DNA from: an uncultured Nitrosospira sp.
GTDB lineage: Bacteria; Nitrospirota; Nitrospiria; Nitrospirales; Nitrospiraceae
Direction: 5' to 3'
Assembly: GCA_900696515.1 (NCBI GenBank)
Contig: CAADGK010000093.1
Location: forward strand, 62,001-126,000
Length of the DNA stretch: 64,000 nucleotides
How positions within the stretch are numbered: position 1 is the stretch's first letter; each line of letters begins with the position of its first letter. The notes beneath the pieces are model-generated. The model searched no databases, was not told where the DNA came from, and was given only the letters and a program-made list of their open reading frames with translations. A program made the translations under genes and the position numbers. Shown in pieces: positions 1 through 64,000 of the stretch.

Positions 1-1
1 C

Positions 2-316
2 CGTGGGAACTACGGAGAAGAATTAGGCCAAGGGGACATCACCACGATTCAGAAAGGCATCAGCACGCGGGCGGATGTGGCGGCGGTCCTGGGCGCTCCG
101 GATCGAATTGTTGAAGCCAATGGCCGTGAAATATTTCATTACTATCACTACGACATCAAATCCGGGTCGATCCTTGTTTTCTCACGCACCAACATCAAAA
201 GCGACGACACCTTCGTCATTTTCGATGGCACGGGAATCGTCGAGGAGGTCGTCGCCGGAAAACGAAAAGGTCCGCTGGAGTTTCAATTCTGGCCCTTCGA
301 CTGGCCTTTCCGCTGA
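2..316 (+). CDS. BamE/SmpA-like protein, C-terminal part (runs off left edge)
   Basis: The frame is open from base 2 to the TGA at 314-316, so only the last 104 residues are visible and the start lies outside the window. The sequence has the BamE/SmpA-like pattern: a short helix with a G-x-x-x-R-x-D-V motif, then LGAPDRIVEANGRE and an aromatic strand (FHYYHY), followed by beta strands. Proteins of this fold are usually outer-membrane-associated lipoproteins. The next gene has a similar layout, so the two may be paralogues in one operon. The fold assignment rests on pattern only, and the function is unknown. Confidence 0.6.
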   Translation, partial: RGNYGEELGQGDITTIQKGISTRADVAAVLGAPDRIVEANGREIFHYYHYDIKSGSILVFSRTNIKSDDTFVIFDGTGIVEEVVAGKRKGPLEFQFWPFDWPFR

Positions 317-335
317 TGCCTTCTCCGGGTTCACC

Positions 336-776
336 ATGTTGAGAACCGCATTGAGTTGGGTGATGCTAGTCCTGGCGGTCACGTCATGGGACGGATGCTC
401 GCAAGGCCCCGTGACAGTGCGGCGAGTGACGCTTAATCAGACGATCTCCGCCGACGATGTGGCTTTTATCGTGCCGGGGAGGACCGATCTCTCCGCAGTC
501 GTGGAGAGACTGGGGACACCGAACGAGATGCTCGCTTCGAAAGAGGGCGTGGTCACCCGGTACTACTTCGCGGATGGGAAATACTTCAAAGCGAATTATG
601 CATGGGGTCTTCGTTTTCTCATGCCCTTCTTTACCCCCGACGTTGATTTGGGGGGCGGCGGGATAGGGAGAGACGTGCTTCAAGTCACGTACGATGACCA
701 CTGGTTCGTCCGTGATCATGCCTTTTCGTTTCATGCCAATTCGTCGGAATTCGTCGTCTGGCCGTTCAAGGACTGA
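336..776 (+). CDS. Putative BamE-like lipoprotein (146 aa)
   Basis: The ATG at 336 is chosen because it begins a hydrophobic leader (LSWVMLVLAVTSW) ending in DGC-SQ, which resembles a lipoprotein signal with a weak lipobox. The frame is open further upstream, but that part overlaps the preceding gene. The mature part contains a D-L-S-x-V-V-E-R-LGTPNE segment followed by an aromatic strand (TRYYFADG), like the BamE-like protein just upstream. It ends in WPFKD, as the upstream protein ends in WPFDWPFR. Inferred role: a small outer-membrane or periplasmic lipoprotein. No specific function is recognised. Confidence 0.6.
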   Translation: MLRTALSWVMLVLAVTSWDGCSQGPVTVRRVTLNQTISADDVAFIVPGRTDLSAVVERLGTPNEMLASKEGVVTRYYFADGKYFKANYAWGLRFLMPFFTPDVDLGGGGIGRDVLQVTYDDHWFVRDHAFSFHANSSEFVVWPFKD

Positions 777-812
777 GCGGGCGAGTACGGCTAGGTAGAC
801 GTACCGTATGAA

Positions 813-841
813 TTGCCCTTGTCTCGCCGGGTCGTTATAAT
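813..841 (+). promoter_or_regulatory. Sigma-70-type promoter, near-leaderless
   Basis: TTGCCC (813-818) and a perfect TATAAT (836-841) are separated by 17 bases. The start site should fall near 847-849, essentially on the ATG at 850, so the downstream mRNA would be leaderless or nearly so. No ribosome-binding site is visible in front of that ATG, which agrees. Confidence 0.5.
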
Positions 842-849
842 GTCGCCCC

Positions 850-1704
850 ATGGGCCAGGGAACGACAGATCCCGCTCCGCGCCGGACACCCGACGACCCC
901 TCCGCTTCCTATATCCCTGCGGATAAAGACACCGAATTTCTCCAGCGAGACGAGCTCCGTCCCATTCGCATCGGTCTCGAACTGTTGAAGCCGGAACTCA
1001 TTCAAAAAGAAGAACGGATCGAGTCCACCATTGTCGTCTTCGGCAGTGCGAGGCTGCATGAGCCGGTGGTGGCCGAACAGGCGCTCAGGCAGGCTGAAGC
1101 GGAGGCGGCCCGCATGCCGACGGATCCGGCATGCCGGCGGAACGTGGCCATCGCGAAGCGGCAGCTCGAACTCGCCAAATATTATGAGGTGGCTCGAGAA
1201 TTCAGCCGGCTGGTTTCGTCCACGTGCCAGGTCGACGGGCGTTGCGACTATGTCGTGGTCACCGGCGGGGGCCCCGGCATTATGGAGGCCGCCAATCGCG
1301 GGGCCGCCGACGTGAATGCCAAGTCAATCGGACTCAACATTACGCTGCCCCATGAGCAACGTCCGAACCCCTATATCACGCCTCGGCTGTGTTTTCAGTT
1401 CCGGTATTTTGCCATCCGGAAAATGCACTTCCTCATCCGGGCCAAGGCCCTGGTCGCCTTTCCGGGAGGATTCGGCACGCTGGATGAACTGTTTGAAACA
1501 TTGACCTTGCTCCAAACGGGCAAAACCGACAAGGTCCTCGTAGTCCTGGTCGGGCGAGACTTCTGGGAGAGACTGATCAACTGGCAGCTGTTGATGGACT
1601 ACGGGCTGATTGCGCCGGCGGATCTGGATCTCTTTCACTATGCGGAAACGGCCCAGGAAGCCTGGGCGCTGATTGCACGCCACAACGGAGTACCCACCAC
1701 ATGA
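850..1704 (+). CDS. LOG-family protein (TIGR00730-type nucleoside 5'-monophosphate phosphoribohydrolase)
   Basis: The 284-aa protein carries the Rossmann-type LOG signature: TGGGPGIMEAANRGA near residue 137 and PGGFGTLDELFE near residue 205. The latter is the PGGxGTxxE active-site motif. Characterised members cleave nucleoside monophosphates to base and ribose 5-phosphate, and were long mis-annotated as lysine decarboxylases. About 85 residues precede the core, so it belongs to the longer bacterial subgroup. The stop overlaps the ATG of the next gene by four bases (ATGA), implying co-translation with the beta-CASP nuclease. The substrate cannot be read from sequence. Confidence 0.85.
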   Translation: MGQGTTDPAPRRTPDDPSASYIPADKDTEFLQRDELRPIRIGLELLKPELIQKEERIESTIVVFGSARLHEPVVAEQALRQAEAEAARMPTDPACRRNVAIAKRQLELAKYYEVAREFSRLVSSTCQVDGRCDYVVVTGGGPGIMEAANRGAADVNAKSIGLNITLPHEQRPNPYITPRLCFQFRYFAIRKMHFLIRAKALVAFPGGFGTLDELFETLTLLQTGKTDKVLVVLVGRDFWERLINWQLLMDYGLIAPADLDLFHYAETAQEAWALIARHNGVPTT

Positions 1705-3098
1705 AACTCTCATTTTACGGCGCAGCGCGGTCGGTGACAGGGAGTCGCCATCTAGTGGAGGCTCCGGGGTTCCGGCTCCTGCTCGATTGCGGGATGTTTC
1801 AAGGCCGCCGTCAGGAAGCATACCGAAGGAATCAGGATCTTGGATTCGACCCCAAGTCGCTCGGGGCCGTACTGCTCTCGCATGCGCATATCGACCACTC
1901 AGGGGCCTTGCCGGTGCTTCCGGGACAGGGATTTTCTGGGAAAGTGTACCTGACGAGGGCCTCCGCGGACCTGGCCGGCATTATGCTTGAGGACTCCGCA
2001 CGAGTGCAGGAATACGACTGTCGATACGTCAATAAACAAGAACGCAGACGCGGAAAGACCTGTGTCCAACCTATTTATGATGCGGACGATGTCCGCAAGA
2101 TTGTAAAGCGGTTTGAAGGCGCCCGGTATGGCGACCAACTGAAGATCGCTCCACGGCTCACGGCATCGTTTCACGATGCCGGTCATATCTTGGGATCAGC
2201 CGCCGTGCGGGTGAAGTACACGGCGCGTGGAACTAGCACCACAGTCCTCTTCAGCGGAGATCTGGGCCGGTCTCACATGCCGATCCTGCGCGATCCCGAA
2301 CCGCCCCCGCCCTGCGATGTGTTGATCCTTGAATCGACCTACGGCGATCGTCTGCACGAACAGGCCGGCGAGGAGATGAAGAAGAAAGCGCAGGATCTGA
2401 TCGAACATGCCAGAACCCACAAGAGCAAGATCATCGTCCCGGCCTTTGCCGTGGGGCGCACGCAGGAGCTGGTGATGCGGATCAAGGAGCTGGTGGGTGA
2501 AGGCCGGGTCGAGCCGATCCCGATTTATATCGATTCTCCGTTGGCGGGGAAAGCCACCGAGGTCTTCAAGCGGCATCCCGAGTGCTATGACGAGGAGACC
2601 ATGAAGACCTTTTCCTCCGGGGGCGATGTCTTTGCCTCCCGCTACATCCACTTTGTGTCGTCGGCCGAAGAGAGCAAGCGCCTCAATGCCATGCGGGGGC
2701 CCTGTGTCATCATCTCCTCATCGGGGATGTGTGAAGGCGGCCGAGTCATTCACCACCTCAAACATGCGATCCAAGATGAAGCGAACGTGATCGTCTTCGT
2801 CGGATTTCAAGCGGAACATACCTTGGGTCGTAAGCTGGTCGAGGGCTGGGATGTCGTGCCGATCTTCGGGGTCCCGACGAAGCGGCGGGCGCAAATCGTC
2901 AAGTTCAACGGCCTGTCCGCCCATGCCGACCGCAATGACCTGTTGGCCTACGTGCGTGCCATCAATCCATTGCCCAGCAAAGTGTTTATCGTCCATGGTG
3001 AAGAGAAGCAGGCCCTGTCGTTGGGCGCAGCCATTCAAGCCGAACATCCAAAGATCGATGTGCGGATCCCCCACCAGGGCAGCACGCATGAAATTTAG
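1701..3098 (+). CDS. MBL-fold RNA metallo-hydrolase, beta-CASP family
   Basis: This 465-aa protein has the metallo-beta-lactamase motif HAHIDH (residues 61-66) that binds two zinc ions. It also has later metal-site segments (SFHDAGHILGS, FSGDLGR), the beta-CASP insert around GRTQELV, and the C-terminal GMCEGGRVIHHLKH and GLSAHAD motifs. These define the CPSF73/Ysh1-like bacterial and archaeal RNases, which act as endo- and/or 5'-exonucleases in the cytoplasm. Length is typical. It overlaps the LOG gene upstream by four bases and the peptidase gene downstream by 11 bases, so the three form one operon. Confidence 0.9.
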   Translation: MKLSFYGAARSVTGSRHLVEAPGFRLLLDCGMFQGRRQEAYRRNQDLGFDPKSLGAVLLSHAHIDHSGALPVLPGQGFSGKVYLTRASADLAGIMLEDSARVQEYDCRYVNKQERRRGKTCVQPIYDADDVRKIVKRFEGARYGDQLKIAPRLTASFHDAGHILGSAAVRVKYTARGTSTTVLFSGDLGRSHMPILRDPEPPPPCDVLILESTYGDRLHEQAGEEMKKKAQDLIEHARTHKSKIIVPAFAVGRTQELVMRIKELVGEGRVEPIPIYIDSPLAGKATEVFKRHPECYDEETMKTFSSGGDVFASRYIHFVSSAEESKRLNAMRGPCVIISSSGMCEGGRVIHHLKHAIQDEANVIVFVGFQAEHTLGRKLVEGWDVVPIFGVPTKRRAQIVKFNGLSAHADRNDLLAYVRAINPLPSKVFIVHGEEKQALSLGAAIQAEHPKIDVRIPHQGSTHEI

Positions 3099-4290
3099 CG
3101 CTGGGCACGCCGCACGGGTCGTGCTCTTGTCCTGCATCGCCGCACTCCTTAGCGGTTGTCTCTCCGTTGCGGCAGCTGAACCAGACCAGCCGCGTCAGCG
3201 CGTTCGAGACCTTGGCGTCATCATCGGCTCCTTCCAACCCGGCCCCCTTAATGCCATTACCGATGTCGCCGGGGTGAAGGTCGGACAGACCACCCTCATC
3301 TCCGGCGAAGGGAAATTGATTCCAGGCCAGGGACCCGTGCGTACCGGTGTCACTGTGGTGATCCCGCGTGACGATGTCTGGAACAAGAAAGTACCGGCGG
3401 GATTCTTCGTCCTCAACGGGACCGGCGAAATGACGGGCCTTTCGTGGGTCGCGGAATCAGGGTTTCTTGAATATCCCATCGCCCTCACCAATACGCTCAA
3501 CATCCCGCGTGTCGCGAACGGCGTCATGAGTTGGATGATCAAGCAGTACCCGGCCATCGGCATCGAAGACGACACGCTCACGCCGGTCGTCGCGGAATGT
3601 GACGACGGACGACTGAATGATATCCAAGGCCGCCATGTGTCTGAGCAAGACGTCATTGCGGCATTGGACAGCGCGAGTAGCGGGCCAGTGAAAGAGGGCA
3701 CAGTCGGTGCCGGGACCGGCATGGTGTCGTATGGATTCAAGGGTGGGATCGGCACATCGTCGAGAAAATTGTCTGAGAAAGAAGGAGGCTATACGGTCGG
3801 GGTCCTCGTGAATGCCAACCATGGCAGACGACCCGAACTCGTCGTGGCTGGTGTGCCGGTGGGGAGACTCTACGAACCGCCACAGCAGATCTCTCACGCG
3901 CTCACACCGGGCCAGAGCGAAGGCTCCATCATCGTGATTATTTCGACCGATGCCCCGCTCGACAGCCGGCAGCTCACGCGACTGGCGAAACGCGCCGCGC
4001 TCGGCCTGGCCCGCACCGGTTCCACGGCACGCCATAGCAGCGGCGACTTCATGCTGGCCTTTTCCACCGCAAACGTCATTCCGCATTATCCCAAAGAGCC
4101 GACCTACCAGCTGACCCATTTGTCTGATACCCATATGAATCCACTCATCACGGCTACGATTGAAGCCACGGAAGAAGCCATCCTCAACGCTCTCACCATG
4201 GCCACCACGGTCACAGGCCGCGATGGACATCGGATTGAGGCGATCGATGTCACCCGCCTGAATCGGATCTTGTACAGGACTCAGCGCTAG
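3088..4290 (+). CDS. P1 family (S58, DmpA-type) peptidase, lipoprotein
   Basis: The ATG at 3088 is chosen because it opens a signal peptide ending in a clear lipobox (LSGC). The frame extends upstream only inside the preceding gene. The mature protein matches the DmpA/L-aminopeptidase D-esterase family: RVRDLGVIIG and NAITDVAGVKVGQT at the start, GTVGAGTGM and then KGGIGTSSR near residues 218-226. In this N-terminal-nucleophile family the precursor cleaves itself before the Ser/Thr following GGIG, here Thr223 or Ser224. Predicted role: release of N-terminal residues from small peptides, outside the cytoplasm. The 400-aa length is normal with a leader. Confidence 0.85.
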   Translation: MKFSAGHAARVVLLSCIAALLSGCLSVAAAEPDQPRQRVRDLGVIIGSFQPGPLNAITDVAGVKVGQTTLISGEGKLIPGQGPVRTGVTVVIPRDDVWNKKVPAGFFVLNGTGEMTGLSWVAESGFLEYPIALTNTLNIPRVANGVMSWMIKQYPAIGIEDDTLTPVVAECDDGRLNDIQGRHVSEQDVIAALDSASSGPVKEGTVGAGTGMVSYGFKGGIGTSSRKLSEKEGGYTVGVLVNANHGRRPELVVAGVPVGRLYEPPQQISHALTPGQSEGSIIVIISTDAPLDSRQLTRLAKRAALGLARTGSTARHSSGDFMLAFSTANVIPHYPKEPTYQLTHLSDTHMNPLITATIEATEEAILNALTMATTVTGRDGHRIEAIDVTRLNRILYRTQR

Positions 4291-4382
4291 GCCGTTGAAT
4301 ACAGTTCTCTATTACTGCGCTTGCATTCCCGTACCCCCCTCGCTATTCTTCCGACCAGCTGTGCACAAAGGAGATCAAGTCG

Positions 4383-4610
4383 ATGGGGGACTATCAGATC
4401 GGCGGCGGATTGCAGCTGATGACGGCCGTGCAAAAGACGGAAGCCTTTGCGGAATTCCTCAAAGCGCGGATGATTCAAGCCCTGGAAACCGAGGATCCGA
4501 CGGAACTGCACTATCTGCTTGCCCAGGTCGATGACTACCATTCGTACCTGTGGCGCTATTACAAAAAACTCGCGCAGACCCGAGCCCAGCGCATGGATCC
4601 GGGAGTCTGA
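4383..4610 (+). CDS. Small hypothetical protein (75 aa)
   Basis: An AAAGGAG ribosome-binding site lies eight bases before the ATG, which supports translation. The protein is helical and charged, with no signal peptide or membrane segment (AFAEFLKARMIQALETEDPTEL is a likely long helix). I do not recognise a family. It stands alone between the peptidase gene and the FIST gene on the same strand. Confidence 0.6.
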   Translation: MGDYQIGGGLQLMTAVQKTEAFAEFLKARMIQALETEDPTELHYLLAQVDDYHSYLWRYYKKLAQTRAQRMDPGV

Positions 4611-4685
4611 CTCTTGATCCGCCCCGGTCAGTGGGATCCCTTCAGCATTCCTGTTTGCTTCTGTTCCACCCCGTGAGGCCGTCCC

Positions 4686-5855
4686 ATGCAGTTTGCCGTC
4701 GCCCTCTCAAGACAGACTGATACTGACGCGGCCGCGTTAGAGGTGGCTGCGGCCATTCGGATGAAACTGAGTGGTACGCCCATCGACCTGGCCTGTGTCT
4801 TCTTCTCCGCGCACCATGCCGAAGGAGCCGGCCGATTGGCCGAAGTGCTGACCGGCACCCTTCGTCCCAGACTCCTCCTCGGCTGCAGCGGCGAGGGAGT
4901 GATTGCCGGAGCGGAGGAACTCGAAACCACGCCGGCGATGACCGTCTGGGCGGCGGTGCTGCCCGACGTCCACCTTCACCCGCTGCAGTCTTCATTTTCA
5001 CCGACCCAGGATCAATTTCATCTCACGGGATGGCCTATCCCCGGAGTCGACGATGGATCCTTCCTGCTGCTTGCCGATCCCTTTACGACGCCGGTTCAAG
5101 ACATCCTCGGCATTGTGGACGATCGATATCCCGGCGCCCAGGCAATCGGTGGACTCGCCGGCGGGGGGCAGGAGGTGGGGGCAAATCGCTTGTTGCTCAA
5201 TGATCAGGCCTTCGACGGCGGACTCGTCGGCGTCCGGCTCTCAGGGGCCGTCGACATTCGCCCGGTGATCTCGCAGGGCTGTCGCCTGATCGGGGAGCGG
5301 TTCGTTGTGACGAAGGCGGAACGGAATCTGATTCACGAACTCGGAGGAGAGCCGGCGTTAGGGAGACTGCAGACCGTGTTTAGTGCATTGCCTGAGGAAG
5401 ACCGACGAGGCGCCAATCGCGCGGTTCACCTCGGCATTGTGATCGACGAGCATCGGAACCGCTTTGAGCGAGGAGATTTTCTCATCCGCAACCTGCTCGG
5501 CGCCGACCAAACCACGGGCGCGGTTGCCGTGGGCGAGGTCGTGCAAGAAGGACAGACGGTGCAGTTCCACCTACGCGATGCGGCGTCGTCCAGCGAGGAG
5601 TTCAATGCGCTCCTGGAGGCGGATCATGCGCGCCATCACCATCCTCCGCTCGGCGCATTGATGTTCAGCTGTTGCGGGCGAGGCCAGGGGCTCTTCGGCA
5701 TACCCAACCATGATGCCGGGGCTGCGGCGGCACAGTTGGGCGCGATCCCACTCGCCGGCTTCTTTGCGCAGGGGGAAATCGGTCCGGTCGGGGGGAGGAA
5801 TTTCCTCCACGGCTATACGGCGAGTCTGGCGCTCTTCGCCGAACGTGACCGCTAG
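4686..5855 (+). CDS. FIST domain protein (FIST N + FIST C)
   Basis: The 389-aa protein has the FIST_N pattern (sequential alpha/beta segments ending LLGCSGEGVIAG near residue 65) and the FIST_C pattern at the end (CCGRGQGLFG, then GFFAQGEIGPVGGRNFLHGYTASLALF). FIST domains are thought to be small-ligand sensory modules, often amino-acid binding, linked to F-box or signal-transduction proteins. This one carries no output domain, so it may act through a partner. No neighbour reveals the pathway. Confidence 0.85.
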   Translation: MQFAVALSRQTDTDAAALEVAAAIRMKLSGTPIDLACVFFSAHHAEGAGRLAEVLTGTLRPRLLLGCSGEGVIAGAEELETTPAMTVWAAVLPDVHLHPLQSSFSPTQDQFHLTGWPIPGVDDGSFLLLADPFTTPVQDILGIVDDRYPGAQAIGGLAGGGQEVGANRLLLNDQAFDGGLVGVRLSGAVDIRPVISQGCRLIGERFVVTKAERNLIHELGGEPALGRLQTVFSALPEEDRRGANRAVHLGIVIDEHRNRFERGDFLIRNLLGADQTTGAVAVGEVVQEGQTVQFHLRDAASSSEEFNALLEADHARHHHPPLGALMFSCCGRGQGLFGIPNHDAGAAAAQLGAIPLAGFFAQGEIGPVGGRNFLHGYTASLALFAERDR

Positions 5856-5924
5856 CAGGCTGTTGAAACAGTCTGCCAGCTTTGTTCTCGCATCGCTCCA
5901 ATGTGTGTGAAGCATATTTCGCCC

Positions 5925-5957
5925 TTCGACCAGACTCAGGGCCGTGGGCATGTCGAA
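5925..5957. repeat. Palindromic intergenic repeat, hairpin module
   Basis: A 33-base imperfect palindrome bounded by TTCGAC and GTCGAA, followed by CGGTGAAGC. Hairpins of the same length and ends occur at 24478-24510 and 25080-25112; the latter is also followed by CGGTGAAGC. It lies between the FIST and FKBP genes. Confidence 0.6.
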
Positions 5958-6124
5958 CGGTGAAGCGTGAAGCGAACAGGCGGAGGAGCGGAAAGGCTCT
6001 CATTCTGCTATCCTGGTTTTGCCCACCCAACAGGAGACCATGGCCCCTCAGTAACCGGCTCGCCGCAGGTTCCAGTTGACCATACCCTCGCTCCCATGCC
6101 ATACAGTGGAAGGAGGAGATTCAT

Positions 6125-6553
6125 ATGAAATCACCATATCTTTCATCACTCATGGCGATCGTCGCGCTGACGTTATCTGTGGGAGTAGGAGGTTCCATGG
6201 CCGAGAATAATCAGGAAGTCACCACGCCGTCCGGGCTGAAATATGTCGATCAGGTGGTCGGCACGGGTGACACGGCAGTCGCAGGGAAGAATGTGAACGT
6301 GCACTACACCGGCTGGCTGGAGAACGGCAAAAAATTCGACAGCTCCGTCGATCGGGGACAACCCTTCTCTTTTCCGCTCGGTGCAGGCCGCGTCATTAAA
6401 GGCTGGGACGAAGGGGTTCAGGGGATGAAGGTGGGCGGCAAGCGCCAGCTGACGATCCCCTCCGATTTGGGTTACGGTTCGCGCGGCGCCGGCGGGGTGA
6501 TCCCACCCAATGCCACGTTGATTTTTGATGTCGAGCTTCTTGGAGTCCGGTGA
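6125..6553 (+). CDS. FKBP-type peptidyl-prolyl cis-trans isomerase, exported
   Basis: A GGAGGAG ribosome-binding site precedes the ATG. Residues 1-26 form a signal peptide ([15 protein letters not shown]). The rest is a single FKBP domain with all landmark segments: [52 protein letters not shown] and [15 protein letters not shown]. It should catalyse proline isomerisation during folding of periplasmic or outer-membrane proteins. The total length of 142 aa is typical of exported single-domain FKBPs. Confidence 0.93.
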
Positions 6554-6637
6554 CAAGTTCCAAGTGCACAGGCTAGCAGGTCTGTTCTCAACACTCTTGT
6601 CAGCCTTCCAGCTTGCACACTTGTCAGCCAAGTCGTG

Positions 6638-7741
6638 ATGAAACAGACCCCGCTCATCGCACAACATCGCGCCGCCGGCGCCAGGCTGGTCGACTTCGCC
6701 GGATGGGAGATGCCCATCCAGTACAGCGGCGTGCTTGATGAATATCACACCGTTCGCAGCAAAGCCGGGCTCTTCGATGTGAGCCATATGGGCCGGATCA
6801 GTGTATCCGGCCCCGGCTCCGTCGGGTTTCTGCAGTATGTGACCACCAACGATGTCTCCAAGGTTTCCGTCCGCTCGTCGCAGTATTCGATGGTTTGCAA
6901 TCCCGACGGCGGCATCAAGGACGACATCTTTATCTATCACGTCAAACCGTATGAGTTTCTCGTCTGCGTCAATGCTTCGAATCAAGAGAAGATCGTCGCC
7001 TGGCTCATGGAAAAAGTCGCGCATGTGCAAGGCTGCAAGGTCCGGGATCGTTCGGCAGAGCTGGCGCAGATTGCCGTCCAAGGTCCGGTCTCTCGCGACC
7101 TGTTGATCGCAACCGGTGTCTCCGGGGCTACAGACCTGAAAGTTCGGCAATGTGTGGAAGTGACTGCGTTCGGCGGATCTGTCATCATGTCGCGGACCGG
7201 CTACACCGGTGAACTGGGCTATGAACTGTACCTTCCGGCTCAACTGGCCGCCCAAGCCTGGGAGCAGTTGTTGAAAGTCGGTCAGCCGGAGGGCCTCAAG
7301 CCGGCTGGGTTGGGTGCGCGTGACCTGCTCCGGCTCGACATGGGGTATCTGTTGTACGGCAACGATATCAGCGAAGAGACCAGTCCGCTCGAAGCCGGTG
7401 CCGACTGGGTCGTGAATTTCGAGAAAGGTGAGTTCGTCGGTCGCGCGGCCCTGTTGTCTCAACGGACACAGGGGGTGGCGCGGCGCATGGTGGGGTTTGA
7501 ATTGCTTGAAAAGGCCGTTCCACGCCATGGCTTCCCCGTTCTTTCAGCCGGCTCACCGGGGCAATCCATCGGTGAGGTGACAAGTGGTAACCTGTCACCG
7601 ATCTTGCAAAAAGGGATTGGCTTGGCCTCTGTGGAACCACGCTACGCCGAACCGGGGACGAGAATTGCTGTAGATATTCGGGGGAAGGCCGTACCAGCCA
7701 TAGTGGTGAAGCCGCCGTTCTATAGGAAACCCAAGAGCTGA
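6638..7741 (+). CDS. gcvT: Aminomethyltransferase (glycine cleavage T protein)
   Basis: The protein of about 367 aa has the GcvT pattern from the start: TPLIAQHRAAGARLVDFAGWEMPIQY, then LFDVSHMGRI, SRTGYTGELGYELY and GLGARDLLRLDMGYLLYGND. It transfers the aminomethyl-derived carbon from the lipoylated H protein to tetrahydrofolate. A GTG at 6635 directly precedes the ATG at 6638, and the ATG is preferred. No other glycine-cleavage gene is adjacent. The next genes are a Nudix hydrolase and fabI on the same strand. Confidence 0.93.
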   Translation: MKQTPLIAQHRAAGARLVDFAGWEMPIQYSGVLDEYHTVRSKAGLFDVSHMGRISVSGPGSVGFLQYVTTNDVSKVSVRSSQYSMVCNPDGGIKDDIFIYHVKPYEFLVCVNASNQEKIVAWLMEKVAHVQGCKVRDRSAELAQIAVQGPVSRDLLIATGVSGATDLKVRQCVEVTAFGGSVIMSRTGYTGELGYELYLPAQLAAQAWEQLLKVGQPEGLKPAGLGARDLLRLDMGYLLYGNDISEETSPLEAGADWVVNFEKGEFVGRAALLSQRTQGVARRMVGFELLEKAVPRHGFPVLSAGSPGQSIGEVTSGNLSPILQKGIGLASVEPRYAEPGTRIAVDIRGKAVPAIVVKPPFYRKPKS

Positions 7742-7830
7742 TGGCGTATGGCCTATAGCAGAAAGAAGAACGTCGATCCCGTTTGTGGACCTCCTTACGA
7801 TAAGCCATTCGCTATCAGCCATCGACTCCC

Positions 7831-8346
7831 ATGACACGCAACATCTACACCGGAAAAGTCATCACCCTCAACGTCGATACCGTGCCGTTGCCGAACGGAG
7901 TGACGGTGGATCTCGAGACGATCCGCCATCCTGGGGCTTCGGCGGTCGTTCCCGTCAAAGACGATGGGACGGTGGTGTTGATCCGGCAGTTCCGTCATGC
8001 CGCCGGTGGATTCATTTATGAAATCCCCGCCGGCAAACTTGCTCCGGGCGAAGATCCCTTGCAGTGCGCCGCGCGAGAACTCGAAGAGGAGGTCGGCTAT
8101 CGAGCCGCTTCATTCGAACTGCTCTCGAGTATCTTCACGGCGCCGGGATTCGCCGATGAAGTGATTCATGTCTACAAGGCGACCGGTCTCGCGAAAGGTC
8201 ACCAGCACTTGGATCGAGACGAGGTGCTGGATGTCATCGAGATGCCGCTGTCGGAGGCGATCGCGAACATCGAGAATGGGACCATTCGTGATGCCAAGAC
8301 CATCGTGGGATTGCAGGCCGTCTATATCAAGACACAGCGTCGATAA
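7831..8346 (+). CDS. Nudix hydrolase, ADP-ribose pyrophosphatase type
   Basis: The 171-aa protein carries a full Nudix box, G-x5-E-x7-REL-x-EE-x-GY, starting at the Gly of IPAGKLAPGED. The flanks fit the ADP-ribose pyrophosphatase group: an N-terminal strand region (VTVDLETIRHPGASAVVPV), VVLIRQFRHAAGGFIYEIPAGK before the box, and FTAPGFADEVIHVY after it. It probably hydrolyses ADP-ribose or a related nucleotide sugar in the cytoplasm. Substrate assignment is by family similarity only. Confidence 0.88.
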   Translation: MTRNIYTGKVITLNVDTVPLPNGVTVDLETIRHPGASAVVPVKDDGTVVLIRQFRHAAGGFIYEIPAGKLAPGEDPLQCAARELEEEVGYRAASFELLSSIFTAPGFADEVIHVYKATGLAKGHQHLDRDEVLDVIEMPLSEAIANIENGTIRDAKTIVGLQAVYIKTQRR

Positions 8347-8381
8347 GAACACAGCCTCTAGGGGGAAGGAGAACCGTACCT

Positions 8382-9161
8382 ATGTTGCTCAACGGGAAAA
8401 AAGGACTTATCATCGGCGTCGCCAATAAGCACAGCATCGCCTGGGCGATCGCCCAATCGACTGCCGCACAAGGCGCGCAGCTGTTCTTCAATTATCAGAA
8501 TGAGCGTTTGAAGCAGAATGTCGAAGAACTGACGGCCACGTTGCCGGGAGCCAAGGCCTTTCCCTGTGATGTGAGCCATGACGCAGAGATTACCGCCCTC
8601 ATGCAGCAGGTGCAGAAAGACTTCGGCCAAATAGATTTTCTCGTCCACTCGCTGGCCTTCGCGCCCCGTGAGGAGCTGACCGGGCAGTTTATCAACACCA
8701 GTCGCCAGGGGTTTGCCATGGCGCTCGACATCAGCGCCTATTCGTTGATCGCCGTGGCGCGAGCCGCCTTGCCGCTGATGACGGCCGGGGGCTCCATTGT
8801 GACCCTGACCTATCTGGGCAGCGAGCGTGTCGTGCCCCACTACAACGTCATGGGTGTCGCCAAAGCGGCTCTCGAATCGGCCGTCCGCTATCTGGCCTAC
8901 GATCTCGGGCCCCTGAACATCCGTGTCAATGCGATCTCGGCCGGACCGATCAAGACGCTGGCGGCTCGCGGAGTGTCGGGCATTACGAAGATGGTGGATC
9001 ATCATAAGGAAGTGGCTCCTCTCCGGCGGCCGACAGAGCAAGGTGATGTCGGCGATACGGCCCTCTTTTTGGTCAGCTCCCTAGGACGGGGAATCAGCGG
9101 GGAAGTGATCTATGTGGACGGGGGGTTCAATATTCTCGGGATGGTTGCCCCGAGCGAGTAG
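8382..9161 (+). CDS. fabI: Enoyl-[acyl-carrier-protein] reductase (NADH)
   Basis: The 259-aa protein is a divergent short-chain dehydrogenase of the FabI type: GLIIGVANKHSIAWAIA for the cofactor site, FLVHSLAFAP, and the catalytic pair with spacing Y-x6-K in YNVMGVAK. ISAGPIKTLAARGV and the C-terminal EVIYVDGGFNILGM complete the fold. It reduces the enoyl-ACP double bond in the last step of the fatty-acid elongation cycle. A ribosome-binding site (GGGGGAAGGAG) precedes the ATG. Length is standard. Confidence 0.95.
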   Translation: MLLNGKKGLIIGVANKHSIAWAIAQSTAAQGAQLFFNYQNERLKQNVEELTATLPGAKAFPCDVSHDAEITALMQQVQKDFGQIDFLVHSLAFAPREELTGQFINTSRQGFAMALDISAYSLIAVARAALPLMTAGGSIVTLTYLGSERVVPHYNVMGVAKAALESAVRYLAYDLGPLNIRVNAISAGPIKTLAARGVSGITKMVDHHKEVAPLRRPTEQGDVGDTALFLVSSLGRGISGEVIYVDGGFNILGMVAPSE

Positions 9162-9350
9162 GCCGGTGCCGAGACTGGCCAAGCCTAGACCAGCACGGTT
9201 GCAGGGCATGAAGGGTGCGGTGGCCCTGATCCGTACAAGAGCGGACTCCCGTGTGTCTTTTCTGCGTCACGTCTGTTCAGACATGAAGCACAATCGATGG
9301 TCTAGACATACGTTATCAAAGAGTTAGGGATGTCATGGCACACAGCACCG

Positions 9351-9365
9351 TGGCATCCGGTTTGC
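9351..9365 (+). promoter_or_regulatory. Probable sigma-54 promoter (-24/-12)
   Basis: TGGCATCCGGTTTGC matches the TGGCAY-R-N4-TTGC consensus with exact GG-to-GC spacing. The implied start is about 9377, 44 bases before the TPR gene. Unlike the four other sigma-54 promoters here, I find no GTGC-N6-GCAC dyad upstream, so a different activator is likely. Confidence 0.55.
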
Positions 9366-9420
9366 TGTTCACATTTCCGGTTCCGGGCATGTGGGTGGTA
9401 GGCCACAGGGTGGACAGCGT

Positions 9421-10080
9421 ATGAAGAGTGTATTGCAGGTGCTCGTCGCGCTCCTCTCAAGCGCGATGGTGATTCTCCCCTCAACGGCCATGGCCGAACC
9501 AGCCGGGGCACCGTTGCCGAAACAGGCGCTCGACCACTGTCATCAAGGAAGATTGGCCAAAGATCGAGACATACGCCTGGCCCATTTCCAGCAAGGCCAG
9601 CGGGTGGGCGAACAGGCGGTGGCGGAAGATGAAGGCAGCGCCGATGCCCACTTCGCGTTGTTCTGCAACCTGGGCGAATTGCTGCGCATCGATGGGGAAA
9701 CCTTCACGTCTCTCTTCGGGCTTCGCCGGATGATGAAGGAGCTGGATCGGACACTGGAGATCGCGCCTGCTCATCTTGAAGCCCTTTCGGCCAAAGGGAC
9801 CTTGCTGGTGAAGCTCCCCGGCCTGTTGGGTGGAGACGTGAAAGAAGGCGAGCGCCTGTTACAACAGGTCATTCATCAGGCACCCCAAGCGGTCAACGCG
9901 AGGCTGGCGCTGGCCAAAGTGCGATGTGAACGCGGGCAGCATGACGAAGCCGCTGCTCTGGCGAGCACCGCCCTGGCTATCGCTCAAAGACAGAAGCAGG
10001 TGGACTTTATTCCCGAGGCGGAATCCATGCTTCAGCAGGCAACGGCCAACGCCGCCAAACGCAAGGAGCATCGCTCCTAA
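9421..10080 (+). CDS. Exported TPR-like protein (219 aa)
   Basis: The start at 9421 is chosen because it opens a clean signal peptide (MKSVLQVLVALLSSAMVILPSTAMA); an ATG ten codons earlier would bury it. The mature part is all-helical with TPR-like spacing: AHFALFCNLGELLRI, LEIAPAHLEALSAKGTLL, and a pair around NARLALAKVRCERGQHDEAAALA. Such periplasmic TPR proteins act as scaffolds or as transporter partners. The probable sigma-54 promoter 56 bases upstream suggests conditional expression. The specific role is unknown. Confidence 0.7.
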   Translation: MKSVLQVLVALLSSAMVILPSTAMAEPAGAPLPKQALDHCHQGRLAKDRDIRLAHFQQGQRVGEQAVAEDEGSADAHFALFCNLGELLRIDGETFTSLFGLRRMMKELDRTLEIAPAHLEALSAKGTLLVKLPGLLGGDVKEGERLLQQVIHQAPQAVNARLALAKVRCERGQHDEAAALASTALAIAQRQKQVDFIPEAESMLQQATANAAKRKEHRS

Positions 10081-10114
10081 CCGGCCCGCCCTCGCAGAGA
10101 TATCTCGATACAGA

Positions 10115-10525
10115 TCATTCCGTCGTTCTCCTCAACGCCTTCAAGCGCCCTTGCCGTTTCTTGCTGTCGATCCGCCGTTCGTGCGCACCCTTCGTGGGCT
10201 TCGTCGCCTTTCGCCTCTTCTTCGGGATCGTGACGCTCTGAATCAGCGCGCGTAATCGATCTAGGGCGTCCTCGCGGTTCCGCTCTTGTGTGCGGTGCTG
10301 CTGTGCCTTGATCGTGATCACGCCGTCGGCCGAGACGCGGTGATCGTGCAGTTCCAAGAGGGCGGTTTTGTACGTCTGCGGTAAGGACGAGGCGTGGATG
10401 TCAAATTGAAGATGGACGGCGGTGGAGACCTTGTTGACGTTCTGGCCACCGGCGCCTTGCGAGCGCACGGCGCGGAGGTCGATCTCCTGATCAGGAATGG
10501 AGAGGGACGGCGAAATACGAAGCAT
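10115..10525 (-). CDS. arfB: Alternative ribosome-rescue factor / peptidyl-tRNA hydrolase ArfB
   Basis: The 136-aa protein has the release-factor catalytic loop GAGGQNVNKVSTAVHLQFD near residue 25, with the GGQ tripeptide that hydrolyses peptidyl-tRNA. It ends in the lysine/arginine-rich tail (KKRRKATKPTKGAHERRIDSKKRQGRLKALRR) that in ArfB inserts into the empty mRNA channel of stalled ribosomes. It has no codon-recognition domain, unlike RF1 and RF2. Length matches the family. Confidence 0.92.
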   Translation of the reverse strand: MLRISPSLSIPDQEIDLRAVRSQGAGGQNVNKVSTAVHLQFDIHASSLPQTYKTALLELHDHRVSADGVITIKAQQHRTQERNREDALDRLRALIQSVTIPKKRRKATKPTKGAHERRIDSKKRQGRLKALRRTTE

Positions 10526-10781
10526 GCTGAGTAGCTAGCATAATCACGAGAAGGGCGCAATCTCCTCCACGGCAAGAGGTACGACGGTGAAATTTCCGAC
10601 TAGCGTTTCTCGTTCCGGACGAGGTACAAGGTCTGCGGAAGGCGAAGAGGAGACCTGTGATCTCAGGCTGCCGAACGGGCATCCTGCGGTGAAGAATCAG
10701 GAAATAGGGATCGCCTGTATCGAGGACAACGGGCCGGGTCCTCTCGATGCGCATAGTCATAGGCCCTGGCAAGGAGGCGTC

Positions 10782-11543
10782 ATGCAGGGTAAGGCAGGCA
10801 ATCAACACATGGGCAAGTGGGGGCTCAGGGTCGCAATCGCCGCGGTTGTGTGGGGGCTATCGGTCGGCGGGGAAACCCTTGCCCAGTCTCCCTCGACATT
10901 TAATCAGGACTTTCGGCTGTGGTCGCCTATTTTCATGACGGCGAAGCTTCCGAACTCGTTTCTGGCCCATTTGGAGGTGCAACCGCGGTTCGCGGATCTG
11001 GATGAGGACGGTCATATTGATCAGCTGTTACTTCGCCCTGCAGTTGGCTACCAGCTGACGGAGCATATCTCTCTCTGGCAAGGCTATGCCTGGGTCGGTA
11101 ACTATAATCAGCGGCATACGCCTCCTCAGTCACCGTTCTTTGACGAAAGTCGTATCTATCAGCAAGTGCTATACACGCGTAAGTTCGAGTCTTTCAAAAT
11201 CGTCAGCCGGACCCGCCTTGAAGAGCGTTGGATTGAACATGTCGACGGGACCGCCGTGCGATTTCGCACCATGTTGCGGGGGCAGTACCCACTGCCTATG
11301 GTACCGGAGTGGGCGTTGGTCGCGGCAGATGAAATTTTTATTCACCTGAATACGGTAGGTTCGCGCGGGCCTGAGGCGGGTTTTGACCAGAACCGGGTGT
11401 TTGTCGGGATCAACCGGACATTTTCAAAGTATTTCAATATGGATATTGGTTACCAGAACCAGCTTCTCAATAGCCGGTCCATCCCGAATCTCGCCAATCA
11501 GATGAATCATGTAATTCTCTTTCAGTTCTTCATCAACATCTAG
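10782..11543 (+). CDS. DUF2490-type outer-membrane protein (253 aa)
   Basis: The ATG at 10782 follows an AAGGAGG ribosome-binding site by five bases; the frame is open upstream but without a comparable site. A signal peptide (GLRVAIAAVVWGLSVGGETLAQ) precedes alternating beta strands with aromatic girdle residues, as in FNQDFRLWSPIFMTAKL and ISLWQGYAWVGNYNQ. These and the terminal strand (VILFQFFINI) fit the DUF2490 family of predicted beta-barrels. Function is unknown. A strong hairpin terminator follows 58 bases downstream. Confidence 0.75.
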   Translation: MQGKAGNQHMGKWGLRVAIAAVVWGLSVGGETLAQSPSTFNQDFRLWSPIFMTAKLPNSFLAHLEVQPRFADLDEDGHIDQLLLRPAVGYQLTEHISLWQGYAWVGNYNQRHTPPQSPFFDESRIYQQVLYTRKFESFKIVSRTRLEERWIEHVDGTAVRFRTMLRGQYPLPMVPEWALVAADEIFIHLNTVGSRGPEAGFDQNRVFVGINRTFSKYFNMDIGYQNQLLNSRSIPNLANQMNHVILFQFFINI

Positions 11544-11601
11544 AACATACCTTGAATCGTTTTTGAGCGACACCGCAAGATGCCGTTGTTCATAACAGAG
11601 A

Positions 11602-11632
11602 CCCACGGCTGACCCCGCAGGTCAGCCGTGGG
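11602..11632. terminator. Hairpin terminator between convergent genes
   Basis: A perfect 13-bp stem (CCCACGGCTGACC with its complement) encloses a five-base loop. A pyrimidine-rich tract (CTCTCTTCCTCTT) follows on the + strand. It lies between the converging DUF2490 gene and the small minus-strand gene and could serve both. Confidence 0.75.
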
Positions 11633-11663
11633 CTCTCTTCCTCTTGAGCGTGAGGAGAGTGTC

Positions 11664-11888
11664 TTACAGGAGTTCGGGAAGGCGGTCGATGATCCGAAGT
11701 CTCAGGTCCTGGCCAAGTTGGATCTGCACCATCTTACTCGCAAGCTTCTCGCGCATCTGGTGAATTTCCTCAGCGGTGAATTGCACCTGCCCCCCGCTTT
11801 GCTCGACCAGGTGGTAGATCAGTAACGAGGTGAGGAGTTGCGCTTCTTCATCGCTGGCATGACGGCTTAAGTTAAGAATTTGTGACAT
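11664..11888 (-). CDS. Small hypothetical protein (74 aa)
   Basis: The ATG at 11888 has GGAG about 11 bases upstream. The frame continues 39 codons further, but that part is Cys/Pro-rich and looks non-coding. The protein is helical and soluble (SDEEAQLLTSLLIYHLVEQS, then FTAEEIHQMREKLASKMVQIQL). I do not recognise it. It is divergent from the SulP-1 gene, with the SulP-1 control region in between. Confidence 0.5.
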   Translation of the reverse strand: MSQILNLSRHASDEEAQLLTSLLIYHLVEQSGGQVQFTAEEIHQMREKLASKMVQIQLGQDLRLRIIDRLPELL

Positions 11889-12023
11889 GCTGGCCGTAAT
11901 CTCCGATTGGCGTCCGGTACTTATGGCCGAGCCGGCAAGGCTTCCACAATGACACGGAGGTAGGGGGCCTGATTCGCAAACGATTCCTGGAATCTTCAAA
12001 GGCATTTCTCAAGGATGATCACC

Positions 12024-12056
12024 GTGCGCGACTGCACGTAACGTGCGCTGACGCAC
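12024..12056. promoter_or_regulatory. Pair of GTGC-N6-GCAC dyads (probable activator sites, SulP-1)
   Basis: Two perfect dyads, GTGCGCGACTGCAC (12024-12037) and GTGCGCTGACGCAC (12043-12056), lie 19 bases apart. They are centred about 149 and 129 bases upstream of the predicted sigma-54 start site. Similar pairs precede three other sigma-54 promoters here. The rest of the 11889-12212 spacer shows no other gene or structure. Confidence 0.7.
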
Positions 12057-12152
12057 GACCCGATAGCTCAATGCATACAGGTGTCAGGACATATCCATCG
12101 CTTCATTGCAAACTCATTAATAATATCCAATACTTCCGTGATAATTCTTCAA

Positions 12153-12167
12153 TGGCCCTATTATTGC
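12153..12167 (+). promoter_or_regulatory. Sigma-54 promoter of SulP-1
   Basis: TGGCCCTATTATTGC fits the -24 (TGGC) and -12 (TTGC) elements with exact spacing. The predicted start is near 12179, 34 bases before the SulP-1 ATG. Paired dyads upstream supply candidate activator sites. Confidence 0.7.
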
Positions 12168-12212
12168 TGTAACCCCTCTATGCAAGGTTAAGTGGTATGG
12201 GAGGGCAGGGCC

Positions 12213-13559
12213 ATGGATGGTACCTCAGCTGTTAACTCGTCGAATTCACTCACCGCACGCGAAGAGACCTCCTATCAGGAGACATTTTCCACCTTATCAG
12301 TGCCGGAGTCCGCAGCATTCCAGGCCAAGTACTTCGGACGGGATGTGGCGGCAGGGGTCATTACCGGCGTCATGGCGATCCCTTTATCCGTGGGCATTGC
12401 GATCATGTCGGATTACCCGATCAAAGTCGGTCTGGCTACGGTGGCGTTTGCCTGTCTGGTAGGGTGGATCAACGCGTGGATCAGACCGGGGAACTTCATC
12501 GGTTGTCCAGGGATTGCGGCGGGTCTCGCCCCGGTATTAGCCATCGGAGTAGCGACGTTCGGCATGGACAACATGGCCTTCATTATCGGACTCACGGCCG
12601 TGATGCAGGCGATCATTTGGAAATTCAACTGGCAGCGCTATATTCTGGTGGCCGTGCCCCACTACCTGGTTGAGGGGCTCTTGGCTGGGATAGGGCTCAA
12701 AATTGCAATGAAGTTTTTGGCCTTTACCTATGAACTCCCGGCTGAGTTCGTCTCGACAGAAACATTCTTTAATGAGGCTCGAGTTCAGATGGGCCTGATC
12801 TCCTTGATCGGCTTCGTGCTCTTCCTGTTTCTATTCGTCAAATTTAAGGGGATTCAGCCGGCTGTCCCCTATTTCGCCATTTTGGGGGCAGGAGTCATCG
12901 TTGCTCAATATGTTCAGGTTCCTATGCTCCATGTCGAGGACGTTCCGCTGTCGCTCGGATTACCCATCCCTCATTTTGACAGCGCGTCCCTCTGGCTCTA
13001 TGCGATCGGGTTCACGATGATGCTGGCGATGATCGACGTCATTGAACAAGTCATGAGCAATGCGGCCATCGAAAAGATCGATCCCCTCAAGCGGAAATGC
13101 AACAGCAATAACAGTCTGTTGGCCATCTGGATTGCGAACCTGGGCTCCAGTCTATTCGGCGGGATGACGAACTTGGACGGATTGGCGAAGAGCACGACCA
13201 ACCGGCTGGCCGGCGCCTACACCAAGTGTTCCGTTTTGGTTATTGGATTCGTCGTCACATTCTTTGTTTTCAATCCCCAATATCTTGACTACGTGCCGAA
13301 ATTCTCCGTAGCGGTCGTGATGATCTTCACCGGATGGAAAATGATCGCCGGCCTGACCCATGTCACGCATTATGGCCCCTATGCCCTGATTCTCGCATTA
13401 TTGACCGGGGGCTTGGTGTTCAAACTTGGGATCTTCGAAGGACTGCTCATTGCAATGGGAGTCCATGGGATGGTGCATTATATGTTCTATGCACAAGTCG
13501 AGAAGCTTTCCTGGAAAGAGATGATTCAGAATTATCTGACGACTCTCAAAAGGGCCTAA
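12213..13559 (+). CDS. SulP-family inorganic anion transporter, no STAS domain (SulP-1)
   Basis: The ATG at 12213 follows GGAGGGCAGGGCC; a GTG seven codons earlier is less likely. The 448-aa protein has the SulP core of many membrane segments, starting with GRDVAAGVITGVMAIPLSVGIAI and including the family loop GCPGIAAGLAPVLAIGVATFG. It ends straight after the last membrane segment, so the usual C-terminal STAS domain is missing. SulP proteins import sulfate, bicarbonate or other anions, and with a DabA system nearby bicarbonate is plausible. It is a close paralogue of the gene at 43478-44848. A sigma-54 promoter controls it. Confidence 0.88.
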   Translation: MDGTSAVNSSNSLTAREETSYQETFSTLSVPESAAFQAKYFGRDVAAGVITGVMAIPLSVGIAIMSDYPIKVGLATVAFACLVGWINAWIRPGNFIGCPGIAAGLAPVLAIGVATFGMDNMAFIIGLTAVMQAIIWKFNWQRYILVAVPHYLVEGLLAGIGLKIAMKFLAFTYELPAEFVSTETFFNEARVQMGLISLIGFVLFLFLFVKFKGIQPAVPYFAILGAGVIVAQYVQVPMLHVEDVPLSLGLPIPHFDSASLWLYAIGFTMMLAMIDVIEQVMSNAAIEKIDPLKRKCNSNNSLLAIWIANLGSSLFGGMTNLDGLAKSTTNRLAGAYTKCSVLVIGFVVTFFVFNPQYLDYVPKFSVAVVMIFTGWKMIAGLTHVTHYGPYALILALLTGGLVFKLGIFEGLLIAMGVHGMVHYMFYAQVEKLSWKEMIQNYLTTLKRA

Positions 13560-13625
13560 GCGCTGGCTCCCGGTCTGATACAGAGGACACTCGAAGAGTA
13601 TTTGGTGGGATGGAGATCGCAGCAT

Positions 13626-13663
13626 GGTGAAGCGGATCTGAACGATGTAAGATCCGCTTCACC
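13626..13663. terminator. Hairpin terminator after SulP-1
   Basis: A perfect 14-bp inverted repeat (GGTGAAGCGGATCT and its complement) with a ten-base loop lies 66 bases past the SulP-1 stop. There is no long T run, so it could terminate or simply stabilise the mRNA end. Confidence 0.6.
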
Positions 13664-13758
13664 TCATCACATTACCGCCTCACAGTAGGCGGCAATCACT
13701 CGTCGCTTTTCGCACACACGCTTCGTCAGTCACGTATTCAAAGGTCTCCTACACACAG

Positions 13759-14715
13759 CTATTCTTTCGGCGGTACGGCGGAAGAATGGTGGCTGGTGAT
13801 CAACCACTGCTTCCCGTCCCACTTGTAGGTAAAGGTGTACCGGGCTTTCACACTGGCGCCGGTCTTCTTGAATGTGAAGGTATAGAGTCCGGTGTCGATG
13901 GCGGTATTGCAATCAATCTCGATTTCCCGAGAGTCGATCCGTCCGACCGGGTGATTCTCAAGAAAATGGTGGAAGTAGTCTTCCTTGTCGACTGCGGTGA
14001 ATCGTGGCCGGCTCGACACCGTCGGCAGCAAGAGCGAGGTCGGGGCGTAATTGGCGGCAACCTTGTGAACGTCCCCGGTCTGAAGCGCTCCATTCCAACG
14101 GTCAAAGAGAGCGGCGATCTGTTCCTCACTGGCCTCGACACACTCTTCAGCATGTTGTGTCACCGCCTGGTGCACATGTGCCGGTGGAGCATCGACCATG
14201 GGAAGGGCGGAAGAATGGTGGCTGGTGATCAGCCACTGCTTCCCATCCCACTTGTAGGTGAAGGTATACCGGGCCTTCACCTTGGCTCCGGTTTTTTGGA
14301 ACGTGAAGGTATAGAGTCCGGTGTCGATGGCGGTATTGCAATCGATCTCGATTTCACGCGCATCTTGTGAGTCGATGTGCCCGACCGGGTGGTTCTCGAG
14401 GAAATGGTGAAAGTAGTCTTCTTTATCGTATGCCGTGAGGCGAGGCTTGCTCGACACCGTGGGAAGCAAGACGGACTTTTCCGCGTAATTCGCGGAGACC
14501 TTGTGCACATCACCGGTTTGGAGCGAGGCATTCCAGCGGTCGAACAGGGCGGCAATATCCTCCTCCGTCGCGGCGACACAGACTTCGGAATGCTTGGGGA
14601 CCTTGTGGTTGAATTTATGGAGTGAGTCTGCTTGCGGTTTTTCGGCGAGCGGTTGCCCTGCACAACCGGCTACTGACACTGCAACCAAGGCGGCAAGTAA
14701 AGACAATGCCTTCAT
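13759..14715 (-). CDS. Lipoprotein with two tandem SgcJ/EcaC-like (DUF4440-type) domains
   Basis: The 318-aa protein begins with a lipoprotein signal (ALVAVSVAGC). It then contains two nearly identical copies of an approximately 125-residue domain. Each runs from EE-DIAALFDRWNASLQTGDVHKV through SVLLPTVSS and EIDCNTAIDTGLYTFTF to a C-terminal TYKWDGKQWLITSHHSS. This is the SnoaL-like fold of the SgcJ/EcaC and CaMKII-association-domain group. A conserved Cys before each copy (VCVAAT, ECVEAS) and one inside (EIDC) could form a disulfide. A good ribosome-binding site (AGGAGGG) precedes the ATG. The function is unknown. Confidence 0.8.
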   Translation of the reverse strand: MKALSLLAALVAVSVAGCAGQPLAEKPQADSLHKFNHKVPKHSEVCVAATEEDIAALFDRWNASLQTGDVHKVSANYAEKSVLLPTVSSKPRLTAYDKEDYFHHFLENHPVGHIDSQDAREIEIDCNTAIDTGLYTFTFQKTGAKVKARYTFTYKWDGKQWLITSHHSSALPMVDAPPAHVHQAVTQHAEECVEASEEQIAALFDRWNGALQTGDVHKVAANYAPTSLLLPTVSSRPRFTAVDKEDYFHHFLENHPVGRIDSREIEIDCNTAIDTGLYTFTFKKTGASVKARYTFTYKWDGKQWLITSHHSSAVPPKE

Positions 14716-15156
14716 GACCCTTTCCCTCCTCTAGATTTGATTTCTGCGAGCGCCTGGACACACAACTCAGTAATTCTTAGTCCGGGGAACCGGGCAAAAT
14801 TGTATACCGGTGAGTATGCCCATCTCAACCTCGGAATCGCCGGTTGAATGGAAAGAACCATATCAATACAAAGGTATTCTAACAATATGAGGCAGCGACG
14901 GAAACATCACGGGGAAACACATTCTGCCGGGTTGAGGCGAGGCCGTGAGAGAACGGGTACGCAATCAGGGAAGCAATAAAGTCGACAGGAGCATGCCGTA
15001 TCGCGGTTCACTCCCCCGGGTCCATTGGTTCCGGTGGAGCGCGGTTGTGTCATCTCCGTCAGGGAAAGAGGAGAGTTTGCTCGTCCGGCCGCCGGACTTG
15101 TGACGAAGACACTGCCGGACAGGCTTCTACTCTGCCGCAACCGGTACGAGGGAAGC
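14716..15156. other. Intergenic spacer between the two SgcJ-like genes
   Basis: This 441-base spacer must hold the promoter of the lipoprotein gene to its left. I see no convincing ORF, repeat copy or sigma-54 site in it. Confidence 0.4.
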
Positions 15157-16074
15157 TTACTGCGGGTAGATCGAGGAGTGGTCGCTGGTGATCAACCACT
15201 GCATGCCATCCCATTTGTAGGTGAAGGTATACCGGGCTTTGATGCTGTCTCCAGTTTTCTTGAACGTGTAGGTATAGAGACCGTCGTTGATGGCGGTGTT
15301 GCAATCGATTTCGATCATGTGGGAATCGACCTGGATCACGGGTTTGTTCTTGAGGAAGTGGCGGAAGTAATCTTCTTTGTCGTCAAGCGTCAATCGAGGT
15401 TTCATCGAGGAGAGAGGAAGCAAGACGGATCTCGCTGCATAGTGGGTGATGACTTTGTGCGGATTTCCGCTCTGAAGAGCTTCCTTCCAGCGATCCAACA
15501 ACGCTTCAATTTCTCTTTCAGTGGCCGCGACACAGACTTCCGAATGCCGAGCAACCGAATGGACCGGCTCTTCCGGTGGGATCTGCTCAGCCGGCAATCT
15601 GGATGAATGGTGGCTGGTGATCAACCACCGGTTCCCGTCCCATTTATAGGTCAACGTGTATCGAGCTTTGACAACCGCACCGGTTTTCTTGAAGGTAAAG
15701 GTGTAGAGGCCTTCGTCGATGGCCGTGTTGCAGTCAAGTTCAATGACGCGTGATTCAATCTGTCCGTCTGGTTCGTTGCGCTGAAACTCACGGAAGTAAT
15801 CCGCCTTCTCATCAACCGTGAACCGAGGTATGCTCGACACCGTAGGGAGCAGGACGGATTTGGCCGCGTAATGCTCGACAACTTTAAACGGATCACCGGT
15901 TTTGAGTGATTCATTCCATCGTATGAATAGGGCAGCGATGTCCTGTTCACTGGCGGCGACGCATTCCTCGGAATGTTCTGCCACGTCGGCAAAACTGACG
16001 GTGGGGGCGGCGGTATATGCCAGCAGCAGCAGCACGACCGCGCTCATGAATAGATTCGGCATTCGTGTTCGCAT
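15157..16074 (-). CDS. Secreted protein with two tandem SgcJ/EcaC-like domains (305 aa)
   Basis: This gene is a diverged paralogue of the one at 13759-14715 on the same strand. The start at 16074 is preferred because it opens a signal peptide (MRTRMPNLFMSAVVLLLLAYTAAPTVSFA); the frame is open 24 codons further, but with no ribosome-binding site. Two domains follow, each with ECVAAS or VCVAAT at the front, ALF-or-ALL-x-RW, SVLLP, ELDCNTAID or EIDCNTAIN, and a closing YKWDG-x-x-WLITS motif. The leader lacks a lipobox, so this copy is probably soluble in the periplasm while its neighbour is membrane-anchored. Function is unknown. Confidence 0.75.
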   Translation of the reverse strand: MRTRMPNLFMSAVVLLLLAYTAAPTVSFADVAEHSEECVAASEQDIAALFIRWNESLKTGDPFKVVEHYAAKSVLLPTVSSIPRFTVDEKADYFREFQRNEPDGQIESRVIELDCNTAIDEGLYTFTFKKTGAVVKARYTLTYKWDGNRWLITSHHSSRLPAEQIPPEEPVHSVARHSEVCVAATEREIEALLDRWKEALQSGNPHKVITHYAARSVLLPLSSMKPRLTLDDKEDYFRHFLKNKPVIQVDSHMIEIDCNTAINDGLYTYTFKKTGDSIKARYTFTYKWDGMQWLITSDHSSIYPQ

Positions 16075-16440
16075 AATTGCATCTCGCTGATTTGACGACA
16101 GCGGTGGCGGCATGAGGAACTCTGGCTGGCTCGTTTCTGAAGCCATAATGGTCTAACTATGCCAGAAAACAGGGAATTGTCCAGAACATCACCGCTACCT
16201 GTGAGGAGCAGCGGCATGCGTCGGACGTACGCACCTGCCTCACGATACGGCGGAAGATTTGGCTGACGGCACTCAGTAGCCGGTGGCCCGTTCGAGAGGC
16301 ACAGCAGATGGACAGACGATAGGAGCGGCGGTAGGATAGCGCTTGCTCCGGTGGTTTACGCAACAACATCGGTCGGCATCCGTGTGCATACCGGTGAGTC
16401 TCCCTTTCATGATCGTCTCATCCTATGGAAAGGCCCCGCT
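16075..16440. other. Divergent intergenic region with a nested hairpin
   Basis: The spacer lies between the divergent SgcJ-like gene and the universal stress protein gene. It contains a nested inverted repeat at 16201-16243: GTGAGG pairs with CCTCAC, and inside it TGCGT pairs with ACGCA. This could be an operator or cruciform. No ORF is supported here. Confidence 0.4.
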
Positions 16441-17256
16441 GTGAAAATTGTCGTTGGGATTAGCGGCGAGGATCGGGAATTCATCATCCTGAAGCAAGCC
16501 GTGCAGTGCTTCCGTCCCACGGAAGTGATCCTGGTTCATGCGATCGACCTCGGTTTGTACTTCGAGCTGTCGGTGGCCGTCGAAGACGGCGAGGATGCGG
16601 GGCGTCACTTGCTGGAAAAAGCGGCCGGTACGGTAGCGAAGGATGTCAAAATCATTCGGAAGGTCAATGAAAGCGCCAATCCGGCCGACCTCATCCTTGA
16701 AACGACGGAGCGCGAGGATGCCGATCTTGTCGTGGTTGGAACCCGAGGGCGGAGCCGTTTGACGGAGGCCTTCGTCGGCAGTGTGTCCGCTCGAGTCTTT
16801 TTACATACATCCCGATCGACACTGGTCGTAAAAGGCGCTGTCCGCAAAGTGGAGCGGGTGCTGGTGGCGGTCGAGGGACCGGACGACGCAGACCGGATCG
16901 TGGCTTGGCTGAGACGGCATCCCCTCAAGGATCCGGCTGAACTCCGCGTGGTCCATGCAGTAGCCCCTGGCGGGATCAAGGACGCCACGGGAAAATCTCT
17001 GTCGCCCGCCGAAGCCCATCAGCGGGCTGAACAGCTTGTGGGGGAGGCGGCTTCAACCCTCGCGCAATCTTCGTACAAGGTGAGCACAAAAGTGGCAGCC
17101 GGGAAACCGGTCGCACTGATCGAGGAGCAGGCGAAAGGGATGGATCTTGTGGTGGTGTCCTCTCATGGGCGAACGGGGATGTCACGCTTTCTTGTCGGCA
17201 GCGTGTCCCACTCCGTGGTGCATGATGTCGCCTGCTCGGTGTTGATCGTGCGCTAG
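16441..17256 (+). CDS. Tandem universal stress protein (two UspA domains)
   Basis: The GTG at 16441 is preferred because it starts the first Usp strand (KIVVGISGEDREF) and follows GGAAAGG. The upstream in-frame extension has no family similarity. The 271-aa protein holds two Usp domains. The first ends in DLVVVGTRGRSRLTEAFVGSVSARV and the second in DLVVVSSHGRTGMSRFLVGSVSHSVVHDVACSVLIV. In both, the G-x2-R-x9-G-S/T nucleotide-binding pattern is visible. Tandem Usps usually bind ATP or other adenine nucleotides and respond to stress or energy limitation. Confidence 0.9.
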   Translation: MKIVVGISGEDREFIILKQAVQCFRPTEVILVHAIDLGLYFELSVAVEDGEDAGRHLLEKAAGTVAKDVKIIRKVNESANPADLILETTEREDADLVVVGTRGRSRLTEAFVGSVSARVFLHTSRSTLVVKGAVRKVERVLVAVEGPDDADRIVAWLRRHPLKDPAELRVVHAVAPGGIKDATGKSLSPAEAHQRAEQLVGEAASTLAQSSYKVSTKVAAGKPVALIEEQAKGMDLVVVSSHGRTGMSRFLVGSVSHSVVHDVACSVLIVR

Positions 17257-17488
17257 CTCGGAGCGGAGAACCTGCTCTGACGGGGCTGTAGTCGAAGCCA
17301 GGAAAGCGGGTTGTTCAGGCTTCGTGAACCGTGCGGGATAGTCCAGCCGGGATTCCGGGCGACTCCAAACCGAATTTTCGTGGCGGGACCGCCTTCATGT
17401 AACGGGAGAGGGGGTATCAGCCGGGCTCACGCTCCGGATGATCTCGCATGAGGGAATTCCGCGCTCGCTCCGCGGGAGGCCGCCGGCA

Positions 17489-17836
17489 TTACGAGGAGGA
17501 TTTACCGCCTTTCTTCCCGAAATATTCCTCCCGGTTGACGGCGACATCCGCGACATACACGAAGCCAGAATGCCGCTCGAACAGGGGTTTCAGGCCGGCC
17601 AGGATGGGTTCCACCTTTTCCTCGGGGACGACCGTGAGGATCATTTCGAGGCTTTCCTGCTCGCTGAACATGAAATGCGCCTCGCGCACCCCATGGTGTC
17701 CCTTGCCGGAGATATTGCCGATAATCGTGTACCCGCTGGCATGCACGCGGTCCAGCAGTTCGGTCACGAACGCCCGGTGTTCACCCGCGATGATCACCCG
17801 AATTTCTTTCATCGGATGCAAACGTAACCCACCCAT
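17489..17836 (-). CDS. PII-like protein of the DabA inorganic-carbon operon
   Basis: The 115-aa protein has a PII-like ferredoxin-fold layout: a beta strand KEIRVIIAGEH, a helix, GNISGKGHHGVREAHFMF in place of the T-loop region, and the strand MILTVVPEEKVEPILAGLKPLF. It lacks the classical PII T-loop tyrosine signature, like the CPII/SbtB-type proteins of carbon uptake. AAAGGAG lies seven bases before the ATG at 17836, which supports this start over an internal Met at 17812. It follows dabA by 30 bases. Inferred role: regulation of the Dab complex in response to a nucleotide or bicarbonate. Confidence 0.75.
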   Translation of the reverse strand: MGGLRLHPMKEIRVIIAGEHRAFVTELLDRVHASGYTIIGNISGKGHHGVREAHFMFSEQESLEMILTVVPEEKVEPILAGLKPLFERHSGFVYVADVAVNREEYFGKKGGKSSS

Positions 17837-17866
17837 CGATCCGCTCCTTTCCGGCCTCCCATGTGG

Positions 17867-20800
17867 TCATGACGGCACCATCACTTCTTCCTGCACGATC
17901 CTGGCCCATTCCCCGTTCGGGCGATAGCGATACCAGTCTCCGGCCTCCGGGTCGAAGACGATCAGGTGAACCCATTCATTGTGATAATAATGCTGAAGAA
18001 CTTCATGCCGGGCAATGAGTTTTTCGATTCCGTTCCGAGGCGCTTCAACGATCGTCAACAACCGCATCGGCTCATGGTACGGCATCTCCCCGTTCATCAC
18101 CGTCTGCCGCGCTAATCCCAGTCGAAGATCACTCCAAGGACCGGACATGATGCCGAACCGTCCGACCACGTTGTGATAGATCTTGCTGCCGCTGCCATAG
18201 ACTTCGTTGTCGACGGCGGAAAAGTAGTGTTCCATGTTGATCCACTGTGCGACAACCTGAGGAGCGGTCAGCAAGACTTCCAGGAAACGCGTCGTCGGGT
18301 CTTCTCGATAGTCATACGAATGCAGAAACATCCGACCGGTGAAATCCAGCCCTTTCGTCCATTCGCGACGACCGACCAGGAACGTGGTATTCCCGGAGAG
18401 CCCCCACTCGGGTCGAACTTGACTCCAGTCCACGCTGCGCCCTTGCACATGAGCCGTGGCCTGTGATTCGTCCAACGGCTGCCGGACTTCCGGAAATCGA
18501 CCGCATCGCTCAAGGCTGGCCAGCTCCGATGCTTCCCGCAGATCATCCTGGAGCCGTGCGAGGTCGGCACGATGGGTCGGCGGCACGTCCTCGAGGTCGA
18601 ATAAATGGATCGTGTCCGTCGTGGTATTCATCTGGCCGGCGAGGAAATGCGTGTCGGACGGGATATCGATCCCGGTCTTCCGTAACCGCGCACGGACCTT
18701 GTCGTTGTTCGCCATCATGGCGAGGACCCGGGCATTGGGCTGTCCCTCGTTCCCGCCGCATGCGCCGCAGTCGAGCGCCGACTCATAGGGGTTGTTCTCC
18801 GATGCGCTGCCGTGCGCGCAGAACAGGATGAGCCGGGCAAAGTTCTTCGTCAGGCCCATCATCCGCAGGGCGGTCTCGACGGTCAGGGTCTGCTCCTCGA
18901 GCGTGAAGCCGGTTCTGGTCAGCCGTTCCTTGAATCGCGATGACGCACGCGGGTTGACGTCGTACTCACGTCGGAGAACGAGGATAAACGCGTCGAGCGC
19001 ATCTGCCTTCAAGCCGACGGCTTCCGCCTCGGTCAGGAATCCCGTGTCCGGCTGTTCTCCGCCCTGAAGGGCCCGCTGCCGCAGTCCCTCGATGAGCGAC
19101 GGGGTGATGTGCATGCTACGGAGCCCAAGGCGCTCCTGGAGCGCCATCCGTACCAGCTTTTGATGCTCGACCGTCAACATCTCCGAGGTATCCGTCGGGG
19201 ACAACTTGTTTACCGTCAGAGTGGTCGGGAGCGACGGCACGAATTGCCGCTGCAGCCAGCTTGCCACGCGCCGATAGAGCGACGGGAGGAGAGTCTTCCC
19301 GAAAATCGGGAGGCTATAAAACCAGCCGATGGACTCGACCATTACATAGGGAGTAATGACGTTTTCTTTCAGGTCGTGCATCAACGTGTGGCCCGCGTGG
19401 ACCCACTTCGTCCAGACCTGATGTTGCGAGACCTTGTGATCCAGATAGCTTCGCGGGATTTCGCGGACTTCGTTCTTGGCCCGCATGATGACGGGGAACT
19501 GTTCCGTATCATGCTCTTTCCCCCAGGCGCGGTACCGGATGAAGGCGGCGAAGAAGCCGGCGAAGCCAAAGGTCTCATGCGGGCCGATTGATTCGAGGTG
19601 GCGACGAAACGGCTCCGATCGGACATCGATGCAATAGACGGACTGTGAATAGGGGCGAAGAGGAGGGGTTGCCGGCTTGTCCGTGCGCTCCTGTTTGGAC
19701 GCGGCGACGAGTTGTCCGATCAATGGCTCGTGATAGCCGGCTTCGAAGGCCTTCAGCCAGACGATCCCGTGGTCCGATTCCGGGAAGGCCTCGATCCATT
19801 CGATGACCTGTTTCAACGCCTGGGGCTCACTCCCGACCAGTTGTTCATCGAGCATCTCGAGGGATCGGCTCAATGCGAGGAGTCGCCGGGCATTTCCACG
19901 CCGGCGCGCGGCCTGGTGTCTGGGAACCACCTCGGTACGATAGCGCGCGAGCACCGTGTTCCAGCCTTGTCCTTTCCGATGGGCCAGCCGATCGACTTCT
20001 TCGGCGTAGAGTGCCGGCAGATGCCCGGCGATCCGCTGTCGTCGCAGATAGTACTCTTCCGAATAGTCCCGCATATAGGCGACGATCTCGTCGAATCGTC
20101 CTTGAATATCCAGGTACTCCCGACAAGCCGCCTGCACAAGCTCACGGGCGTACCACAAGCGAATGGCGAGGAACTTCACCAGACCGACCGGGTGGGCCTG
20201 TTGCCAGGGATAGTCGCGTTCTTCTCCCCGCCATTTGATAAAGCCGGCCCACCCCGGGAGCGCGGTCAACTGGAGCGACAGATAATCCTGCCGCAGTTCC
20301 GTCGGAATGCCCAACAGGTTCAGACTGTCGAGCAGCGTGTCTTCCGGATGATCGGGGAGCGCGGCAATTTTACGGCGACTGTCGGGAATCCCGATGAGCG
20401 ACCATTCTTGTGCGGCGAGCCGCCTCCAGGACCGGTACAGCCCCTCGTCGCGGTCGGACATGGCCCACGCGGCATGCCCCTCGTCGAGAAAAGCCGAGCA
20501 CCACTTGATCATCTGCTCATTGATAGTCTGGACGATGGAGGTGCCAAGGGTGTCGTCACACCAGTGCGACAGGGTGAGCCACCGGCAGAGCGCCGAGTGG
20601 TTGGTCTCCACGACTTTTTTCACGCGATCGTCAAGGGAAGGCGTCTCCAGGACCTGCTCCAGCTTCCTCGCGATCCGCTCAATCAGATCCCGGTCGGGAT
20701 CATCCAGCTGATCGTCGAGCGGTTCTCGCACGGGGGAACAGATCCCCTCCGTCAGGCAAGCCCGCAAGACGTCCTTATGGGTCACCGAACGAGGTCCCAG

Positions 20801-21103
20801 GACGATCGTTCGATCGCTGGCCGAGGGCGGCAGGGCCGCATCCAGGTGCTCCACTCGAATGCGACCGGATGTGACGTAGGCACGATACAGGGCGCTCGGG
20901 AGGTAGCCGTCTCCATTCAAGAATTGTTTGCCGCGCCGGACCGTTTCTTCGAAGGGAAGATATTCCAGGCTGTGCAACGGATTGTGGTGGACGAACGTCC
21001 GCATCGGCCAGTACTGGGCGATGATTTCGCCCGCAAGGCGGACGACGCCGCGGAGTTCCATCCGTTTCGACTCGAGATCCATCGATTCATTCACCGGTGT
21101 CAT
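17867..21103 (-). CDS. dabA: DabA-type inorganic-carbon accumulation subunit (DUF2309/UPF0753)
   Basis: The ATG at 21103 overlaps the previous stop as ATGA, fixing the start; the frame extends upstream only within that gene. The 1078-aa protein is a DabA homologue, a beta-carbonic-anhydrase-like zinc protein that works with a membrane DabB subunit to trap CO2 as bicarbonate. The four expected zinc/catalytic residues are present: Cys491 and Asp493 in YCIDVRSE, His764 in CAHGSASENNPYES, and Cys779 in LDCGACGG. The C-x-D and H-x14-C spacings match characterised DabA. It is longer than the roughly 830-aa DabA of Halothiobacillus. The protein is soluble and probably bound to the inner membrane face. 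Confidence 0.88.
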   Translation of the reverse strand: MTPVNESMDLESKRMELRGVVRLAGEIIAQYWPMRTFVHHNPLHSLEYLPFEETVRRGKQFLNGDGYLPSALYRAYVTSGRIRVEHLDAALPPSASDRTIVLGPRSVTHKDVLRACLTEGICSPVREPLDDQLDDPDRDLIERIARKLEQVLETPSLDDRVKKVVETNHSALCRWLTLSHWCDDTLGTSIVQTINEQMIKWCSAFLDEGHAAWAMSDRDEGLYRSWRRLAAQEWSLIGIPDSRRKIAALPDHPEDTLLDSLNLLGIPTELRQDYLSLQLTALPGWAGFIKWRGEERDYPWQQAHPVGLVKFLAIRLWYARELVQAACREYLDIQGRFDEIVAYMRDYSEEYYLRRQRIAGHLPALYAEEVDRLAHRKGQGWNTVLARYRTEVVPRHQAARRRGNARRLLALSRSLEMLDEQLVGSEPQALKQVIEWIEAFPESDHGIVWLKAFEAGYHEPLIGQLVAASKQERTDKPATPPLRPYSQSVYCIDVRSEPFRRHLESIGPHETFGFAGFFAAFIRYRAWGKEHDTEQFPVIMRAKNEVREIPRSYLDHKVSQHQVWTKWVHAGHTLMHDLKENVITPYVMVESIGWFYSLPIFGKTLLPSLYRRVASWLQRQFVPSLPTTLTVNKLSPTDTSEMLTVEHQKLVRMALQERLGLRSMHITPSLIEGLRQRALQGGEQPDTGFLTEAEAVGLKADALDAFILVLRREYDVNPRASSRFKERLTRTGFTLEEQTLTVETALRMMGLTKNFARLILFCAHGSASENNPYESALDCGACGGNEGQPNARVLAMMANNDKVRARLRKTGIDIPSDTHFLAGQMNTTTDTIHLFDLEDVPPTHRADLARLQDDLREASELASLERCGRFPEVRQPLDESQATAHVQGRSVDWSQVRPEWGLSGNTTFLVGRREWTKGLDFTGRMFLHSYDYREDPTTRFLEVLLTAPQVVAQWINMEHYFSAVDNEVYGSGSKIYHNVVGRFGIMSGPWSDLRLGLARQTVMNGEMPYHEPMRLLTIVEAPRNGIEKLIARHEVLQHYYHNEWVHLIVFDPEAGDWYRYRPNGEWARIVQEEVMVPS

Positions 21104-22392
21104 GGAATCGCTCGCGAAAGATTTCCGGCCATCGACTGCGTGGCCGTCGACGTCCACCACTCGATGGGGGCCAGTCCCAGCACCGTGAGGATGACGATCG
21201 TGACGGTCAGGGCAGCCCATTCTTGCTGCACGACATCGCGATATCGAAGGTCACCGCGCCTGGTTCCGAACAACAATCGTTGCACCGCGCTCATGAGATA
21301 CCAGGAAGCCGCCAGCCAGGCCGACGACATGATCATCAGACCGATGAGTGACGGAATCGGCGCGTGGAGCAGCAAGCCCGTCAGTCCGGCGAAGACGCCG
21401 AAGGGGGGAAGCCCCATCGCCGCCAATGCCAACAGAGACAACAGCACGGCATAGCGCGGCATTGAAGAGGCCAATCCGCTGATCGAGGATGGATCGACGT
21501 CGTCGCCATAGCGTGTCCGAATGATTTGCCAGGCAATCAGCAGCCCGCACGTCGCAAGGCCGATGGAGGCGACAAAGACGGCGGCGCGAGACGTCGCCAG
21601 GCTGGATGCCGAGGTATGCCACCAGAGCATGGAAAAGAAGGAGAGACCGGCATAAGACAGCATGAGCCGAACGCGAGTCTGTGCCAGGGCTTTGACGGCT
21701 CCGTACAACGCTCCGATCAGCGCGAGGAGGCCGACGATCCCGGAGATCGCCGCAGGTATGATGTGCAGGGCCGAGGCCATGAGGTGCAGGCCGACGGCGG
21801 GAAGAAGAAACGCCGAGAATGAGGGGAGATTGCCGGGCAGCCGTGTGAGCGCAATCAGATAGCCGGTGTGGAACGGCAGGAGTGGGATCAGCACCGCCGA
21901 AGTGACCAGGGCCCCCAACGATGAAAGCGGATGGGTGGCCAGTGCGGCGACGATCACTCCAAGCGCGGCGAGACAAAACTGGCTGATCCCCCACCATGAA
22001 ATCGGCCACAAGATCGTGTGGTGACGTACCAACAGGCCGGTTATGGTCACCAACAATGCCAGGAGGAACAGCTGACTCAACGGCGCCGGATGGGCGATGG
22101 TACCGATCCCCAGTCCGAGGATGACCATGGTCATGAGCCAAGACAGACGGTGGTCCTTCTGAACCGGCTGTCCCAAGATGGAAATCATGGCCACGATCGG
22201 AAGCAGACCGAGGAGCAGGGCGCCCTCCGGCAGGTTTGTCGTCAGTTTCAGAATCGGGGCGACCGTGATGAGGCACCAGATGACGCACGATTTCTTCAGC
22301 TGCGGCGCGTCGTCCCAAAGTATTCGACCGGCCAGGGCGCCGATGAGCGGAATGCAGGTGGCAAGCCAAGAATAAATAATCGCGCTCGTCAT
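21100..22392 (-). CDS. ND2/ND4-like proton-conducting membrane subunit of the Dab operon
   Basis: The start at 22392 forms an ATGA overlap with the preceding dabB-like gene; a longer open frame to 23046 is a shadow inside that gene. The 430-aa protein is almost entirely membrane segments and has a complex-I antiporter-type layout, including LMLSYAGLSFFSMLWWH and a late MGLPPFGVFAGLTGLLLH loop like that of NuoN/NuoM. It also overlaps dabA by four bases. In characterised two-gene Dab systems only one such subunit is present, so this is an extra antiporter-like subunit. Its contribution to ion coupling is inferred. Confidence 0.75.
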   Translation of the reverse strand: MTSAIIYSWLATCIPLIGALAGRILWDDAPQLKKSCVIWCLITVAPILKLTTNLPEGALLLGLLPIVAMISILGQPVQKDHRLSWLMTMVILGLGIGTIAHPAPLSQLFLLALLVTITGLLVRHHTILWPISWWGISQFCLAALGVIVAALATHPLSSLGALVTSAVLIPLLPFHTGYLIALTRLPGNLPSFSAFLLPAVGLHLMASALHIIPAAISGIVGLLALIGALYGAVKALAQTRVRLMLSYAGLSFFSMLWWHTSASSLATSRAAVFVASIGLATCGLLIAWQIIRTRYGDDVDPSSISGLASSMPRYAVLLSLLALAAMGLPPFGVFAGLTGLLLHAPIPSLIGLMIMSSAWLAASWYLMSAVQRLLFGTRRGDLRYRDVVQQEWAALTVTIVILTVLGLAPIEWWTSTATQSMAGNLSRAIP

Positions 22393-24095
22393 CGCCGGGA
22401 CCACCCTTCTTCCTGCTTGTCGACCCAGTGGATAAACCGCAACGCGACTTGCCCCAGGCGCCCGTAGCATTCGTCGCCATACAACCGGTTGATGAGCGCC
22501 ACATACGCTCGGTGCCGGATTCTCTCGATCCAGGCCGGTATCCAGACACTTCGCCCATGGGCCTTCAAATAGAGGTAGATCCAGCCGAGGATGGTCAGGC
22601 CGGTTGCCCCGGCAAGAAGCAGGTCGAATAACCAATTGGGAAGGTCGGCGGCCTTGAAATAGGCGGCGACTTCGTCCGGATTGGGATAGAGGAACGCGGT
22701 AAACGATTCCACCGCAAACAGGTAGATGAAAACCACGAAGAGGAGCGTCACCAGCATGGTGGAGGACACTTTCCAGGATGCGACCGCGCGCAGCCGCGTG
22801 AGCGTCAGAATGGCCTGCGACGAAGTGATCCAAATGAAGAAGAGGATGATGACGGTCCCCTGAGACTCCAGCAAGGGAATGTGCAGCACCCCGTGGGTCG
22901 CCAGGAGAATCAGCAGAGGGATCACCAAACTTGTCAGAAGCCCCGTCGACCAGGTGAGCTTCGACAGCTGGTCCTCCTCGTGGTGGGTATGGCCTGGGTG
23001 GGGGAAATGTGGCTCGAGCCGGGCCTTCTGAATCACGTTTCCACAATTGAGAAAGACCGTGGCCTTAAACAGCCCGTGCGCGATGAGATGGAAGACGGCC
23101 AGCGAGAACGCGCCCAGCCCGCATTCCATGATCATGTATCCCATCTGGCCGATCGTGGACAGTCCCAACGTCTTCTTGATGTCGCTCTGCACCAGCATCA
23201 TGGAGGCCCCCAGCACCGCGGTCACCGTGCCGACCACGAGCGCGACGTGCAGGGTGACCGAACTCAGGCCGAAGAGCGGCGCCATGCGATTGATCAGGAA
23301 CCCTCCGGCATTGATGATGCCCGCATGGAGCAAGCCGTGTACGGGTGTCGGTGCGAACAGGGAACTCGGTAACCAGAGGTGAAGCGGAAACTGCGCGGAT
23401 TTCCCCATCGCCCCGACGAACATCAGCAGAGTAATGGCGGTGGCGGCATCGATGTCCATGCCTGGCCACAGTGCCACGGTGTGAGGGGCGGTCGTCGCGC
23501 GCGCGAACAGCTCGGGGATCTCCAGCGTTCCGTATACCTGGTAGGTGAGGATGATTCCCATCAGGAAGGCCATATCGGCCACGCGCAGCACCGTGAACGT
23601 TTTGTAGGCTCCGTCGAGCGTCGGAGCATGGCTATGGTTGTGCGCCAGGATGTAGAGCAAGTAACTGAGCAGTTGCCAGAACAGGAACAGCATCATGAGA
23701 TTGGCGCTGGATACCATGCAGAGCAGCACGAAGTCTGTGAGGCAAATCAACGTCAGATACCGTCGGTAGTGGCGGTCCTGATACATATAGTTCACGGAGT
23801 AGGTATAGATGATCAGGCTGACGGCCGAAATCAGCGTCATCATGACGCCGCTGAGCCGATCGATATAGAACCCGAAGGGGATCGGGAGAGACGCAACCGC
23901 GGCCGGGTTATAGAATTGGAGGGTGATCGGTCCCGAGACCGTCACGGCATACAGAGTCCCAGCAGCTCCCACACAGGCGGCTCCCATCAGCAGCGCGGCG
24001 ATCTTGGCGTGGGCATAGCGGGTCGAGTCTTCTGCGCAGACCACGACCAGCGCCGCGACCAGGGGAAGCAAAGGGATGAGCAGAGCAGCCCACAT
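22389..24095 (-). CDS. dabB: DabB-like (NuoL/ND5-type) membrane subunit
   Basis: The 568-aa polytopic protein belongs to the proton-conducting antiporter family. It shows FYIDRLSGVMMTLISAVSLIIYTYSVNYM, LFLFWQLLSYLLYIL, and the core FVGAMGKSAQFPLHLWLP followed by TPVHGLLHAGIINAGGFLI, as in NuoL. A histidine-rich loop (HFPHPGHTHHEED) follows the central segments. As first gene of an operon ending in dabA it is the natural DabB partner, thought to couple CO2 hydration to the ion gradient. The upstream leader contains a long-armed hairpin. Confidence 0.82.
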   Translation of the reverse strand: MWAALLIPLLPLVAALVVVCAEDSTRYAHAKIAALLMGAACVGAAGTLYAVTVSGPITLQFYNPAAVASLPIPFGFYIDRLSGVMMTLISAVSLIIYTYSVNYMYQDRHYRRYLTLICLTDFVLLCMVSSANLMMLFLFWQLLSYLLYILAHNHSHAPTLDGAYKTFTVLRVADMAFLMGIILTYQVYGTLEIPELFARATTAPHTVALWPGMDIDAATAITLLMFVGAMGKSAQFPLHLWLPSSLFAPTPVHGLLHAGIINAGGFLINRMAPLFGLSSVTLHVALVVGTVTAVLGASMMLVQSDIKKTLGLSTIGQMGYMIMECGLGAFSLAVFHLIAHGLFKATVFLNCGNVIQKARLEPHFPHPGHTHHEEDQLSKLTWSTGLLTSLVIPLLILLATHGVLHIPLLESQGTVIILFFIWITSSQAILTLTRLRAVASWKVSSTMLVTLLFVVFIYLFAVESFTAFLYPNPDEVAAYFKAADLPNWLFDLLLAGATGLTILGWIYLYLKAHGRSVWIPAWIERIRHRAYVALINRLYGDECYGRLGQVALRFIHWVDKQEEGWSRR

Positions 24096-24123
24096 CGGTT
24101 CGGTCTCGCCTCAGAAAACACAA

Positions 24124-24171
24124 AAGCCAACCGCCTCGCGCCGACCCACGGTCGACACAAACGGTTGGCTT
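24124..24171 (-). promoter_or_regulatory. Leader hairpin upstream of the Dab operon
   Basis: A perfect ten-base inverted repeat (AAGCCAACCG at 24124-24133 and CGGTTGGCTT at 24162-24171) brackets a 28-base G+C-rich loop. It lies 29 bases upstream of the dabB-like start codon and would fold in the 5' leader, or act as a DNA operator. Confidence 0.45.
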
Positions 24172-24417
24172 GTACTGCGACCGGCCTCTCAGGATGAAAT
24201 GCGAGTCGCCCTACGGCCTACGACGGAAAAACAGCCGTCTTGCCCGTCCGCAAGCAATCTTGTGGAAAGGCAACACTGCATGCCACCGATAATGCGGCTC
24301 CATCAATAATATGGGGCAACGTATAGCGTCAAGCTCGAAATGGGCACGCAGGCCCCCGTTTCCGTCCTGCGGGAGCCGAAAGATGCCGCACGAAGCTCGA
24401 GACTGAGGCGAAAGTCC

Positions 24418-24532
24418 TAGCCCGCAGCATTCATGAACACTTCTACGGCAATCGGCGATCCGCTGTTTCGCCGGTCCTTCGACCTTGCTCAGGACGGTGA
24501 GCCTGTCGAACCGTCATGAATACTGCGGGCTA
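24418..24532. repeat. Complete palindromic repeat element with terminal inverted repeats (115 bp)
   Basis: The ends TAGCCCGCAGCATTCATGAA (24418-24437) and GTCATGAATACTGCGGGCTA (24513-24532) are inverted repeats matching at 18 of 20 bases. Inside are a core GCAATCGGCGATCCGCTGTT (24448-24467) and a 33-base TTCGAC...GTCGAA hairpin (24478-24510). Core, hairpin and right end recur at 25030-25242. It resembles a MITE or REP-like element with no coding capacity. The rest of 24096-24586 holds the Dab leader hairpin and the DUF2294 promoter. Confidence 0.7.
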
Positions 24533-24541
24533 TGGCAGTAC

Positions 24542-24571
24542 TTGTTCGCCTGCCTCGTGCGCTCTTATAAT
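24542..24571 (+). promoter_or_regulatory. Sigma-70-type promoter of the DUF2294 gene
   Basis: TTGTTC (24542-24547) and a perfect TATAAT (24566-24571) are 18 bases apart, 15 bases before the DUF2294 start codon. It begins ten bases beyond the right end of the repeat element. Confidence 0.5.
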
Positions 24572-24586
24572 CACGGGAGAGGGGCT

Positions 24587-24931
24587 ATGGAAAACTCAAT
24601 ACGCAATGCCGTCATCAGGTTCGAGCAAGAATTCATGGGCCGTGGTCCGGATGAAGTTCGAGCACTCGTCGCCCGCGACCTTGTTGTCGTCCGACTCAAA
24701 GGCGTCTTGACACCGGCCGAACGTCAGCTTGCCAAAACGGTGGAGGGGGTTGAGATGGTCAAGCAACTTCGGCAGAACTTGATCGCGCAGGGCAGGGAAA
24801 AGCTCTGTGAGCAAGTCGGCGAAATCACCGGGGCGAAGGTGCTTGGGCTCTTTACCGATATCGACGTGCAGCTCGGCGAACGAGTCCTTGTTTTCACGAC
24901 GGATCGTGAGATCCAATATGGGACGAGGTAG
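24587..24931 (+). CDS. DUF2294 domain protein (114 aa)
   Basis: The ATG at 24587 follows GGGAGAGG; the longer open frame runs back into the repeat element. The protein matches DUF2294: IRFEQEFMGRGPDEVRALVARDLVVVRLKGVLTPAERQLAKT, EGVEMVKQLRQNL, and a C-terminal ITGAKVLGLFTDIDVQLGERVLVFTTD. This is a small soluble alpha/beta family of unknown biochemical role. A more diverged copy lies at 40460-40840 in the icd operon. Confidence 0.85.
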   Translation: MENSIRNAVIRFEQEFMGRGPDEVRALVARDLVVVRLKGVLTPAERQLAKTVEGVEMVKQLRQNLIAQGREKLCEQVGEITGAKVLGLFTDIDVQLGERVLVFTTDREIQYGTR

Positions 24932-25029
24932 CAGGCCGCCGGATGGCGGCAGCTTCAGCTCCATTACATGATCCCTTCGGTCATGAAGGGTTAGTGGTTC
25001 TATGTCGCAGTATCCATCACTCTTCTGCT

Positions 25030-25242
25030 GCAATCGCCGATCCGCTGTTGAGACAATATGCGTCGATCGTCGTTCGCCTTTCGATAGAACTTAGGGCCAT
25101 GAGCTTGCCGAACGGTGAAGCATCTCGGTCAGCGGTTTTGAGTTTGAGGTTTCAGGTTGTCCGGAAACTTGGAACCTGAAACGTGGAACTAGAAACGTCC
25201 CCAGGCGACTTCAGCACGAACCGGTATGAGTAATGCGGCCTA
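25030..25242. repeat. Second copy of the palindromic repeat family, with insert
   Basis: The core (25030-25049, 19 of 20 bases as in the 24.4-kb copy) is followed by a 33-base hairpin (25080-25112). A module with GGAAACTTGGAACCTGAAAC comes next (about 25138-25207), then a right end (25217-25242) like the first copy. The last three bases are the stop codon of the antiporter gene to its right. The rest of the 24932-25239 spacer has no gene. Confidence 0.6.
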
Positions 25243-26628
25243 GTGCACCGGCGCCTCGGCCGGTTGTGCAACAGAAGACGTGGTGACCGGCGGATCGCCT
25301 CGCTTCGGACCCGGGTGCCAGCCCATGACCGCGAGCAGCACCAAGAAGCTGATGACATACGCGACTGCCACATGCCAGCCGTGATACAACCATTGACCGA
25401 CGTTCTTCGCATTCGGATACATGTTGGATAACGCCACGCCGGCCGACGAGCCGAACCACATCATCGAGCCGCCGAACCCCACTGTGTAGGCGAGCATACC
25501 CCAGTCATAGCCGCCTTGCTTCAGCGCGAGCGCGGTGAGCGGGATGTTGTCGAACACCGCGGAGATGAATCCGAGCCCCATGGCTGATTGCCAGGATGCG
25601 ACCGGCAATTTTTCAACCGGCATCATCGAGGCGCAGGTGACCAGGGCAAGCAGAAATATCGTCCCTTTGGTCGCGTCGGGTAACAGACTCCAATCCGGTT
25701 TGCGTACCGGCGCCGAGACTAGAATGGCCAGTGCCACGGCCACGCCGATGAATGGAAAGCTGTCGGCGATCTCGGGGTGGACCAAATTGATATACACGTT
25801 GGTGGAAATCGCCGTCACCAAGATGAATGCCACAATCCCGACGCGGGCCCAGTCCACATGCGCGCCGCCCGGCTCATAGGCCCTCAAGGGCGAATACTTG
25901 TTCTGTTGCAATGCGGCCGGGATACCGAACAGGACCAGTGCAACCACTGCGGCGACATAGGCGTGGAAAACTTGGGCCGGGCTCACGCCGTCGATCCACA
26001 TCATCGTGGTCGTGGTGTCGCCCACCACGCTGCCCGAACCACCAGCATTGGAGGCGGCAACGATCGCGGCGAGGTACCCGATGTGGACTTTGCCGCGAAA
26101 GACGGTGTGCGCCATGGTACCCCCGATCAATGCCGCGGCGATGTTGTCGAGAAACGATGACAGCACAAACACGGTTGCAAGCAGCGCGAAGGCCCCCTTC
26201 GCCTGTCCGGGCAGGTACTTCGGCAGCACGGCCGGAACATGACTCTCCTCGAAATGTTTGGACAGCAAGGCAAAGCCCAGCAACAGGCACAGCAGATTGG
26301 AAAGAATCACCCACTCATGGGCGAAGTGGCCAAGCAGGCCTGGTATGCCATCGCCGGTCTTGAACCCGGTGAATATCAATTTGTACAACGCAATCGTGCC
26401 GAGTCCCGTGAGCGCTACCTGCAGTGTGTGGTGGTGGAACAGCGCGACACCCAGCAGCGTGAGGGCGAACAGGATGAAGTCGAACGGGATGCCGAACACG
26501 GTGGGTGGGTCGGTTGCTGCGACAGCCAACGACGGGACTAACCATAACGCGAACGAGGCTCCGGCGAGGACCAGCCGAGGGCCGATGGCCGCGCACGACG
26601 ATGGGATCTTCTGCTCTTCAAAACGCAT
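25240..26628 (-). CDS. NhaD/ArsB-type Na+:H+ antiporter (ion transporter superfamily)
   Basis: The ATG at 26628 is chosen for AGAGGAG just upstream; two earlier Met codons lack one. The 462-aa protein has about 12 membrane segments and the NhaD-like motifs FLDNIAAALIGG near the middle and FISAVFDNIPLTALAL near the end. It also has SNAGGSGSVVGDTTTTMMW, the loop typical of the citrate/NhaD/ArsB superfamily. The most likely role is sodium or proton exchange at the inner membrane, fitting the Na+-pumping Nqr genes that follow. A tricarboxylate or arsenite substrate cannot be excluded. Its stop codon lies in a repeat element. Confidence 0.75.
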   Translation of the reverse strand: MRFEEQKIPSSCAAIGPRLVLAGASFALWLVPSLAVAATDPPTVFGIPFDFILFALTLLGVALFHHHTLQVALTGLGTIALYKLIFTGFKTGDGIPGLLGHFAHEWVILSNLLCLLLGFALLSKHFEESHVPAVLPKYLPGQAKGAFALLATVFVLSSFLDNIAAALIGGTMAHTVFRGKVHIGYLAAIVAASNAGGSGSVVGDTTTTMMWIDGVSPAQVFHAYVAAVVALVLFGIPAALQQNKYSPLRAYEPGGAHVDWARVGIVAFILVTAISTNVYINLVHPEIADSFPFIGVAVALAILVSAPVRKPDWSLLPDATKGTIFLLALVTCASMMPVEKLPVASWQSAMGLGFISAVFDNIPLTALALKQGGYDWGMLAYTVGFGGSMMWFGSSAGVALSNMYPNAKNVGQWLYHGWHVAVAYVISFLVLLAVMGWHPGPKRGDPPVTTSSVAQPAEAPVH

Positions 26629-27005
26629 GACGCTCCTCTGCATCACGGTCGTCGCGCAAGCGCCCGATCCGGCGAATGTCGACGAGAAGTGTGTTGATCT
26701 TCTTTACGGTGGATCGGGGATGGCCGAACGAGAATCGACCCTGTCCTGCCGAATTGTAAATCCAGAGGCCGTGGTTCGAAGTGACAACCGGACGATCCAG
26801 ATACACCGGAAATCCAAACGAACCCAGAAGCTACACAGGCAGGTAAGTGAAAATCAAGGTAAACTTTCCGCGCAGCACGCGTCGGCGACATCTCAGCGAA
26901 ACGTCTGGCCTTCGTTTTACCTAAGAGGTGAGGCGGAGCATGATCGGTACCGGGTCTTCCATGCAATGGGGACGAGCGGCTTGAAATGTTGCGTCGCAAC
27001 CCGAG
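26629..27005. other. Intergenic region upstream of the antiporter gene
   Basis: This spacer must contain the antiporter promoter on the minus strand. I found no gene, repeat copy or convincing sigma-54 or sigma-70 site in it. Confidence 0.4.
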
Positions 27006-27437
27006 TCATTTGACCAGCGTGACGGGGATCTGGGTCAGGTGGACAACCTTGGTGGTGACCGAGCCCATCACAAGCCCAGCAATACGCCCGAGTCCACGCG
27101 ATCCCATAATAATTTCGTCGGCCCCAACCGCCTTGGCACACTCCACAATCTTTTCGGCGGCATCGCCTTCAGCCGTACTGCTTGTGAACGTCACGCCCGA
27201 CGAGCGCAAGACTTGCTCCGCCGGTTCGAGAATCTCACGATTGTACTGCGCCGCCATGTCAGCGGCTTTCTTGTCGCCCATGTAGACCTGGATTTCGCCG
27301 TATACGCGTAACGGGGAATGTACCGTCACGAGATACACGCGCCCTTGTGGTTGTACACGTGCTCGCTCAACGGCAAGATGCAGTGCACGCATCGCGCTCT
27401 CCGAGCCGTCGATCGGAACCAAGATTGTGTTAGACAT
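27006..27437 (-). CDS. Universal stress protein, single UspA domain
   Basis: The 143-aa protein starts with the Usp strand NTILVPIDGSESAMRALHLAVE. It ends with ADEIIMGSRGLGRIAGLVMGSVTTKVVHLTQIPVTLVK, containing the G-x2-G-x9-G-S/T nucleotide-binding pattern. It is likely a cytoplasmic ATP-binding stress protein. It lies between the antiporter and the nqrM end of the Nqr cluster on the same strand, 228 bases past nqrM. Confidence 0.92.
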   Translation of the reverse strand: MSNTILVPIDGSESAMRALHLAVERARVQPQGRVYLVTVHSPLRVYGEIQVYMGDKKAADMAAQYNREILEPAEQVLRSSGVTFTSSTAEGDAAEKIVECAKAVGADEIIMGSRGLGRIAGLVMGSVTTKVVHLTQIPVTLVK

Positions 27438-27665
27438 AACAGCCTCTTTTACGCCAGTGGCGACAAGTCAACAAAGATCAATACATCTTCTATCTCAGGG
27501 ATTCAAGTAGCCAGTGCCCAAATTCACGCGACGGCGTGGTTGTCCAGGTTCATGGCCCAGGCGGCGCACCGTGCGACCGTGCACCAGCTCAAACTCTTGC
27601 GCGTCCATGTTCATACAGAAAAGAATGAGGTCGGAAGAACAAACCGGTTGCGGGCACAGGTGTTC

Positions 27666-27866
27666 TTACAGCGGTTCTTTCCTCGAAGACTGCAGACGGG
27701 CAAGCCGTTCCGGGCAGGGCTTGTCGCAACCGGCATCGCACTCCAGCCCAAGTCGGTCAAGGCCGCCGCAACTGCCGCCGATCGGACGTCGACCGACCAG
27801 GACACCCACTGCCATCGCCAGGATCGCGATCACCATGACAAGAAAAGTCACCAGGAATATCGTCAT
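27666..27866 (-). CDS. nqrM: Na+-NQR maturation protein NqrM
   Basis: The 66-aa protein has one membrane helix (TIFLVTFLVMVIAILAMAVGVLVG) followed by RRPIGGSCGG, GLECDAGCDKPC: four cysteines in the NqrM arrangement. NqrM is required for assembly of the Na+-translocating NADH:quinone reductase, probably by delivering iron to the Fe site between NqrD and NqrE. The start overlaps the apbE stop by four bases (ATGA), so it ends the nqr operon. Confidence 0.9.
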   Translation of the reverse strand: MTIFLVTFLVMVIAILAMAVGVLVGRRPIGGSCGGLDRLGLECDAGCDKPCPERLARLQSSRKEPL

Positions 27867-28921
27867 GACAACTCCTCCTGTTTGCGGTACCGCTGGAAGG
27901 CGCAGCAGACGCGCTCCTCAAATTGTCCATCCCGTTCGATGACGAAAAGGACGGGAAGACTGAGCCGTTCAGCGACGGCCATGCCGCGCTCAGGTCCCAA
28001 CACCTGAAAGGCGGTCGCCCAGGCATCGGCTCGCATACTGGTGTCGGCCAGCACCGTCACCGACACCAGATGATTGTCGACCGGCCAGCCGGTGGTCGGG
28101 TCGATGGTATGGGAATAGCGTCGCCCGGCGATTTCAAAAAAATTCCGATAATTGCCCGAGGTGGCGAGGGCGATGTCGCTGAGCGCCAGCATCGTGTGCA
28201 CCGAGCGTTCGCCTGACAGCGGTTTCTCAATTGCGATTCGCCAGGGTGTCTCGTGCTCCTTGAGCCCGCGGACTCGGATTTCTCCGCCGATCTCGACCAT
28301 GTAATGGTCAATGCCGCGTGCGGTCATGAGTTCGGCGACCCGGTCTACCCCGTAGCCCTTGGCGATTCCGGACAGATCCACGAAGACATCAGGGCGGTGT
28401 TTGCGTATCGCCGGTTGAGTCTCACTGAGTGTAATTTTATCAAGTCCGCTACGCGCGCGGGCGGCGGCGATGTCGCTTTCGAGTGGGACGCGGTCCGGAT
28501 GAACCTCAGGGCCAAAGCCCCAGAGATTGACCAGGGGACCGACTGTGATGTCAAACGCCCCTTCACTCTGGATGCCGATCTCGAGTGCGGCTTTGAGTAC
28601 CGTACGGAGTGAAGCGGATGCGGGTACCCAGTCGGTGGTACGCAGACGGTTGAAACGGGAGAGTTCTGATTCCTGGTCATAGGTGGACATGGTGTGATTA
28701 ATCTCGGCCAGCAACGCGTCCACGTCGCTCTGCATGGCCTTGAGGGAGGGCGTATCCCGGGTGGGACGGTATTTCACGTTATAGGTGGTCCCCATGGTGC
28801 GACCACTCATGTGCAGCTCTGGGACAGGCGGATCAGGACGCAGCAGGCTGAAGCCGGTACCGGCAGCCAGCAGTACGATCAAGGCAACCAGTGCGCGGGG
28901 TCGCAGAATGGAAGGGCGCAT
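27863..28921 (-). CDS. apbE: FAD:protein FMN transferase ApbE
   Basis: The 352-aa protein has an N-terminal membrane or signal segment (ALVALIVLLAAGTGFSLL) and the ApbE core: GRTMGTTYNVKY, FDITVGPLVNLWGF, DLSGIAKGYGVD, and HTIDPTTGWPVDNHLVSVTV followed by SMRADAWATA. ApbE attaches FMN covalently to threonines of NqrB and NqrC on the outer side of the membrane. Its place between nqrF and nqrM fits that job. Confidence 0.93.
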   Translation of the reverse strand: MRPSILRPRALVALIVLLAAGTGFSLLRPDPPVPELHMSGRTMGTTYNVKYRPTRDTPSLKAMQSDVDALLAEINHTMSTYDQESELSRFNRLRTTDWVPASASLRTVLKAALEIGIQSEGAFDITVGPLVNLWGFGPEVHPDRVPLESDIAAARARSGLDKITLSETQPAIRKHRPDVFVDLSGIAKGYGVDRVAELMTARGIDHYMVEIGGEIRVRGLKEHETPWRIAIEKPLSGERSVHTMLALSDIALATSGNYRNFFEIAGRRYSHTIDPTTGWPVDNHLVSVTVLADTSMRADAWATAFQVLGPERGMAVAERLSLPVLFVIERDGQFEERVCCAFQRYRKQEELS

Positions 28922-28927
28922 GGACGC

Positions 28928-30148
28928 TCATCCTCCGAAGTCATCGAGCATGATGTTTTCCCGCTCGACTCCCAAATCCAACAGCATCTTGATCACGGCG
29001 GCGTTCATCATCGGCGGGCCGCAGAGGTAGTACTCGCAGTCCTCGGGCGCCGGATGGGTCTTCAGATACTCATTATAGAGCACGTTGTGGATAAAGCCGG
29101 TATAGCCGCTCCATGCGTCTTCCGGGAGCGCGTCGGACAGGGCGACATGCCATGTGAAGTTGTCGTGCGCGGCGGCCAGTTTGTTGAAATCGTCGACATA
29201 GAACATCTCGCGCTTCGACCGAGCCCCGTACCAGAAGGTCATCTTGCGTGTGGTCTTGAGGCGACCCAGCTGATCGAAAATGTGCGAACGCATGGGCGCC
29301 ATCCCGGCGCCACCGCCGATGAACACCATCTCGTTGTCGGTATCACGCGCAAAGAACTCGCCGAACGGCCCGGAGATGGTGACCTTGTCCCCCGGTTTCA
29401 GTCCGAACAGGTAAGATGACATTTTGCCAGGGGGCAGGTTTTGTGTGCGAGGAGGGGGCGTGGCAATGCGAATATTGAGCATAATGATGCCGCGCTCTTC
29501 CGGGTAATTGGCCATGGAGTAGGCACGCTCAAGGGGCTCATCGACCTTGGACACAAGATCCCAAAGTTTCAGCCGGTCCCAATCGCTGCGAAACCGCTCT
29601 TCGATGTCAAAATCCTTGAACGAATGCTCATACGGAGGGCAGAAAATCTGAATGTATCCTCCGGCACGGAAATCGACATACTCATCCTCGGGAAGCTCCA
29701 GGACCAGTTCTTTGATGAAGGTGGCCACATTATGGTTGGAGCGGACGGTACATTCCCATTTCTTGACTCCGAACACCTCATCCGGAACCGCGATCTTCAT
29801 GTTCTGCTTGACCGCCACCTGACAGGAGAGACGGTAGCCCTCGCGTGCTTCACGCTTGTTGATGTGTGAGGTTTCGGTCGGCAGAATGACCCCGCCCCCT
29901 TCGAACACTTTGACCCGGCACACGCCGCAGGTCCCGCCGCCCCCGCAGGCCGAACTAATGAAAATCTTGGCGTCGCCGAGGGCACCGAGCAGCTTCCCTC
30001 CGATCGGCGTCTCGATCGATTTCTTGTCGTTGATCGTGATCGTGACGTTGCCGCTGGCCACGAGTTTCGAGCGCGCACTCAGAATGAAGACGGCGAGCAG
30101 GAGGACGAATCCGGTGAAGACACCGACTCCTAGTAGGATCTCGATCAT
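28928..30148 (-). CDS. nqrF: Na+-NQR subunit F (NADH dehydrogenase subunit)
   Basis: The 406-aa protein has an N-terminal membrane helix. A 2Fe-2S domain follows with Cys68, Cys74, Cys77 and Cys109, at the spacing of Vibrio NqrF. Then come a ferredoxin-reductase-type FAD domain ([11 protein letters not shown]) and an NADH domain ([19 protein letters not shown], ending [10 protein letters not shown]). It takes electrons from NADH and passes them through FAD and 2Fe-2S. It lies 22 bases after nqrE. Confidence 0.96.
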
Positions 30149-30170
30149 ATGCAGTCTCTTATTCTCAGCC

Positions 30171-30776
30171 TCAGAGTTGAATCCCGGAAAACGCCATAAA
30201 CCCCAAGGCCATCAATCCCGCAGTGATAAATGTGACGCCCAGTCCCTGCAACCCTTCGGGGATATCGGAATACTTGAGCTTTTCCCGCACGCCTGCCATC
30301 GCGACGATCGCGAGCGCCCACCCGACACCTGAGGCCACCCCATAGGTGACGCTCTCACTGAAGTTATAGTCCCGTTCGACCATAAACAGACAGCCTCCGA
30401 GAATGGCGCAGTTGACGGTAATGAGCGGCAAGAAGATTCCCAGCGAGTTGTACAACGACGGAACATATCGATCGAGAAACATTTCCAGGACCTGGACGAC
30501 CGCCGCAATGACGCTGATGTAGGTAATGAGCCCAAGGAAATCCAGACTGATCTCAGGGAGCCCTGCCCATGCCAGCGCGCGATCCTTGATCAGAAATTGG
30601 TAGATCAGATTATTGATCGGGATGGTCAGGCTTTGGACAACGACCACCGCGATGCCGAGTCCGAGCGCCGTGCCGATTTTTTTCGAGACGGCAAGGAACG
30701 TGCACATGCCGAGAAAAAACGTCAGCGCAAGATTCTCCACGAAGACCGCTTTGATGAACAGATTGACGAGGTCCAT
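30171..30776 (-). CDS. nqrE: Na+-NQR subunit E
   Basis: The 201-aa protein with about six membrane segments matches Nqr[30 protein letters not shown], the central [19 protein letters not shown], and [17 protein letters not shown]. The conserved cysteines bind an iron centre with NqrD. Its ATG shares one base with the nqrD stop (TAATG), a sign of tight coupling. Confidence 0.96.
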
Positions 30777-31441
30777 TATGAAGCCACCTCCGGTCGAGGC
30801 GCGTGATAGATCTTGTATTCAGGTTGCTCCACTTGCGCCGGTTTCCAGGAACGCACCACCCAAATGATCATGCCGATCAGAAAGAACGCACTTGGAGGCA
30901 GGAGCAACAGGCCGTTCGGCACATACCATCCGCCATCCCGATCAAGAGGGAGGATCGGATACCCGAACAGGGAACCAGAGCCAAAGAGCTCGCGTATGAC
31001 TCCGACGACCATCAAGAGGGCGCTATAGCCGAGACCATTGCCAAGCCCATCGAGGAAGCTGGGAAACGGGGGATGTTTCATGGCATAGGCTTCCGCGCGT
31101 CCCATGACGATACAATTGGTGATAATCAACCCGACGAAGACCGACAGGTCCTTGCTGATGCTGAACGCATAGGCTTTGATGAACTGATCGGTGACGATGA
31201 CCAGTGACGAAATAATGGTCATTTGGACGATGATGCGGATGCTGCTCGGGGTATGATTGCGGACCAGGCTGATGGCGGCGTTGGAGAAGGCGGTGACGAC
31301 GGTCAGCGCGATGCACATCGTGATGGTCGTCGAGAGTTTCGATGTCACGGCCAGGGCCGAGCAAATCCCGAGGACCTGGAGGATGACCGGGTTATTATCG
31401 ACGATCGGTTCGAAAATGATCTTTTTGTGTTGGTACGACAT
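30776..31441 (-). CDS. nqrD: Na+-NQR subunit D
   Basis: The 221-aa membrane protein matches Nqr[27 protein letters not shown], the family motif [21 protein letters not shown], and [29 protein letters not shown]. It pairs with NqrE in an inverted-topology membrane pair around an iron centre. It starts five bases after nqrC ends. Confidence 0.96.
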
Positions 31442-31446
31442 GAGCG

Positions 31447-32256
31447 TTAGCTCCTTTCCTGTCGCAAACGGGACAGATACGGCCCGTACCCCTTGTCGCT
31501 CAGCCAGAACTTCAGCGTATTCTCCACCCCTCGCGAGGTGATGGTGGCGCCGGCGAGGGCGTCAACCTGATGGTGACCTTCGGGAGAGGAACTGTCAACC
31601 GCGACCTTCGTCACCTCAATCTGAACCTTCCAGTTCTCGTCGAAGAGGACTTTACCCGTCCATTGGGCGCGCCACTTGGGATTGTCGATCTCTCCTCCGA
31701 GCCCCGGGGTTTCGGCATGCTGATAGAAGCGGAGGCCCTGCACCGTTCGCAGATCCTCTTCCAGGGCTAGAAATCCGTACATCGTGGACCAGAGCCCGTA
31801 GCCGTAGACCGGCAGGATCAGTTTCTTGAACTCACCATTGGGGCCGACAATTCGATAGACCGGCAGGTAACGAGGTTCTCGCCTGATGCCCGCCACATCC
31901 TCTCGGCGGGTGAGTTCGGTGGAGATCTCGGGATCCTTTCCGGCCTTGACGATATTAAAGGTATCGGGATCGATCCCCTTTACCTCGTCACCGGTCGCTA
32001 GTTCAATCATGTGGGCGTCAATCCGTTTGAGCGCTTGTTCTTCCGTCAGTCCCTCCTTGAGGAGGCCGGAGACCGCAATCACATTCCGGATGAGGTCGGC
32101 CTTTTGATTCGTTTCCTGAATCGGTCGAAGGAGCACCGCCGCACCGGCAACCACCACTGAGCAGACCAGACAGAGGACCAGCGTCACCAGCAGCGTCCGG
32201 CGCGCACTCTCGACCGGCGCAGCGGATACGGCGGAATCTGATTCAGGCGCGGACAT
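31447..32256 (-). CDS. nqrC: Na+-NQR subunit C (covalent FMN)
   Basis: The 269-aa protein has one N-terminal membrane helix and a periplasmic domain. The FMN attachment segment reads [12 protein letters not shown], with the acceptor threonine at residue 238; most homologues have S-G-A-T where this has A-G-A-T. Supporting segments are [18 protein letters not shown] and [16 protein letters not shown]. It overlaps nqrB by 14 bases. Confidence 0.94.
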
Positions 32257-33457
32257 GGCGGCGGAGCCTCCGTTGGATGTTCAGCTGGACGACTGCATAA
32301 TCGATCAATGGCGCAAACACGTTGGCGAACAGAATCGTGAGCATCACGCCTTCCGGGAACGCCGGGTTTGCCACGCGGATCAGCACGCTCATGGCCCCGA
32401 TCAGAAGGCCGAACACCCAGCGTCCGGCGCTCGTCATGGCGGCCGACACCGGATCGGTGGCCATGAAGACCGCGCCAAAGGCGAATCCGCCCAGCACCAG
32501 GTGCCAGTACCAGGGCATTGCCACCATGGGATTGGTCTCGCTGCCGATCACATTGAATAAGAGCGAGGCCCCGATCATTCCTGCAAAGCACCCGACGATA
32601 ATGCGCCAGGAACCGACCCCCGTATAGATCAGGAACGCCGCGCCGAGCAGACAGGCGAGGGTGGAGGTCTCCCCCATGGAGCCCGGCATCAGGCCGATAA
32701 AGGCATCCCACCAGGTCAGGCCTCCGCGGACGATCTCGTCGACGCCGCCGACTTTCCCAAGGCTAAGCGCGGTCGCACCGGAATAGCCATCGACGGCTAC
32801 CCACACCCTGTCACCGGAAATTTCAGCAGGATAGGCGAAAAACAGAAAGGCCCGCGCGGTCAGGGCGGGGTTGAGAAAATTCTTGCCGGTGCCGCCGAAG
32901 ATCTCTTTGCCGAGGACCACGCCGAAGCTGATTCCGATGGCGACCATCCAGAGCGGCATATCGGGTGGCAGCGTCAGCGTGAAGAGCATGGAGGTGACCA
33001 GAAAGCCCTCGTTGATCTCTTTCCGGCGGACCGTGGAAAAGACCACTTCCCATACACCGCCGACGAGTAAGGTCACCAGATAGATCGGCAGAAAATACAG
33101 GAAGCCATGGACCGTATTGGCCAGAATATTGCCGGGATCAAACCCAAGATTGAGAGCCGTCAGGAGATCGTACCGCCAGCCCGTCTTGGCCACCCCCATC
33201 TTGGCGAGGGCCAGATTGGCCTGATAGCCGGTGTTGAACCAGCTCCACAGGATGCAGGGAATCAGTGCCACGACCACGTACATCATCAATCGTTTCAGAT
33301 CGATGCCGTCCCGCACATGAGGCGCCTGGTGTGTGGTCTCGGGAGTTGAATACAGAAACGCATCGACCATCTCGAAGATGGGATAGTACTGCTCATACCG
33401 GCCGCCCTTGGTAAACAGGGGTCTGAGACGATCGAGATAGCGTTTCATACCTGCCAT
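32243..33457 (-). CDS. nqrB: Na+-NQR subunit B (membrane core, covalent FMN)
   Basis: The 404-aa polytopic protein is Nqr[49 protein letters not shown] in its core. The FMN attachment motif is [10 protein letters not shown], with the acceptor Thr at residue 229. [20 protein letters not shown] follows. This subunit carries riboflavin and the Na+ pathway. Its start codon shares one base with the nqrA stop. Confidence 0.96.
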
Positions 33458-34815
33458 CAGCCTTCTTTCTCAATCTGGCTCAGCACGTTCCGCAGCACCG
33501 GGCCATAGTCGTTCTTCCCGACGCACACGAAGGAGCAGAGGGCGAGGTCTTCCTCGTCCAATTCCATGCAGCCCAGTTGTTGTGCCATGTCGGTGTCGCC
33601 CACCATGAGGTAGCGCAGCAGCTGTGTCGGGAGGATGTCCAGGGGCATGATGTCTTCGAAGTTGCCGAAGGGCACCATGGCGCGATGACCTCCGTTGAGC
33701 CCGGTGGTCAGCCCAAACTCCTCCTTGCGGTGGCGGAAGAGACTCGACAGCATGACGTTGCTCTGGGAGAAGGTGTTCCGCCCTGGCGTAAACCAGCCCA
33801 GGAACGTACGTTCGACCCCTTCGTGAATCACGGATATCTGGAGATGATGGCGCCCGAGATAGGACGACCAGCCGGATGCGTGACGTCCCGACAAGATCGA
33901 GCCGGAGATGGCGCGGTTCTCATCGTCTTGGACCTCACCCTCGATCAATTCCTCGATGCAGGCGCCGAGCCTGGTCTTGAGCAGCCGCGGCTGTTTCACC
34001 TGAGGTCCGCCGAGCGCGATGATACGATCGGTCCATAACCGGCCGCTGGTAAACAGTTTGCCGATCGCGATCACCTCTTGGTAGTTGAGGTGCCAGACCA
34101 CCTTGTTGACGTCGACCGGTTCGAGAAAATGAATGTGCGTTCCAGGCAAACCGGCTGGATGAGGACCTTCGAAGCTCGCCTGGCGAATTTGGTCTAATCC
34201 CTGTGGCAACGGCAGCTCCGCGTGGGGTGTCTTGCACACCCAAACGGGCATGGTGCCAAGGCGCGAAAGTACTGTGAGGCCATGACGGAACGACTCGGCT
34301 TCTGCCGTAATAATTGGACCGGGATCGGCGGCCAGCGGGTTGCTGTCCATCGCTGTCACGAAGATGGCCGCCGGCCGGGTGGTCGGGTCGGCGATCTTGC
34401 TATAGGGACGCGCGCGTAAGGCCACCCAGAGACCCGATGCCAAAAGATTCTCTATCACCTGCGCCTCGGTCAAACTGGTCAGTCGGTCAACTGGGTAGGA
34501 CGCAAATGTCTCCTCAGCTTCGGTGTCGTCGAGCCGGATGACGACTGATTGGAGCAGGCGTTGCGCGCCACGATGGATTGCCCGCACCGTGCCGGCGCCC
34601 GGAGCCGTGATGCGGACACCGGGTAACTTCTTATGCTCGAACAGCGCCTGGCCAAGCTTCACCTTGTCCCCTTCGGCGACCAGCATGGTGGGTTTGAGAT
34701 CGACATGATCCACGCCGAGCACGCCGACATGACGGACCGGTTTGGCGACATGGACCAGCTGCTCCGGCTTCCCGCTGATCGGCACATCCAGTCCTTTTTT
34801 GATTCTGATCATCAT
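33457..34815 (-). CDS. nqrA: Na+-NQR subunit A
   Basis: The open frame runs further upstream, but the family begins at the [19 protein letters not shown] segment, so the start is placed at 34815 (or the next ATG, 34812). The protein of about 452 aa matches NqrA through [50 protein letters not shown] and [19 protein letters not shown]. It is the soluble quinone-side subunit and first gene of the operon nqrABCDEF-apbE-nqrM. Confidence 0.94.
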
Positions 34816-35204
34816 GGCGGTTGCAATGACAGTCACACTGTCGTAACGGGTCAACCCACTATGGTTAGGAGGTACGATCCTGTGTACGCTGCTGGATGAG
34901 CCGGTCCTGTTCGTCAATCATCAGCACGGCCATAAAGGCTGGCAGTATACAGAGTCAAACCGCGCTAGTACAACCGTTCGGACATCGTGCTGTCAAGCCT
35001 TCAATTGGGGTCGTCTGGATCGACGGTTTCGGGTTTGAGGTTTCATGTTTTAGGTTGTCCAGAAACTTGGAGCCTCAAACTTGGAACCTGGAACCTGGAA
35101 CTTGAAACTATCCCAGGCAGTTGGGTGGCGAACCCTCGTGAACGATGAGGGCTAGGACGTCACATTGATCCTCCGACCTCCCAGTACTACACTGGTTCTC
35201 GGAC
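34816..35204. other. Divergent spacer between nqrA and the DUF72 gene
   Basis: This 389-base region must carry the nqr promoter on the minus strand and that of the DUF72 gene on the plus strand. Its right half is occupied by a repeat copy. No other gene or clear promoter motif is seen. Confidence 0.45.
35031..35155. repeat. Third copy of the intergenic repeat family (variant)
   Basis: The segment GGGTTTGAGGTTTCATG continues into AGAAACTTGGAGCCTCAAAC and short tandem AACCTGG units, closely resembling the module at about 25138-25207. It ends with CGAACC...GATGAGGGCTAG (35129-35155), like the right ends at 24.5 and 25.2 kb. The core and 33-base hairpin are absent. Confidence 0.5.
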
Positions 35205-36116
35205 ATGGTTCCGCCGCTCGTCAGATTCGGTACCTCGACCTGGACTTATGAAGGATGGAAAGGGCAGGTCTATCTCAAGGACTACCCCAAGGGGAGCTTC
35301 ACCAAGGGCTGTTTGGCTGAGTACTGGCAGTTTCTCCACAAGGGCTCACCGCTTTTCCTTACGGCCGGCAATGATTCCACCTTCTACCGGCCTCCCACAA
35401 GCCACCAGCTTCGCGCCTACCGCGACCAGATGCCCGAACGGGTCGAGATGTGTTTCAAAGTCTGGGAGGACATCACCGTGCCGGTTTTCGCACCGCACCC
35501 ACGGTATGGAGTGAAGGCCGGCAAGCCGAATCCCCGCTTCCTCGATGCACGGCTCTTCAACGACCTGGTGCTGACTCCGTTTCGAGACGCCCAATTCCAG
35601 GACCGCACCGGTCCGTTTTTGTTTGAGTTTCAGCGACATGATCTCTCGATGGAGGAGTTCGCGTCTCGACTGGACACGTTCTTTGGTCAGCTTCCGACGG
35701 AGTTCAAGTATGCGGTCGAAATCAGGAACGCCGGTCTCCTTGGTCAACCGTATCGGAAGGTACTGGAGGCGCATGGCGTGGCGCACGTGTACAACCATTG
35801 GTCCTACATGCCTCCGCTGGCAGAGCAACATAGAAGACTGCACGAGACCTTCACCGCACCATTTACCGTCTTCCGCCTGCTCACGCCACTGAAGATGAGT
35901 TACGCGGAGGCGAAGCAACGGGCCGCGCCCTATACCAAGATCGTGGCGGAACTCCCGGAGATGCGACGAGACACCGTCTCGCTCATTCATCAATCGATCA
36001 CGCAAGCCAAGCCGGCCTATGTTCTGGTGAACAATCGAAGTGAGGGGAACGCACCGAAGACGATCCAAGGGCTGGTGGAGCTGTTGCAGTCCACAGGGTC
36101 AGGTCGGCGTGCATAA
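35205..36116 (+). CDS. DUF72 (YecE-like) protein
   Basis: The 303-aa protein has the DUF72 pattern: RFGTSTWTYEGWKGQVYLKDYPK at the start, STFYRPPTSHQLRAYRDQMPERVEMCFKVWEDITVPVF, FLFEFQRHDLSMEEF, and YAVEIRN followed by YVLVNNRSEGNAPKT. The family adopts a TIM-barrel-like fold and its biochemical activity is unknown. The ATG at 35205 is six residues before the first family motif. Confidence 0.9.
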   Translation: MVPPLVRFGTSTWTYEGWKGQVYLKDYPKGSFTKGCLAEYWQFLHKGSPLFLTAGNDSTFYRPPTSHQLRAYRDQMPERVEMCFKVWEDITVPVFAPHPRYGVKAGKPNPRFLDARLFNDLVLTPFRDAQFQDRTGPFLFEFQRHDLSMEEFASRLDTFFGQLPTEFKYAVEIRNAGLLGQPYRKVLEAHGVAHVYNHWSYMPPLAEQHRRLHETFTAPFTVFRLLTPLKMSYAEAKQRAAPYTKIVAELPEMRRDTVSLIHQSITQAKPAYVLVNNRSEGNAPKTIQGLVELLQSTGSGRRA

Positions 36117-36309
36117 GGGGTTCGATGGGTGCCGTTCCCGCGCCGCCTTTTTAGTGCCTGTCTATTGGTAAAGAAACCCGGCTCAAGATTCCCCGCCAGG
36201 TGCCGAAATAACCGGGAGCTTCGTGCGCGATCCGCATGGCCGGGTGGGCCATGCGATGGCGGGTTTATCCCGGTTGGTCAGTCAGTCGCGTGTCATCTTC
36301 ATCACATCC

Positions 36310-38205
36310 ATGACAAAGCCATTTCATGGTCCCATGCTGTTCGGGGCGATTACCTGTTCGCTGCTGGGCCTTGTGGTGTGGTCCCAGGTCAGCATCACGG
36401 TGGAGGAACCACCGACAGTCAATTCAAACGACGTGTTTGTGTTCCAGGGTGTCACGGGGCCGACGGAAAAGACGGTCGTCGCGCCACCCGGTGTTTCATC
36501 TCATCATGCCTATGCCGTCGGTGGTCCGAGTCGACTGGCCGTGCTGCTGACGGAGGAGCGATCGAACTGGCTGGGATTAGCGCACGGGCTGAAATCCATC
36601 GGCGTGCCGTTTGTCGTGACGCGGGACTATCGGGAAGCGCTTAAGCATCGGGTCATTCTTGTCTATCCGACCATGACAGGGACATCATTTCCTCCTGAGG
36701 CCTTTCGCGCGTTGGGCGCCGTTCCTCGCAACGGCGGCACCTTGATTGCGACGCAGGTGCTGGGTGGAGGCTTGGAGGAAGTCTTCGGGTATTCGGAGAC
36801 GGTGATGGCGTCACGCAACCAGGAGATCCGGTGGAATCGCGCGCATCCCCTCCTGGAGCGGATGACCGATCCTGCCGAATGGGTCACAAAGCTGAACGGC
36901 AAGCCGGAGAATCTCATCGGGACCTACAGCTATGGCTATGCCAGGGGAATGCTCGGCACCTATCCAGACGGGTCGGTGGCCGTGACGGCAAAAGATTATG
37001 ACAAGGGGCATGCCTATGCCATCGGCATCGATCTCGGGGCACTGTTGTTGAAAGGCTATAACAACCGCAGCGAGGGATTCACGACCAGCTTTGACAATCG
37101 ATTCGACCCGACGCTGGATGTCTGGCTTCGCCTGTTGAAAGGGATGTACCAAGCCGGTGAGCCGGATGCGGTGACGATCGGCACGGTGCCGTTCGGCAAG
37201 TCGCTTTCCGTCATGTTCACGCATGATGTCGATTTTACGCAGTCCATGGCGAATGCGGTGGACTATGCGGAGTTTGAACGAAGCAAGGGCCTGACCGGAA
37301 CTTACTTTATTCAGGCGAAATACATTCGGGATTATAACGACGACATCTTTTTCGATGAACAAGGGGCGAGGTATCTTGCCAGATTGTCCGACCTCGGTAT
37401 GGAGCTGGCCAGCCACACCGTTGCACACTCCGCCTCGTTCAACGGTTTTCCAATGGGGACAGGGGAGGAGCAATACCCCGGGTACCGTCCGTTCGTGAAA
37501 ACTCGCTCGAAAGCCTATGGCGCGACGATTCTCGGAGAATTGCGCGTGAGCAAGTTCCTCATCGATCGGCTGGGCGGCGGTCCCGCCATGGTGTCGTTTC
37601 GGCCCGGAGAGCTGTCGAATCCGTTTGGCCTGCCCCAGGCCTTGGTTGCAACCGGCTTTCGCTATAGTTCGACGGCGACGGCCAACAATTCATTGACGCA
37701 TTTGCCGTACCAGATGACCTATGACCGGCTGTCCGAAGAAGAAGTCGACGTATTTGAATTTCCCGTCACCATTGAAGACGAGGAATTGCCGCCGATGGGA
37801 GAGCGACTCCCGCAGGCGCTGACGCTGGCGAAGCAAGTTGCCCGATACGGCGGCACGGTCGTGGTGCTGATTCACCCGAACACACTGGGTCACAAGCTGG
37901 AGTTCGAGAAGCAATTTTACGAAGCGGTCAAAGACCGGGCCTGGTTCGGATCGATCCGAGAATTCGGCGACTGGTGGTCGGCCCGCAATGCATTGCGTGT
38001 GGACGTGTCCGCCGACGTTCATCGCACGACAGTGTCCATCAATGCGCCACGACGAATCTCCGGTATGACACTCGAAGTACCGACCGGGTGGACTTTGTTG
38101 CCGCAGAAAGGAGTGATGCAGGACGGGCGGACGATCATTCTGGATGTGGTCGAGCAGACGCGGGTGCTCCATTTCGCCGTCGCCGGGGCGCACCGGAACT
38201 CCTAG
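36310..38205 (+). CDS. Polysaccharide deacetylase-like exported protein (631 aa)
   Basis: The ATG at 36310 is chosen because it begins a membrane or signal segment (MLFGAITCSLLGLVVWSQV). Residues of about 60-280 look like a glutamine-amidotransferase or ThuA-like alpha/beta domain (LAVLLTEERSNWLGLAHGLKS). A NodB-type deacetylase domain follows with FTHDVDF (residues 303-309) and ELASHTVAHS (His369, His373), the expected metal-binding Asp and H-x3-H. A beta-rich tail closes the protein. Likely role: hydrolysis of an acetyl group or related bond on an envelope polysaccharide. No exopolysaccharide cluster is adjacent. Confidence 0.75.
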   Translation: MTKPFHGPMLFGAITCSLLGLVVWSQVSITVEEPPTVNSNDVFVFQGVTGPTEKTVVAPPGVSSHHAYAVGGPSRLAVLLTEERSNWLGLAHGLKSIGVPFVVTRDYREALKHRVILVYPTMTGTSFPPEAFRALGAVPRNGGTLIATQVLGGGLEEVFGYSETVMASRNQEIRWNRAHPLLERMTDPAEWVTKLNGKPENLIGTYSYGYARGMLGTYPDGSVAVTAKDYDKGHAYAIGIDLGALLLKGYNNRSEGFTTSFDNRFDPTLDVWLRLLKGMYQAGEPDAVTIGTVPFGKSLSVMFTHDVDFTQSMANAVDYAEFERSKGLTGTYFIQAKYIRDYNDDIFFDEQGARYLARLSDLGMELASHTVAHSASFNGFPMGTGEEQYPGYRPFVKTRSKAYGATILGELRVSKFLIDRLGGGPAMVSFRPGELSNPFGLPQALVATGFRYSSTATANNSLTHLPYQMTYDRLSEEEVDVFEFPVTIEDEELPPMGERLPQALTLAKQVARYGGTVVVLIHPNTLGHKLEFEKQFYEAVKDRAWFGSIREFGDWWSARNALRVDVSADVHRTTVSINAPRRISGMTLEVPTGWTLLPQKGVMQDGRTIILDVVEQTRVLHFAVAGAHRNS

Positions 38206-38323
38206 GTGGAGACTGCCATCTCGTCTCCTTCAGCCTAGGGAAGATCCGGGGTGGAGGGGAACGGACCCCATCTTCTTTCCGGTAGCCCGTCCCGACCATC
38301 TCTCCTTGCGACGACGCCTCTTG

Positions 38324-38965
38324 TCAGCTGCCGAATTTCGCCGGAAACTGTTTCGCAATGGCATTCGTCAACGTATCGGCAATCACATAGACGTGATGTT
38401 CCATCGCCGTCCAGGTCTCGTCCTCGCCCTGGTAATCTTTGTCCTGGAACTTGTTGATTTGTGCCACGTGGTGGCCAATATTCGTGGCGAACAGGCTGCG
38501 GACCGTGTCCTTGGGGAGGTGCGGATTGATTTGACTGAAAAGGGTGGCGATCTCGTCGGAGATCGAGGCGCCTGTCGCTATGGCCGCCTCCTGGCGGCGC
38601 TTATCCCCGGCAACAGTGGCGTCGGAGTAGGCCTGAATTATCTCATCGTGCTTTGTGAGGAGGGCACGAAACCGCCCGGCTGTTGCATCGCCGTAGAACG
38701 GAGCCAATGTCTTTGCCATATCTCGTGCGTTGGCCGCCACGGCTTTCTCCGCGAAATCGCGAGACCTCCGATCACCTTTCGCGTTATCCATCACGACATG
38801 GCGAATCCAAAACACATGTCGAGACCACTCATCACGTAACACGGCCTGCAGGTCGGCCACGGTGACCGGATGCGGGTCAGAGAGGGAACTGCCTTCATGT
38901 GCGCAACCCCCTAGGCCGATGATGGTGAAGACCAGCAGTAGGACGGAACGATTTAGTCTGTTCAT
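38324..38965 (-). CDS. Putative lipoprotein, helical (213 aa)
   Basis: The N-terminus is a lipoprotein signal with a clear lipobox (GLGGC). The mature part is predicted all-helical, rich in His and Asp (WSRHVFWIRHVVMD, HHVAQINKFQDKDY, MEHHVYVIADTL), which suggests a four-helix bundle that may bind metal. I do not recognise a named family. It converges with the deacetylase gene. Confidence 0.65.
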   Translation of the reverse strand: MNRLNRSVLLLVFTIIGLGGCAHEGSSLSDPHPVTVADLQAVLRDEWSRHVFWIRHVVMDNAKGDRRSRDFAEKAVAANARDMAKTLAPFYGDATAGRFRALLTKHDEIIQAYSDATVAGDKRRQEAAIATGASISDEIATLFSQINPHLPKDTVRSLFATNIGHHVAQINKFQDKDYQGEDETWTAMEHHVYVIADTLTNAIAKQFPAKFGS

Positions 38966-39150
38966 GGCAACCCCTTCCTTATCGTAAGGTTAGATGGACG
39001 TCCTTTTTATCCTGCAGCAGAGGTGATGGCCTCAGGCCATCGGATCTTGGCAGATGATCAGTCTGATCTATAACGCGTTCACATGTCGAACGTGTAAACG
39101 TCATGTAAACAAAAGGTAAATAATCCCTGCTCGGGAGGGTGTGGCAAGGC

Positions 39151-40170
39151 CTACAGAAACAAATACAACGCCCCCACCACACCAAAGAACTCCGAGGTAT
39201 TCTTCCCTCTGAGACTGAACCATGGACCGGCAATCAGCCCCACCTGTTGTGTGAAGTGGTACTCTATGGCCGGCGCGATGGAGAGGAGATTGCTGTATCC
39301 TTTGCCTACTATCGCCGGCTCACTCTGTGCACCGATGCCCGCGGTTCCAGAGAAGTGCGTTGCATTGATCGTCTGGAATCCGATATCGAGCGCGAGAACG
39401 ATATGCTGTGTCAGCGTATATTCCCCCGCAATGCTGAAGGTGGTTACAGATCCAGGTTCAACACGTCCCACGGTGTCGAATCCTCCACCGTAGGCATTGA
39501 ATCCACGCACCCTGACAGGCGAGTAGAAACCGTAGGATGCATTCAGGCGGTACCTCAATACATGATCTCCTCCCAATCGCAGCACTTTCTGTACGGCCAC
39601 GCCTAGTGTCGTACCGAACGAGCCGCCTCCGATTCCGCCCAGACTGACCGTTGACGGACCGAGATCGTTATAGTGACCGGTCGGAAAGACTTCCTGAACC
39701 CAGAACAGCACATGCGGAAGCCATGAATCGGAATCGCCTCTCAGTACTTGGAACCCCAGCTGGAGGGGCAAGTCGCCAAATCCGGAGATGCGGTCACTTG
39801 ATGAGGAGTTCTCAAGCCACTGCGGCGCGATTCCAATATCGATCCGGCTCGTGAGGCCGTAGATGAAGAATGTTTGTTGAATGATCGTGCGCGACACGGT
39901 GGCCGAATGCAGGCGCCAATTGTCGTTATACAATCCGCCATAGCGCGTATAAAAGAAGTAGGGTTGAACGACCAGACGGCCCGGATCGAGCGTGCGACCT
40001 CTCGTCGACAGCAGTGTGCCCGTGAACCAGGGATCGGAAGATGGGTGCGGGGCGATGTCGGAGTTCCCGCACCATCCGGATTCGGACAAGCAGAGGCATG
40101 CGATGAGCACGCTCAGAACACACTTAGAGAGCATTCCAGCCGGAGGAGTGGGTATATGGTTCTTGGGCAT
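39151..40170 (-). CDS. Predicted outer-membrane beta-barrel protein (339 aa)
   Basis: The start at 40170 opens a long signal peptide (MLSKCVLSVLIACLCLSESGWC within residues 13-34); an ATG at 40134 is an alternative, and neither has a strong ribosome-binding site. The mature protein alternates short strands and Gly/Ser turns, as in GLTSRIDIGIAPQWLEN, LPLQLGFQVLRG and TFSIAGEYTLTQHIVLALDIGFQ, ending with an aromatic residue after GALYLFL-type strands. This fits the transporter-like outer-membrane channel group. Substrate is unknown. Confidence 0.65.
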   Translation of the reverse strand: MPKNHIPTPPAGMLSKCVLSVLIACLCLSESGWCGNSDIAPHPSSDPWFTGTLLSTRGRTLDPGRLVVQPYFFYTRYGGLYNDNWRLHSATVSRTIIQQTFFIYGLTSRIDIGIAPQWLENSSSSDRISGFGDLPLQLGFQVLRGDSDSWLPHVLFWVQEVFPTGHYNDLGPSTVSLGGIGGGSFGTTLGVAVQKVLRLGGDHVLRYRLNASYGFYSPVRVRGFNAYGGGFDTVGRVEPGSVTTFSIAGEYTLTQHIVLALDIGFQTINATHFSGTAGIGAQSEPAIVGKGYSNLLSIAPAIEYHFTQQVGLIAGPWFSLRGKNTSEFFGVVGALYLFL

Positions 40171-40459
40171 AGCCTTGGGATATGTCAGATAGTAACTTCT
40201 GCGGCTCCTGGATAAACGGAGAATGCGGTGATGGAGATCATCGTGCTCTGCTTCTCTTCCTACACCTCGATAACTTCTGCGCTTCCAGCGCATCAAGGGA
40301 AGTCCAAAGCGAAACTGAAGAGTAGAATAGCGGGAAGAAGAAAGCCGGTACCGCTTGTGACCCTTCAATCAAAGGGAAGGACCGTTATGGAATAGTCTGT
40401 TGTACAGTCAAATAACGGGTCGTGATCAATCCAGACGGCAGCGACTCGGATAGGAACAA

Positions 40460-40840
40460 TCAGTGTGCCGTTGATCGGACGAGCGGCTCGCGCAATTTGA
40501 TGATGAGCGTACTGCTTCCAACTGCCGGGTCGAGATCGGTCACAATGTTTTGAATCTTCGCGCCGATGGCATGCTCTATGCGTTCCTGTAGGACGTGCTG
40601 ACAGGAGTCAAACATGGCGCGATGAAATCGACGAAGCAGCTCATGGCCTTCCGGCGACCGTGCGAGTTCTTTTTCCGCTGGAATGGAAGCGCTTCTAGTC
40701 GATGTCACGTAGATCAGTTCATCGTACACATGGGCTTGCACGTGCGAAGAGCCGGACTTCATGAACTCGTTCTGAAAATCCAAGACTGTGAGCATGACGG
40801 CGTACTCCACCTCAGCTTTATTGTTGGCCACACTTGCCAA
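40460..40840 (-). CDS. DUF2294-like protein, second copy, TTG start (126 aa)
   Basis: The start is TTG at 40840, supported by GGAGGAGGG about nine bases upstream, inside the end of the previous gene. The sequence follows the DUF2294 plan seen at 24587: FQNEFMKSGSSHVQAHVYDELIYV, then EKELARSPEGHELLRRFHRAMF and AIGAKIQNIVTDLDPAVGSSTLIIKL. It is much diverged and lacks the conserved RGP motif. It is the last gene of the icd operon, three bases after the 70-aa gene. Role unknown. Confidence 0.7.
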   Translation of the reverse strand: MASVANNKAEVEYAVMLTVLDFQNEFMKSGSSHVQAHVYDELIYVTSTRSASIPAEKELARSPEGHELLRRFHRAMFDSCQHVLQERIEHAIGAKIQNIVTDLDPAVGSSTLIIKLREPLVRSTAH

Positions 40841-40843
40841 GGT

Positions 40844-41056
40844 CTATCCCTCCTCCCGCCATGACCGAATCCAGCGACCGGTCTGCGGATCTTCGAGTTT
40901 GGTGCTGAAGCGATCGTGAAGAAAGGCTTCCTGTTGGTCAGTGAGGGTTGACCGCACGCTCTGCAGCCGAGGGCGTGATTGGGGTGCTTTGAGAACAGGA
41001 CAGTCGCTGGGCGCGAGTATGTCGATGTCCACAGCTTCTGTTATTGCGACGTTCAT
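40844..41056 (-). CDS. Small hypothetical protein (70 aa)
   Basis: GGAGGTGA lies three bases before the ATG at 41056, a strong ribosome-binding site. The protein is short and polar, ending DPQTGRWIRSWREEG, with no signal or membrane segment. It lies 80 bases after the isocitrate dehydrogenase C-terminal-domain gene and three bases before the DUF2294-like gene, so it is part of the icd operon. I do not recognise a family. Confidence 0.6.
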   Translation of the reverse strand: MNVAITEAVDIDILAPSDCPVLKAPQSRPRLQSVRSTLTDQQEAFLHDRFSTKLEDPQTGRWIRSWREEG

Positions 41057-41136
41057 GGTTCACCTCCGCTGAGCCTTCGCCGATTCCCGGGTGAGGCGAT
41101 GGCGTTCATGTGAACGTCCATCGCCCCCCGAGATGA

Positions 41137-41487
41137 TCAATAGGCCTTGCTGAATCCGGCTTCTCCGTCGTAGTTCCACAGCTTTTGCGCGGCGGACCAC
41201 CACCAGCCCTTCTTGGTCAGGGCGTCCAGGAAGGTGTTCACATCCGCATCCTGCACATCCTTGGTGGCCATGAACCGGCACCGGTACCAGTTCACTTGAA
41301 GGAGATCGGGGCTCACGAAACCCGGCCACACCTTCGTCCCTCGGTTCGAGATGAATTCACATTTGAACGGTCCGATATCGTCGAACTTCGGGATGCCTTT
41401 GTCCGTAATGATGTACATATCGATTCCGACGAGCTTGATGTCCCGTTTCTTCTTTGTCGCCTTGGCGGTTTCGGTAAATGTCGGCAT
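41137..41487 (-). CDS. Stand-alone C-terminal domain of Thermus-type isocitrate dehydrogenase (116 aa)
   Basis: The ATG at 41487 has AAGGAGATAT just upstream; the frame continues 25 codons further but without family similarity. The sequence aligns from memory with the C-terminal extension of Thermus thermophilus isocitrate dehydrogenase: KLVGIDMYI, FKCEFISNRGTKVWP, VNWYRCRFMA and KLWNYDGEAGFSKA correspond to VVGVDVFV, ISNRGTQVYP, YRCRF and DGEPGFTKA. In Thermus this domain is fused to the catalytic domain and takes part in dimer interactions. Here it is a separate gene, 34 bases after the catalytic gene. It presumably binds that subunit. Confidence 0.85.
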   Translation of the reverse strand: MPTFTETAKATKKKRDIKLVGIDMYIITDKGIPKFDDIGPFKCEFISNRGTKVWPGFVSPDLLQVNWYRCRFMATKDVQDADVNTFLDALTKKGWWWSAAQKLWNYDGEAGFSKAY

Positions 41488-41521
41488 GGGATATCTCCTT
41501 GTTGAGTCTGTGCGCGGAGGC

Positions 41522-42535
41522 TTAGGCCTTCGCGTGCATCTTATCCACGATGGCTTGCGCATACTCGTCCGTCTTGGCCGTCCCGCCGACGTCGTATGTC
41601 ACATGCTTTCGCTCGTCAAGCACTGCAAACATGGCCTTCTCGATGCGAGCGGCAGCAGCTTCTTCACCGAGCCAACGAAGCATCATGATGCCGGAGACCA
41701 GCACGGCCGAAGGATTGACCTTCTTCATGCCGGCATACTTGGGTGCGGAACCGTGCACGGCTTCGAAGATCGCGCAGCCGTCACCGACATTGGCGCCGGG
41801 CGCAAATCCCAAGCCTCCCACTAGTCCGGCGCAGAGATCCGTCAGGATATCGCCGTAGAGGTTGGGCAGTACCAAGCAATCGAACTGAGCGGGATTTCGC
41901 ACCAGCTGCATGCAGCAGTTATCCACGATGATGTCACCGGACTCGATGTCCGGATACTTTTTGGCGACTTCGCGGAAGGCATCGAGGAAGAGGCCGTCGG
42001 TCATCTTCATGATATTGGCTTTGTGCACACACCAGACTTTCTTGCGCCCATTGTCCTTGGCCCACTTAAAGGCGAAATCAGCGATTCGGTAGGAGCCCGG
42101 CCAGGTAATGACTTTCAGACATTGCGCGACCTCATCCGACACCATGTGTTCGATGGCGGCATACGAGTCTTCGGTGTTCTCACGGAAATTGATGATGTCG
42201 ATCTTGTCCCAGGGCCGTTTGAGTACGGGGATGAGCTTCGCCGGCCGCACATTCGCGTAGAGATCAAAGACTTTCCGGAGGGTCACGTTGGCGCTCTTGT
42301 GTCCCGTTCCGATGGGTGTGGTCGTGGGCCCTTTCAACGCCACCTTGTTCTTCGCGATGTTTTGAATGGTCTTGTCGGGCAGGAGGGTGCCGTACTTCTC
42401 CAGACAGTCGAGCCCAATGTCCTCATATTCCCACTTAATGTCGACCCCGCTCGCATCAATGACGAGCCGCACCGCCTCGCAAATTTCCGGGCCGGTGCCT
42501 TCTCCCGGTAACATCGTTACGACGTGCTTTGCCAT
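41522..42535 (-). CDS. icd: Isocitrate dehydrogenase catalytic subunit (Thermus-type, lacks C-terminal domain)
   Basis: The 337-aa protein belongs to the isocitrate/isopropylmalate dehydrogenase family: MLPGEGTGPEI, KGPTTTPIGTGHKSANVTLRKVFDLYANVRP, INFRENTEDSYAAIEH, VHKANIMKMTDG, NLYGDILTDL and FEAVHGSAPKYAG. SANVTLRK is the isocitrate-specific phosphorylation-loop region. It is close to Thermus isocitrate dehydrogenase but stops where that enzyme continues for over 100 residues; the missing part is the next gene. It interconverts isocitrate and 2-oxoglutarate, and in a reverse TCA cycle would run reductively. GAGGAGGAT precedes the ATG. A sigma-54 promoter lies about 240 bases upstream. Confidence 0.9.
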   Translation of the reverse strand: MAKHVVTMLPGEGTGPEICEAVRLVIDASGVDIKWEYEDIGLDCLEKYGTLLPDKTIQNIAKNKVALKGPTTTPIGTGHKSANVTLRKVFDLYANVRPAKLIPVLKRPWDKIDIINFRENTEDSYAAIEHMVSDEVAQCLKVITWPGSYRIADFAFKWAKDNGRKKVWCVHKANIMKMTDGLFLDAFREVAKKYPDIESGDIIVDNCCMQLVRNPAQFDCLVLPNLYGDILTDLCAGLVGGLGFAPGANVGDGCAIFEAVHGSAPKYAGMKKVNPSAVLVSGIMMLRWLGEEAAAARIEKAMFAVLDERKHVTYDVGGTAKTDEYAQAIVDKMHAKA

Positions 42536-42776
42536 TCCGATCCTCCTCTTAAGCCTGGATCACGCATCAACTCTTCCACTGCAACCGCGGATACGGTGTG
42601 CCATGGGCGCATGTGGCTCAGTCCCTCTCCGTGCTCAATCACGTACGGCATGGTCCCTCGCCACAACCTGGGTCCATCTCACGACACGTCTACGACGTTT
42701 ACTCCGAAGGGTTGAGTTTGCTCCAAACTATGCAGTAAGGGAGCGGACCATCCGTTCCCATTAATTGCCAGTAAAT

Positions 42777-42791
42777 GCAAATTAGAGTCCA
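42777..42791 (-). promoter_or_regulatory. Sigma-54 promoter of the icd operon
   Basis: On the minus strand TGGACTCTAATTTGC carries GG and GC at the required spacing. The predicted start near 42766 leaves a leader of about 230 bases before icd. Paired dyads lie upstream. No gene is seen in the 42536-43030 spacer. Confidence 0.6.
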
Positions 42792-42906
42792 GATCGTTTA
42801 AGGCTCGTGCGGCGTGCGTGTGCCTCAAGATGTTAACGAAACACTGGAAAATCACGGCGCGCCGATTCATAGAAGGAGATTGGGGCATCGAGAAGATGCA
42901 CGGCGC

Positions 42907-42951
42907 GTGCAGCGATGCACGACGCGCACAGCAGCCTGTGCGTCCATGCTC
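42907..42951. promoter_or_regulatory. GTGC-N6-GCAC dyad pair upstream of the icd operon
   Basis: GTGCAGCGATGCAC (42907-42920) is a perfect GTGC-N6-GCAC dyad. GTGCGTCCATGCTC (42938-42951) differs at one arm position. They are centred about 148 and 179 bases upstream of the predicted icd start site. Confidence 0.6.
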
Positions 42952-43030
42952 AGCCAAGGAGGAGACGACGAGAGAGATTTGCGAAGGCGCTGCGTGAAAG
43001 TATGAGGTGGAAGACGGCCGGAGGGGCTGT

Positions 43031-43432
43031 CTACTGGGAACGAACCACGAGCACCGAGGCATCGACCTTGGAGATCAACTGTTCAGCGACTGAACCGATG
43101 ACCCACCGTTCCAGCGCTTGGCGTTGCGAGCTCCCCAATACCACAAGATCAGCGCCCCATTCTCGTGCACCGTTGGCAAGGGCGTCGACGATTCCGGTCA
43201 CGCCGTAGACGGCCTCGGTGTAGAGGACACGGGTGTCTAGCGTGACGCCGTCGCCGACAGCGGATTTGGCCTGTACCAGCAACTTGAGACTGGCTTTGGG
43301 GTCGGTTTCCTCGGTGGCAACATAGACAATGCGGAGTGTTCCATGGTCGGACACAACCATGCGCTTCGCTTCCATCAAGGCTTTTATGGAGGTGTCCTTG
43401 CCGTCGATCGCTACAAGAACTTTTGTGAACAT
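43031..43432 (-). CDS. Universal stress protein, single UspA domain
   Basis: The 133-aa protein has the Usp start FTKVLVAIDGKDTSIKALMEA. It ends ADLVVLGSSQRQALERWVIGSVAEQLISKVDASVLVVRS. The usual G-x2-G-x9-G-S loop is altered to G-SSQRQALERWVI-GS, so nucleotide binding may be weakened. It lies 45 bases after the SulP-2 gene on the same strand, so the two may be co-transcribed from the SulP-2 sigma-54 promoter. Confidence 0.85.
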   Translation of the reverse strand: MFTKVLVAIDGKDTSIKALMEAKRMVVSDHGTLRIVYVATEETDPKASLKLLVQAKSAVGDGVTLDTRVLYTEAVYGVTGIVDALANGAREWGADLVVLGSSQRQALERWVIGSVAEQLISKVDASVLVVRSQ

Positions 43433-43477
43433 TGAGAGGTGCCCCTCGTAGTCCTGTGACTGATGTGCGTGAAGTTG

Positions 43478-44848
43478 CTAACTTACATCACTCCCATGCC
43501 TTTTGATGTCATCAATGTATCGCTTGATGATCACACTTCCGGGCATTTTCTCTATGTTGACATACACCATGTAGTGTACGATCCCGTGCACGGCCATCGC
43601 AATCAATAACCCCTCAAAAATCCCCACTTTGAAGACCAGCACGCCGCATAAAATGGCAAGGATCATGGCATAGGGACCGTGGTGGGTCACATGCACAAGT
43701 CCCTCGATCATCTTCCATCCGGAGAAGATCATGATGACCGCCAAGGCAAACTTCGGGAGATATTCGAGCGCATGGGTATTGAAAGTAAAGAAGGTCACCA
43801 CGGAGCCGATGATGAGGACGGAAAACTTGGTATAGGCGCCGGCCAAGCGATTCGTGGTGCTTTTGGCCAACCCGTCCAGATTGGTCATGCCGCCGAAGAA
43901 GCTCGATCCCATGTTGGCGATCCAGATCGCCAACAAGCTGTTGTTGCTGTTGCATTTCCGCTTGAGGGGGTCAATTTTCTCGATCGCGGCGTTGCTCATC
44001 ACTTGTTCGATAACGTCAATCATGGCCAGCATCACCGCGAATCCCAACATATAGACAATAGTCAGGGGGCTATCAAAGTGCGGGATCGGTAACGCGAGCT
44101 TCAGTTCCGTATCTTCCATGGACAACATGGGCACGGAGACGAACTGGGCCAGGATGGTCCCCGCTGCGATGATGACAAAATACGGAACAGCAGGTTGCGT
44201 ATTCTTGAACTTCAAAAAGAGATAGACAAAAAGGCCATATCCCACCATGGAAATGAAGATCATCTGAATGCGCGCGAAGTTCAGGAACGAGTCGGCGGCT
44301 TCCATGCCGGGTGGGAGCTCATAGGTAAACGCCAAGAACTTCAGGGCGATCTTCAGACCGACGCCTGCCAACAGCCCTTCCACCAAATACACGGGTACGG
44401 CCACCAAAATATAGCGTTGCCAGTTGAATCGCCAAATGACGGCCTGGATGGTCGCGGTCAGGAAAATCGCGAAGGCCATATTCTCCAACCCGAAGGTGGC
44501 GACACCGACGGCCAACACCGGGGCCAGACCTGCTGCGATTCCAGGACAGCCGATGTAGTTGCCGGGCTTGAACCAGGCATTGATCCAGCCGATCAAACAG
44601 GCAAATGCCACGGTGGCCAGCCCGACCTTGATGGGATATTCGGACATCATGGCGATGCCGACCGTCAAGGGGATCGCCATCGATCCCGCGATCAGACCGG
44701 CGGCCATATCACGCATCGCATATTGTGCTTGGAATGCGGCTGATCCGGACGGGGTACTCGGCTCTGTTACGGCAGGCTGATCACCGTCAGGCCCTCTCAG
44801 TTCCGGCTCTTGTGACCGTATATCGTTTTCAGCTTCGTAAGTTGTCAT
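43478..44848 (-). CDS. SulP-family inorganic anion transporter, no STAS domain (SulP-2)
   Basis: The 456-aa protein is a close paralogue of SulP-1, sharing long identical stretches such as DVIEQVMSNAAIEKIDPLKR. It begins with an acidic tail (YEAENDIRSQEPELRG), then MRDMAAGLIAGSMAIPLTVGIAM and GCPGIAAGLAPVLAVGVATFG. Like SulP-1 it ends right after the membrane core, without a STAS domain. Substrate may be bicarbonate or sulfate. It is preceded by its own sigma-54 promoter and activator dyads. Confidence 0.88.
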   Translation of the reverse strand: MTTYEAENDIRSQEPELRGPDGDQPAVTEPSTPSGSAAFQAQYAMRDMAAGLIAGSMAIPLTVGIAMMSEYPIKVGLATVAFACLIGWINAWFKPGNYIGCPGIAAGLAPVLAVGVATFGLENMAFAIFLTATIQAVIWRFNWQRYILVAVPVYLVEGLLAGVGLKIALKFLAFTYELPPGMEAADSFLNFARIQMIFISMVGYGLFVYLFLKFKNTQPAVPYFVIIAAGTILAQFVSVPMLSMEDTELKLALPIPHFDSPLTIVYMLGFAVMLAMIDVIEQVMSNAAIEKIDPLKRKCNSNNSLLAIWIANMGSSFFGGMTNLDGLAKSTTNRLAGAYTKFSVLIIGSVVTFFTFNTHALEYLPKFALAVIMIFSGWKMIEGLVHVTHHGPYAMILAILCGVLVFKVGIFEGLLIAMAVHGIVHYMVYVNIEKMPGSVIIKRYIDDIKRHGSDVS

Positions 44849-44956
44849 CGGTAGTCTCTTAACTCAGCCCACGGGTTTGTCGTTATTCGGGTAACGACTC
44901 TCCGTTTCCACATACTTATCCTCGTACGTGACGAACGTGCCTTCTTCCTGCACCCA

Positions 44957-44971
44957 GCAAGAAGAGGGCCG
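44957..44971 (-). promoter_or_regulatory. Sigma-54 promoter of SulP-2
   Basis: On the minus strand CGGCCCTCTTCTTGC has the GG and GC elements at exact spacing. It closely resembles the SulP-1 promoter (GGCCCT shared). The predicted start is near 44945, about 97 bases before the ATG. Confidence 0.65.
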
Positions 44972-45077
44972 TCTATTGGGCCCGTGGATCTGTGAGTTAA
45001 AACGTTGTGATTAAAGGGAGAATGACAAGTGGCCTGAGATAGGAGGATCTCATGATGAGTCAGGCAGTTAAGAGAGT

Positions 45078-45111
45078 GTGTACCGATGCACAGGCCCGTG
45101 CGTCCGCGCAC
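45078..45111. promoter_or_regulatory. GTGC-N6-GCAC dyad pair upstream of SulP-2
   Basis: GTGTACCGATGCAC (45078-45091, one mismatch) and GTGCGTCCGCGCAC (45098-45111, perfect) lie 20 bases apart. They are centred about 140 and 160 bases upstream of the predicted SulP-2 start. Nothing else is seen in the 44849-45209 spacer. Confidence 0.65.
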
Positions 45112-45209
45112 TGACGGGGAAGGACGTGACTCTGGGCAGGAGTTGTGACCGTGCAGGGCTGAAAAACACTAATCTAGGGGGAAATCGTTTGGCTGTTCGG
45201 GAGACCATC

Positions 45210-46007
45210 CTACATATGCCCCAACTTCCGTAATGTCTCCATCCCTCGTCCTTCATCCTGAGCACGGCCGCTCCGTTCTGCGATCGTCGTCACGCGAAGC
45301 TCGGACATGATTTGAGGAATGGTTGAGGCGCATGATGCAACTGTGCCGGTACAGGGTACGCACCCCAGGCTTCGATACCGCAGCCCATTGCCTTGATCGA
45401 AATAGAGTGTGGGGAGCGGGACTCGTTCGAGCTCCAAGTATTCCCATATATTCAGTTCGGTCCAGTCCAAGAGGGGATGAACACGAATATGGGAGCCGGC
45501 AGGGAACGTCGTATTGAATTGATCCCACAGTTCCGGTGGTTGGTCTCGAAAATCCCATTCACCGTGCTTGTCGCGCAGTGAAAAATACCGTTCTTTGGCG
45601 CGGGTTCCTTCTTCATCGGCACGAATGCCGAGAATGATGGCCGTCCACTTGTGCTTGGCGATCGTCTGTTTCAGGGCTTCGATCTTCATCGCCGTGCAGC
45701 AGGTCACTCGTCCCTGCTCCGGCCCCATGCCGGCTGCCAGTGCCTCCTTATTCTGGCCGACGACCAGATCAAGATGCCATGCCCGACACAGTCGATCTCG
45801 ATACTCGATCAGCTCCGGCATTTCATGCCCGGTATCGATGTGCACCAATGGAAATGGCACATGTCCAAAGAAGGCTTTGCGTGCGAGCCACAACAGCACC
45901 GTCGAATCCTTCCCCATGGACCATAGCATCGCCAGATCATCGAAGTGCTTGTAGGCTTCGCGAAGGATGTACACACTCTGATCTTCAAGGGCCCGCAAGT
46001 GTTTCAT
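45210..46007 (-). CDS. PAPS-reductase / CysD-family PP-loop protein with four cluster-like cysteines
   Basis: The 265-aa protein resembles CysD, the small ATP sulfurylase subunit: [17 protein letters not shown], the PP-loop [49 protein letters not shown] and [15 protein letters not shown]. Unlike typical CysD it has Cys103-Cys104 and Cys216-x2-Cys219, the CC and CxxC pattern that holds a 4Fe-4S cluster in APS reductases. The catalytic C-terminal ECG motif of APS reductase is absent. No cysN is adjacent. It follows the 790-aa gene by 18 bases in one operon. Sulfate activation or reduction is plausible, but the exact reaction is uncertain. Confidence 0.7.
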
Positions 46008-46025
46008 GCTCTTCGCGTCACCTGT

Positions 46026-48398
46026 TCAATAGGCCGCCGGTTTCGAGAAGGTCCGGTTCGAGACCAAATCTAGTACATGGAGTCCGTCGAACTCTGCCTC
46101 ACCCGGGCCCAAGGCAATGAATCCTACCTGCCCGTCCTGAGGAAGCATGACATCGTCGACGGCGGCGATTTGTGCGCCATCGATGTAGACCGCGAGTCTC
46201 CCCTTATCGAGATGCAGAAAGTTGATTCGTTGGACTCGTATCGTATGCCAGGATTTTGACGCAAGCTTTGCGGTGGCTTGTCCGAGGATAGTCACTGTGC
46301 CGTTCACAACATGTCTGGTGGTGACCTGGCCGGTTCCAGGTTGAAGTGTGATGGCATAATAATTCGACGGGTCTGTGACGGCGATCGCGAGCCCGAGTTC
46401 GCCTTGATCAGTTGAACCGGGGGTACGTACCTGAACGGTCACATCCGGGTACGTGGTTCTGACGTCCGTGGCAATAAGGAGCCGGGCACAGTCCTGTATC
46501 AGGCAGGGGGCGGCGCCGACAAACCGGTGTGACCCATTTGGCATGGCCGGATCGGCTTGGATTTGCCATCCATCAGCTTGTTCGTTCGGTCGGTTTAGAG
46601 TGGCGAATCCGGCGGGAAGGCGTCCCAGTTGGTCCTGATCAAAATTCCATTGCCAGATGATGTCCTGTTTGGGCGGGTTCGCGTGGACGGCCACATCGAG
46701 AACCTCACGCGAACGTGGTGGGCTTGGCAGGACGATTGCGGAAGCCTCCGGAGTCAGCGACTTGACGAGATCGTTCGCGACCAGCTGGCCTTGCAGGCCC
46801 TTCACCCCGGGGATCCGATCTAAATCCTGTTTGACCTGACGCATTCGCTGCTGAAACCGATCCAGATTGCGTGGCACCGAGAGTGACTCCACTGCCGCCA
46901 GCGCATAGTGGGCATGGAGCGTATCGTAGGGTTGAGCCGACAGTTCAACCGCTTTTTCCGCTTCGGTGTAGGCTTGTTGCAACCAAGGATGGTCGTAACG
47001 TCGGTTCCACGACACAAACTGGATGCGATCCCAGGCGATCTCCGTCAAGATCTTCGCGTACTCGGCAGTACCGGGAGCCGTGTCGCGTAGCAACGCCTCA
47101 TGGATGCCAAGGGCACCGGTCGGATCATTGTTCCAGCGGGCCAGCGCGCCGAGGCGTCGGCGCTGTTCCGATGTGGCTTGCTCAAGTTGTCCCAATGCCT
47201 CGTAGGAGGCGAGCGATTGATAGAGGGCGTCCGCAGCCGGTTCATACCCTTCCGCCACTGCGGTTAATTCCTGTCGCCAAGTTTGGGCTTGGATTGTCCA
47301 ATAGAGTTCAGCGATTCGCTGGAGCGCTCCCCCGTCATTGGCCGCTAAGCCGCCTTTTGCGACGCCTTGTTTGAGCAAGGCTTGGTAGGCGTCCTCACCG
47401 CGCAGGAGATGGGCGTCTGGATGGTTCGGATCAATCAATAGGAGTCGAGTCAGGAATTCCGCCCGTTCAGCCAGTGGAAGATGTGGGGCTCGACCGAGAG
47501 CTGCCTGTATGATCGGTTCAGCCTCAGCCCGTGTCCACCATTGCGTCGATCCTGGAACGAGTTCTCCCTTCACAAACGGTTGAGTTGGGTTCGTTCGGTC
47601 AAACTTCCGCCCGTTCTCCGGACGGAGACCATAGTGGGTTGTCGCAATCAGTGGAGTGCCAGCCAATACCTCATTCATCACGGCTCGATCTGCAACAAAG
47701 CCGAACTTGCGCAAGCCGGTGACCACGATAAACCGGGCCGTGACTGCTCGCACCGGTCCAAACTGACGCTGAGATCCATTCACCCACCAGATCTCTTCCG
47801 GTCTGAGAGCGAGCGGAGCAGTGAACGGGTCAGGGTAGAGGATCTGAATATCCACGGCCTGACCGGATACGGAGACCAGCGAATCTTTCTTGATATTCGA
47901 CAGGGCAAACGATTGCACCGGGCTCGTGCGACTGACGGTCATCTGAGGAGTCGGCGCGTGGCCGTTTAAAACGATCGGCGGAGAAACGAAGACGGCCGGT
48001 GGGTAGTCTTTCCAATTCTCCGTGGCGCGGTGTCGATCCGCCAGGAGTCCCAGTCCGACTCCGCGACCAGTCGCGTTGAAGACGCCGGATTCCGCCTGTT
48101 GGTTCACCATCTGGATATGTCCACGTAACGTAGCGTCCCAGCAACGTCGGGCCACCTCCGGCATTAATGGTGATGGTTGCGTGCCTGTGGCTTCCCGAGT
48201 GTGATTCAGGCAGCCTAAATCAGCGGAAGCCCATGTCTCGATCCGGGACTGAGACAAGGCTTCGAGGTAGTGGAGCACAAAGCGGCTCGCGTCTTCGCCG
48301 GATTTGGGTGGAGAGGCGGCGGCGTGGTTCAACGCCGGATAGCCGAGAAGGACTATGCCGATGATAAAAATGCCGAGTCCAATGGGGCGTAAGAACAT
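46026..48398 (-). CDS. Large exported protein, helical repeats plus C-terminal ConA-like domain (790 aa)
   Basis: A signal peptide (GLGIFIIGIVLLGYPALNHAAA) is followed by an unrecognised N-terminal region of about 280 residues. A helical, TPR-like stretch spans roughly residues 310-530 (LLLIDPNHPDAHLLRGEDAY, LGALARWNNDPTGALGIHEALL). The C-terminal beta domain, from about residue 610, looks LamG/concanavalin-like: IIWQWNFDQDQLGRLPAGF, LGLAIAVTDPSNYYAITLQPG, LAVYIDGAQIAAVDD. I cannot name a family. It is first in a sigma-54-dependent operon with the CysD-like gene. Confidence 0.65.
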   Translation of the reverse strand: MFLRPIGLGIFIIGIVLLGYPALNHAAASPPKSGEDASRFVLHYLEALSQSRIETWASADLGCLNHTREATGTQPSPLMPEVARRCWDATLRGHIQMVNQQAESGVFNATGRGVGLGLLADRHRATENWKDYPPAVFVSPPIVLNGHAPTPQMTVSRTSPVQSFALSNIKKDSLVSVSGQAVDIQILYPDPFTAPLALRPEEIWWVNGSQRQFGPVRAVTARFIVVTGLRKFGFVADRAVMNEVLAGTPLIATTHYGLRPENGRKFDRTNPTQPFVKGELVPGSTQWWTRAEAEPIIQAALGRAPHLPLAERAEFLTRLLLIDPNHPDAHLLRGEDAYQALLKQGVAKGGLAANDGGALQRIAELYWTIQAQTWRQELTAVAEGYEPAADALYQSLASYEALGQLEQATSEQRRRLGALARWNNDPTGALGIHEALLRDTAPGTAEYAKILTEIAWDRIQFVSWNRRYDHPWLQQAYTEAEKAVELSAQPYDTLHAHYALAAVESLSVPRNLDRFQQRMRQVKQDLDRIPGVKGLQGQLVANDLVKSLTPEASAIVLPSPPRSREVLDVAVHANPPKQDIIWQWNFDQDQLGRLPAGFATLNRPNEQADGWQIQADPAMPNGSHRFVGAAPCLIQDCARLLIATDVRTTYPDVTVQVRTPGSTDQGELGLAIAVTDPSNYYAITLQPGTGQVTTRHVVNGTVTILGQATAKLASKSWHTIRVQRINFLHLDKGRLAVYIDGAQIAAVDDVMLPQDGQVGFIALGPGEAEFDGLHVLDLVSNRTFSKPAAY

Positions 48399-48485
48399 GG
48401 TTTATGCTCCGAAACAGTCAGAAGATCAGAAAGGATCACCGGCGTGGTGATTCCCGCTGTGGTCATGGTCGCGTCGTAATGGGAT

Positions 48486-48500
48486 GCAATCGTCAGTCCC
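48486..48500 (-). promoter_or_regulatory. Sigma-54 promoter of the 790-aa/CysD-like operon
   Basis: On the minus strand GGGACTGACGATTGC has GG and GC at the required spacing and shares GGACT with the icd promoter. The predicted start near 48474 is 76 bases before the ATG. Confidence 0.55.
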
Positions 48501-48609
48501 AACCTTTACAGAGGACGGCCAGGAGAGAACAGTCGCTCGAATATCATCGGAAAGAAAAAGAATTGGGCGGGTACTGCCGGAGATTCTCGTGCGGAATGGG
48601 AGCCCGGTT

Positions 48610-48645
48610 GTGTGTCAGCGCACAAGCAATCGTGCGACTGTGCGC
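48610..48645. promoter_or_regulatory. GTGC-N6-GCAC dyad pair beside the sigma-54 activator gene
   Basis: GTGTGTCAGCGCAC (48610-48623) and GTGCGACTGTGCGC (48632-48645) each match the dyad with one mismatch. They are centred about 143 and 164 bases upstream of the predicted start of the 790-aa gene. They also begin directly after the stop codon of the activator gene. Confidence 0.6.
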
Positions 48646-48651
48646 CTATGC

Positions 48652-50058
48652 TCACTCGGCAGCGGGTTTTCGACGCCGGTCCAGCATCCAGCGGGTGATG
48701 CCGAGATGCTTGGCGGCCAGAGACTTGTTTCCATCGGACCGCTGTAATACTTCGTTGATGATGCGGTCCTCAAGGTCGGTTAAGGATTCACCAAGGCGGA
48801 ATGAAAGATGGATCTGGGAGGGATCCACTGTGTCTGAAAACGGCAACGGAGGGTCGGGAGCACTGAGAACTGGTTGCGCGGGAGTCTCTCGCACATCAGA
48901 GGGAAAATGCCCCGCTTCAAGTGTCTCGCCGGGGCAGAAGAGTACCGCCCGTTCCATCAGATTACTCAACTCACGCACATTTCCTGGGAAATGATACCGC
49001 TGTAACAGCGTCTCCGCACTCGCTCCCAAGACCCGAACCGGTTTGCGAAGTGCAAGCGCCGAGCGGGTTAAGAATTGCATCGCTAAGGGGATGATGTCCT
49101 CCGGTCGTTCTCGCAGCGCAGGAATCGTGAGGGTCACGACGTTCAGCCGGAAATAGAGATCTTCGCGAAACTCGCCTTTGGCCACCGCGTCTTTCAGATT
49201 GCGGTTCGTGGCCGCCATGAACCGCACATCCACCGGGATCGTGGCGGATCCTCCCACACGGCGGAGCGTCCGTTCCTCGATAACCCGCAAGAGCTTCGCT
49301 TGTAAGGGGAGAGGGAGGTCGCCGATCTCGTCGAACAGAAGCGTGCCTCCCTCCGCCATCTCCATCAATCCGGTCTTGCGGCCCGCCGCCCCCGTAAATG
49401 AACCTTTCTCGTGGCCGAAGAGCTCGCTTTCAAACAGTTCGCGTGGAATCGACGGACAGTCGACTTCAATACAGGGTTTGTGAGCCCTCGCGCCGTTATA
49501 GTGAATGACACGGCCGACGTATTGCTTTCCTGTTCCCGTCTCACCTTGGAGCAGGACGGTGACTCGCTCATTTTTGACGAGTTCCCTGACCTGGGACATG
49601 AAGGTCTGGGTGGCGGGGCTCTTGGCAATGACTCGGTCGAGCGCGTATCGGTCGGCGTCTTGCCCGCTCCGCGCATGGACCTGGCGCTGCAACGTCAGCA
49701 GCTGCGTCGCTCTGCTCAAGGCATGCAGGAGGTCTTCCATGTCGATGGATTTGGCCACGAAGTCGAAGGCGCCCAGCTTTGTCGCCTCGACGGCGTCCTT
49801 CACCGTGCCTCTCGCGGTGACCAGAATAACAAGTAAGTTGGGTGAGGTCTGTTTGACCCGTGCGAGTACGTCCAAGCCCGTGAGATTCGGCATGACCAGA
49901 TCAAGCACAAGAATATCCGGTTCATAGGTGCGCAGCAGCCCGAGCGCTTCCTCGCCCGAACTCGCGGTCTGAACCAGATAGCCGTGATCGCTGAGGCGCA
50001 GGGCGAAGGCCTCGCGAACAGACGCTTCATCTTCGACGAGCAACAGTTGCCAGGTCAT
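48652..50058 (-). CDS. Sigma-54-dependent response regulator (NtrC family)
   Basis: The 468-aa protein has three parts. The first is a receiver domain with phospho-acceptor Asp53 in DILVLDLVMP. The second is an AAA+ domain with Walker A GETGTGKQ, the sigma-54 contact loop as GSFTGA (instead of GAFTGA) and LLFDEIGDLPLPLQAKLLRVIEE. The third is a short Fis-type helix-turn-helix (NKSLAAKHLGITRWMLDRR). It should activate sigma-54 promoters when phosphorylated. The histidine kinase gene lies six bases upstream in the same operon. It is the best candidate for the protein that binds the GTGC-N6-GCAC dyads. Confidence 0.95.
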   Translation of the reverse strand: MTWQLLLVEDEASVREAFALRLSDHGYLVQTASSGEEALGLLRTYEPDILVLDLVMPNLTGLDVLARVKQTSPNLLVILVTARGTVKDAVEATKLGAFDFVAKSIDMEDLLHALSRATQLLTLQRQVHARSGQDADRYALDRVIAKSPATQTFMSQVRELVKNERVTVLLQGETGTGKQYVGRVIHYNGARAHKPCIEVDCPSIPRELFESELFGHEKGSFTGAAGRKTGLMEMAEGGTLLFDEIGDLPLPLQAKLLRVIEERTLRRVGGSATIPVDVRFMAATNRNLKDAVAKGEFREDLYFRLNVVTLTIPALRERPEDIIPLAMQFLTRSALALRKPVRVLGASAETLLQRYHFPGNVRELSNLMERAVLFCPGETLEAGHFPSDVRETPAQPVLSAPDPPLPFSDTVDPSQIHLSFRLGESLTDLEDRIINEVLQRSDGNKSLAAKHLGITRWMLDRRRKPAAE

Positions 50059-50064
50059 GTCACC

Positions 50065-52134
50065 TTACCGCTCGGGTTTTAGGGGAAGCCAAACCTCCAC
50101 GACGGCTCCGTTTCCGGGCGGGCTGGTAATCACCAGTTGTCCGCCATGCCGTTCGATGATGTCGTGGGTGATGGTGAGTCCAAGCCCGACACCTTTTGCC
50201 TTCCCACTGGTAAAGAACGGTTCGAAAATTCGTTTGAGATCGTCGGGGTCAATCCCTTTCCCCGTATCGGAGAAAGCAAGAAGCACACCAGGCCCTCGCC
50301 GAGATTCCGTCCGCATCGTGATCGTGAGGTCTCCACCGTTCGGCATGGCATCGATCGCATTCATCATAATGTTGAGACAGACCTGCTGAAGATGCGCACG
50401 AGAGGCTTCAACCAGCGGCAGATCCGGGGCAATCATTTTTCGTACGTGAACGTGCTGCTTGGTCAAGTTCGGTTTCAAGAGAGTCATGCCGTCGTCGATG
50501 AGTGCGGGAAGATCACAGGGATGGAGTTCGAACGGCCGCGGTCGAAGTTGGCTGAGGTGAGACTCTAGCAGCTCGTCGATACGAGTGGCTTCCCGCGCGA
50601 TGAGCCGGCAGCGGTCTCTGGCCGCTTTCGGCAAGTGCTCCTGGTCAGCCAGATGGGTTGCGAGGCTCCCGAGCCCTATCAACGGATTGCGGACCTCGTG
50701 CAGAATGCCGCCGGTCAATTGCCCGACCAGTTTGATTTGTTCCGCATGTCGTAACGCTTCCAGCATCTGCTCCCGTTCGGTCAAGTCCATGAGGATGGCC
50801 ATATAATATTGAGTTGTGCCGTCACGATCTTTCACCGGGCTCACGCTCTCCCAGACGAGGAATTCCGATCCATCCTTCCGTCGATTCACAAACCGGTCGA
50901 CAAAGGCGTGGCCTGCCCGCAGTGCCTGCCAAAGTCGGTCGTAAAATGCTTGGTCATGTTTTCCGGACTTTAAAATGGAAGGACGTTGTCCCAATGCTTC
51001 CCGGCTTGTCCAGCCGGTCATCCGTTCGAGAGCAGGGTTCCACTCCAAAATACAGCCGTCTGTGTCGGTCAACATGATCCCGTCTTGTGCCGCCGTGAAT
51101 AATCGATGATAGAGGTCCCGTTGCGTATCGGCTCGCCGCCGTCGCTCCAGCACGGTCGCCACGGTATTGGCGACGGTACAGAGAAACTCGAGTTCCGTGA
51201 CGGTGTAGTCGCGAACCGATTTTGAATGGGCGGTCATGGCGCCGTACACCCGATCCTCGACCAACATCGGGACGCACATGCCTGCGATGCCGCCATGTTC
51301 AGTAAGCAGTTTCGACGGGGTGAACCGCGTCTCCTGACGCAGGTCCCGGACGACCACGGGGAGTCGTTCTCGAATGGCGTAACCGGCCTGCGAATGGGTG
51401 CCGCCTTCAATGGTCAACTTCCCGATCAGATCAGGGGCGAGACCGATTCCTGCGACGACGGCGAGATGATCGTCTGATTCCCGCTGAACGAGAATCTTAC
51501 AAAGCTCGACGTGGAGTGCCTCAGCCGTATGGATGACCGCTTCATTCATCAACTCCTGCGCCGGTGCGTCGCTGACCGCCAGCGTTCCGATACGGGCAAG
51601 CACCGACTGAAACCGGGCGATCTGTGAGGCTTCCTGAACCAACTCCGTATGCTCGGTGACGTCTTGCAGAACTAACAGCACGCCGGTCTTCCCATGGTAG
51701 GGGACCACGTGATATCGGCATTCGTAGACGAGTGTCTGGCCTTGGCGATCGAGGAGACGATAGGTTTTGCTGCCTCGTGCCCCGAGAGTGTCCTTATTCC
51801 AGGCCATGGCATCGGCGAAGAGCTGCGCTCGAAGCGTCGCATCCTGAGCGGGCGAATGGTCCAACTGCGCAGTCGGTGTTTCCACCAGTTCGCCGAATTG
51901 CGAATTTTCAAATATGAGAATTCCCTTGGCGATGAAGCAAAGCCCGCCCTCGAGGCAATCGCTCACCCAGGCCAACACCTCCGCTGCGGCGACTTCGGGT
52001 TTGGCACGGGCGGCATCTTTGGACTGAACTGCAGGGGGCGTACGGCGTTTCACGCAGAGCCTCTGTCGTGTGAATACGTCATATTGGGAACGGATAGTAT
52101 ACCGAGGTGACGGAGATATCGTCGAGTGAGCCAT
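50065..52134 (-). CDS. Sensor histidine kinase (PAS-GAF-PAS-HisKA-HATPase)
   Basis: The 689-aa protein has no membrane segment, so it probably senses a cytoplasmic cue. Domains are a PAS-like region (about 55-165), a GAF domain (about 185-325, AGYAIRERLPVVVRDLRQETRF), a second PAS domain (about 335-455, DGIMLTDTDGCILEWNPALERMTGW) and a dimerisation helix with phospho-acceptor His479 in GGILHEVRNPL. An ATPase domain with NMMMNAIDAMPNGG and FSDTGKGIDPDDLKRIFEPFFTSGKAKGVGLGL follows. It is the cognate kinase of the adjacent sigma-54 response regulator. Confidence 0.94.
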   Translation of the reverse strand: MAHSTISPSPRYTIRSQYDVFTRQRLCVKRRTPPAVQSKDAARAKPEVAAAEVLAWVSDCLEGGLCFIAKGILIFENSQFGELVETPTAQLDHSPAQDATLRAQLFADAMAWNKDTLGARGSKTYRLLDRQGQTLVYECRYHVVPYHGKTGVLLVLQDVTEHTELVQEASQIARFQSVLARIGTLAVSDAPAQELMNEAVIHTAEALHVELCKILVQRESDDHLAVVAGIGLAPDLIGKLTIEGGTHSQAGYAIRERLPVVVRDLRQETRFTPSKLLTEHGGIAGMCVPMLVEDRVYGAMTAHSKSVRDYTVTELEFLCTVANTVATVLERRRRADTQRDLYHRLFTAAQDGIMLTDTDGCILEWNPALERMTGWTSREALGQRPSILKSGKHDQAFYDRLWQALRAGHAFVDRFVNRRKDGSEFLVWESVSPVKDRDGTTQYYMAILMDLTEREQMLEALRHAEQIKLVGQLTGGILHEVRNPLIGLGSLATHLADQEHLPKAARDRCRLIAREATRIDELLESHLSQLRPRPFELHPCDLPALIDDGMTLLKPNLTKQHVHVRKMIAPDLPLVEASRAHLQQVCLNIMMNAIDAMPNGGDLTITMRTESRRGPGVLLAFSDTGKGIDPDDLKRIFEPFFTSGKAKGVGLGLTITHDIIERHGGQLVITSPPGNGAVVEVWLPLKPER

Positions 52135-52417
52135 TTTTATGGAGGTGAAGCAACGATTAGGACAAAGGCATCTTCCCTTCCTGCCGGAAGGATGGTGGTG
52201 AAAGTGAGCGAGCTCATTGTAGTGAACCAGAAAGGGGCCAGGGAATGCGGTGTCCTCGAAACTTTACACCACTCAAGCTCGAAATAGTTGGTCTTTCAAG
52301 ACAGGGCATGTGCGTCCCGATGCCAATAGCTAAACGGCCGAAGATAACGGTGGGTTCCGCTAGGTTTCCGTATAGTACCTAGAGCCATCAGAAAATTCCG
52401 TGTATAGTGTGATTCCG

Positions 52418-53317
52418 ATGGAATGGCTTAATTACCACCATCTTCTCTATTTTTGGTCTATTGCCAAGCATGGGACTATCGCCAAGGCTTGCGAAGCGCT
52501 TCAGCTGGCTCAACCGACGATCAGCGCACAACTTCGGGTTTTTGAGGACCGGCTAGGAGAGAAGCTGTTTCTGCGGAAAGGTCGGCACCTTGTCTTAACT
52601 GAAATAGGCCAGGTTGTCTTCAGGCACGCCGAGGATATCTTCTCCATCGGACAAGATCTGATGAATACCGTGAAGGGCCGTGGCAGCGGCCGAGCCCTTC
52701 GTCTCACAGTGGGCATTGTTGACGTCGTGCCCAAACTGCTGGCGACTCGACTCTTAGAAGCGACGTTTCAACAGTTTCCCGCAGTGCGCTTGGTCTGTTG
52801 GGAGGACAAACTGGAGCGGCTCTTGGCCGACCTGGCGATTCATGGATTGGATTTGGTGATTGCCGATACACCGACGCCGCCAACAATTAAAGTACAGGCC
52901 CACAATCACCTTATGGGTGAATCGGGGGTCACATTCTTTGCGAGTGCAAAGTTGGCAGCGCGCTACCGACGCAACTTTCCTCAATCCCTCAATGGTGCCC
53001 CGATGTTGTTACCCACCTCTAATACAATGCTCCGCAGGTTGTTGGATGACTGGCTGACGAGCCACGGTCTGACACCGACTGTGATCGGGGAGTTCCAAGA
53101 TAGTGCCACCTTAAAAGCATTTGGACAAACCGGCCATGGATTATTTCCCGGATCTACCGTGATGGAAAAAGAAATCTGTCGGCAATATCAGGTACAGGTG
53201 GTACGTCGGGTCGACGCTATCAAACAAAAGTTCTATGCCATTACCGTCGAGCGACGGCTGAAACATCCGGTGGTCATGACCCTCTTTGACACGGCTCGTC
53301 GGGAGATTCTCGCCTAG
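52418..53317 (+). CDS. LysR-family regulator, NhaR-like
   Basis: The ATG at 52418 matches the family start MEWLNYHHLLYFW; a GTG six codons upstream is less likely. The 299-aa protein has an N-terminal winged helix-turn-helix (GTIAKACEALQLAQPTISAQLRVFEDRLGEKLFLRKGRHL) and a LysR effector domain. Overall similarity is to NhaR, the Na+-responsive activator of nhaA in E. coli (INYNHLYYFW-type start, LLDDWLTSHGLTPTVIGEF, ATLKAFG). No antiporter gene is adjacent; the NhaD-like gene is 26 kb away. It converges with the cytochrome c gene. Confidence 0.85.
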   Translation: MEWLNYHHLLYFWSIAKHGTIAKACEALQLAQPTISAQLRVFEDRLGEKLFLRKGRHLVLTEIGQVVFRHAEDIFSIGQDLMNTVKGRGSGRALRLTVGIVDVVPKLLATRLLEATFQQFPAVRLVCWEDKLERLLADLAIHGLDLVIADTPTPPTIKVQAHNHLMGESGVTFFASAKLAARYRRNFPQSLNGAPMLLPTSNTMLRRLLDDWLTSHGLTPTVIGEFQDSATLKAFGQTGHGLFPGSTVMEKEICRQYQVQVVRRVDAIKQKFYAITVERRLKHPVVMTLFDTARREILA

Positions 53318-53342
53318 GGGGATGCTGTAATTCTTGAAAATA

Positions 53343-53771
53343 TCATTTCCGCCTCAAGGTGCGAATGTACGCCAGCACATCTCGAGTCTGCTCTTTGGAG
53401 AGCCGATATTCCCATGACGGCATTACCCTGCTCGGACGTCCTTCGTGAATAGTGGTCAGTAAATCAACGTTCAGTTTTCGTTGGGTCGCGGGCGAAGAGA
53501 GATCCGCAACGGTAGCCCCGGCGATCTGAAGGCCGTCTCCTTGGCCTTTTGGGCCATGGCATGTCACACAGTGTCGGGTAAAGAGTACTTTACCCCCTCG
53601 GACATCTCCTTCTACCTGTGTCGGTGATTTTTGATCAGGTTGGGTCTGCCCCCATATCAAGTCTACAGGCGCGGTAGCCCAGACTCCGGCCGAACAGATC
53701 ATGCCGACTAAGAAATAGAAGAGGTCAGAACGGCTTGGAAGTATTGATGGTTTGTTTTTTAGGGCAGTCAT
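53343..53771 (-). CDS. Monohaem c-type cytochrome (142 aa)
   Basis: A membrane or signal segment (FYFLVGMICSAGVWATAPV) precedes one haem-binding motif CVTCH (Cys68, Cys71, His72) in GKVLFTRHCVTCHGPKGQGDG. The probable axial Met is Met117 in RVMPSWEYRLS, followed by the closing helix TRDVLAYIRTL. This is a class I cytochrome c fold, acting as a periplasmic or membrane-tethered electron carrier. No oxidoreductase gene is adjacent, so the partner is unknown. Confidence 0.9.
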   Translation of the reverse strand: MTALKNKPSILPSRSDLFYFLVGMICSAGVWATAPVDLIWGQTQPDQKSPTQVEGDVRGGKVLFTRHCVTCHGPKGQGDGLQIAGATVADLSSPATQRKLNVDLLTTIHEGRPSRVMPSWEYRLSKEQTRDVLAYIRTLRRK

Positions 53772-54020
53772 GACCGTATGAGTCCAAGCGGTGTCAGAGG
53801 TCCTACATCATGGGCTACATAAAATTGTCTGGACACAGTGTTCGTGAGTTACATGTACCTTCGGGTTCAGGCAGGTACAAATAGAATAATGGATCGCTCA
53901 ACATTCTGAAAATCTATGACCGAATGGCCTTGGGATGCAGAGTCTTCTTGGTAATATGTATGCTTGATAGGACCGATGGCCGGGAGAAGCCGAAATAGCG
54001 GTGGGGAGGCAGAGTAGTTT

Positions 54021-55457
54021 GTGGCTCGTGTAAATCCTGGTGTCGAAAATAGAGTACGCTCCTTGATGCCACGTGAATCCGGCTTAGATGACATTGCCGG
54101 CGACGAACTTCTTGCTTCCGCTAAACTTCAATCGTGGGAGCAGGCTCAACTACCTATGCGATGGCGATTCTCTTCCCGCCTGCCTATCACGCTCTTCCTC
54201 GTCTTTGTCGTAGTCATCACCGTCATACCATGGACCCAGACGATCACTGTGACGGGTCAGATGTCGGCCTATACTCCTTACGAGCGGCCACAGGACATTG
54301 AAGCCCAAATCACAGGACGCATCAAGAAATGGCATGTGCTGGAAGGCGATCAGGTGAAGGAAGGGGATCTTATCCTTGAGCTGGAAGACAATGATCCCAA
54401 TTTCATGTCTCCGCACTTGCTGGCATTTCTTGATCAACGCAAGAAAGCACTGGAGAAAACACAGCATGCGGCGTTGGCAAGAGTCGATCAGCTCGACAAA
54501 CGGATCGTTGAAATGCGGAACCTCGTGAAAGCTGCCGTCCCGTCGGCAGAAGCTCGTGTTGTCGAGGCCGCAAATAAAGTGCGAGAAGCGCATCAGAAGA
54601 TCGAGGCTGCCAAGATCGCGGCAACCACAGCGACGCTGAACGTCGAACGGCACAAACAACTCTCAAAGAGAGGGTTAGTTTCTCAGCAAGAATTGGAACT
54701 GGCCATCCAGGCTGATACGGCTAGTCAAGCCGACCTCGAAGGCACGAGAGCAAATCTGCAGGCAGCTGAAGAGGCGATGAAGTCGCTCAGTTTCGGTCGC
54801 GACCAAGTCAATGCCGAGATGTTACAACGGTTGCTCGATGCGGAGGCGAGCCGCGACACCTCGGTGGCTGAAGCGGCGAGAGCCGACGACCAGCTTGCCG
54901 ACGTGTCACTCCGCCTTTCAAACGCCGAACAGCGCCGTCTGGTCAGTAAGATTTTATCTCCGATTGACGGCACGGTCGTCAAGATGACTAAAGTCGGTGT
55001 CGGTGAGACAGTGCGCCAAGGCGATACGCTGGTTCGCCTGTCCCCGACTAGTACCGACAAGGCAGTTGAGATGACAGCGGACGGCCTTGACGCGCCCTTA
55101 TTGAACGTTGGCCGAAAAGTAAAGATTCTCTTTTATGGAATTCCGGCCATTCCCTTACCGGCTTGGCCTGAACTGATGGCCGGTACCTATTCCGGCGTCA
55201 TTAAAGTTGTCGACCAAGTCGACGATGGCAAAGGGAACTATCGTTTCTGGGTCGTTCCTGACCCCGACGACCGTTCCTGGCCCGAACAATCCCATGTGCG
55301 GCAGGGCACGAAGGTAATGGGATGGGTCATATTAAACCGCGTGCCGCTCTGGTATGAATTGTGGCGGCGGTTCAACCTATTTCCCCCAGATTATCTAGAA
55401 CGCTCGCATACGCTCATCGATACCCTCCTGCCCAAAGCGGGGCGGGGCTCAAAATAA
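54021..55457 (+). CDS. HlyD-family membrane fusion protein
   Basis: The start is GTG at 54021, with GGGGAGG upstream; an ATG 15 codons later is an alternative. The 478-aa protein has one membrane helix (PITLFLVFVVVITVIPW, about 54-70) and the first half of a lipoyl domain (IEAQITGRIKKWHVLEGDQVKEGDLILELEDND). A long coiled coil spans about 130-300, and the second lipoyl half is LSPIDGTVVKMTKVGVGETVRQGDTLVRL. Such adaptors bridge an inner-membrane exporter and TolC. The likely partners, an ABC protein and TolC, lie just downstream on the opposite strand. Confidence 0.9.
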   Translation: MARVNPGVENRVRSLMPRESGLDDIAGDELLASAKLQSWEQAQLPMRWRFSSRLPITLFLVFVVVITVIPWTQTITVTGQMSAYTPYERPQDIEAQITGRIKKWHVLEGDQVKEGDLILELEDNDPNFMSPHLLAFLDQRKKALEKTQHAALARVDQLDKRIVEMRNLVKAAVPSAEARVVEAANKVREAHQKIEAAKIAATTATLNVERHKQLSKRGLVSQQELELAIQADTASQADLEGTRANLQAAEEAMKSLSFGRDQVNAEMLQRLLDAEASRDTSVAEAARADDQLADVSLRLSNAEQRRLVSKILSPIDGTVVKMTKVGVGETVRQGDTLVRLSPTSTDKAVEMTADGLDAPLLNVGRKVKILFYGIPAIPLPAWPELMAGTYSGVIKVVDQVDDGKGNYRFWVVPDPDDRSWPEQSHVRQGTKVMGWVILNRVPLWYELWRRFNLFPPDYLERSHTLIDTLLPKAGRGSK

Positions 55458-55521
55458 AATTCCCCCACGACGCGTAGGTCTCATGTTGGATTTCGCAGGA
55501 TACAAGGCTGGCGAGAACTTC

Positions 55522-57222
55522 TCAAGAAGGCGACAGGGGCGATTGTCGGCCGAAATCATCCAGTGCGATGCGGCAATCGACATAGGAAGTGAGAGTGGGG
55601 TCGTTCGAGACGAAAATCACGCTCCAGGAGGCATCTTTCGAGCAAATGCGCTGGAGGATACCGTCTCGCATCCGAGGCTCCATGTCATGAATCATGCCGT
55701 CGAACACAAGGAGTTGAGGTCGGCCTAGAATGGCGCGTGCGAGGAGAATGCGCAATACATGGGTTGGTGCCAGGATTTCTCCGAGGGCACTGACGTGTGA
55801 ATTGATCCCTTGTGGCAGGGTCCTTATCTCGTCTTGAAGCTGGGTCAATCCGAGCGCCCAGCCAACATCCTCATAGGAGACGTACGGACGTCCCCACACG
55901 ATATTGTCGGCGATGGTCCCGTCTATGAGTGATAGCTGCGAATCAATCATAAAGCCACGGCAGTGATTCACGATGCGCAGGTCGAGATGTCGTAGATCGA
56001 CGTTGTTATAAGTGAGCAGGCCGCTGGTCGGCAATTCGAGGCCGGCCAACACTTTGGCCAAGGTCATTCGAGCCATCGTTGTTCTGGTGTAGATTCCAAC
56101 TTTTCCACCGGGAGCCACATCGAGATCGAGATTGTTGAACAGGGGCGTGCCATCCTTGACCATGCCTAACCCTTTGCAGGAGACGCGGATGCCGTGAACT
56201 TTTGGGTCAGGCAGGGTCACCGACGAGGTGGGTGAGAGATGGAGCTGGTCTTTGGGAAGCGAAAAGAACGTATGCAATTCTTCCAAACCGGTAAAAAAGA
56301 AATAGACCTGTCCCATGCTTTTGACCACGGAGTCGAAGTTGATGAGTAGGCTGCCGACTACCACCTCCACCGCCACCAGCTGGCCGAGGGTTAATTGATC
56401 GGTGGACAAGAGCCAGCCGGCGAGAGCCAGAGCGCCGCTGTGGGCGAGGGCCTGTCCGCCGACTGAGGCGATGAATTGTCGTAAGAGGACCGCGAAGCGT
56501 GCTCGACGACATTCCATATATTTCTTTGCCAGTTGGTCGGTCTTTTCCATCAGTAATGCGTGGCTGTCTGTCGCCTTCATGTGGAGGACGTTCTTGGAGA
56601 TTTCCTGTATCCAGTGCAACACATCATACTTGGCATGAGACATTTCAATGGTGGTCCGTAGCCCGCCGCGAGACAGTACGAAGAAGATAAGGGCGGATCC
56701 GAACAGCAACATGAGGTCCAAGAGGATAAAGTATGGATGGTAGAACACCAATATGGTCATGCCGATCATACCGCCTACCAATACATGGATCAGGTCCACG
56801 AGAAGAGCCGACAACGCACGCTGCATGAACACCGTCTCCATAAAGTAATTCGATACTCCGGGTCGGAATCCTTGGAGTCGCACTTGGGGAAGCCTCTGGG
56901 CCATCGCGAAAGCGGTCCGGACAAACAGTCGACGTTGGAGCACTTCAACCGCATAGTATTGCAGCGCTCGGAACGCCCCGACGAACGCCAGTACGACGAC
57001 CATGATAATGGCCAGCGTGGCGATCATGATCGGCTGAATCGCAAAGGAAAACGTATTGACTAATTCTTGAACGGTCAAAGGGATGATCAGCGAAAAGAGC
57101 CCGATTCCAAGGGCATAGGAGACGACGAGAGCCAGAATTCTACGTTCGAGTAGGAAGAAAACACCAAAATGTTTCAGGACTTGATACAAGTTCGGATGGA
57201 TGTCGGATGGGGATGTAGCCAT
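55522..57222 (-). CDS. ABC exporter-like protein with degenerate ATPase domain
   Basis: The 566-aa protein has an N-terminal transmembrane domain with about six helices (LALVVSYALGIGLFSLIIPLTVQELVNT onward). A domain that aligns with an ABC ATPase follows, but every catalytic motif is lost. Walker A reads GIYTRTTMARMTL, the signature is LAPTHVLR, Walker B is LLVFDG without the Glu, and the switch His is Asn (FVSND). Structural segments such as KVLAGLELPTSGLLTYNNVDLRHLD and DGTIADNIVWG remain, and the frame is intact. It probably still works as a membrane partner of HlyD and TolC but cannot hydrolyse ATP in the usual way. Confidence 0.85.
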   Translation of the reverse strand: MATSPSDIHPNLYQVLKHFGVFFLLERRILALVVSYALGIGLFSLIIPLTVQELVNTFSFAIQPIMIATLAIIMVVVLAFVGAFRALQYYAVEVLQRRLFVRTAFAMAQRLPQVRLQGFRPGVSNYFMETVFMQRALSALLVDLIHVLVGGMIGMTILVFYHPYFILLDLMLLFGSALIFFVLSRGGLRTTIEMSHAKYDVLHWIQEISKNVLHMKATDSHALLMEKTDQLAKKYMECRRARFAVLLRQFIASVGGQALAHSGALALAGWLLSTDQLTLGQLVAVEVVVGSLLINFDSVVKSMGQVYFFFTGLEELHTFFSLPKDQLHLSPTSSVTLPDPKVHGIRVSCKGLGMVKDGTPLFNNLDLDVAPGGKVGIYTRTTMARMTLAKVLAGLELPTSGLLTYNNVDLRHLDLRIVNHCRGFMIDSQLSLIDGTIADNIVWGRPYVSYEDVGWALGLTQLQDEIRTLPQGINSHVSALGEILAPTHVLRILLARAILGRPQLLVFDGMIHDMEPRMRDGILQRICSKDASWSVIFVSNDPTLTSYVDCRIALDDFGRQSPLSPS

Positions 57223-57334
57223 ATGACCTATTGGTTACGAGAACCTGTATAGGCGAGATACAGGAATTTCCGGCTCACAGATGGAGGGCGGTTTCGCTCC
57301 TCATGCACGTCACTGCCCACACTGTCGGGTCGTC

Positions 57335-58804
57335 TCAGCGATACCTGTTCCATACGGCCTCGTTCGAAGTTTTTGCCCAGGCCCCAATGGCCCACTGATA
57401 CAGAGCCAAGGCTTTATGGTATTCGGCTTTTGCCCGAATGACCTGACTTTGTGAATCGACGGTATTGCGTTCGCGAAGATTGACGAACAGCACGCTGCTC
57501 GTACCAATGCTGAACCGATAACGTTCTCCTTCCTCGACAATTTCTACCAAACGAAGTGCTTGTGAGGCCTCCTCGATCCGCTCCTGCGCCCGATCAATAG
57601 CGGATCGCGCGTTGTCGATATCGACAAGCACCTGGTTTTCTCGGTACTGTTGCGCGACCACAAGCCGTTCCGCCTGGCCTTGAGCCTGAAGGACTTCACC
57701 CCGACCGCGACGTTGCAGAAGAGGAACTCTCAATTCAACACCGAATCGATACCCCAACCCAAGAACAAATTTCTCCGGGGTGCGGGCAGGTGCTGCTTCT
57801 AAGTTCAGGCTTGGGAGCAAGTTATTCTTTGCCAATCCGAGGTCGATATTGTTCATTCTCGCCTCCACCTCGAGTGCTTTCACTTCCGGCCGTTCCTTCC
57901 TTGCCTCCAGCTTGTGAGCCATGACGTCGTCCTCAGTCGGCACCCGCTTTTCAGCAGGGAAGTCTGGGACGCGATCGATCGGCGGGATGGTCGGAGAGCC
58001 ATGCTCCCACAAGAACATGGACAGCTTGAACTGTTCCTGCTCAAGCACTCGACGTGCAGTGATGGCGACTTCCCGACGGCGGTGAACCTCTTGGCCGGCT
58101 TCCGTGACGTCGATTGGGGCAATCGCACCGGCTTTTGCACGTTCCTCCACTTGCTTGTAACGCTCTTCAGCAACGGCCAACGCCCGCCTTTGAACGTTGA
58201 GCAACTTCGCCGCGCCCACCCATTCCCAAAATTGGTGGGCGGCGGCTAAGAAGAGATCTTGCCTCGTCTGAGCCACCGTGATTTCTGCGCGAGGAGCCGC
58301 CAATTCAGACTTCTGTAGTTCAGCACGTTCAGGGTTGATCATCAGACCCCTGAGCAGGGGAAAGAAGCCACCCAGGATGACTTGTTGATTGCCGTCCCCG
58401 AACGACAAGTCTGGAATTCTCGCGGCACCAATCGCTTGACGAAATCCGGCACTGGCTCGAAACCCCAACGGGTGCAGTGCTTCCACCAACGTGTCGTTAA
58501 ACCCCACCGTTTGCGTGCCCTTGCTTGGATCGGTACTCGAAATAAACCGTTCAAGTTCCAAATCGTTTACGAGGGCGGGTTCAAAGGCGCCGAGCGCTTT
58601 CAGCATCTGCCCGCGGGCGATCGTTTTTTCTGCCCCTGCCCCTCGCAGAAGGGGGTGGGTTCGGTCGAGCCGCGCATGCAACTCGTCTAGACTGAATGGA
58701 ATGAGTGGAAGCGATTTGTCCGGAGAGACTTCTCCCGCCTGCCCCGCGCTAGTCATGACGGGCAGTAACACCAGCCAACCTAACATAGCCAACAGCGTTT
58801 TCAT
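57335..58804 (-). CDS. TolC-family outer-membrane efflux protein
   Basis: A signal peptide (MKTLLAMLGWLVLLPVMTSAGQA) starts the 489-aa protein. Two outer-membrane efflux repeats follow, with the usual SLDELHARLDRTHPLLRGAGAE and long helices such as AEERYKQVEERAKAGAIAPIDVTEAGQEVHRRREVA. The second repeat includes VKALEVEARMNNIDLGLAKNNLLPSLNLEA. It forms the trimeric outer-membrane channel of tripartite exporters. It lies 112 bases upstream of the degenerate ABC gene on the same strand, so the two are co-transcribed. Confidence 0.92.
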   Translation of the reverse strand: MKTLLAMLGWLVLLPVMTSAGQAGEVSPDKSLPLIPFSLDELHARLDRTHPLLRGAGAEKTIARGQMLKALGAFEPALVNDLELERFISSTDPSKGTQTVGFNDTLVEALHPLGFRASAGFRQAIGAARIPDLSFGDGNQQVILGGFFPLLRGLMINPERAELQKSELAAPRAEITVAQTRQDLFLAAAHQFWEWVGAAKLLNVQRRALAVAEERYKQVEERAKAGAIAPIDVTEAGQEVHRRREVAITARRVLEQEQFKLSMFLWEHGSPTIPPIDRVPDFPAEKRVPTEDDVMAHKLEARKERPEVKALEVEARMNNIDLGLAKNNLLPSLNLEAAPARTPEKFVLGLGYRFGVELRVPLLQRRGRGEVLQAQGQAERLVVAQQYRENQVLVDIDNARSAIDRAQERIEEASQALRLVEIVEEGERYRFSIGTSSVLFVNLRERNTVDSQSQVIRAKAEYHKALALYQWAIGAWAKTSNEAVWNRYR

Positions 58805-58946
58805 GGGAACGCTCCTTTCTATTGAAGGAAGTCCAGATGGACGAACAGAGCGGTGTATAGATCAATCGGGGAGGCAGATGATGTCGTGTCCATTTGGACG
58901 GCAGGGAGCCGGAGGTGTTTAGAGAACGGTTGTCCATTCTGTCAAA

Positions 58947-59382
58947 CTACGCACTCTTGTAATAGCTATCCAATGCGGCAACCTTATAGCATTCAGCTAA
59001 CAAGGTCATGATTCTAGACCTTCTGGAGAGTTGCTCGGCCAATTGATTGTGCAGCCAGCTTGCCAGCTCATCCTGCTCATGAGTGGCCGCTACCAGTAAG
59101 TCGGCTGGGTTGCTCCAAAGAAACTGAACCATAGAAATCACTAGATCGGCTGCCACTGCACGAATCTTTCGGCAGCAATCCCCAACGAGCTAGGGTTCCC
59201 CGTACGCGAGGGAATTCGTAGAAGTCAGCATCGGCACGGTCCGGGTCAACGTGCATGATCGTGAGGTCCGCCCTCATGCCGATAGTCAACTTCAATGCGT
59301 GAGCAAAGGCAGCCCTGCTCGGTGGCGAAAAATCCGTGGGGTGAAAGATGTCTCAAATAGTGACGATTCCATGTTGAGTCAT
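58947..59382 (-). pseudogene. Decayed universal stress protein gene (nonsense codon, internal deletion, frameshift)
   Basis: Read from an ATG at 59382, nine codons are followed by an in-frame TGA at 59355-59353. The frame then continues DIFHPTDFSPPSRAAFAHALKLTIGMRADLTIMHVDPDRADAD and FPRVRGTLARWGLLPKDS, a clear Usp N-terminal half. The C-terminal half (NPADLLVAATHEQDELASWLHNQLAEQLSRRSRIMTLL, from about 59156) is in another frame. By comparison with intact Usps, roughly 25-30 residues between the halves appear to be missing. The TGA could derive from an Arg CGA codon. The gene cannot make a full protein. Confidence 0.75.
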
Positions 59383-59473
59383 CAGTTGGGTCATTATTCG
59401 CCCCTTCCGAAAGCCCCCATGTTCCTAACAGCGTTGTGATGGCTGATCTGGTCGCACTCGGATCAACTGCTGG

Positions 59474-59668
59474 CTAGTGGCGTTCTTCCTCGAGGATCTC
59501 CCGTTCGGCCTCCAGCCAATCCTCCTCGGCATGCCCATCCACTCCACCGCGATGAAGATATAATTCATACGCGCGCATGGCGATCCTTCTTTGAACCAAC
59601 AGAGCATCGCTTTCCGGTGCTACTCCGTTAACCTCTGGTTTGCCCTCTTTCCGATTTTCCCGTTTCAT
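59474..59668 (-). CDS. DUF2934 protein (64 aa)
   Basis: GGGAGGAA lies six bases before the ATG at 59668, fixing the start; the open frame upstream runs into the intergenic hairpins. The sequence ends with RRIAMRAYELYLHRGGVDGHAEEDWLEAEREILEEE, the DUF2934 motif, a short helical module of unknown function. The N-terminal part is a low-complexity charged tail. It lies 101 bases after a small exported-protein gene on the same strand. Confidence 0.85.
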   Translation of the reverse strand: MKRENRKEGKPEVNGVAPESDALLVQRRIAMRAYELYLHRGGVDGHAEEDWLEAEREILEEERH

Positions 59669-59731
59669 GCATTCCTCCCTTAACGACCACCTTTGGGCTA
59701 CCGCCGTGGCCGGGCGGTTACCATGAGATTC

Positions 59732-59758
59732 AAGGAGGGGCATGCGTTGCCCCTCCTT
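59732..59758 (-). terminator. Hairpin after the 108-aa exported-protein gene
   Basis: A perfect 11-bp stem (AAGGAGGGGCA and complement) with a five-base loop lies 11 bases past the stop codon. There is no U tract on the minus strand. A second, imperfect stem-loop (59697-59723) follows at once. The pair may attenuate transcription into the DUF2934 gene. Confidence 0.55.
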
Positions 59759-59769
59759 ATGGATTGAAT

Positions 59770-60096
59770 CTAGTTGCCGAGTCGACCCGAATAGGGGTGT
59801 ACATACTCGACGATGATCTTTCCATCCTCAGCTGTGACCGGTTTGTTCCCTCCGGTTGTCTTAAGTGGAATGAGGAGATACGCATTGCCCTTGGAATCCA
59901 CCACTTCCAGGTGCGACACCTCTTCGTCCAAGTCCTTCACGTTCAGCTTCTCTTGCATGGCGGGTTTGGCCTTGAGTTCCATGCTGCCGCCACCCACCGA
60001 CGGTTTCTCGGCTGCGACCACGCTCGGTGCTGCGAACAGTAGTGCACCAGCGATGACGGAGAGAATCCCTGCTTTCGCCTCAGGTAGAACTCTCAT
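59770..60096 (-). CDS. Small exported protein (108 aa), unknown function
   Basis: AGAAGGAGGT lies just before the ATG, and residues 1-30 form a signal peptide (GILSVIAGALLFAAPSVVAA). The short mature part is polar (LNVKDLDEEVSHLEVVDSKGNAYLLIPLK, then DGKIIVEYVHPYSG), probably a small beta-rich periplasmic protein. I do not recognise a family. It is the first gene of a pair with the DUF2934 gene. Confidence 0.7.
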   Translation of the reverse strand: MRVLPEAKAGILSVIAGALLFAAPSVVAAEKPSVGGGSMELKAKPAMQEKLNVKDLDEEVSHLEVVDSKGNAYLLIPLKTTGGNKPVTAEDGKIIVEYVHPYSGRLGN

Positions 60097-60727
60097 GGAG
60101 ACCTCCTTCTGGTTATTGAATGCACCATGCTTTTACCTGCTCACGTTATATGGGATCGCTTAGCTCATAGACAAATAGATAATAGAATCATAATTCATCT
60201 ATAAAACAAATTGACCACAATGAGATGCTTGAACTCCAGGCAGCGCACTTCAAGTGAGAATGTGCTGTAACCAAAGGCTAAGAACTGTCGATAGGGAAAG
60301 GAAGAGTCGCCAGTTATTGGTGGTCGATCTGGCGGTCCGACTCAAGATCGTACTGACGGTGGGCGAATGACAGCTGGCGAAAATAGACGGGCGGAGTCGA
60401 GATAATGCAGCGGCTCAGTAGCGTCTGAGAAAGCGGGAGTTCCCTGCTTGCGAAGGGAGACGAGCCCTACTCGAAGTCAATTGAGACTCACGGCTGCAAA
60501 GGCGTGGGAGTCTATGTATGTTACGGTGTGAGACTTTCCCTTAACACACTCCTGGCTTTGTAAGTTTTAGATCATAGTGCGTGTAGACCTATAGCTCATC
60601 AAGGTATCCATCTCATGTGGAATAAATGAGAGCTTCTCTAGATCGGGGGTGCGACCAGCTGTGGTTGTTACTTCTTGGCAGAAGGTTGGAAGTGGCGGAA
60701 GTTAAGAAGGCTGTGTTACACAGAGCT
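60097..60727. other. 631-base divergent spacer with an AT-rich palindrome
   Basis: The spacer separates the divergent small exported-protein gene and selO. Its notable element is an AT-rich palindrome at 60175-60202 (ATAGAT...ATCTAT, with inner GAAT...ATTC), 79 bases upstream of the minus-strand gene and a possible regulator site. No ORF or repeat copy is seen in the rest. Confidence 0.45.
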
Positions 60728-62203
60728 ATGGCCGGTCGCACGTTAGAAACCCTTTCCTTCGACAATACCTATGCCCGGCTTCCGCAGGCTTTTTACGCCC
60801 GATTGAATCCCACTCCGTTCAGCGCGCCTCCTCGTTTGATCCACGCCAATCGGTCAGCCGCAGAGTTGATCGATCTTGATCCTTCGCAATTCGCCAGGCC
60901 GGAGTTCGCGGAAGTTTTCGGCGGGAGCGCACTCGCATCAGGCATGGAGCCGCTCGCGATGCTGTATTCCGGCCATCAATTCGGGGTATATGTCCCGCAA
61001 CTCGGCGATGGACGCGCAATCCTTCTCGGAGAGGCGAAAAACGAACAGGGTCAGCGGTGGGATCTCCATCTCAAGGGGGCGGGGATGACGCCGTTCTCCC
61101 GGGATGGAGACGGACGAGCGGTGCTGCGTTCGACGATCCGTGAGTATCTGTGTTGCGCGGCGATGCAGGGACTCGGAATTCCCACCACGCAAGCGCTCTG
61201 TCTCGTCGGGAGCGATGACACGGTGTATCGTGAGCAGGTGGAAACCGGGGCGATGCTGGTCCGTATGGCGCCGTGTCACGTGCGGTTCGGATCCTTCGAA
61301 GTGTTCTATTACCGAAAGCAGCACGAGCATCTGAAAACATTAGCCGATTATGTGATCGGCCAACACTTTCCCCATCTCGGCGACGTCGAGGAGCGGTATG
61401 CGAACTTCTTCGCCGAAGTAGTCGAGCGCACCGCGCGGCTGATCGCGCAGTGGCAAGCGGTCGGCTGGGCCCATGGGGTGATGAATACGGACAACATGTC
61501 CATTCTCGGTTTGACGATGGATTATGGTCCCTATGGATTCATGGATGACTACGATGCGGGATTTATCTGCAACCACTCCGACCACAACGGTCGCTATGCC
61601 TTCAACCAACAGCCCTACATCGGACTCTGGAATCTGAGCTGCTTGGCTCAGGCGCTGTTGCCGTTGGTCGAGAAGGACGCGCTCAAAGCGGGTCTTGAGA
61701 CCTACCAGCCTCTGTTCGATCGGGAATACCACAAGCAGATGAAGGGAAAATTTGGATTGACGGACGAACAGGCCGTGGACAATGACCTGATTCGAGATTT
61801 TCTCGGGTTGCTTCAAGGCAGCCATGCGGACTACACGATCGTGTTTCGGGAGTTGGGCGGGTTTTCTTCGCGGAACGGCGCGGCAAATGAGAAGTTGCGG
61901 GAGCACTTTCTCAACCGCGAGCGGTTTGACGACTGGGCCCTGCGTTATCGTGATCGGTTGCGGAGTGAACACAGCCGTGACGACGAACGGTGCGAGCGAA
62001 TGAATCGTGTGAATCCCAAGTACGTGCTGAGGAATTATCTCGCGCAGACTGCCATTGAAAAAGCGCAGAGCAAGGACTTCTCGGAAATCGATCGCCTCTT
62101 CACCGCACTCCGGACTCCCTTTGCCGAGCAGCCGGGCATGGAGTCGTACGCGTTGCCGCCGCCGAACTGGGGCAAGCATCTGGCGGTCAGTTGCTCGTCG
62201 TAA
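60728..62203 (+). CDS. selO: Protein adenylyltransferase SelO (YdiU/UPF0061)
   Basis: The start at 60728 is set by the family beginning TLETLSFDNTYARLPQAFYARLNPTPF; the open frame continues 34 codons upstream without similarity. The 491-aa protein shows the SelO pseudokinase landmarks: MLYSGHQFGVYVPQLGDGRAILLGE, LHLKGAGMTPFSRDGDGRAVLRS, LREYLC-like motif, and the metal/nucleotide site GVMNTDNMSILGLTMDYGPYGFMD. SelO transfers AMP from ATP to Ser, Thr or Tyr of target proteins and is linked to redox stress. This bacterial copy ends without a selenocysteine tail. Confidence 0.94.
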   Translation: MAGRTLETLSFDNTYARLPQAFYARLNPTPFSAPPRLIHANRSAAELIDLDPSQFARPEFAEVFGGSALASGMEPLAMLYSGHQFGVYVPQLGDGRAILLGEAKNEQGQRWDLHLKGAGMTPFSRDGDGRAVLRSTIREYLCCAAMQGLGIPTTQALCLVGSDDTVYREQVETGAMLVRMAPCHVRFGSFEVFYYRKQHEHLKTLADYVIGQHFPHLGDVEERYANFFAEVVERTARLIAQWQAVGWAHGVMNTDNMSILGLTMDYGPYGFMDDYDAGFICNHSDHNGRYAFNQQPYIGLWNLSCLAQALLPLVEKDALKAGLETYQPLFDREYHKQMKGKFGLTDEQAVDNDLIRDFLGLLQGSHADYTIVFRELGGFSSRNGAANEKLREHFLNRERFDDWALRYRDRLRSEHSRDDERCERMNRVNPKYVLRNYLAQTAIEKAQSKDFSEIDRLFTALRTPFAEQPGMESYALPPPNWGKHLAVSCSS

Positions 62204-62335
62204 GGACCATCCGCATCGTATTGCTGCCGTTCATGGCCGCGTCTCACCACTTCACAGTCCCGAACGTCTGTTGTAGAGTGTCACGCGGACACGGCACATG
62301 TGTCGGCGTGATGCCCCTCACCTCCTAGACCCGAG

Positions 62336-64000
62336 ATGGCCAAGAAACAAACCGATTCGAAAGTTGCCGTGGCAGGCGCTTTGACCCTGGTGCTGGCGCT
62401 GGCGGGAGCCATGCTGGTCAAGGAACCACTGCGCAGCTCACGGCCGGTCGGCACGGGACTGGACATGAAGGCCGCGATTGAAGAGCAAACGGTCCGCGCG
62501 CGTTTGTGGGAAGATCCCGTCGCAGCCGTGCAACGCGGTCTTCGGGAAGTCAGGGCGAATCGACCGGTCTCAACGCCGTCCCCTCCGCTCACGCAACGAC
62601 TCAGATCACTCCGGCAGGCCATCACCGAACGGGTCAAAGACGGACAGCACGTCACGGTCCTCCTGGTGACGACCAGTGGAGGCCCGTATGTGGAAAGCAC
62701 TGAGTCGCGGATTCGGGATCGGTATGCGGTCGGAACGGCCCTTGGAGTGTCCTGTTATGTGCCGGAACAGGAGGGGCAGCTGTCGTTTGTGGAATGGGAT
62801 ACCCGGAGCCCTCTTCCGGCACTGCCGTATGAGTGGTACCGGCTCAGACGAACCAGGTTGTGTGATGAGGAATCGCCGCGTTCCCATAGCGTGCTGGTCG
62901 TCTGGTTTCCGGATGAAGCGCTCAGTCATGGCTTTTTCTCCGGTCTGACATCCTTCTCGCAGGCGCTTGTCTGTCGAGAAGCCGAAAAAAAGAGCGAGTG
63001 CCTCCTCACCGACGATCAGCGCAAGCTCGTTCGCTTGAACGCACAGCTCCAGGGGGCGGTCACATTTAAGATTCTCGGTCCTCGTAGCTCCTCGGCATTT
63101 CGGGCGCTCCTGGCCGAGGCGGGGGAGTCTTACGGCAAGCCGCATGGGGGAATCGGTGTTTGGCCGAATGCGGACGGCTGGATCGAGCTGTATTCCCCGT
63201 GGAACAGTGCGATGAAAGGGCTTCTAGCCTACGGACTCAAGCCAACCGGCGGGAAAGGGGTCGCCTGCGACTCGTACACGTCTTGCGAGCAGGAGTTTGC
63301 CCGTCGGCTCACGGGTGCGAATATCCGGTTGGCATACGAGGTCGGTTCCGATGACCGGCTGTTCGAATCATTGGTCGAAGAATTGGAGCGCCGGCAGGTT
63401 CGCCTCGGGTGGGATGCGGTGATCCTGATAGGCGAATGGGATTCGTTCTATGGACGGACGCTTCCGATCGAGTTTCGGGCCGCTGCGTGCAAGAAAATCG
63501 CGACCTTTCCCGAGCGGGACTTGGAGACGATCGAAGTGCCGGTGACGATCAAGCAGTGGTGCTCCGATATTCCGCATGCCGTCGATCTCCAGATTCGGCG
63601 GCAGGCCGACTATGAATCGTTGCGCCTCAACGTTCAGCGGTACAGCTACCTGAGCGGGCTGGATGGCGAAGTGCCCGGAGAAGACAGAACCAAAGCCGTA
63701 CGTGCCGATAGCACGAAAGACAGCCAGCGTGAGCGTCCGGAGGGGACCAGTCAGGTGGACTATGTGCGGGCATTGGTGAATCGGATCCAGGATGAGGGTG
63801 AAGGAGCTCGAGCCATCGGGATTTTCGGCACCGATCCGTATGATTCGCTCCTGATCATCAAAGCCCTTCGCCCTGCGTTTCCACATGCCATTTTCTTTAC
63901 CGTCGGTCTCGATGCCCGGCATCTCCATCCGAGCGAATACAAATGGACGCGCAACATGGTCATCACCTCGCCGTTTGGGTTACAGTTGGACGGCGGGTTG
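62336..64000 (+). CDS. Unknown membrane-anchored protein, incomplete at right edge (more than 554 aa)
   Basis: From the ATG at 62336 the frame stays open to the end of the window. An N-terminal membrane helix (VAVAGALTLVLALAGAML) precedes a large alpha/beta region. Visible segments include VTVLLVTTSGGPYVESTESRIRDRY, SVLVVWFPDEALSHGFF, GWDAVILIGEWDSFYGRTLP and, near the edge, RAIGIFGTDPYDSLLIIKALRP then AIFFTVGLDARHLHPSEYKWTRN. These alternate strands and helices like a periplasmic-binding-type fold, but I do not recognise the family. It lies 132 bases after selO on the same strand. Confidence 0.7.
   Translation, partial: MAKKQTDSKVAVAGALTLVLALAGAMLVKEPLRSSRPVGTGLDMKAAIEEQTVRARLWEDPVAAVQRGLREVRANRPVSTPSPPLTQRLRSLRQAITERVKDGQHVTVLLVTTSGGPYVESTESRIRDRYAVGTALGVSCYVPEQEGQLSFVEWDTRSPLPALPYEWYRLRRTRLCDEESPRSHSVLVVWFPDEALSHGFFSGLTSFSQALVCREAEKKSECLLTDDQRKLVRLNAQLQGAVTFKILGPRSSSAFRALLAEAGESYGKPHGGIGVWPNADGWIELYSPWNSAMKGLLAYGLKPTGGKGVACDSYTSCEQEFARRLTGANIRLAYEVGSDDRLFESLVEELERRQVRLGWDAVILIGEWDSFYGRTLPIEFRAAACKKIATFPERDLETIEVPVTIKQWCSDIPHAVDLQIRRQADYESLRLNVQRYSYLSGLDGEVPGEDRTKAVRADSTKDSQRERPEGTSQVDYVRALVNRIQDEGEGARAIGIFGTDPYDSLLIIKALRPAFPHAIFFTVGLDARHLHPSEYKWTRNMVITSPFGLQLDGGL

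Follow-up and report, generated by a model that had tools for sequence, protein, structure and literature searches.

The window, the whole stretch of 64,000 nucleotides that was analysed, belongs to a genome (G000) of 4.6 Mb in 144 contigs, 99.99% complete, whose nearest named relatives are Nitrospira. On its minus strand lie two neighbouring genes that match, one after the other, the two parts of a Thermus-type isocitrate dehydrogenase (IDH), each with its own strong Shine-Dalgarno sequence:

41522..42535, minus strand: predicted catalytic subunit, 337 aa, with the Iso_dh domain (PF00180) and the NADP-type motif HGSAPKYAG
41137..41487, minus strand: predicted small subunit, 116 aa; PF18324, the Thermus IDH C-terminal "C2 clasp" domain, as a separate protein
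41495..41500, minus strand: Shine-Dalgarno sequence AAGGAG of the small gene, 7 nt 5' of its ATG
42542..42547, minus strand: Shine-Dalgarno sequence AGGAGG of the catalytic gene

The stop codon of the catalytic gene is separated from the ATG of the small gene by 34 nt, and the frames of the two genes differ. An earlier reading of the window, made from its letters only (the sequence-only reading), had described a catalytic protein that ends where Thermus IDH continues, and a second protein that supplies the missing domain. Both descriptions hold: the 337-aa chain matches residues 20–355 of the Thermus enzyme (2d1c) and stops where that enzyme goes on, while the 116-aa protein, with a ribosome-binding site of its own, corresponds to residues 385–492. 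The motifs cited in the same reading (ISNRGTKVWP, YRCRF and YDGEAGFSKA) are all found in the window, as are the 34-base spacing and the new start.

The catalytic protein contains a complete isocitrate/isopropylmalate-dehydrogenase domain (PF00180, E = 5e-101) and is ~51% identical to the catalytic part of Thermus IDH. The residues aligned to Thermus Tyr144, Lys191 and Asp248—which we take to be the catalytic Tyr, Lys and Asp of IDH—are conserved, as are the isocitrate-binding Ser/Asn/Arg residues. At ~30% identity to the Thermus domain, the small protein is a modest match. Its only Pfam match is PF18324 ("Bacterial isocitrate dehydrogenase, C-terminal domain"; E = 2.2e-14, 53.9 bits, cut-off 25), its sole good match among PDB sequences is the 2d1c segment given above (E = 1e-9), and its alignment score with the Thermus C-terminal domain is 135, whereas 2000 shuffled versions of it score 52 at most. 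Together, the two proteins span the Thermus chain, with the break falling in its inter-domain linker. Neither protein reaches a curated NCBIfam cut-off: each alone scores below that of PRK09222 (catalytic protein 396.5 bits, small protein 47.7 bits; cut-off 509), and the best NCBIfam score of the catalytic protein, to PRK08997, is 425 bits (cut-off 510).

The motif HGSAPKYAG occurs in 47 of the 47 complete catalytic chains of the two-gene type, and Thermus IDH has the same; the NAD-type relatives Xanthomonas IDH and human IDH3 alpha carry an Asp-Ile pair at the Lys-Tyr position. In IDHs, Lys-Tyr instead of Asp-Ile after HGSAP goes with the use of NADP. Since the Lys-Tyr motif is present in all 47 chains, the two-gene enzyme probably uses NADP.

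Whether the arrangement is particular to this genome was answered by a survey of 395 Nitrospirota genomes. The small protein finds matches in 59 genomes at E ≤ 1e-3, and the catalytic protein in 169 at E ≤ 1e-60. Under strict criteria (a full-length small-protein match with at least 65% identity; a catalytic match with at least 80% identity), the catalytic gene occurs in 51 genomes and the small gene in the identical 51, so that the split proposed in the sequence-only reading is conserved in the lineage. All 52 pairs are adjacent and on the same strand, with 19–88 nt between the matches and frame relations 0/1/2 in 13/24/15 cases. The PF18324 profile matches 53 of the 395 genomes: the same 51, G267, and the broken copy of G177. 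Among the eight further genomes with a small-protein match, G267 has a single fused gene (521-aa frame), six (G177, G191, G252, G262, G318 and G366) have a decayed or partial copy, and in G237 the match is weak and partial. The pair is present in 49 of the 51 named loci, and is distributed over Nitrospira, Leptospirillum and its kin, and one more lineage (L070/G159); from the named loci and regulator identities, group f22 is taken to be the Leptospirillum family. Nitrospira moscoviensis carries two pairs (L051 and L059), each with a separate match to the leader described below, plus a monomeric IDH.

Both genes are under strong purifying selection. An alignment of 32 small proteins has 46 invariant columns, and the dN/dS of the small gene is ~0.01–0.07 against Nitrospira relatives with estimable dS, several distant comparisons being saturated; values for the catalytic gene are similar. 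Distances between catalytic proteins correlate with those between small proteins (r = 0.93 over 46 pairs), a value that shared descent alone could yield. The two-gene version of the Thermus-type IDH is genuine and conserved. Outside Nitrospirota, a search of plasmids for a stand-alone small domain gave one match, in Deinococcus, annotated as one 1479-nt CDS; a literature search, with subscription papers and preprints outside its scope, returned no description of a two-gene IDH.

It is very improbable that the two frames nonetheless yield one fused chain, be it through a sequencing or assembly error, a programmed frameshift or stop read-through. Such a chain would be helped by the fact that in the window the last 77 nt before the catalytic stop are also open in the small-gene frame, and by the 11 of 50 pairs in which the two genes share a frame. 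In many relatives, however, the small-gene frame is closed there. Across the named pairs and the window (n = 50) the gap ranges from 10 to 108 nt, and the frame relation varies (0/1/2 in 11/23/16 cases), as it does among the 52 surveyed pairs. In 49 of the 50 pairs, the start of the small gene has a Shine-Dalgarno-like motif (4–7 nt) in front of it, the exception being L050, where the script detected only an internal start of the small gene. The pair also recurs in independent assemblies, one of them the complete chromosome of N. moscoviensis. For the lineage as a whole, the variable frames and gaps, the Shine-Dalgarno motifs and the independent assemblies refute an error or a fused chain. The earlier statement that this is no simple frameshift is borne out by a pair that is kept across the lineage while its frame relation and gap vary.

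The two genes also disappear together. One Nitrospira (KAN-bin2; L081/G177) has lost both: the leader is followed by the catalytic start MGKQH and then directly by a small-gene remnant with a stop, flanked by the same neighbours as the pair in the window. The deletion, which runs from the catalytic start into the small gene and leaves leader and neighbours in place, is seen at L081:3700-4340. Four genomes of a sister family (G191, G252, G318 and G366) hold small-domain remnants that are fragmented or contain stops, and have no catalytic gene; in one of the four, an 11-residue scrap of the catalytic gene lies just 5' of the remnant, a weak match (E = 0.22).

For the role of the small protein, Thermus IDH offers a model. 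According to PMC3521221, this enzyme is a subfamily IV homodimer with ~100 additional residues at the C-terminus, which build a larger clasp on top of that of the dimer; a subfamily IV enzyme minus that C-terminal clasp resembles subfamily III. With a structure model of the small protein alone (pLDDT 77), Foldseek finds a single match at E ≤ 0.001, namely 2d1c, to which the model aligns at a VIA-align Z of 9.9 (rmsd 5.2 over 100 residues). A read-through single-chain model of the pair (L035 plus 47 further rows) reached pLDDT 57.6 and pTM 0.52 and left the C-terminal domain unplaced; the VIA-align list for this poor model holds catalytic-domain matches only and is uninformative on the interface either way. 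Because the single-chain fold failed, the interface between the two proteins is one that we infer. A loop of the clasp, considered as a hallmark of enzymes with the C-terminal domain, was dropped as such, the loop of human IDH3 alpha being nearly the same.

The small protein could, alternatively, have left the enzyme to become a separate regulator or the partner of something else, with the 337-aa protein a self-sufficient homodimer of the Xanthomonas/IDH3 type. Unfused relatives without any C-terminal domain do exist, so that the catalytic chain could act alone, and the small-protein model also has a ferredoxin/ACT/PII-like arrangement (Z 5–6.5), a fold common in regulation, although such Z values are frequent by chance. 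We consider this unlikely: the small gene accompanies the catalytic gene, adjacent to it, in 51 of 51 genomes, the two are lost jointly, and the only clear structural and sequence match of the small protein is an IDH domain. A physical complex of the two proteins is highly probable, and there is a strong case, built on these comparisons, that the pair encodes a heteromeric enzyme in which the Thermus-type C2 clasp would act in trans. A heteromeric NADP-dependent IDH is very likely. In the mechanism that we propose, the 337-aa protein would be a complete catalytic chain, and the 116-aa protein would bind it in trans as a C2 clasp over the dimer clasp, completing the dimer interface.

How the two-gene form arose is a separate matter. 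In a catalytic-domain tree, the split chains form one clade (support 100/99); a branch (96/94) sets the fused enzymes apart, and the split chains group with unfused enzymes. The tree contains four fused rows only, with the Thermus row on a long branch, and was built with leuB_OUT, L121, L115 and L128 removed. Because the split clade is not nested among the fused enzymes, the tree does not show fission. The word "split" in the sequence-only reading is sound as a description of a conserved two-gene Thermus-type enzyme; as a statement of direction it may or may not hold.

The two-gene enzyme is not the only IDH of these cells. A monomeric IDH (PF03971) was found in 26 of 28 genomes tested (absent in G019, of f22, and in the fused-enzyme genome G267), including all 15 tested genomes of the window's family (f1) without an intact pair; several Nitrospira are without the pair. 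G019 has an E. coli-type NADP-IDH in addition to its pair. In the window's genome, the gene order is ATP-citrate lyase (two subunits), aconitase and, directly after these, monomeric IDH; upstream lie genes of the 2-oxoacid:ferredoxin-oxidoreductase type. The reverse-TCA cluster to which the lyase, aconitase and IDH genes belong occupies G000:C80:1-18500 (L131). A second citrate-lyase/oxidoreductase set is located on contig C58 of the same genome.

The sequence-only reading had connected the split enzyme with a reverse TCA cycle, in which, according to PMC8407350, the step between 2-oxoglutarate and isocitrate poses a large thermodynamic barrier. That connection has to be corrected, as the reverse-TCA cluster carries a monomeric IDH after aconitase. 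The two-gene enzyme is an additional IDH outside the cluster—a second IDH, because the cluster has its own beside aconitase—and, judged by gene content, it is probably not the main reverse-TCA IDH of the cell.

What lies around the pair hints at a job in handling CO2, since this second IDH tends to stand beside genes for CO2 uptake. The following neighbours were identified:

17867..21220, minus strand: DabA, a subunit of the inorganic-carbon pump; its distance to the pair in the window is 20 kb
21100..23046, minus strand: DabB-like, proton-antiporter-type subunit
40460..40840, minus strand: MpsC-family gene, next downstream of the pair; a relative is present in 25 of the 51 named loci
48652..50058, minus strand: sigma54-activating response regulator; a homologue adjoins the pair in the Leptospirillum family
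50065..52134, minus strand: GAF-PAS sensor histidine kinase that presumably works with the sigma54-activating regulator

Positions 17519-34917 hold dabA, the dabB-like gene, a PII-like gene (a tblastn match only), NqrA and an NAD/FAD/2Fe-2S oxidoreductase. Positions 46026-48398 encode a 790-aa protein that has no Pfam or NCBIfam match; in 6 of the 51 named loci, a relative is found close to the pair or to what remains of it.

A dabA gene (PF10070) is present in all 52 pair-bearing genomes, namely N. moscoviensis and the 51 of the survey. In 25 of them dabA is no more than 5 kb from the pair, where 0.58 would be expected at random places, in 33 no more than 10 kb (0.98 expected) and in 36 no more than 25 kb (2.15 expected); these genomes are related and share gene order by descent, and do not count as 52 independent cases. 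In 15 genomes, the contig of the pair carries no dabA, and in G147 the two are 3.3 Mb apart. In the arrangement of G145, a Mur-ligase-type gene separates the pair from dabA, which lies upstream and on the same strand; in that of G097, it converges on the pair, with PII and mpsC genes between; in that of G019, it lies on the other strand, beyond the sensor kinase and sigma54 regulator.

The pair could, alternatively, be an ordinary duplicate IDH whose inorganic-carbon neighbourhood is functionally meaningless, an explanation to which we give somewhat less than an even chance and which is compatible with a heteromeric enzyme. Descent accounts for shared gene order, and the monomeric IDH in the reverse-TCA cluster, like the several Nitrospira that live without the pair, fits a duplicate. 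Against it, dabA lies within 5 kb in 9 of the 17 genomes of f22 and likewise in 16 of the 35 remaining genomes with the pair, and the linkage takes three or more different arrangements; and among genomes with data, leuB lies within 5 kb of dabA in none of six, and monomeric IDH in none of five.

The region upstream of the pair bears on its expression. Two elements were recognized in the window:

42776..42791, minus strand: sigma54-like -24/-12 site, TGGACTCTAATTTGCA, 256 nt 5' of the catalytic ATG
42744..42754, minus strand: CGGATGGTCCG, first half of the Nitrospira leader element, the part still present here

Sigma54-like sites were called as the best GG-N10-GC match within 400 nt in 46 upstream regions. 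In 40 of these, the site lies 77–101 nt before the catalytic start, at 77–84 nt in 27 Nitrospira-type loci and at 92–101 nt in 13 Leptospirillum-type loci; L051, L062, L064, L070 and L078 have none near the catalytic start. Compared with close relatives, ~177 nt between site and ATG are additional or replaced in the window (42536-42743), and the first catalytic codons differ too. Searches for sigma70 promoters detected none (1.1 expected), and terminators were not above chance.

In Nitrospira, the sigma54-like site is followed by a leader that contains CGGATGGTCCG and CCCTTGCTGCTTAAGGGAGG (L036:2880-2961 and equivalents, alignment A3; window 42744-42791). In its second half, CCCTT can pair with an AAGGG that overlaps the ribosome-binding site, making a hairpin over that site possible in Nitrospira; because the leader is nearly invariant, the pairing is unproved. 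In relatives, this second half extends over the ribosome-binding site; the window lacks it. When 12 genomes were searched with a covariance model of the leader (R1), 8 gave matches, at nine places (two of them in N. moscoviensis), all directly before a split pair or the G177 remnant; the genomes without a match are G019, G000, whose leader is altered, and two Nitrospira that have no pair. Rfam has no family at cut-off for the leader, the one sub-threshold match, to a microRNA, being meaningless. Leptospirillum-type loci have a different leader hairpin, with the loop TTCAATG, in which four of nine pairs show compensatory changes, both sides having changed (L066:2878-2974 and equivalents, alignment A4).

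The dabA linkage, together with the conserved leader and the sigma54-like site, suggests that the pair is expressed conditionally, in relation to inorganic-carbon supply. The pair would then be a second, dispensable IDH next to the monomeric one, with expression tied to inorganic carbon, and it might carboxylate 2-oxoglutarate under limiting CO2. The parts of this proposal differ in strength. A role linked to CO2 supply is tentative, a little short of an even bet, and we regard it as a well-supported lead rather than a demonstrated function; that the enzyme works in the carboxylating direction is doubtful. The fullest version—a CO2-responsive, two-subunit carboxylating IDH whose separate C2 clasp controls assembly or direction, switched by a sigma54 two-component system along with DabAB and furnished with a leader RNA able to hide the ribosome-binding site—is more doubtful still, at perhaps one chance among several. 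If the proposal is true, Nitrospira and Leptospirillum possess a heteromeric bacterial IDH with a non-paralogous second subunit; its link to an inorganic-carbon pump would permit a direct test of how autotrophs adjust carboxylation to CO2, and the separate small protein, which can be added or omitted, would be a natural probe of the role of the Thermus C-terminal domain.

Of the known systems, the Thermus-type IDHs of subfamily IV (2d1c; PRK09222/TIGR02924) are alike in both domains, in the active-site residues and in the Lys-Tyr motif. They differ in being one chain of 480–500 residues, where the Nitrospira enzyme has two (337 and 116 aa); the latter also lies outside the fused enzymes in the tree, with each part below the PRK09222 cut-off. 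The unfused PRK08997/IDH3-like enzymes (Xanthomonas 6m3s, human IDH3 alpha) share length and fold with the catalytic protein, and human IDH3 alpha has a similarly short clasp; this group, however, has the Asp-Ile motif and no known partner gene for a C-terminal domain, whereas the two-gene enzyme has Lys-Tyr. The mitochondrial NAD-IDHs (IDH3; yeast IDH1/IDH2) are, going by the names of their PDB entries, also heteromeric, but their subunits all match the catalytic protein and are thus paralogues, whereas the second subunit here is an unrelated domain. Finally, the monomeric IDH (PF03971) of the same cell has the same predicted reaction, but belongs to another Pfam family and is located in the reverse-TCA cluster.

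Follow-up and report, generated by a model that had tools for sequence, protein, structure and literature searches.

In the analyzed window, by which we mean the whole stretch of 64,000 nucleotides, position 55522-57222 (minus strand) encodes an ABC half-exporter of 566 amino acids, which runs from an ATG start without internal stop codons and appears to be ATPase-dead based on the open reading frame, profile matches, a family alignment, an AlphaFold model and Foldseek searches. The gene is flanked by that of an HlyD-type periplasmic adaptor (54021-55457, plus strand; 478 amino acids), identified by Pfam and NCBIfam matches and carrying, according to a motif check, an RLS TolC-docking motif at residue 210 (RHKQLSKRGLVS), and by that of a TolC-family outer-membrane channel (TolC/OEP; 57335-58804, minus strand; 489 amino acids; OEP match with E 1e-33). 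A preliminary description of this DNA had proposed an intact frame and a location between HlyD and TolC; both were confirmed, the latter by profile matches of the two neighbours. An NhaR-like LysR regulator scoring above the NhaR profile cut-off is encoded at 52400-53317 (plus strand). Between LysR and HlyD lies a small cytochrome c gene (53343-53771, minus strand), which is found mainly in the relatives with 98% identity, and an ordinary SelO protein adenylyltransferase is encoded at 60626-62203 (plus strand).

Within the ABC protein, a transmembrane domain (TMD) with six TM helices was assigned to residues ~12-321 (56260-57189, minus strand) using the AlphaFold model and the family alignment, and a pseudo-nucleotide-binding domain (pseudo-NBD) to residues ~340-556 (55555-56205, minus strand) using a profile match in addition. 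The Pfam ABC_tran model reached only a sub-threshold score of 21.1 bits (cut-off 25), the Pfam ABC membrane-domain model did not match the window protein at all, and the best NCBIfam matches, all far below their cut-offs, were exporters of the T1SS/NHLM/PrtD type (NHLM, LssB, PrtD, CydC, HlyB-type). Using phmmer, matches to P-gp, PrtD and MsbA were obtained. The AlphaFold2 model (mean pLDDT 69, pTM 0.44) shows six TM helices that extend far into the cytosol, fused to an NBD; its best PDB matches in Foldseek were TmrAB, HlyB (HlyB/D complex 8dck), PCAT1, TM287/288 and PrtD, and every top match was a type IV exporter (E 1e-19 to 1e-22). By fold, the window protein may be placed in the type IV ABC exporter superfamily with moderate confidence only, in line with the earlier suggestion that the fold and the transmembrane domain have been retained.

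The alignment to canonical exporters also bore out the earlier claim that other residues occupy the positions of Walker A, the signature, the catalytic Glu and the switch His. At the Walker A position the protein reads YTRTTMARMT (residues 379-387, TRTTMARMT; 56062-56088, minus strand), with Lys replaced by Arg and all glycines gone, and at residues 484-488 (55759-55773, minus strand) LAPTH stands where canonical exporters have the LSGGQ signature. The Walker B segment LLVFDGM (residues 504-509, LLVFDG; 55696-55713, minus strand) retains Asp508, the sole hydrolytic-motif residue left, while the catalytic Glu is Gly509. The switch His of the H-loop is Asn540 (VSNDP; 55603-55605, minus strand), the Q-loop Gln is replaced by Asp (MIDSQ), and the A-loop aromatic residue, as read by eye from the alignment, is apparently also missing. 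Judged by sequence alone, none of the criteria for a functional ABC ATPase (GxxGxGK[ST], LSGGQ, Walker B Glu and switch His) is met.

Scanning 84,980 species genomes, we found that the best 80 loci were all titled Nitrospira or Nitrospirota/Nitrospiraceae, except for one bin titled Nitrosospira; among named relatives, Nitrospira sp. UBA5698 (98%) is closest. The family was detected in 77 of 296 genomes of the phylum, spread over 13 genera that all belong to the order of the window, and a TMD query recovered it in 162/236 genomes and 23/37 genera of the order Nitrospirales, including most Nitrospira genomes searched. The genome of the window itself harbours three copies. Most copies adjoin HlyD and TolC; neither gene accompanies some of the more distant paralogues (L157, L158, L167, L173). 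The gene-trio criterion of a type I secretion system (ABC + HlyD + TolC) is fulfilled. The gene arrangement varies: the window clade shows TolC–ABC with a convergent HlyD, clade B three TolC genes followed by ABC–HlyD, and a further group HlyD–TolC–ABC1(–ABC2). In the clade B loci (L014, L019, L024, L185 and others), the three tandem TolC-type genes lie upstream of a single ABC–HlyD pair and are ~42-50% identical to the TolC of the window. One 45%-identical paralogue in genome G015 (L030:5972-7660), whose TMD region is interrupted by an in-frame TAA, is either a broken copy or the result of a sequencing error.

Next, the motif positions were counted across 144 distinct Nitrospirales sequences bearing an NBD, with nine canonical exporters, all intact at the same columns, as the reference. 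Neither a complete Walker A (0/144) nor the catalytic Glu (0/144) nor the switch His (0/144) was present in a single one. The catalytic Glu position is occupied by Gly in 141/144 sequences and the switch His position by Asn in 81 and by Thr in 57. The Walker A glycines are gone in nearly all; the Walker A Lys is retained in 112 and replaced by Arg in 29, the latter limited to the subclade of the window and a few others, and Walker A Thr or Ser (107/144) and Walker B Asp (115/144) often persist. Members of the window clade carry Arg/Met where the Walker A Lys/Ser stand. The residues that stand in for the lost ones are themselves conserved in the family: Walker B is followed by Asp-Gly and, close by, a His, the H-loop reads S[NT]DP and the Q-loop DSQ. 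The TMD core is near-invariant over the order. It had been proposed that homologues next to HlyD and TolC share these losses and that normal motifs among them would refute the idea; all such homologues turned out to be degenerate.

A canonical tandem partner was considered as the source of ATPase activity and ruled out, as the second half ABC2, for example of Ca. N. defluvii, is degenerate as well (LIFNGSLHN, SNDP, TRSQ); a heterodimer of the two halves would consequently have no hydrolytic site. No partner half with consensus motifs adjoins the window copy according to a profile search of its neighbours.

Selection was assessed by dN/dS (NG86). Between diverged copies, the values ranged from 0.01 to 0.16. 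In clade B, the NBD showed 0.01-0.05, which is below the TMD value in most pairs, and within the window clade at 70-80% identity the NBD (0.08-0.16) and the TMD (0.07-0.12) were similarly low. For 98%-identical strains, with few substitutions, we obtained 0.23-0.44 for the NBD and ≤0.04 for the TMD. According to these values, constraint acts on the pseudo-NBD throughout and is weakest in the lineage to which the window belongs; its strong conservation in clade B indicates that it does something there. A recent pseudogene or decaying copy, for which a dN/dS near one had been named in advance as the signature, finds some support in the NBD ratio exceeding that of the TMD in the closest strains; nevertheless, the ratio stays well below one even there, the frames are intact and identical replaced residues occur order-wide, so that recent decay was ruled out by the conserved replacement motifs together with dN/dS and has, in our view, next to no chance of being correct. 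Sequence comparison thus shows that, across the Nitrospirales, no member, tandem partners included, has a hydrolytic site and that all parts are under purifying selection.

In three species of one genus, which belongs to another family of the order (G225/L177, G214/L178, G406/L236), the protein comprises only 337-346 amino acids and ends in the linker after TM6. No NBD remnant was found in these three loci, while the same search finds the NBD at E<1e-150 in controls. The family NBD was not detected elsewhere in these genomes either: the best other matches showed ≤38% identity and lay inside ordinary long ABC frames, compared to 67-100% in NBD-keeping relatives. In the TMD tree, the NBD-less proteins nest among relatives with a dead NBD, and the loss was probably one event in one genus-level group. 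Among the columns conserved in NBD-bearing relatives, the NBD-less proteins keep ~94% outside the coupling loops and the N-terminus; in the coupling loops they keep 5/10 in ICL2 and 8-9/15 in ICL1+ICL2. The loss of 6-7/15 conserved coupling-loop columns versus ~5% elsewhere is significant (Fisher p ~1e-4), with the restriction that all three proteins share one ancestor, and it is as expected if nothing docks there any more. As far as can be deduced from genome sequences, the NBD is dispensable in one lineage that keeps the trio.

Beyond Nitrospirota, relatives were sampled from a plasmid collection only. Using tblastn of ABC and HlyD against these plasmid records, the same trio was found in the Bacteroidota Persicobacter, Aureibacter and Riemerella and in the Alphaproteobacteria Novosphingobium, Sphingobium, Sphingomonas and Croceicoccus, with identities of ~25% for ABC and 26-33% for HlyD. 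All 13 relatives examined are degenerate, with a pattern that differs from group to group. The alphaproteobacterial ABC proteins have no P-loop; in two Persicobacter species (GYSNSGKNT) and Riemerella (GDTASGKS) the P-loop is near-intact, and both genera lack the switch His as well as a normal Walker B and signature. Perhaps the near-intact P-loop of Persicobacter represents an earlier stage of the same loss. The Persicobacter ABC frames (L202:4557-6731, L208:4063-6237) contain ~140 extra N-terminal residues. A TMD tree, built by a quick method, with long branches and with the root set on the canonical rows, separated the 58 family sequences from the nine canonical exporters and resolved Nitrospirales, Alphaproteobacteria and Bacteroidota as one group each. 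Near-intact P-loop, dead NBD and deleted NBD, which could be read as stages of the loss, stand side by side in the family.

The partner proteins keep their conduit features, with the RLS docking motif retained in 130/138 full-length HlyD copies; this RLS/RLT tip motif of HlyD, which docks TolC, was defined previously (PMC3391258). Recurrent neighbours of the trio are purE/purK and genes for an RluB-like pseudouridine synthase, LysR, and rhomboid-like, aldehyde-dehydrogenase-like and agmatinase-like proteins, mostly identified by reading the sequence and not by HMM. The NhaR-like LysR is a likely but unproven regulator of the trio. Directly after the ABC gene(s), 39 loci (e.g. L041:8131-8919; L077:10554-11345) encode a 263-amino-acid protein with a 4HB_MCP-like sensory domain, a possible fourth component. 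A soluble-transhydrogenase-like flavoprotein gene (L033:3551-4948 and others) is located near the trio in many window-clade loci and in the other family of the order, and is absent beside the trio of the window.

A further lead concerns DabB/DabA, which catalyse PMF-driven CO2 hydration (PMC13144422). The NBD-less loci show the gene order LysR | HlyD–TolC–TMD–DabB–DabA, and together with L243 they make up the four Nitrospirales genomes in which DabB/DabA adjoin the trio. In another phylum and in a different order from L177/L178/L236, a DabB–DabA–ABC–HlyD–TolC run with LysR beyond it is found on a plasmid of Sphingobium sp. KCTC 72723 (L205, 1-9069). The window contains a DAB inorganic-carbon uptake operon at 17867-24095 (minus strand), consisting of DabA (PF10070, 872 bits), an unknown protein of 435 amino acids and a DabB-like protein (Proton_antipo_M); its DabA (17867-21220) lies ~33 kb from the trio. 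A general link between the trio and DabAB, suggested by adjacency, was not upheld: in most of 30 genomes, DabA and the trio lie far apart or occupy different contigs, so that the link is retained merely as a lead.

Taken together, the ATP engine is dead or deleted while the pump body and its two partners remain, which suggests that the system probably relies on an ion gradient, or acts as a channel, and not on ATP. The preliminary description had left three options, namely an ATP-independent channel, a separate ATPase or a non-transport role. An ATP-independent channel or carrier is favoured by the NBD deletions and the eroded coupling loops, a separate ATPase is disfavoured as none was recognised nearby, and a non-transport role cannot be excluded. 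Although energy source, substrate and transport have not been shown, we lean, by a modest measure, towards an ATP-independent tripartite system. Like SbmA, the trio is probably driven by ions, and it probably descends from exporters resembling those of type I secretion; the energy source is inferred. We propose that, no later than at the base of the Nitrospirales family, the ABC subunit ceased to hydrolyse ATP, and that the dimer of the membrane domain would still alternate or gate, feeding the HlyD–TolC conduit. By analogy with SbmA, which has no NBD, an ion gradient could be the driver; the likeliest coupling residue would then be the buried Glu286 of TM6 (GQLVAVE; 56365-56367, minus strand), even though no ion coupling has been shown. 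This candidate was derived from the alignment of the family with canonical exporters: the Glu (GQ[LF]VAxE) is found in 40/45 Nitrospirales rows, with Gln in the other five, in 9/9 alphaproteobacterial and 4/4 Bacteroidota rows and also in the NBD-less proteins, and the column is never acidic in nine canonical exporters. Where it remains, the pseudo-NBD would probably serve in dimerisation or regulation, and in subclades with the Walker A Lys it might sense nucleotide. Several points stand against the ATP-independent reading, i.e. the change of Glu286 to Gln in some members, the strongly conserved NBD of clade B, the frequent retention of Walker A Lys and Ser/Thr, the near-intact P-loops in Persicobacter/Riemerella and the probably single origin of the NBD loss.

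Since no energy source has been identified, the trio might also span the envelope without active transport, as a passive or substrate-gated channel or in a structural or sensory role, with the ABC part holding or gating HlyD and TolC. The Gln variants of Glu286 and the sensory-type protein encoded after the ABC gene in 39 loci would fit such a role, but the TMD core is near-invariant to a degree that seemingly exceeds the needs of a scaffold, and the conduit features of HlyD and TolC are retained; we consider this unlikely, while keeping it in view. An ATPase acting in trans would require that a canonical NBD subunit or half-exporter encoded elsewhere docks on, or heterodimerises with, the membrane domain. 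ABC proteins abound in these genomes (56 stretches matched in G000), and in other exporters a degenerate half is indeed paired with a consensus one. However, an ATPase encoded nearby was ruled out, as the recurrent neighbours of the many trio loci, mostly identified by reading the sequence, include no recognised ABC or other motor ATPase; moreover, the second tandem half is equally dead, the NBD-less proteins have eroded coupling loops, and in most members the own fused NBD would occupy the docking site, which makes this improbable.

Finally, the frequently kept Walker A Lys and Ser/Thr mean that nucleotide binding is possible, and ATP binding alone, without hydrolysis, could switch the transporter slowly or sense nucleotide. 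The retention of Walker A Lys, Thr/Ser and Walker B Asp in 112, 107 and 115 of the 144 sequences and the low NBD dN/dS of clade B would be compatible with this, whereas the missing glycines, the lost signature, the Arg/Met of the window clade and the absence of the NBD from three species speak against it, leaving it a slim chance only. The ATP-independent, probably ion-driven system remains our preferred interpretation.

Nitrospira are key nitrite oxidisers, and with the system present in most genomes searched, its cargo is of wider interest. Some family genes carry the annotation 'ABC transporter ATP-binding protein', which is misleading. As a tentative proposal, whose chances we rate as somewhat short of even, the trio could constitute a new class of tripartite envelope transporter that extends over three or more phyla; its ABC exporter would have turned into an ion-driven secondary transporter, with all stages of the loss coexisting. 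If true, this would provide a naturally occurring gradation between primary and secondary transport, open to member-by-member study; to our knowledge, this question has so far been addressed mainly using SbmA and truncated LmrA. The classification of tripartite efflux and secretion systems rests on the inner-membrane motor (ABC, RND or MFS; PMC8277102), and a widespread ABC branch without ATPase would add another way to energise them.

Within the library searched, no paper on a degenerate HlyD-linked ABC transporter of Nitrospira was found. HlyD–SecA_DEAD loci, which are reported from Nitrospirae as well, likewise combine HlyD/OEP-type proteins without a working ABC ATPase, but contain M50-like membrane proteins and a SecA-like ATPase and no ABC homologue (PMC4452313); an identity with the trio was ruled out on these grounds. 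Degenerate NBDs are known from exporter halves of TmrAB, TM287/288 and BmrCD, the first two being among the best structural matches, yet these have one consensus ATP site per dimer whereas the family has none, even with tandem halves. T1SS exporters (HlyB, PrtD) share the gene trio, the overall fold, weak but best profile matches and the TolC-docking motif of the adaptor; their ABC proteins hydrolyse ATP, whereas the Nitrospirales family lacks either the hydrolytic site or the entire NBD. Despite the T1SS architecture, the family falls outside T1SS taken strictly, because, judged by sequence, the ATPase criterion is unfulfilled. The membrane domain of LmrA acts as a secondary-active transporter without the NBD, and Glu E314 in TM6 is essential for its proton coupling (PMC6155054); in contrast to the family, this is a laboratory truncation of a working ATPase exporter, and the positional equivalence of E314 and Glu286 is not established. 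SbmA, a peptide importer derived from YddA, is proton-driven, lacks the NBD and coupling helices and uses a glutamate ladder and the proton gradient (PMC13316013). With SbmA/BacA (SLiPT), the family shares a type IV exporter-fold membrane domain, which works without an NBD in SbmA and is inferred to do so in the family, and conserved membrane glutamates (PMC13316013). The loss of NBD and coupling helices in SbmA has its counterpart in the three related species, where the NBD is gone and the coupling loops are eroded, but not in the window protein, which keeps its dead NBD. Unlike SbmA/BacA, for which no HlyD or TolC partner is described there, the Nitrospirales family matches T1SS/NHLM-type exporters, and a dead NBD is still present in most of its members. 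The Pfam SbmA_BacA model did not match the window protein at E up to 0.001; it is not SbmA by sequence, yet may work like SbmA.
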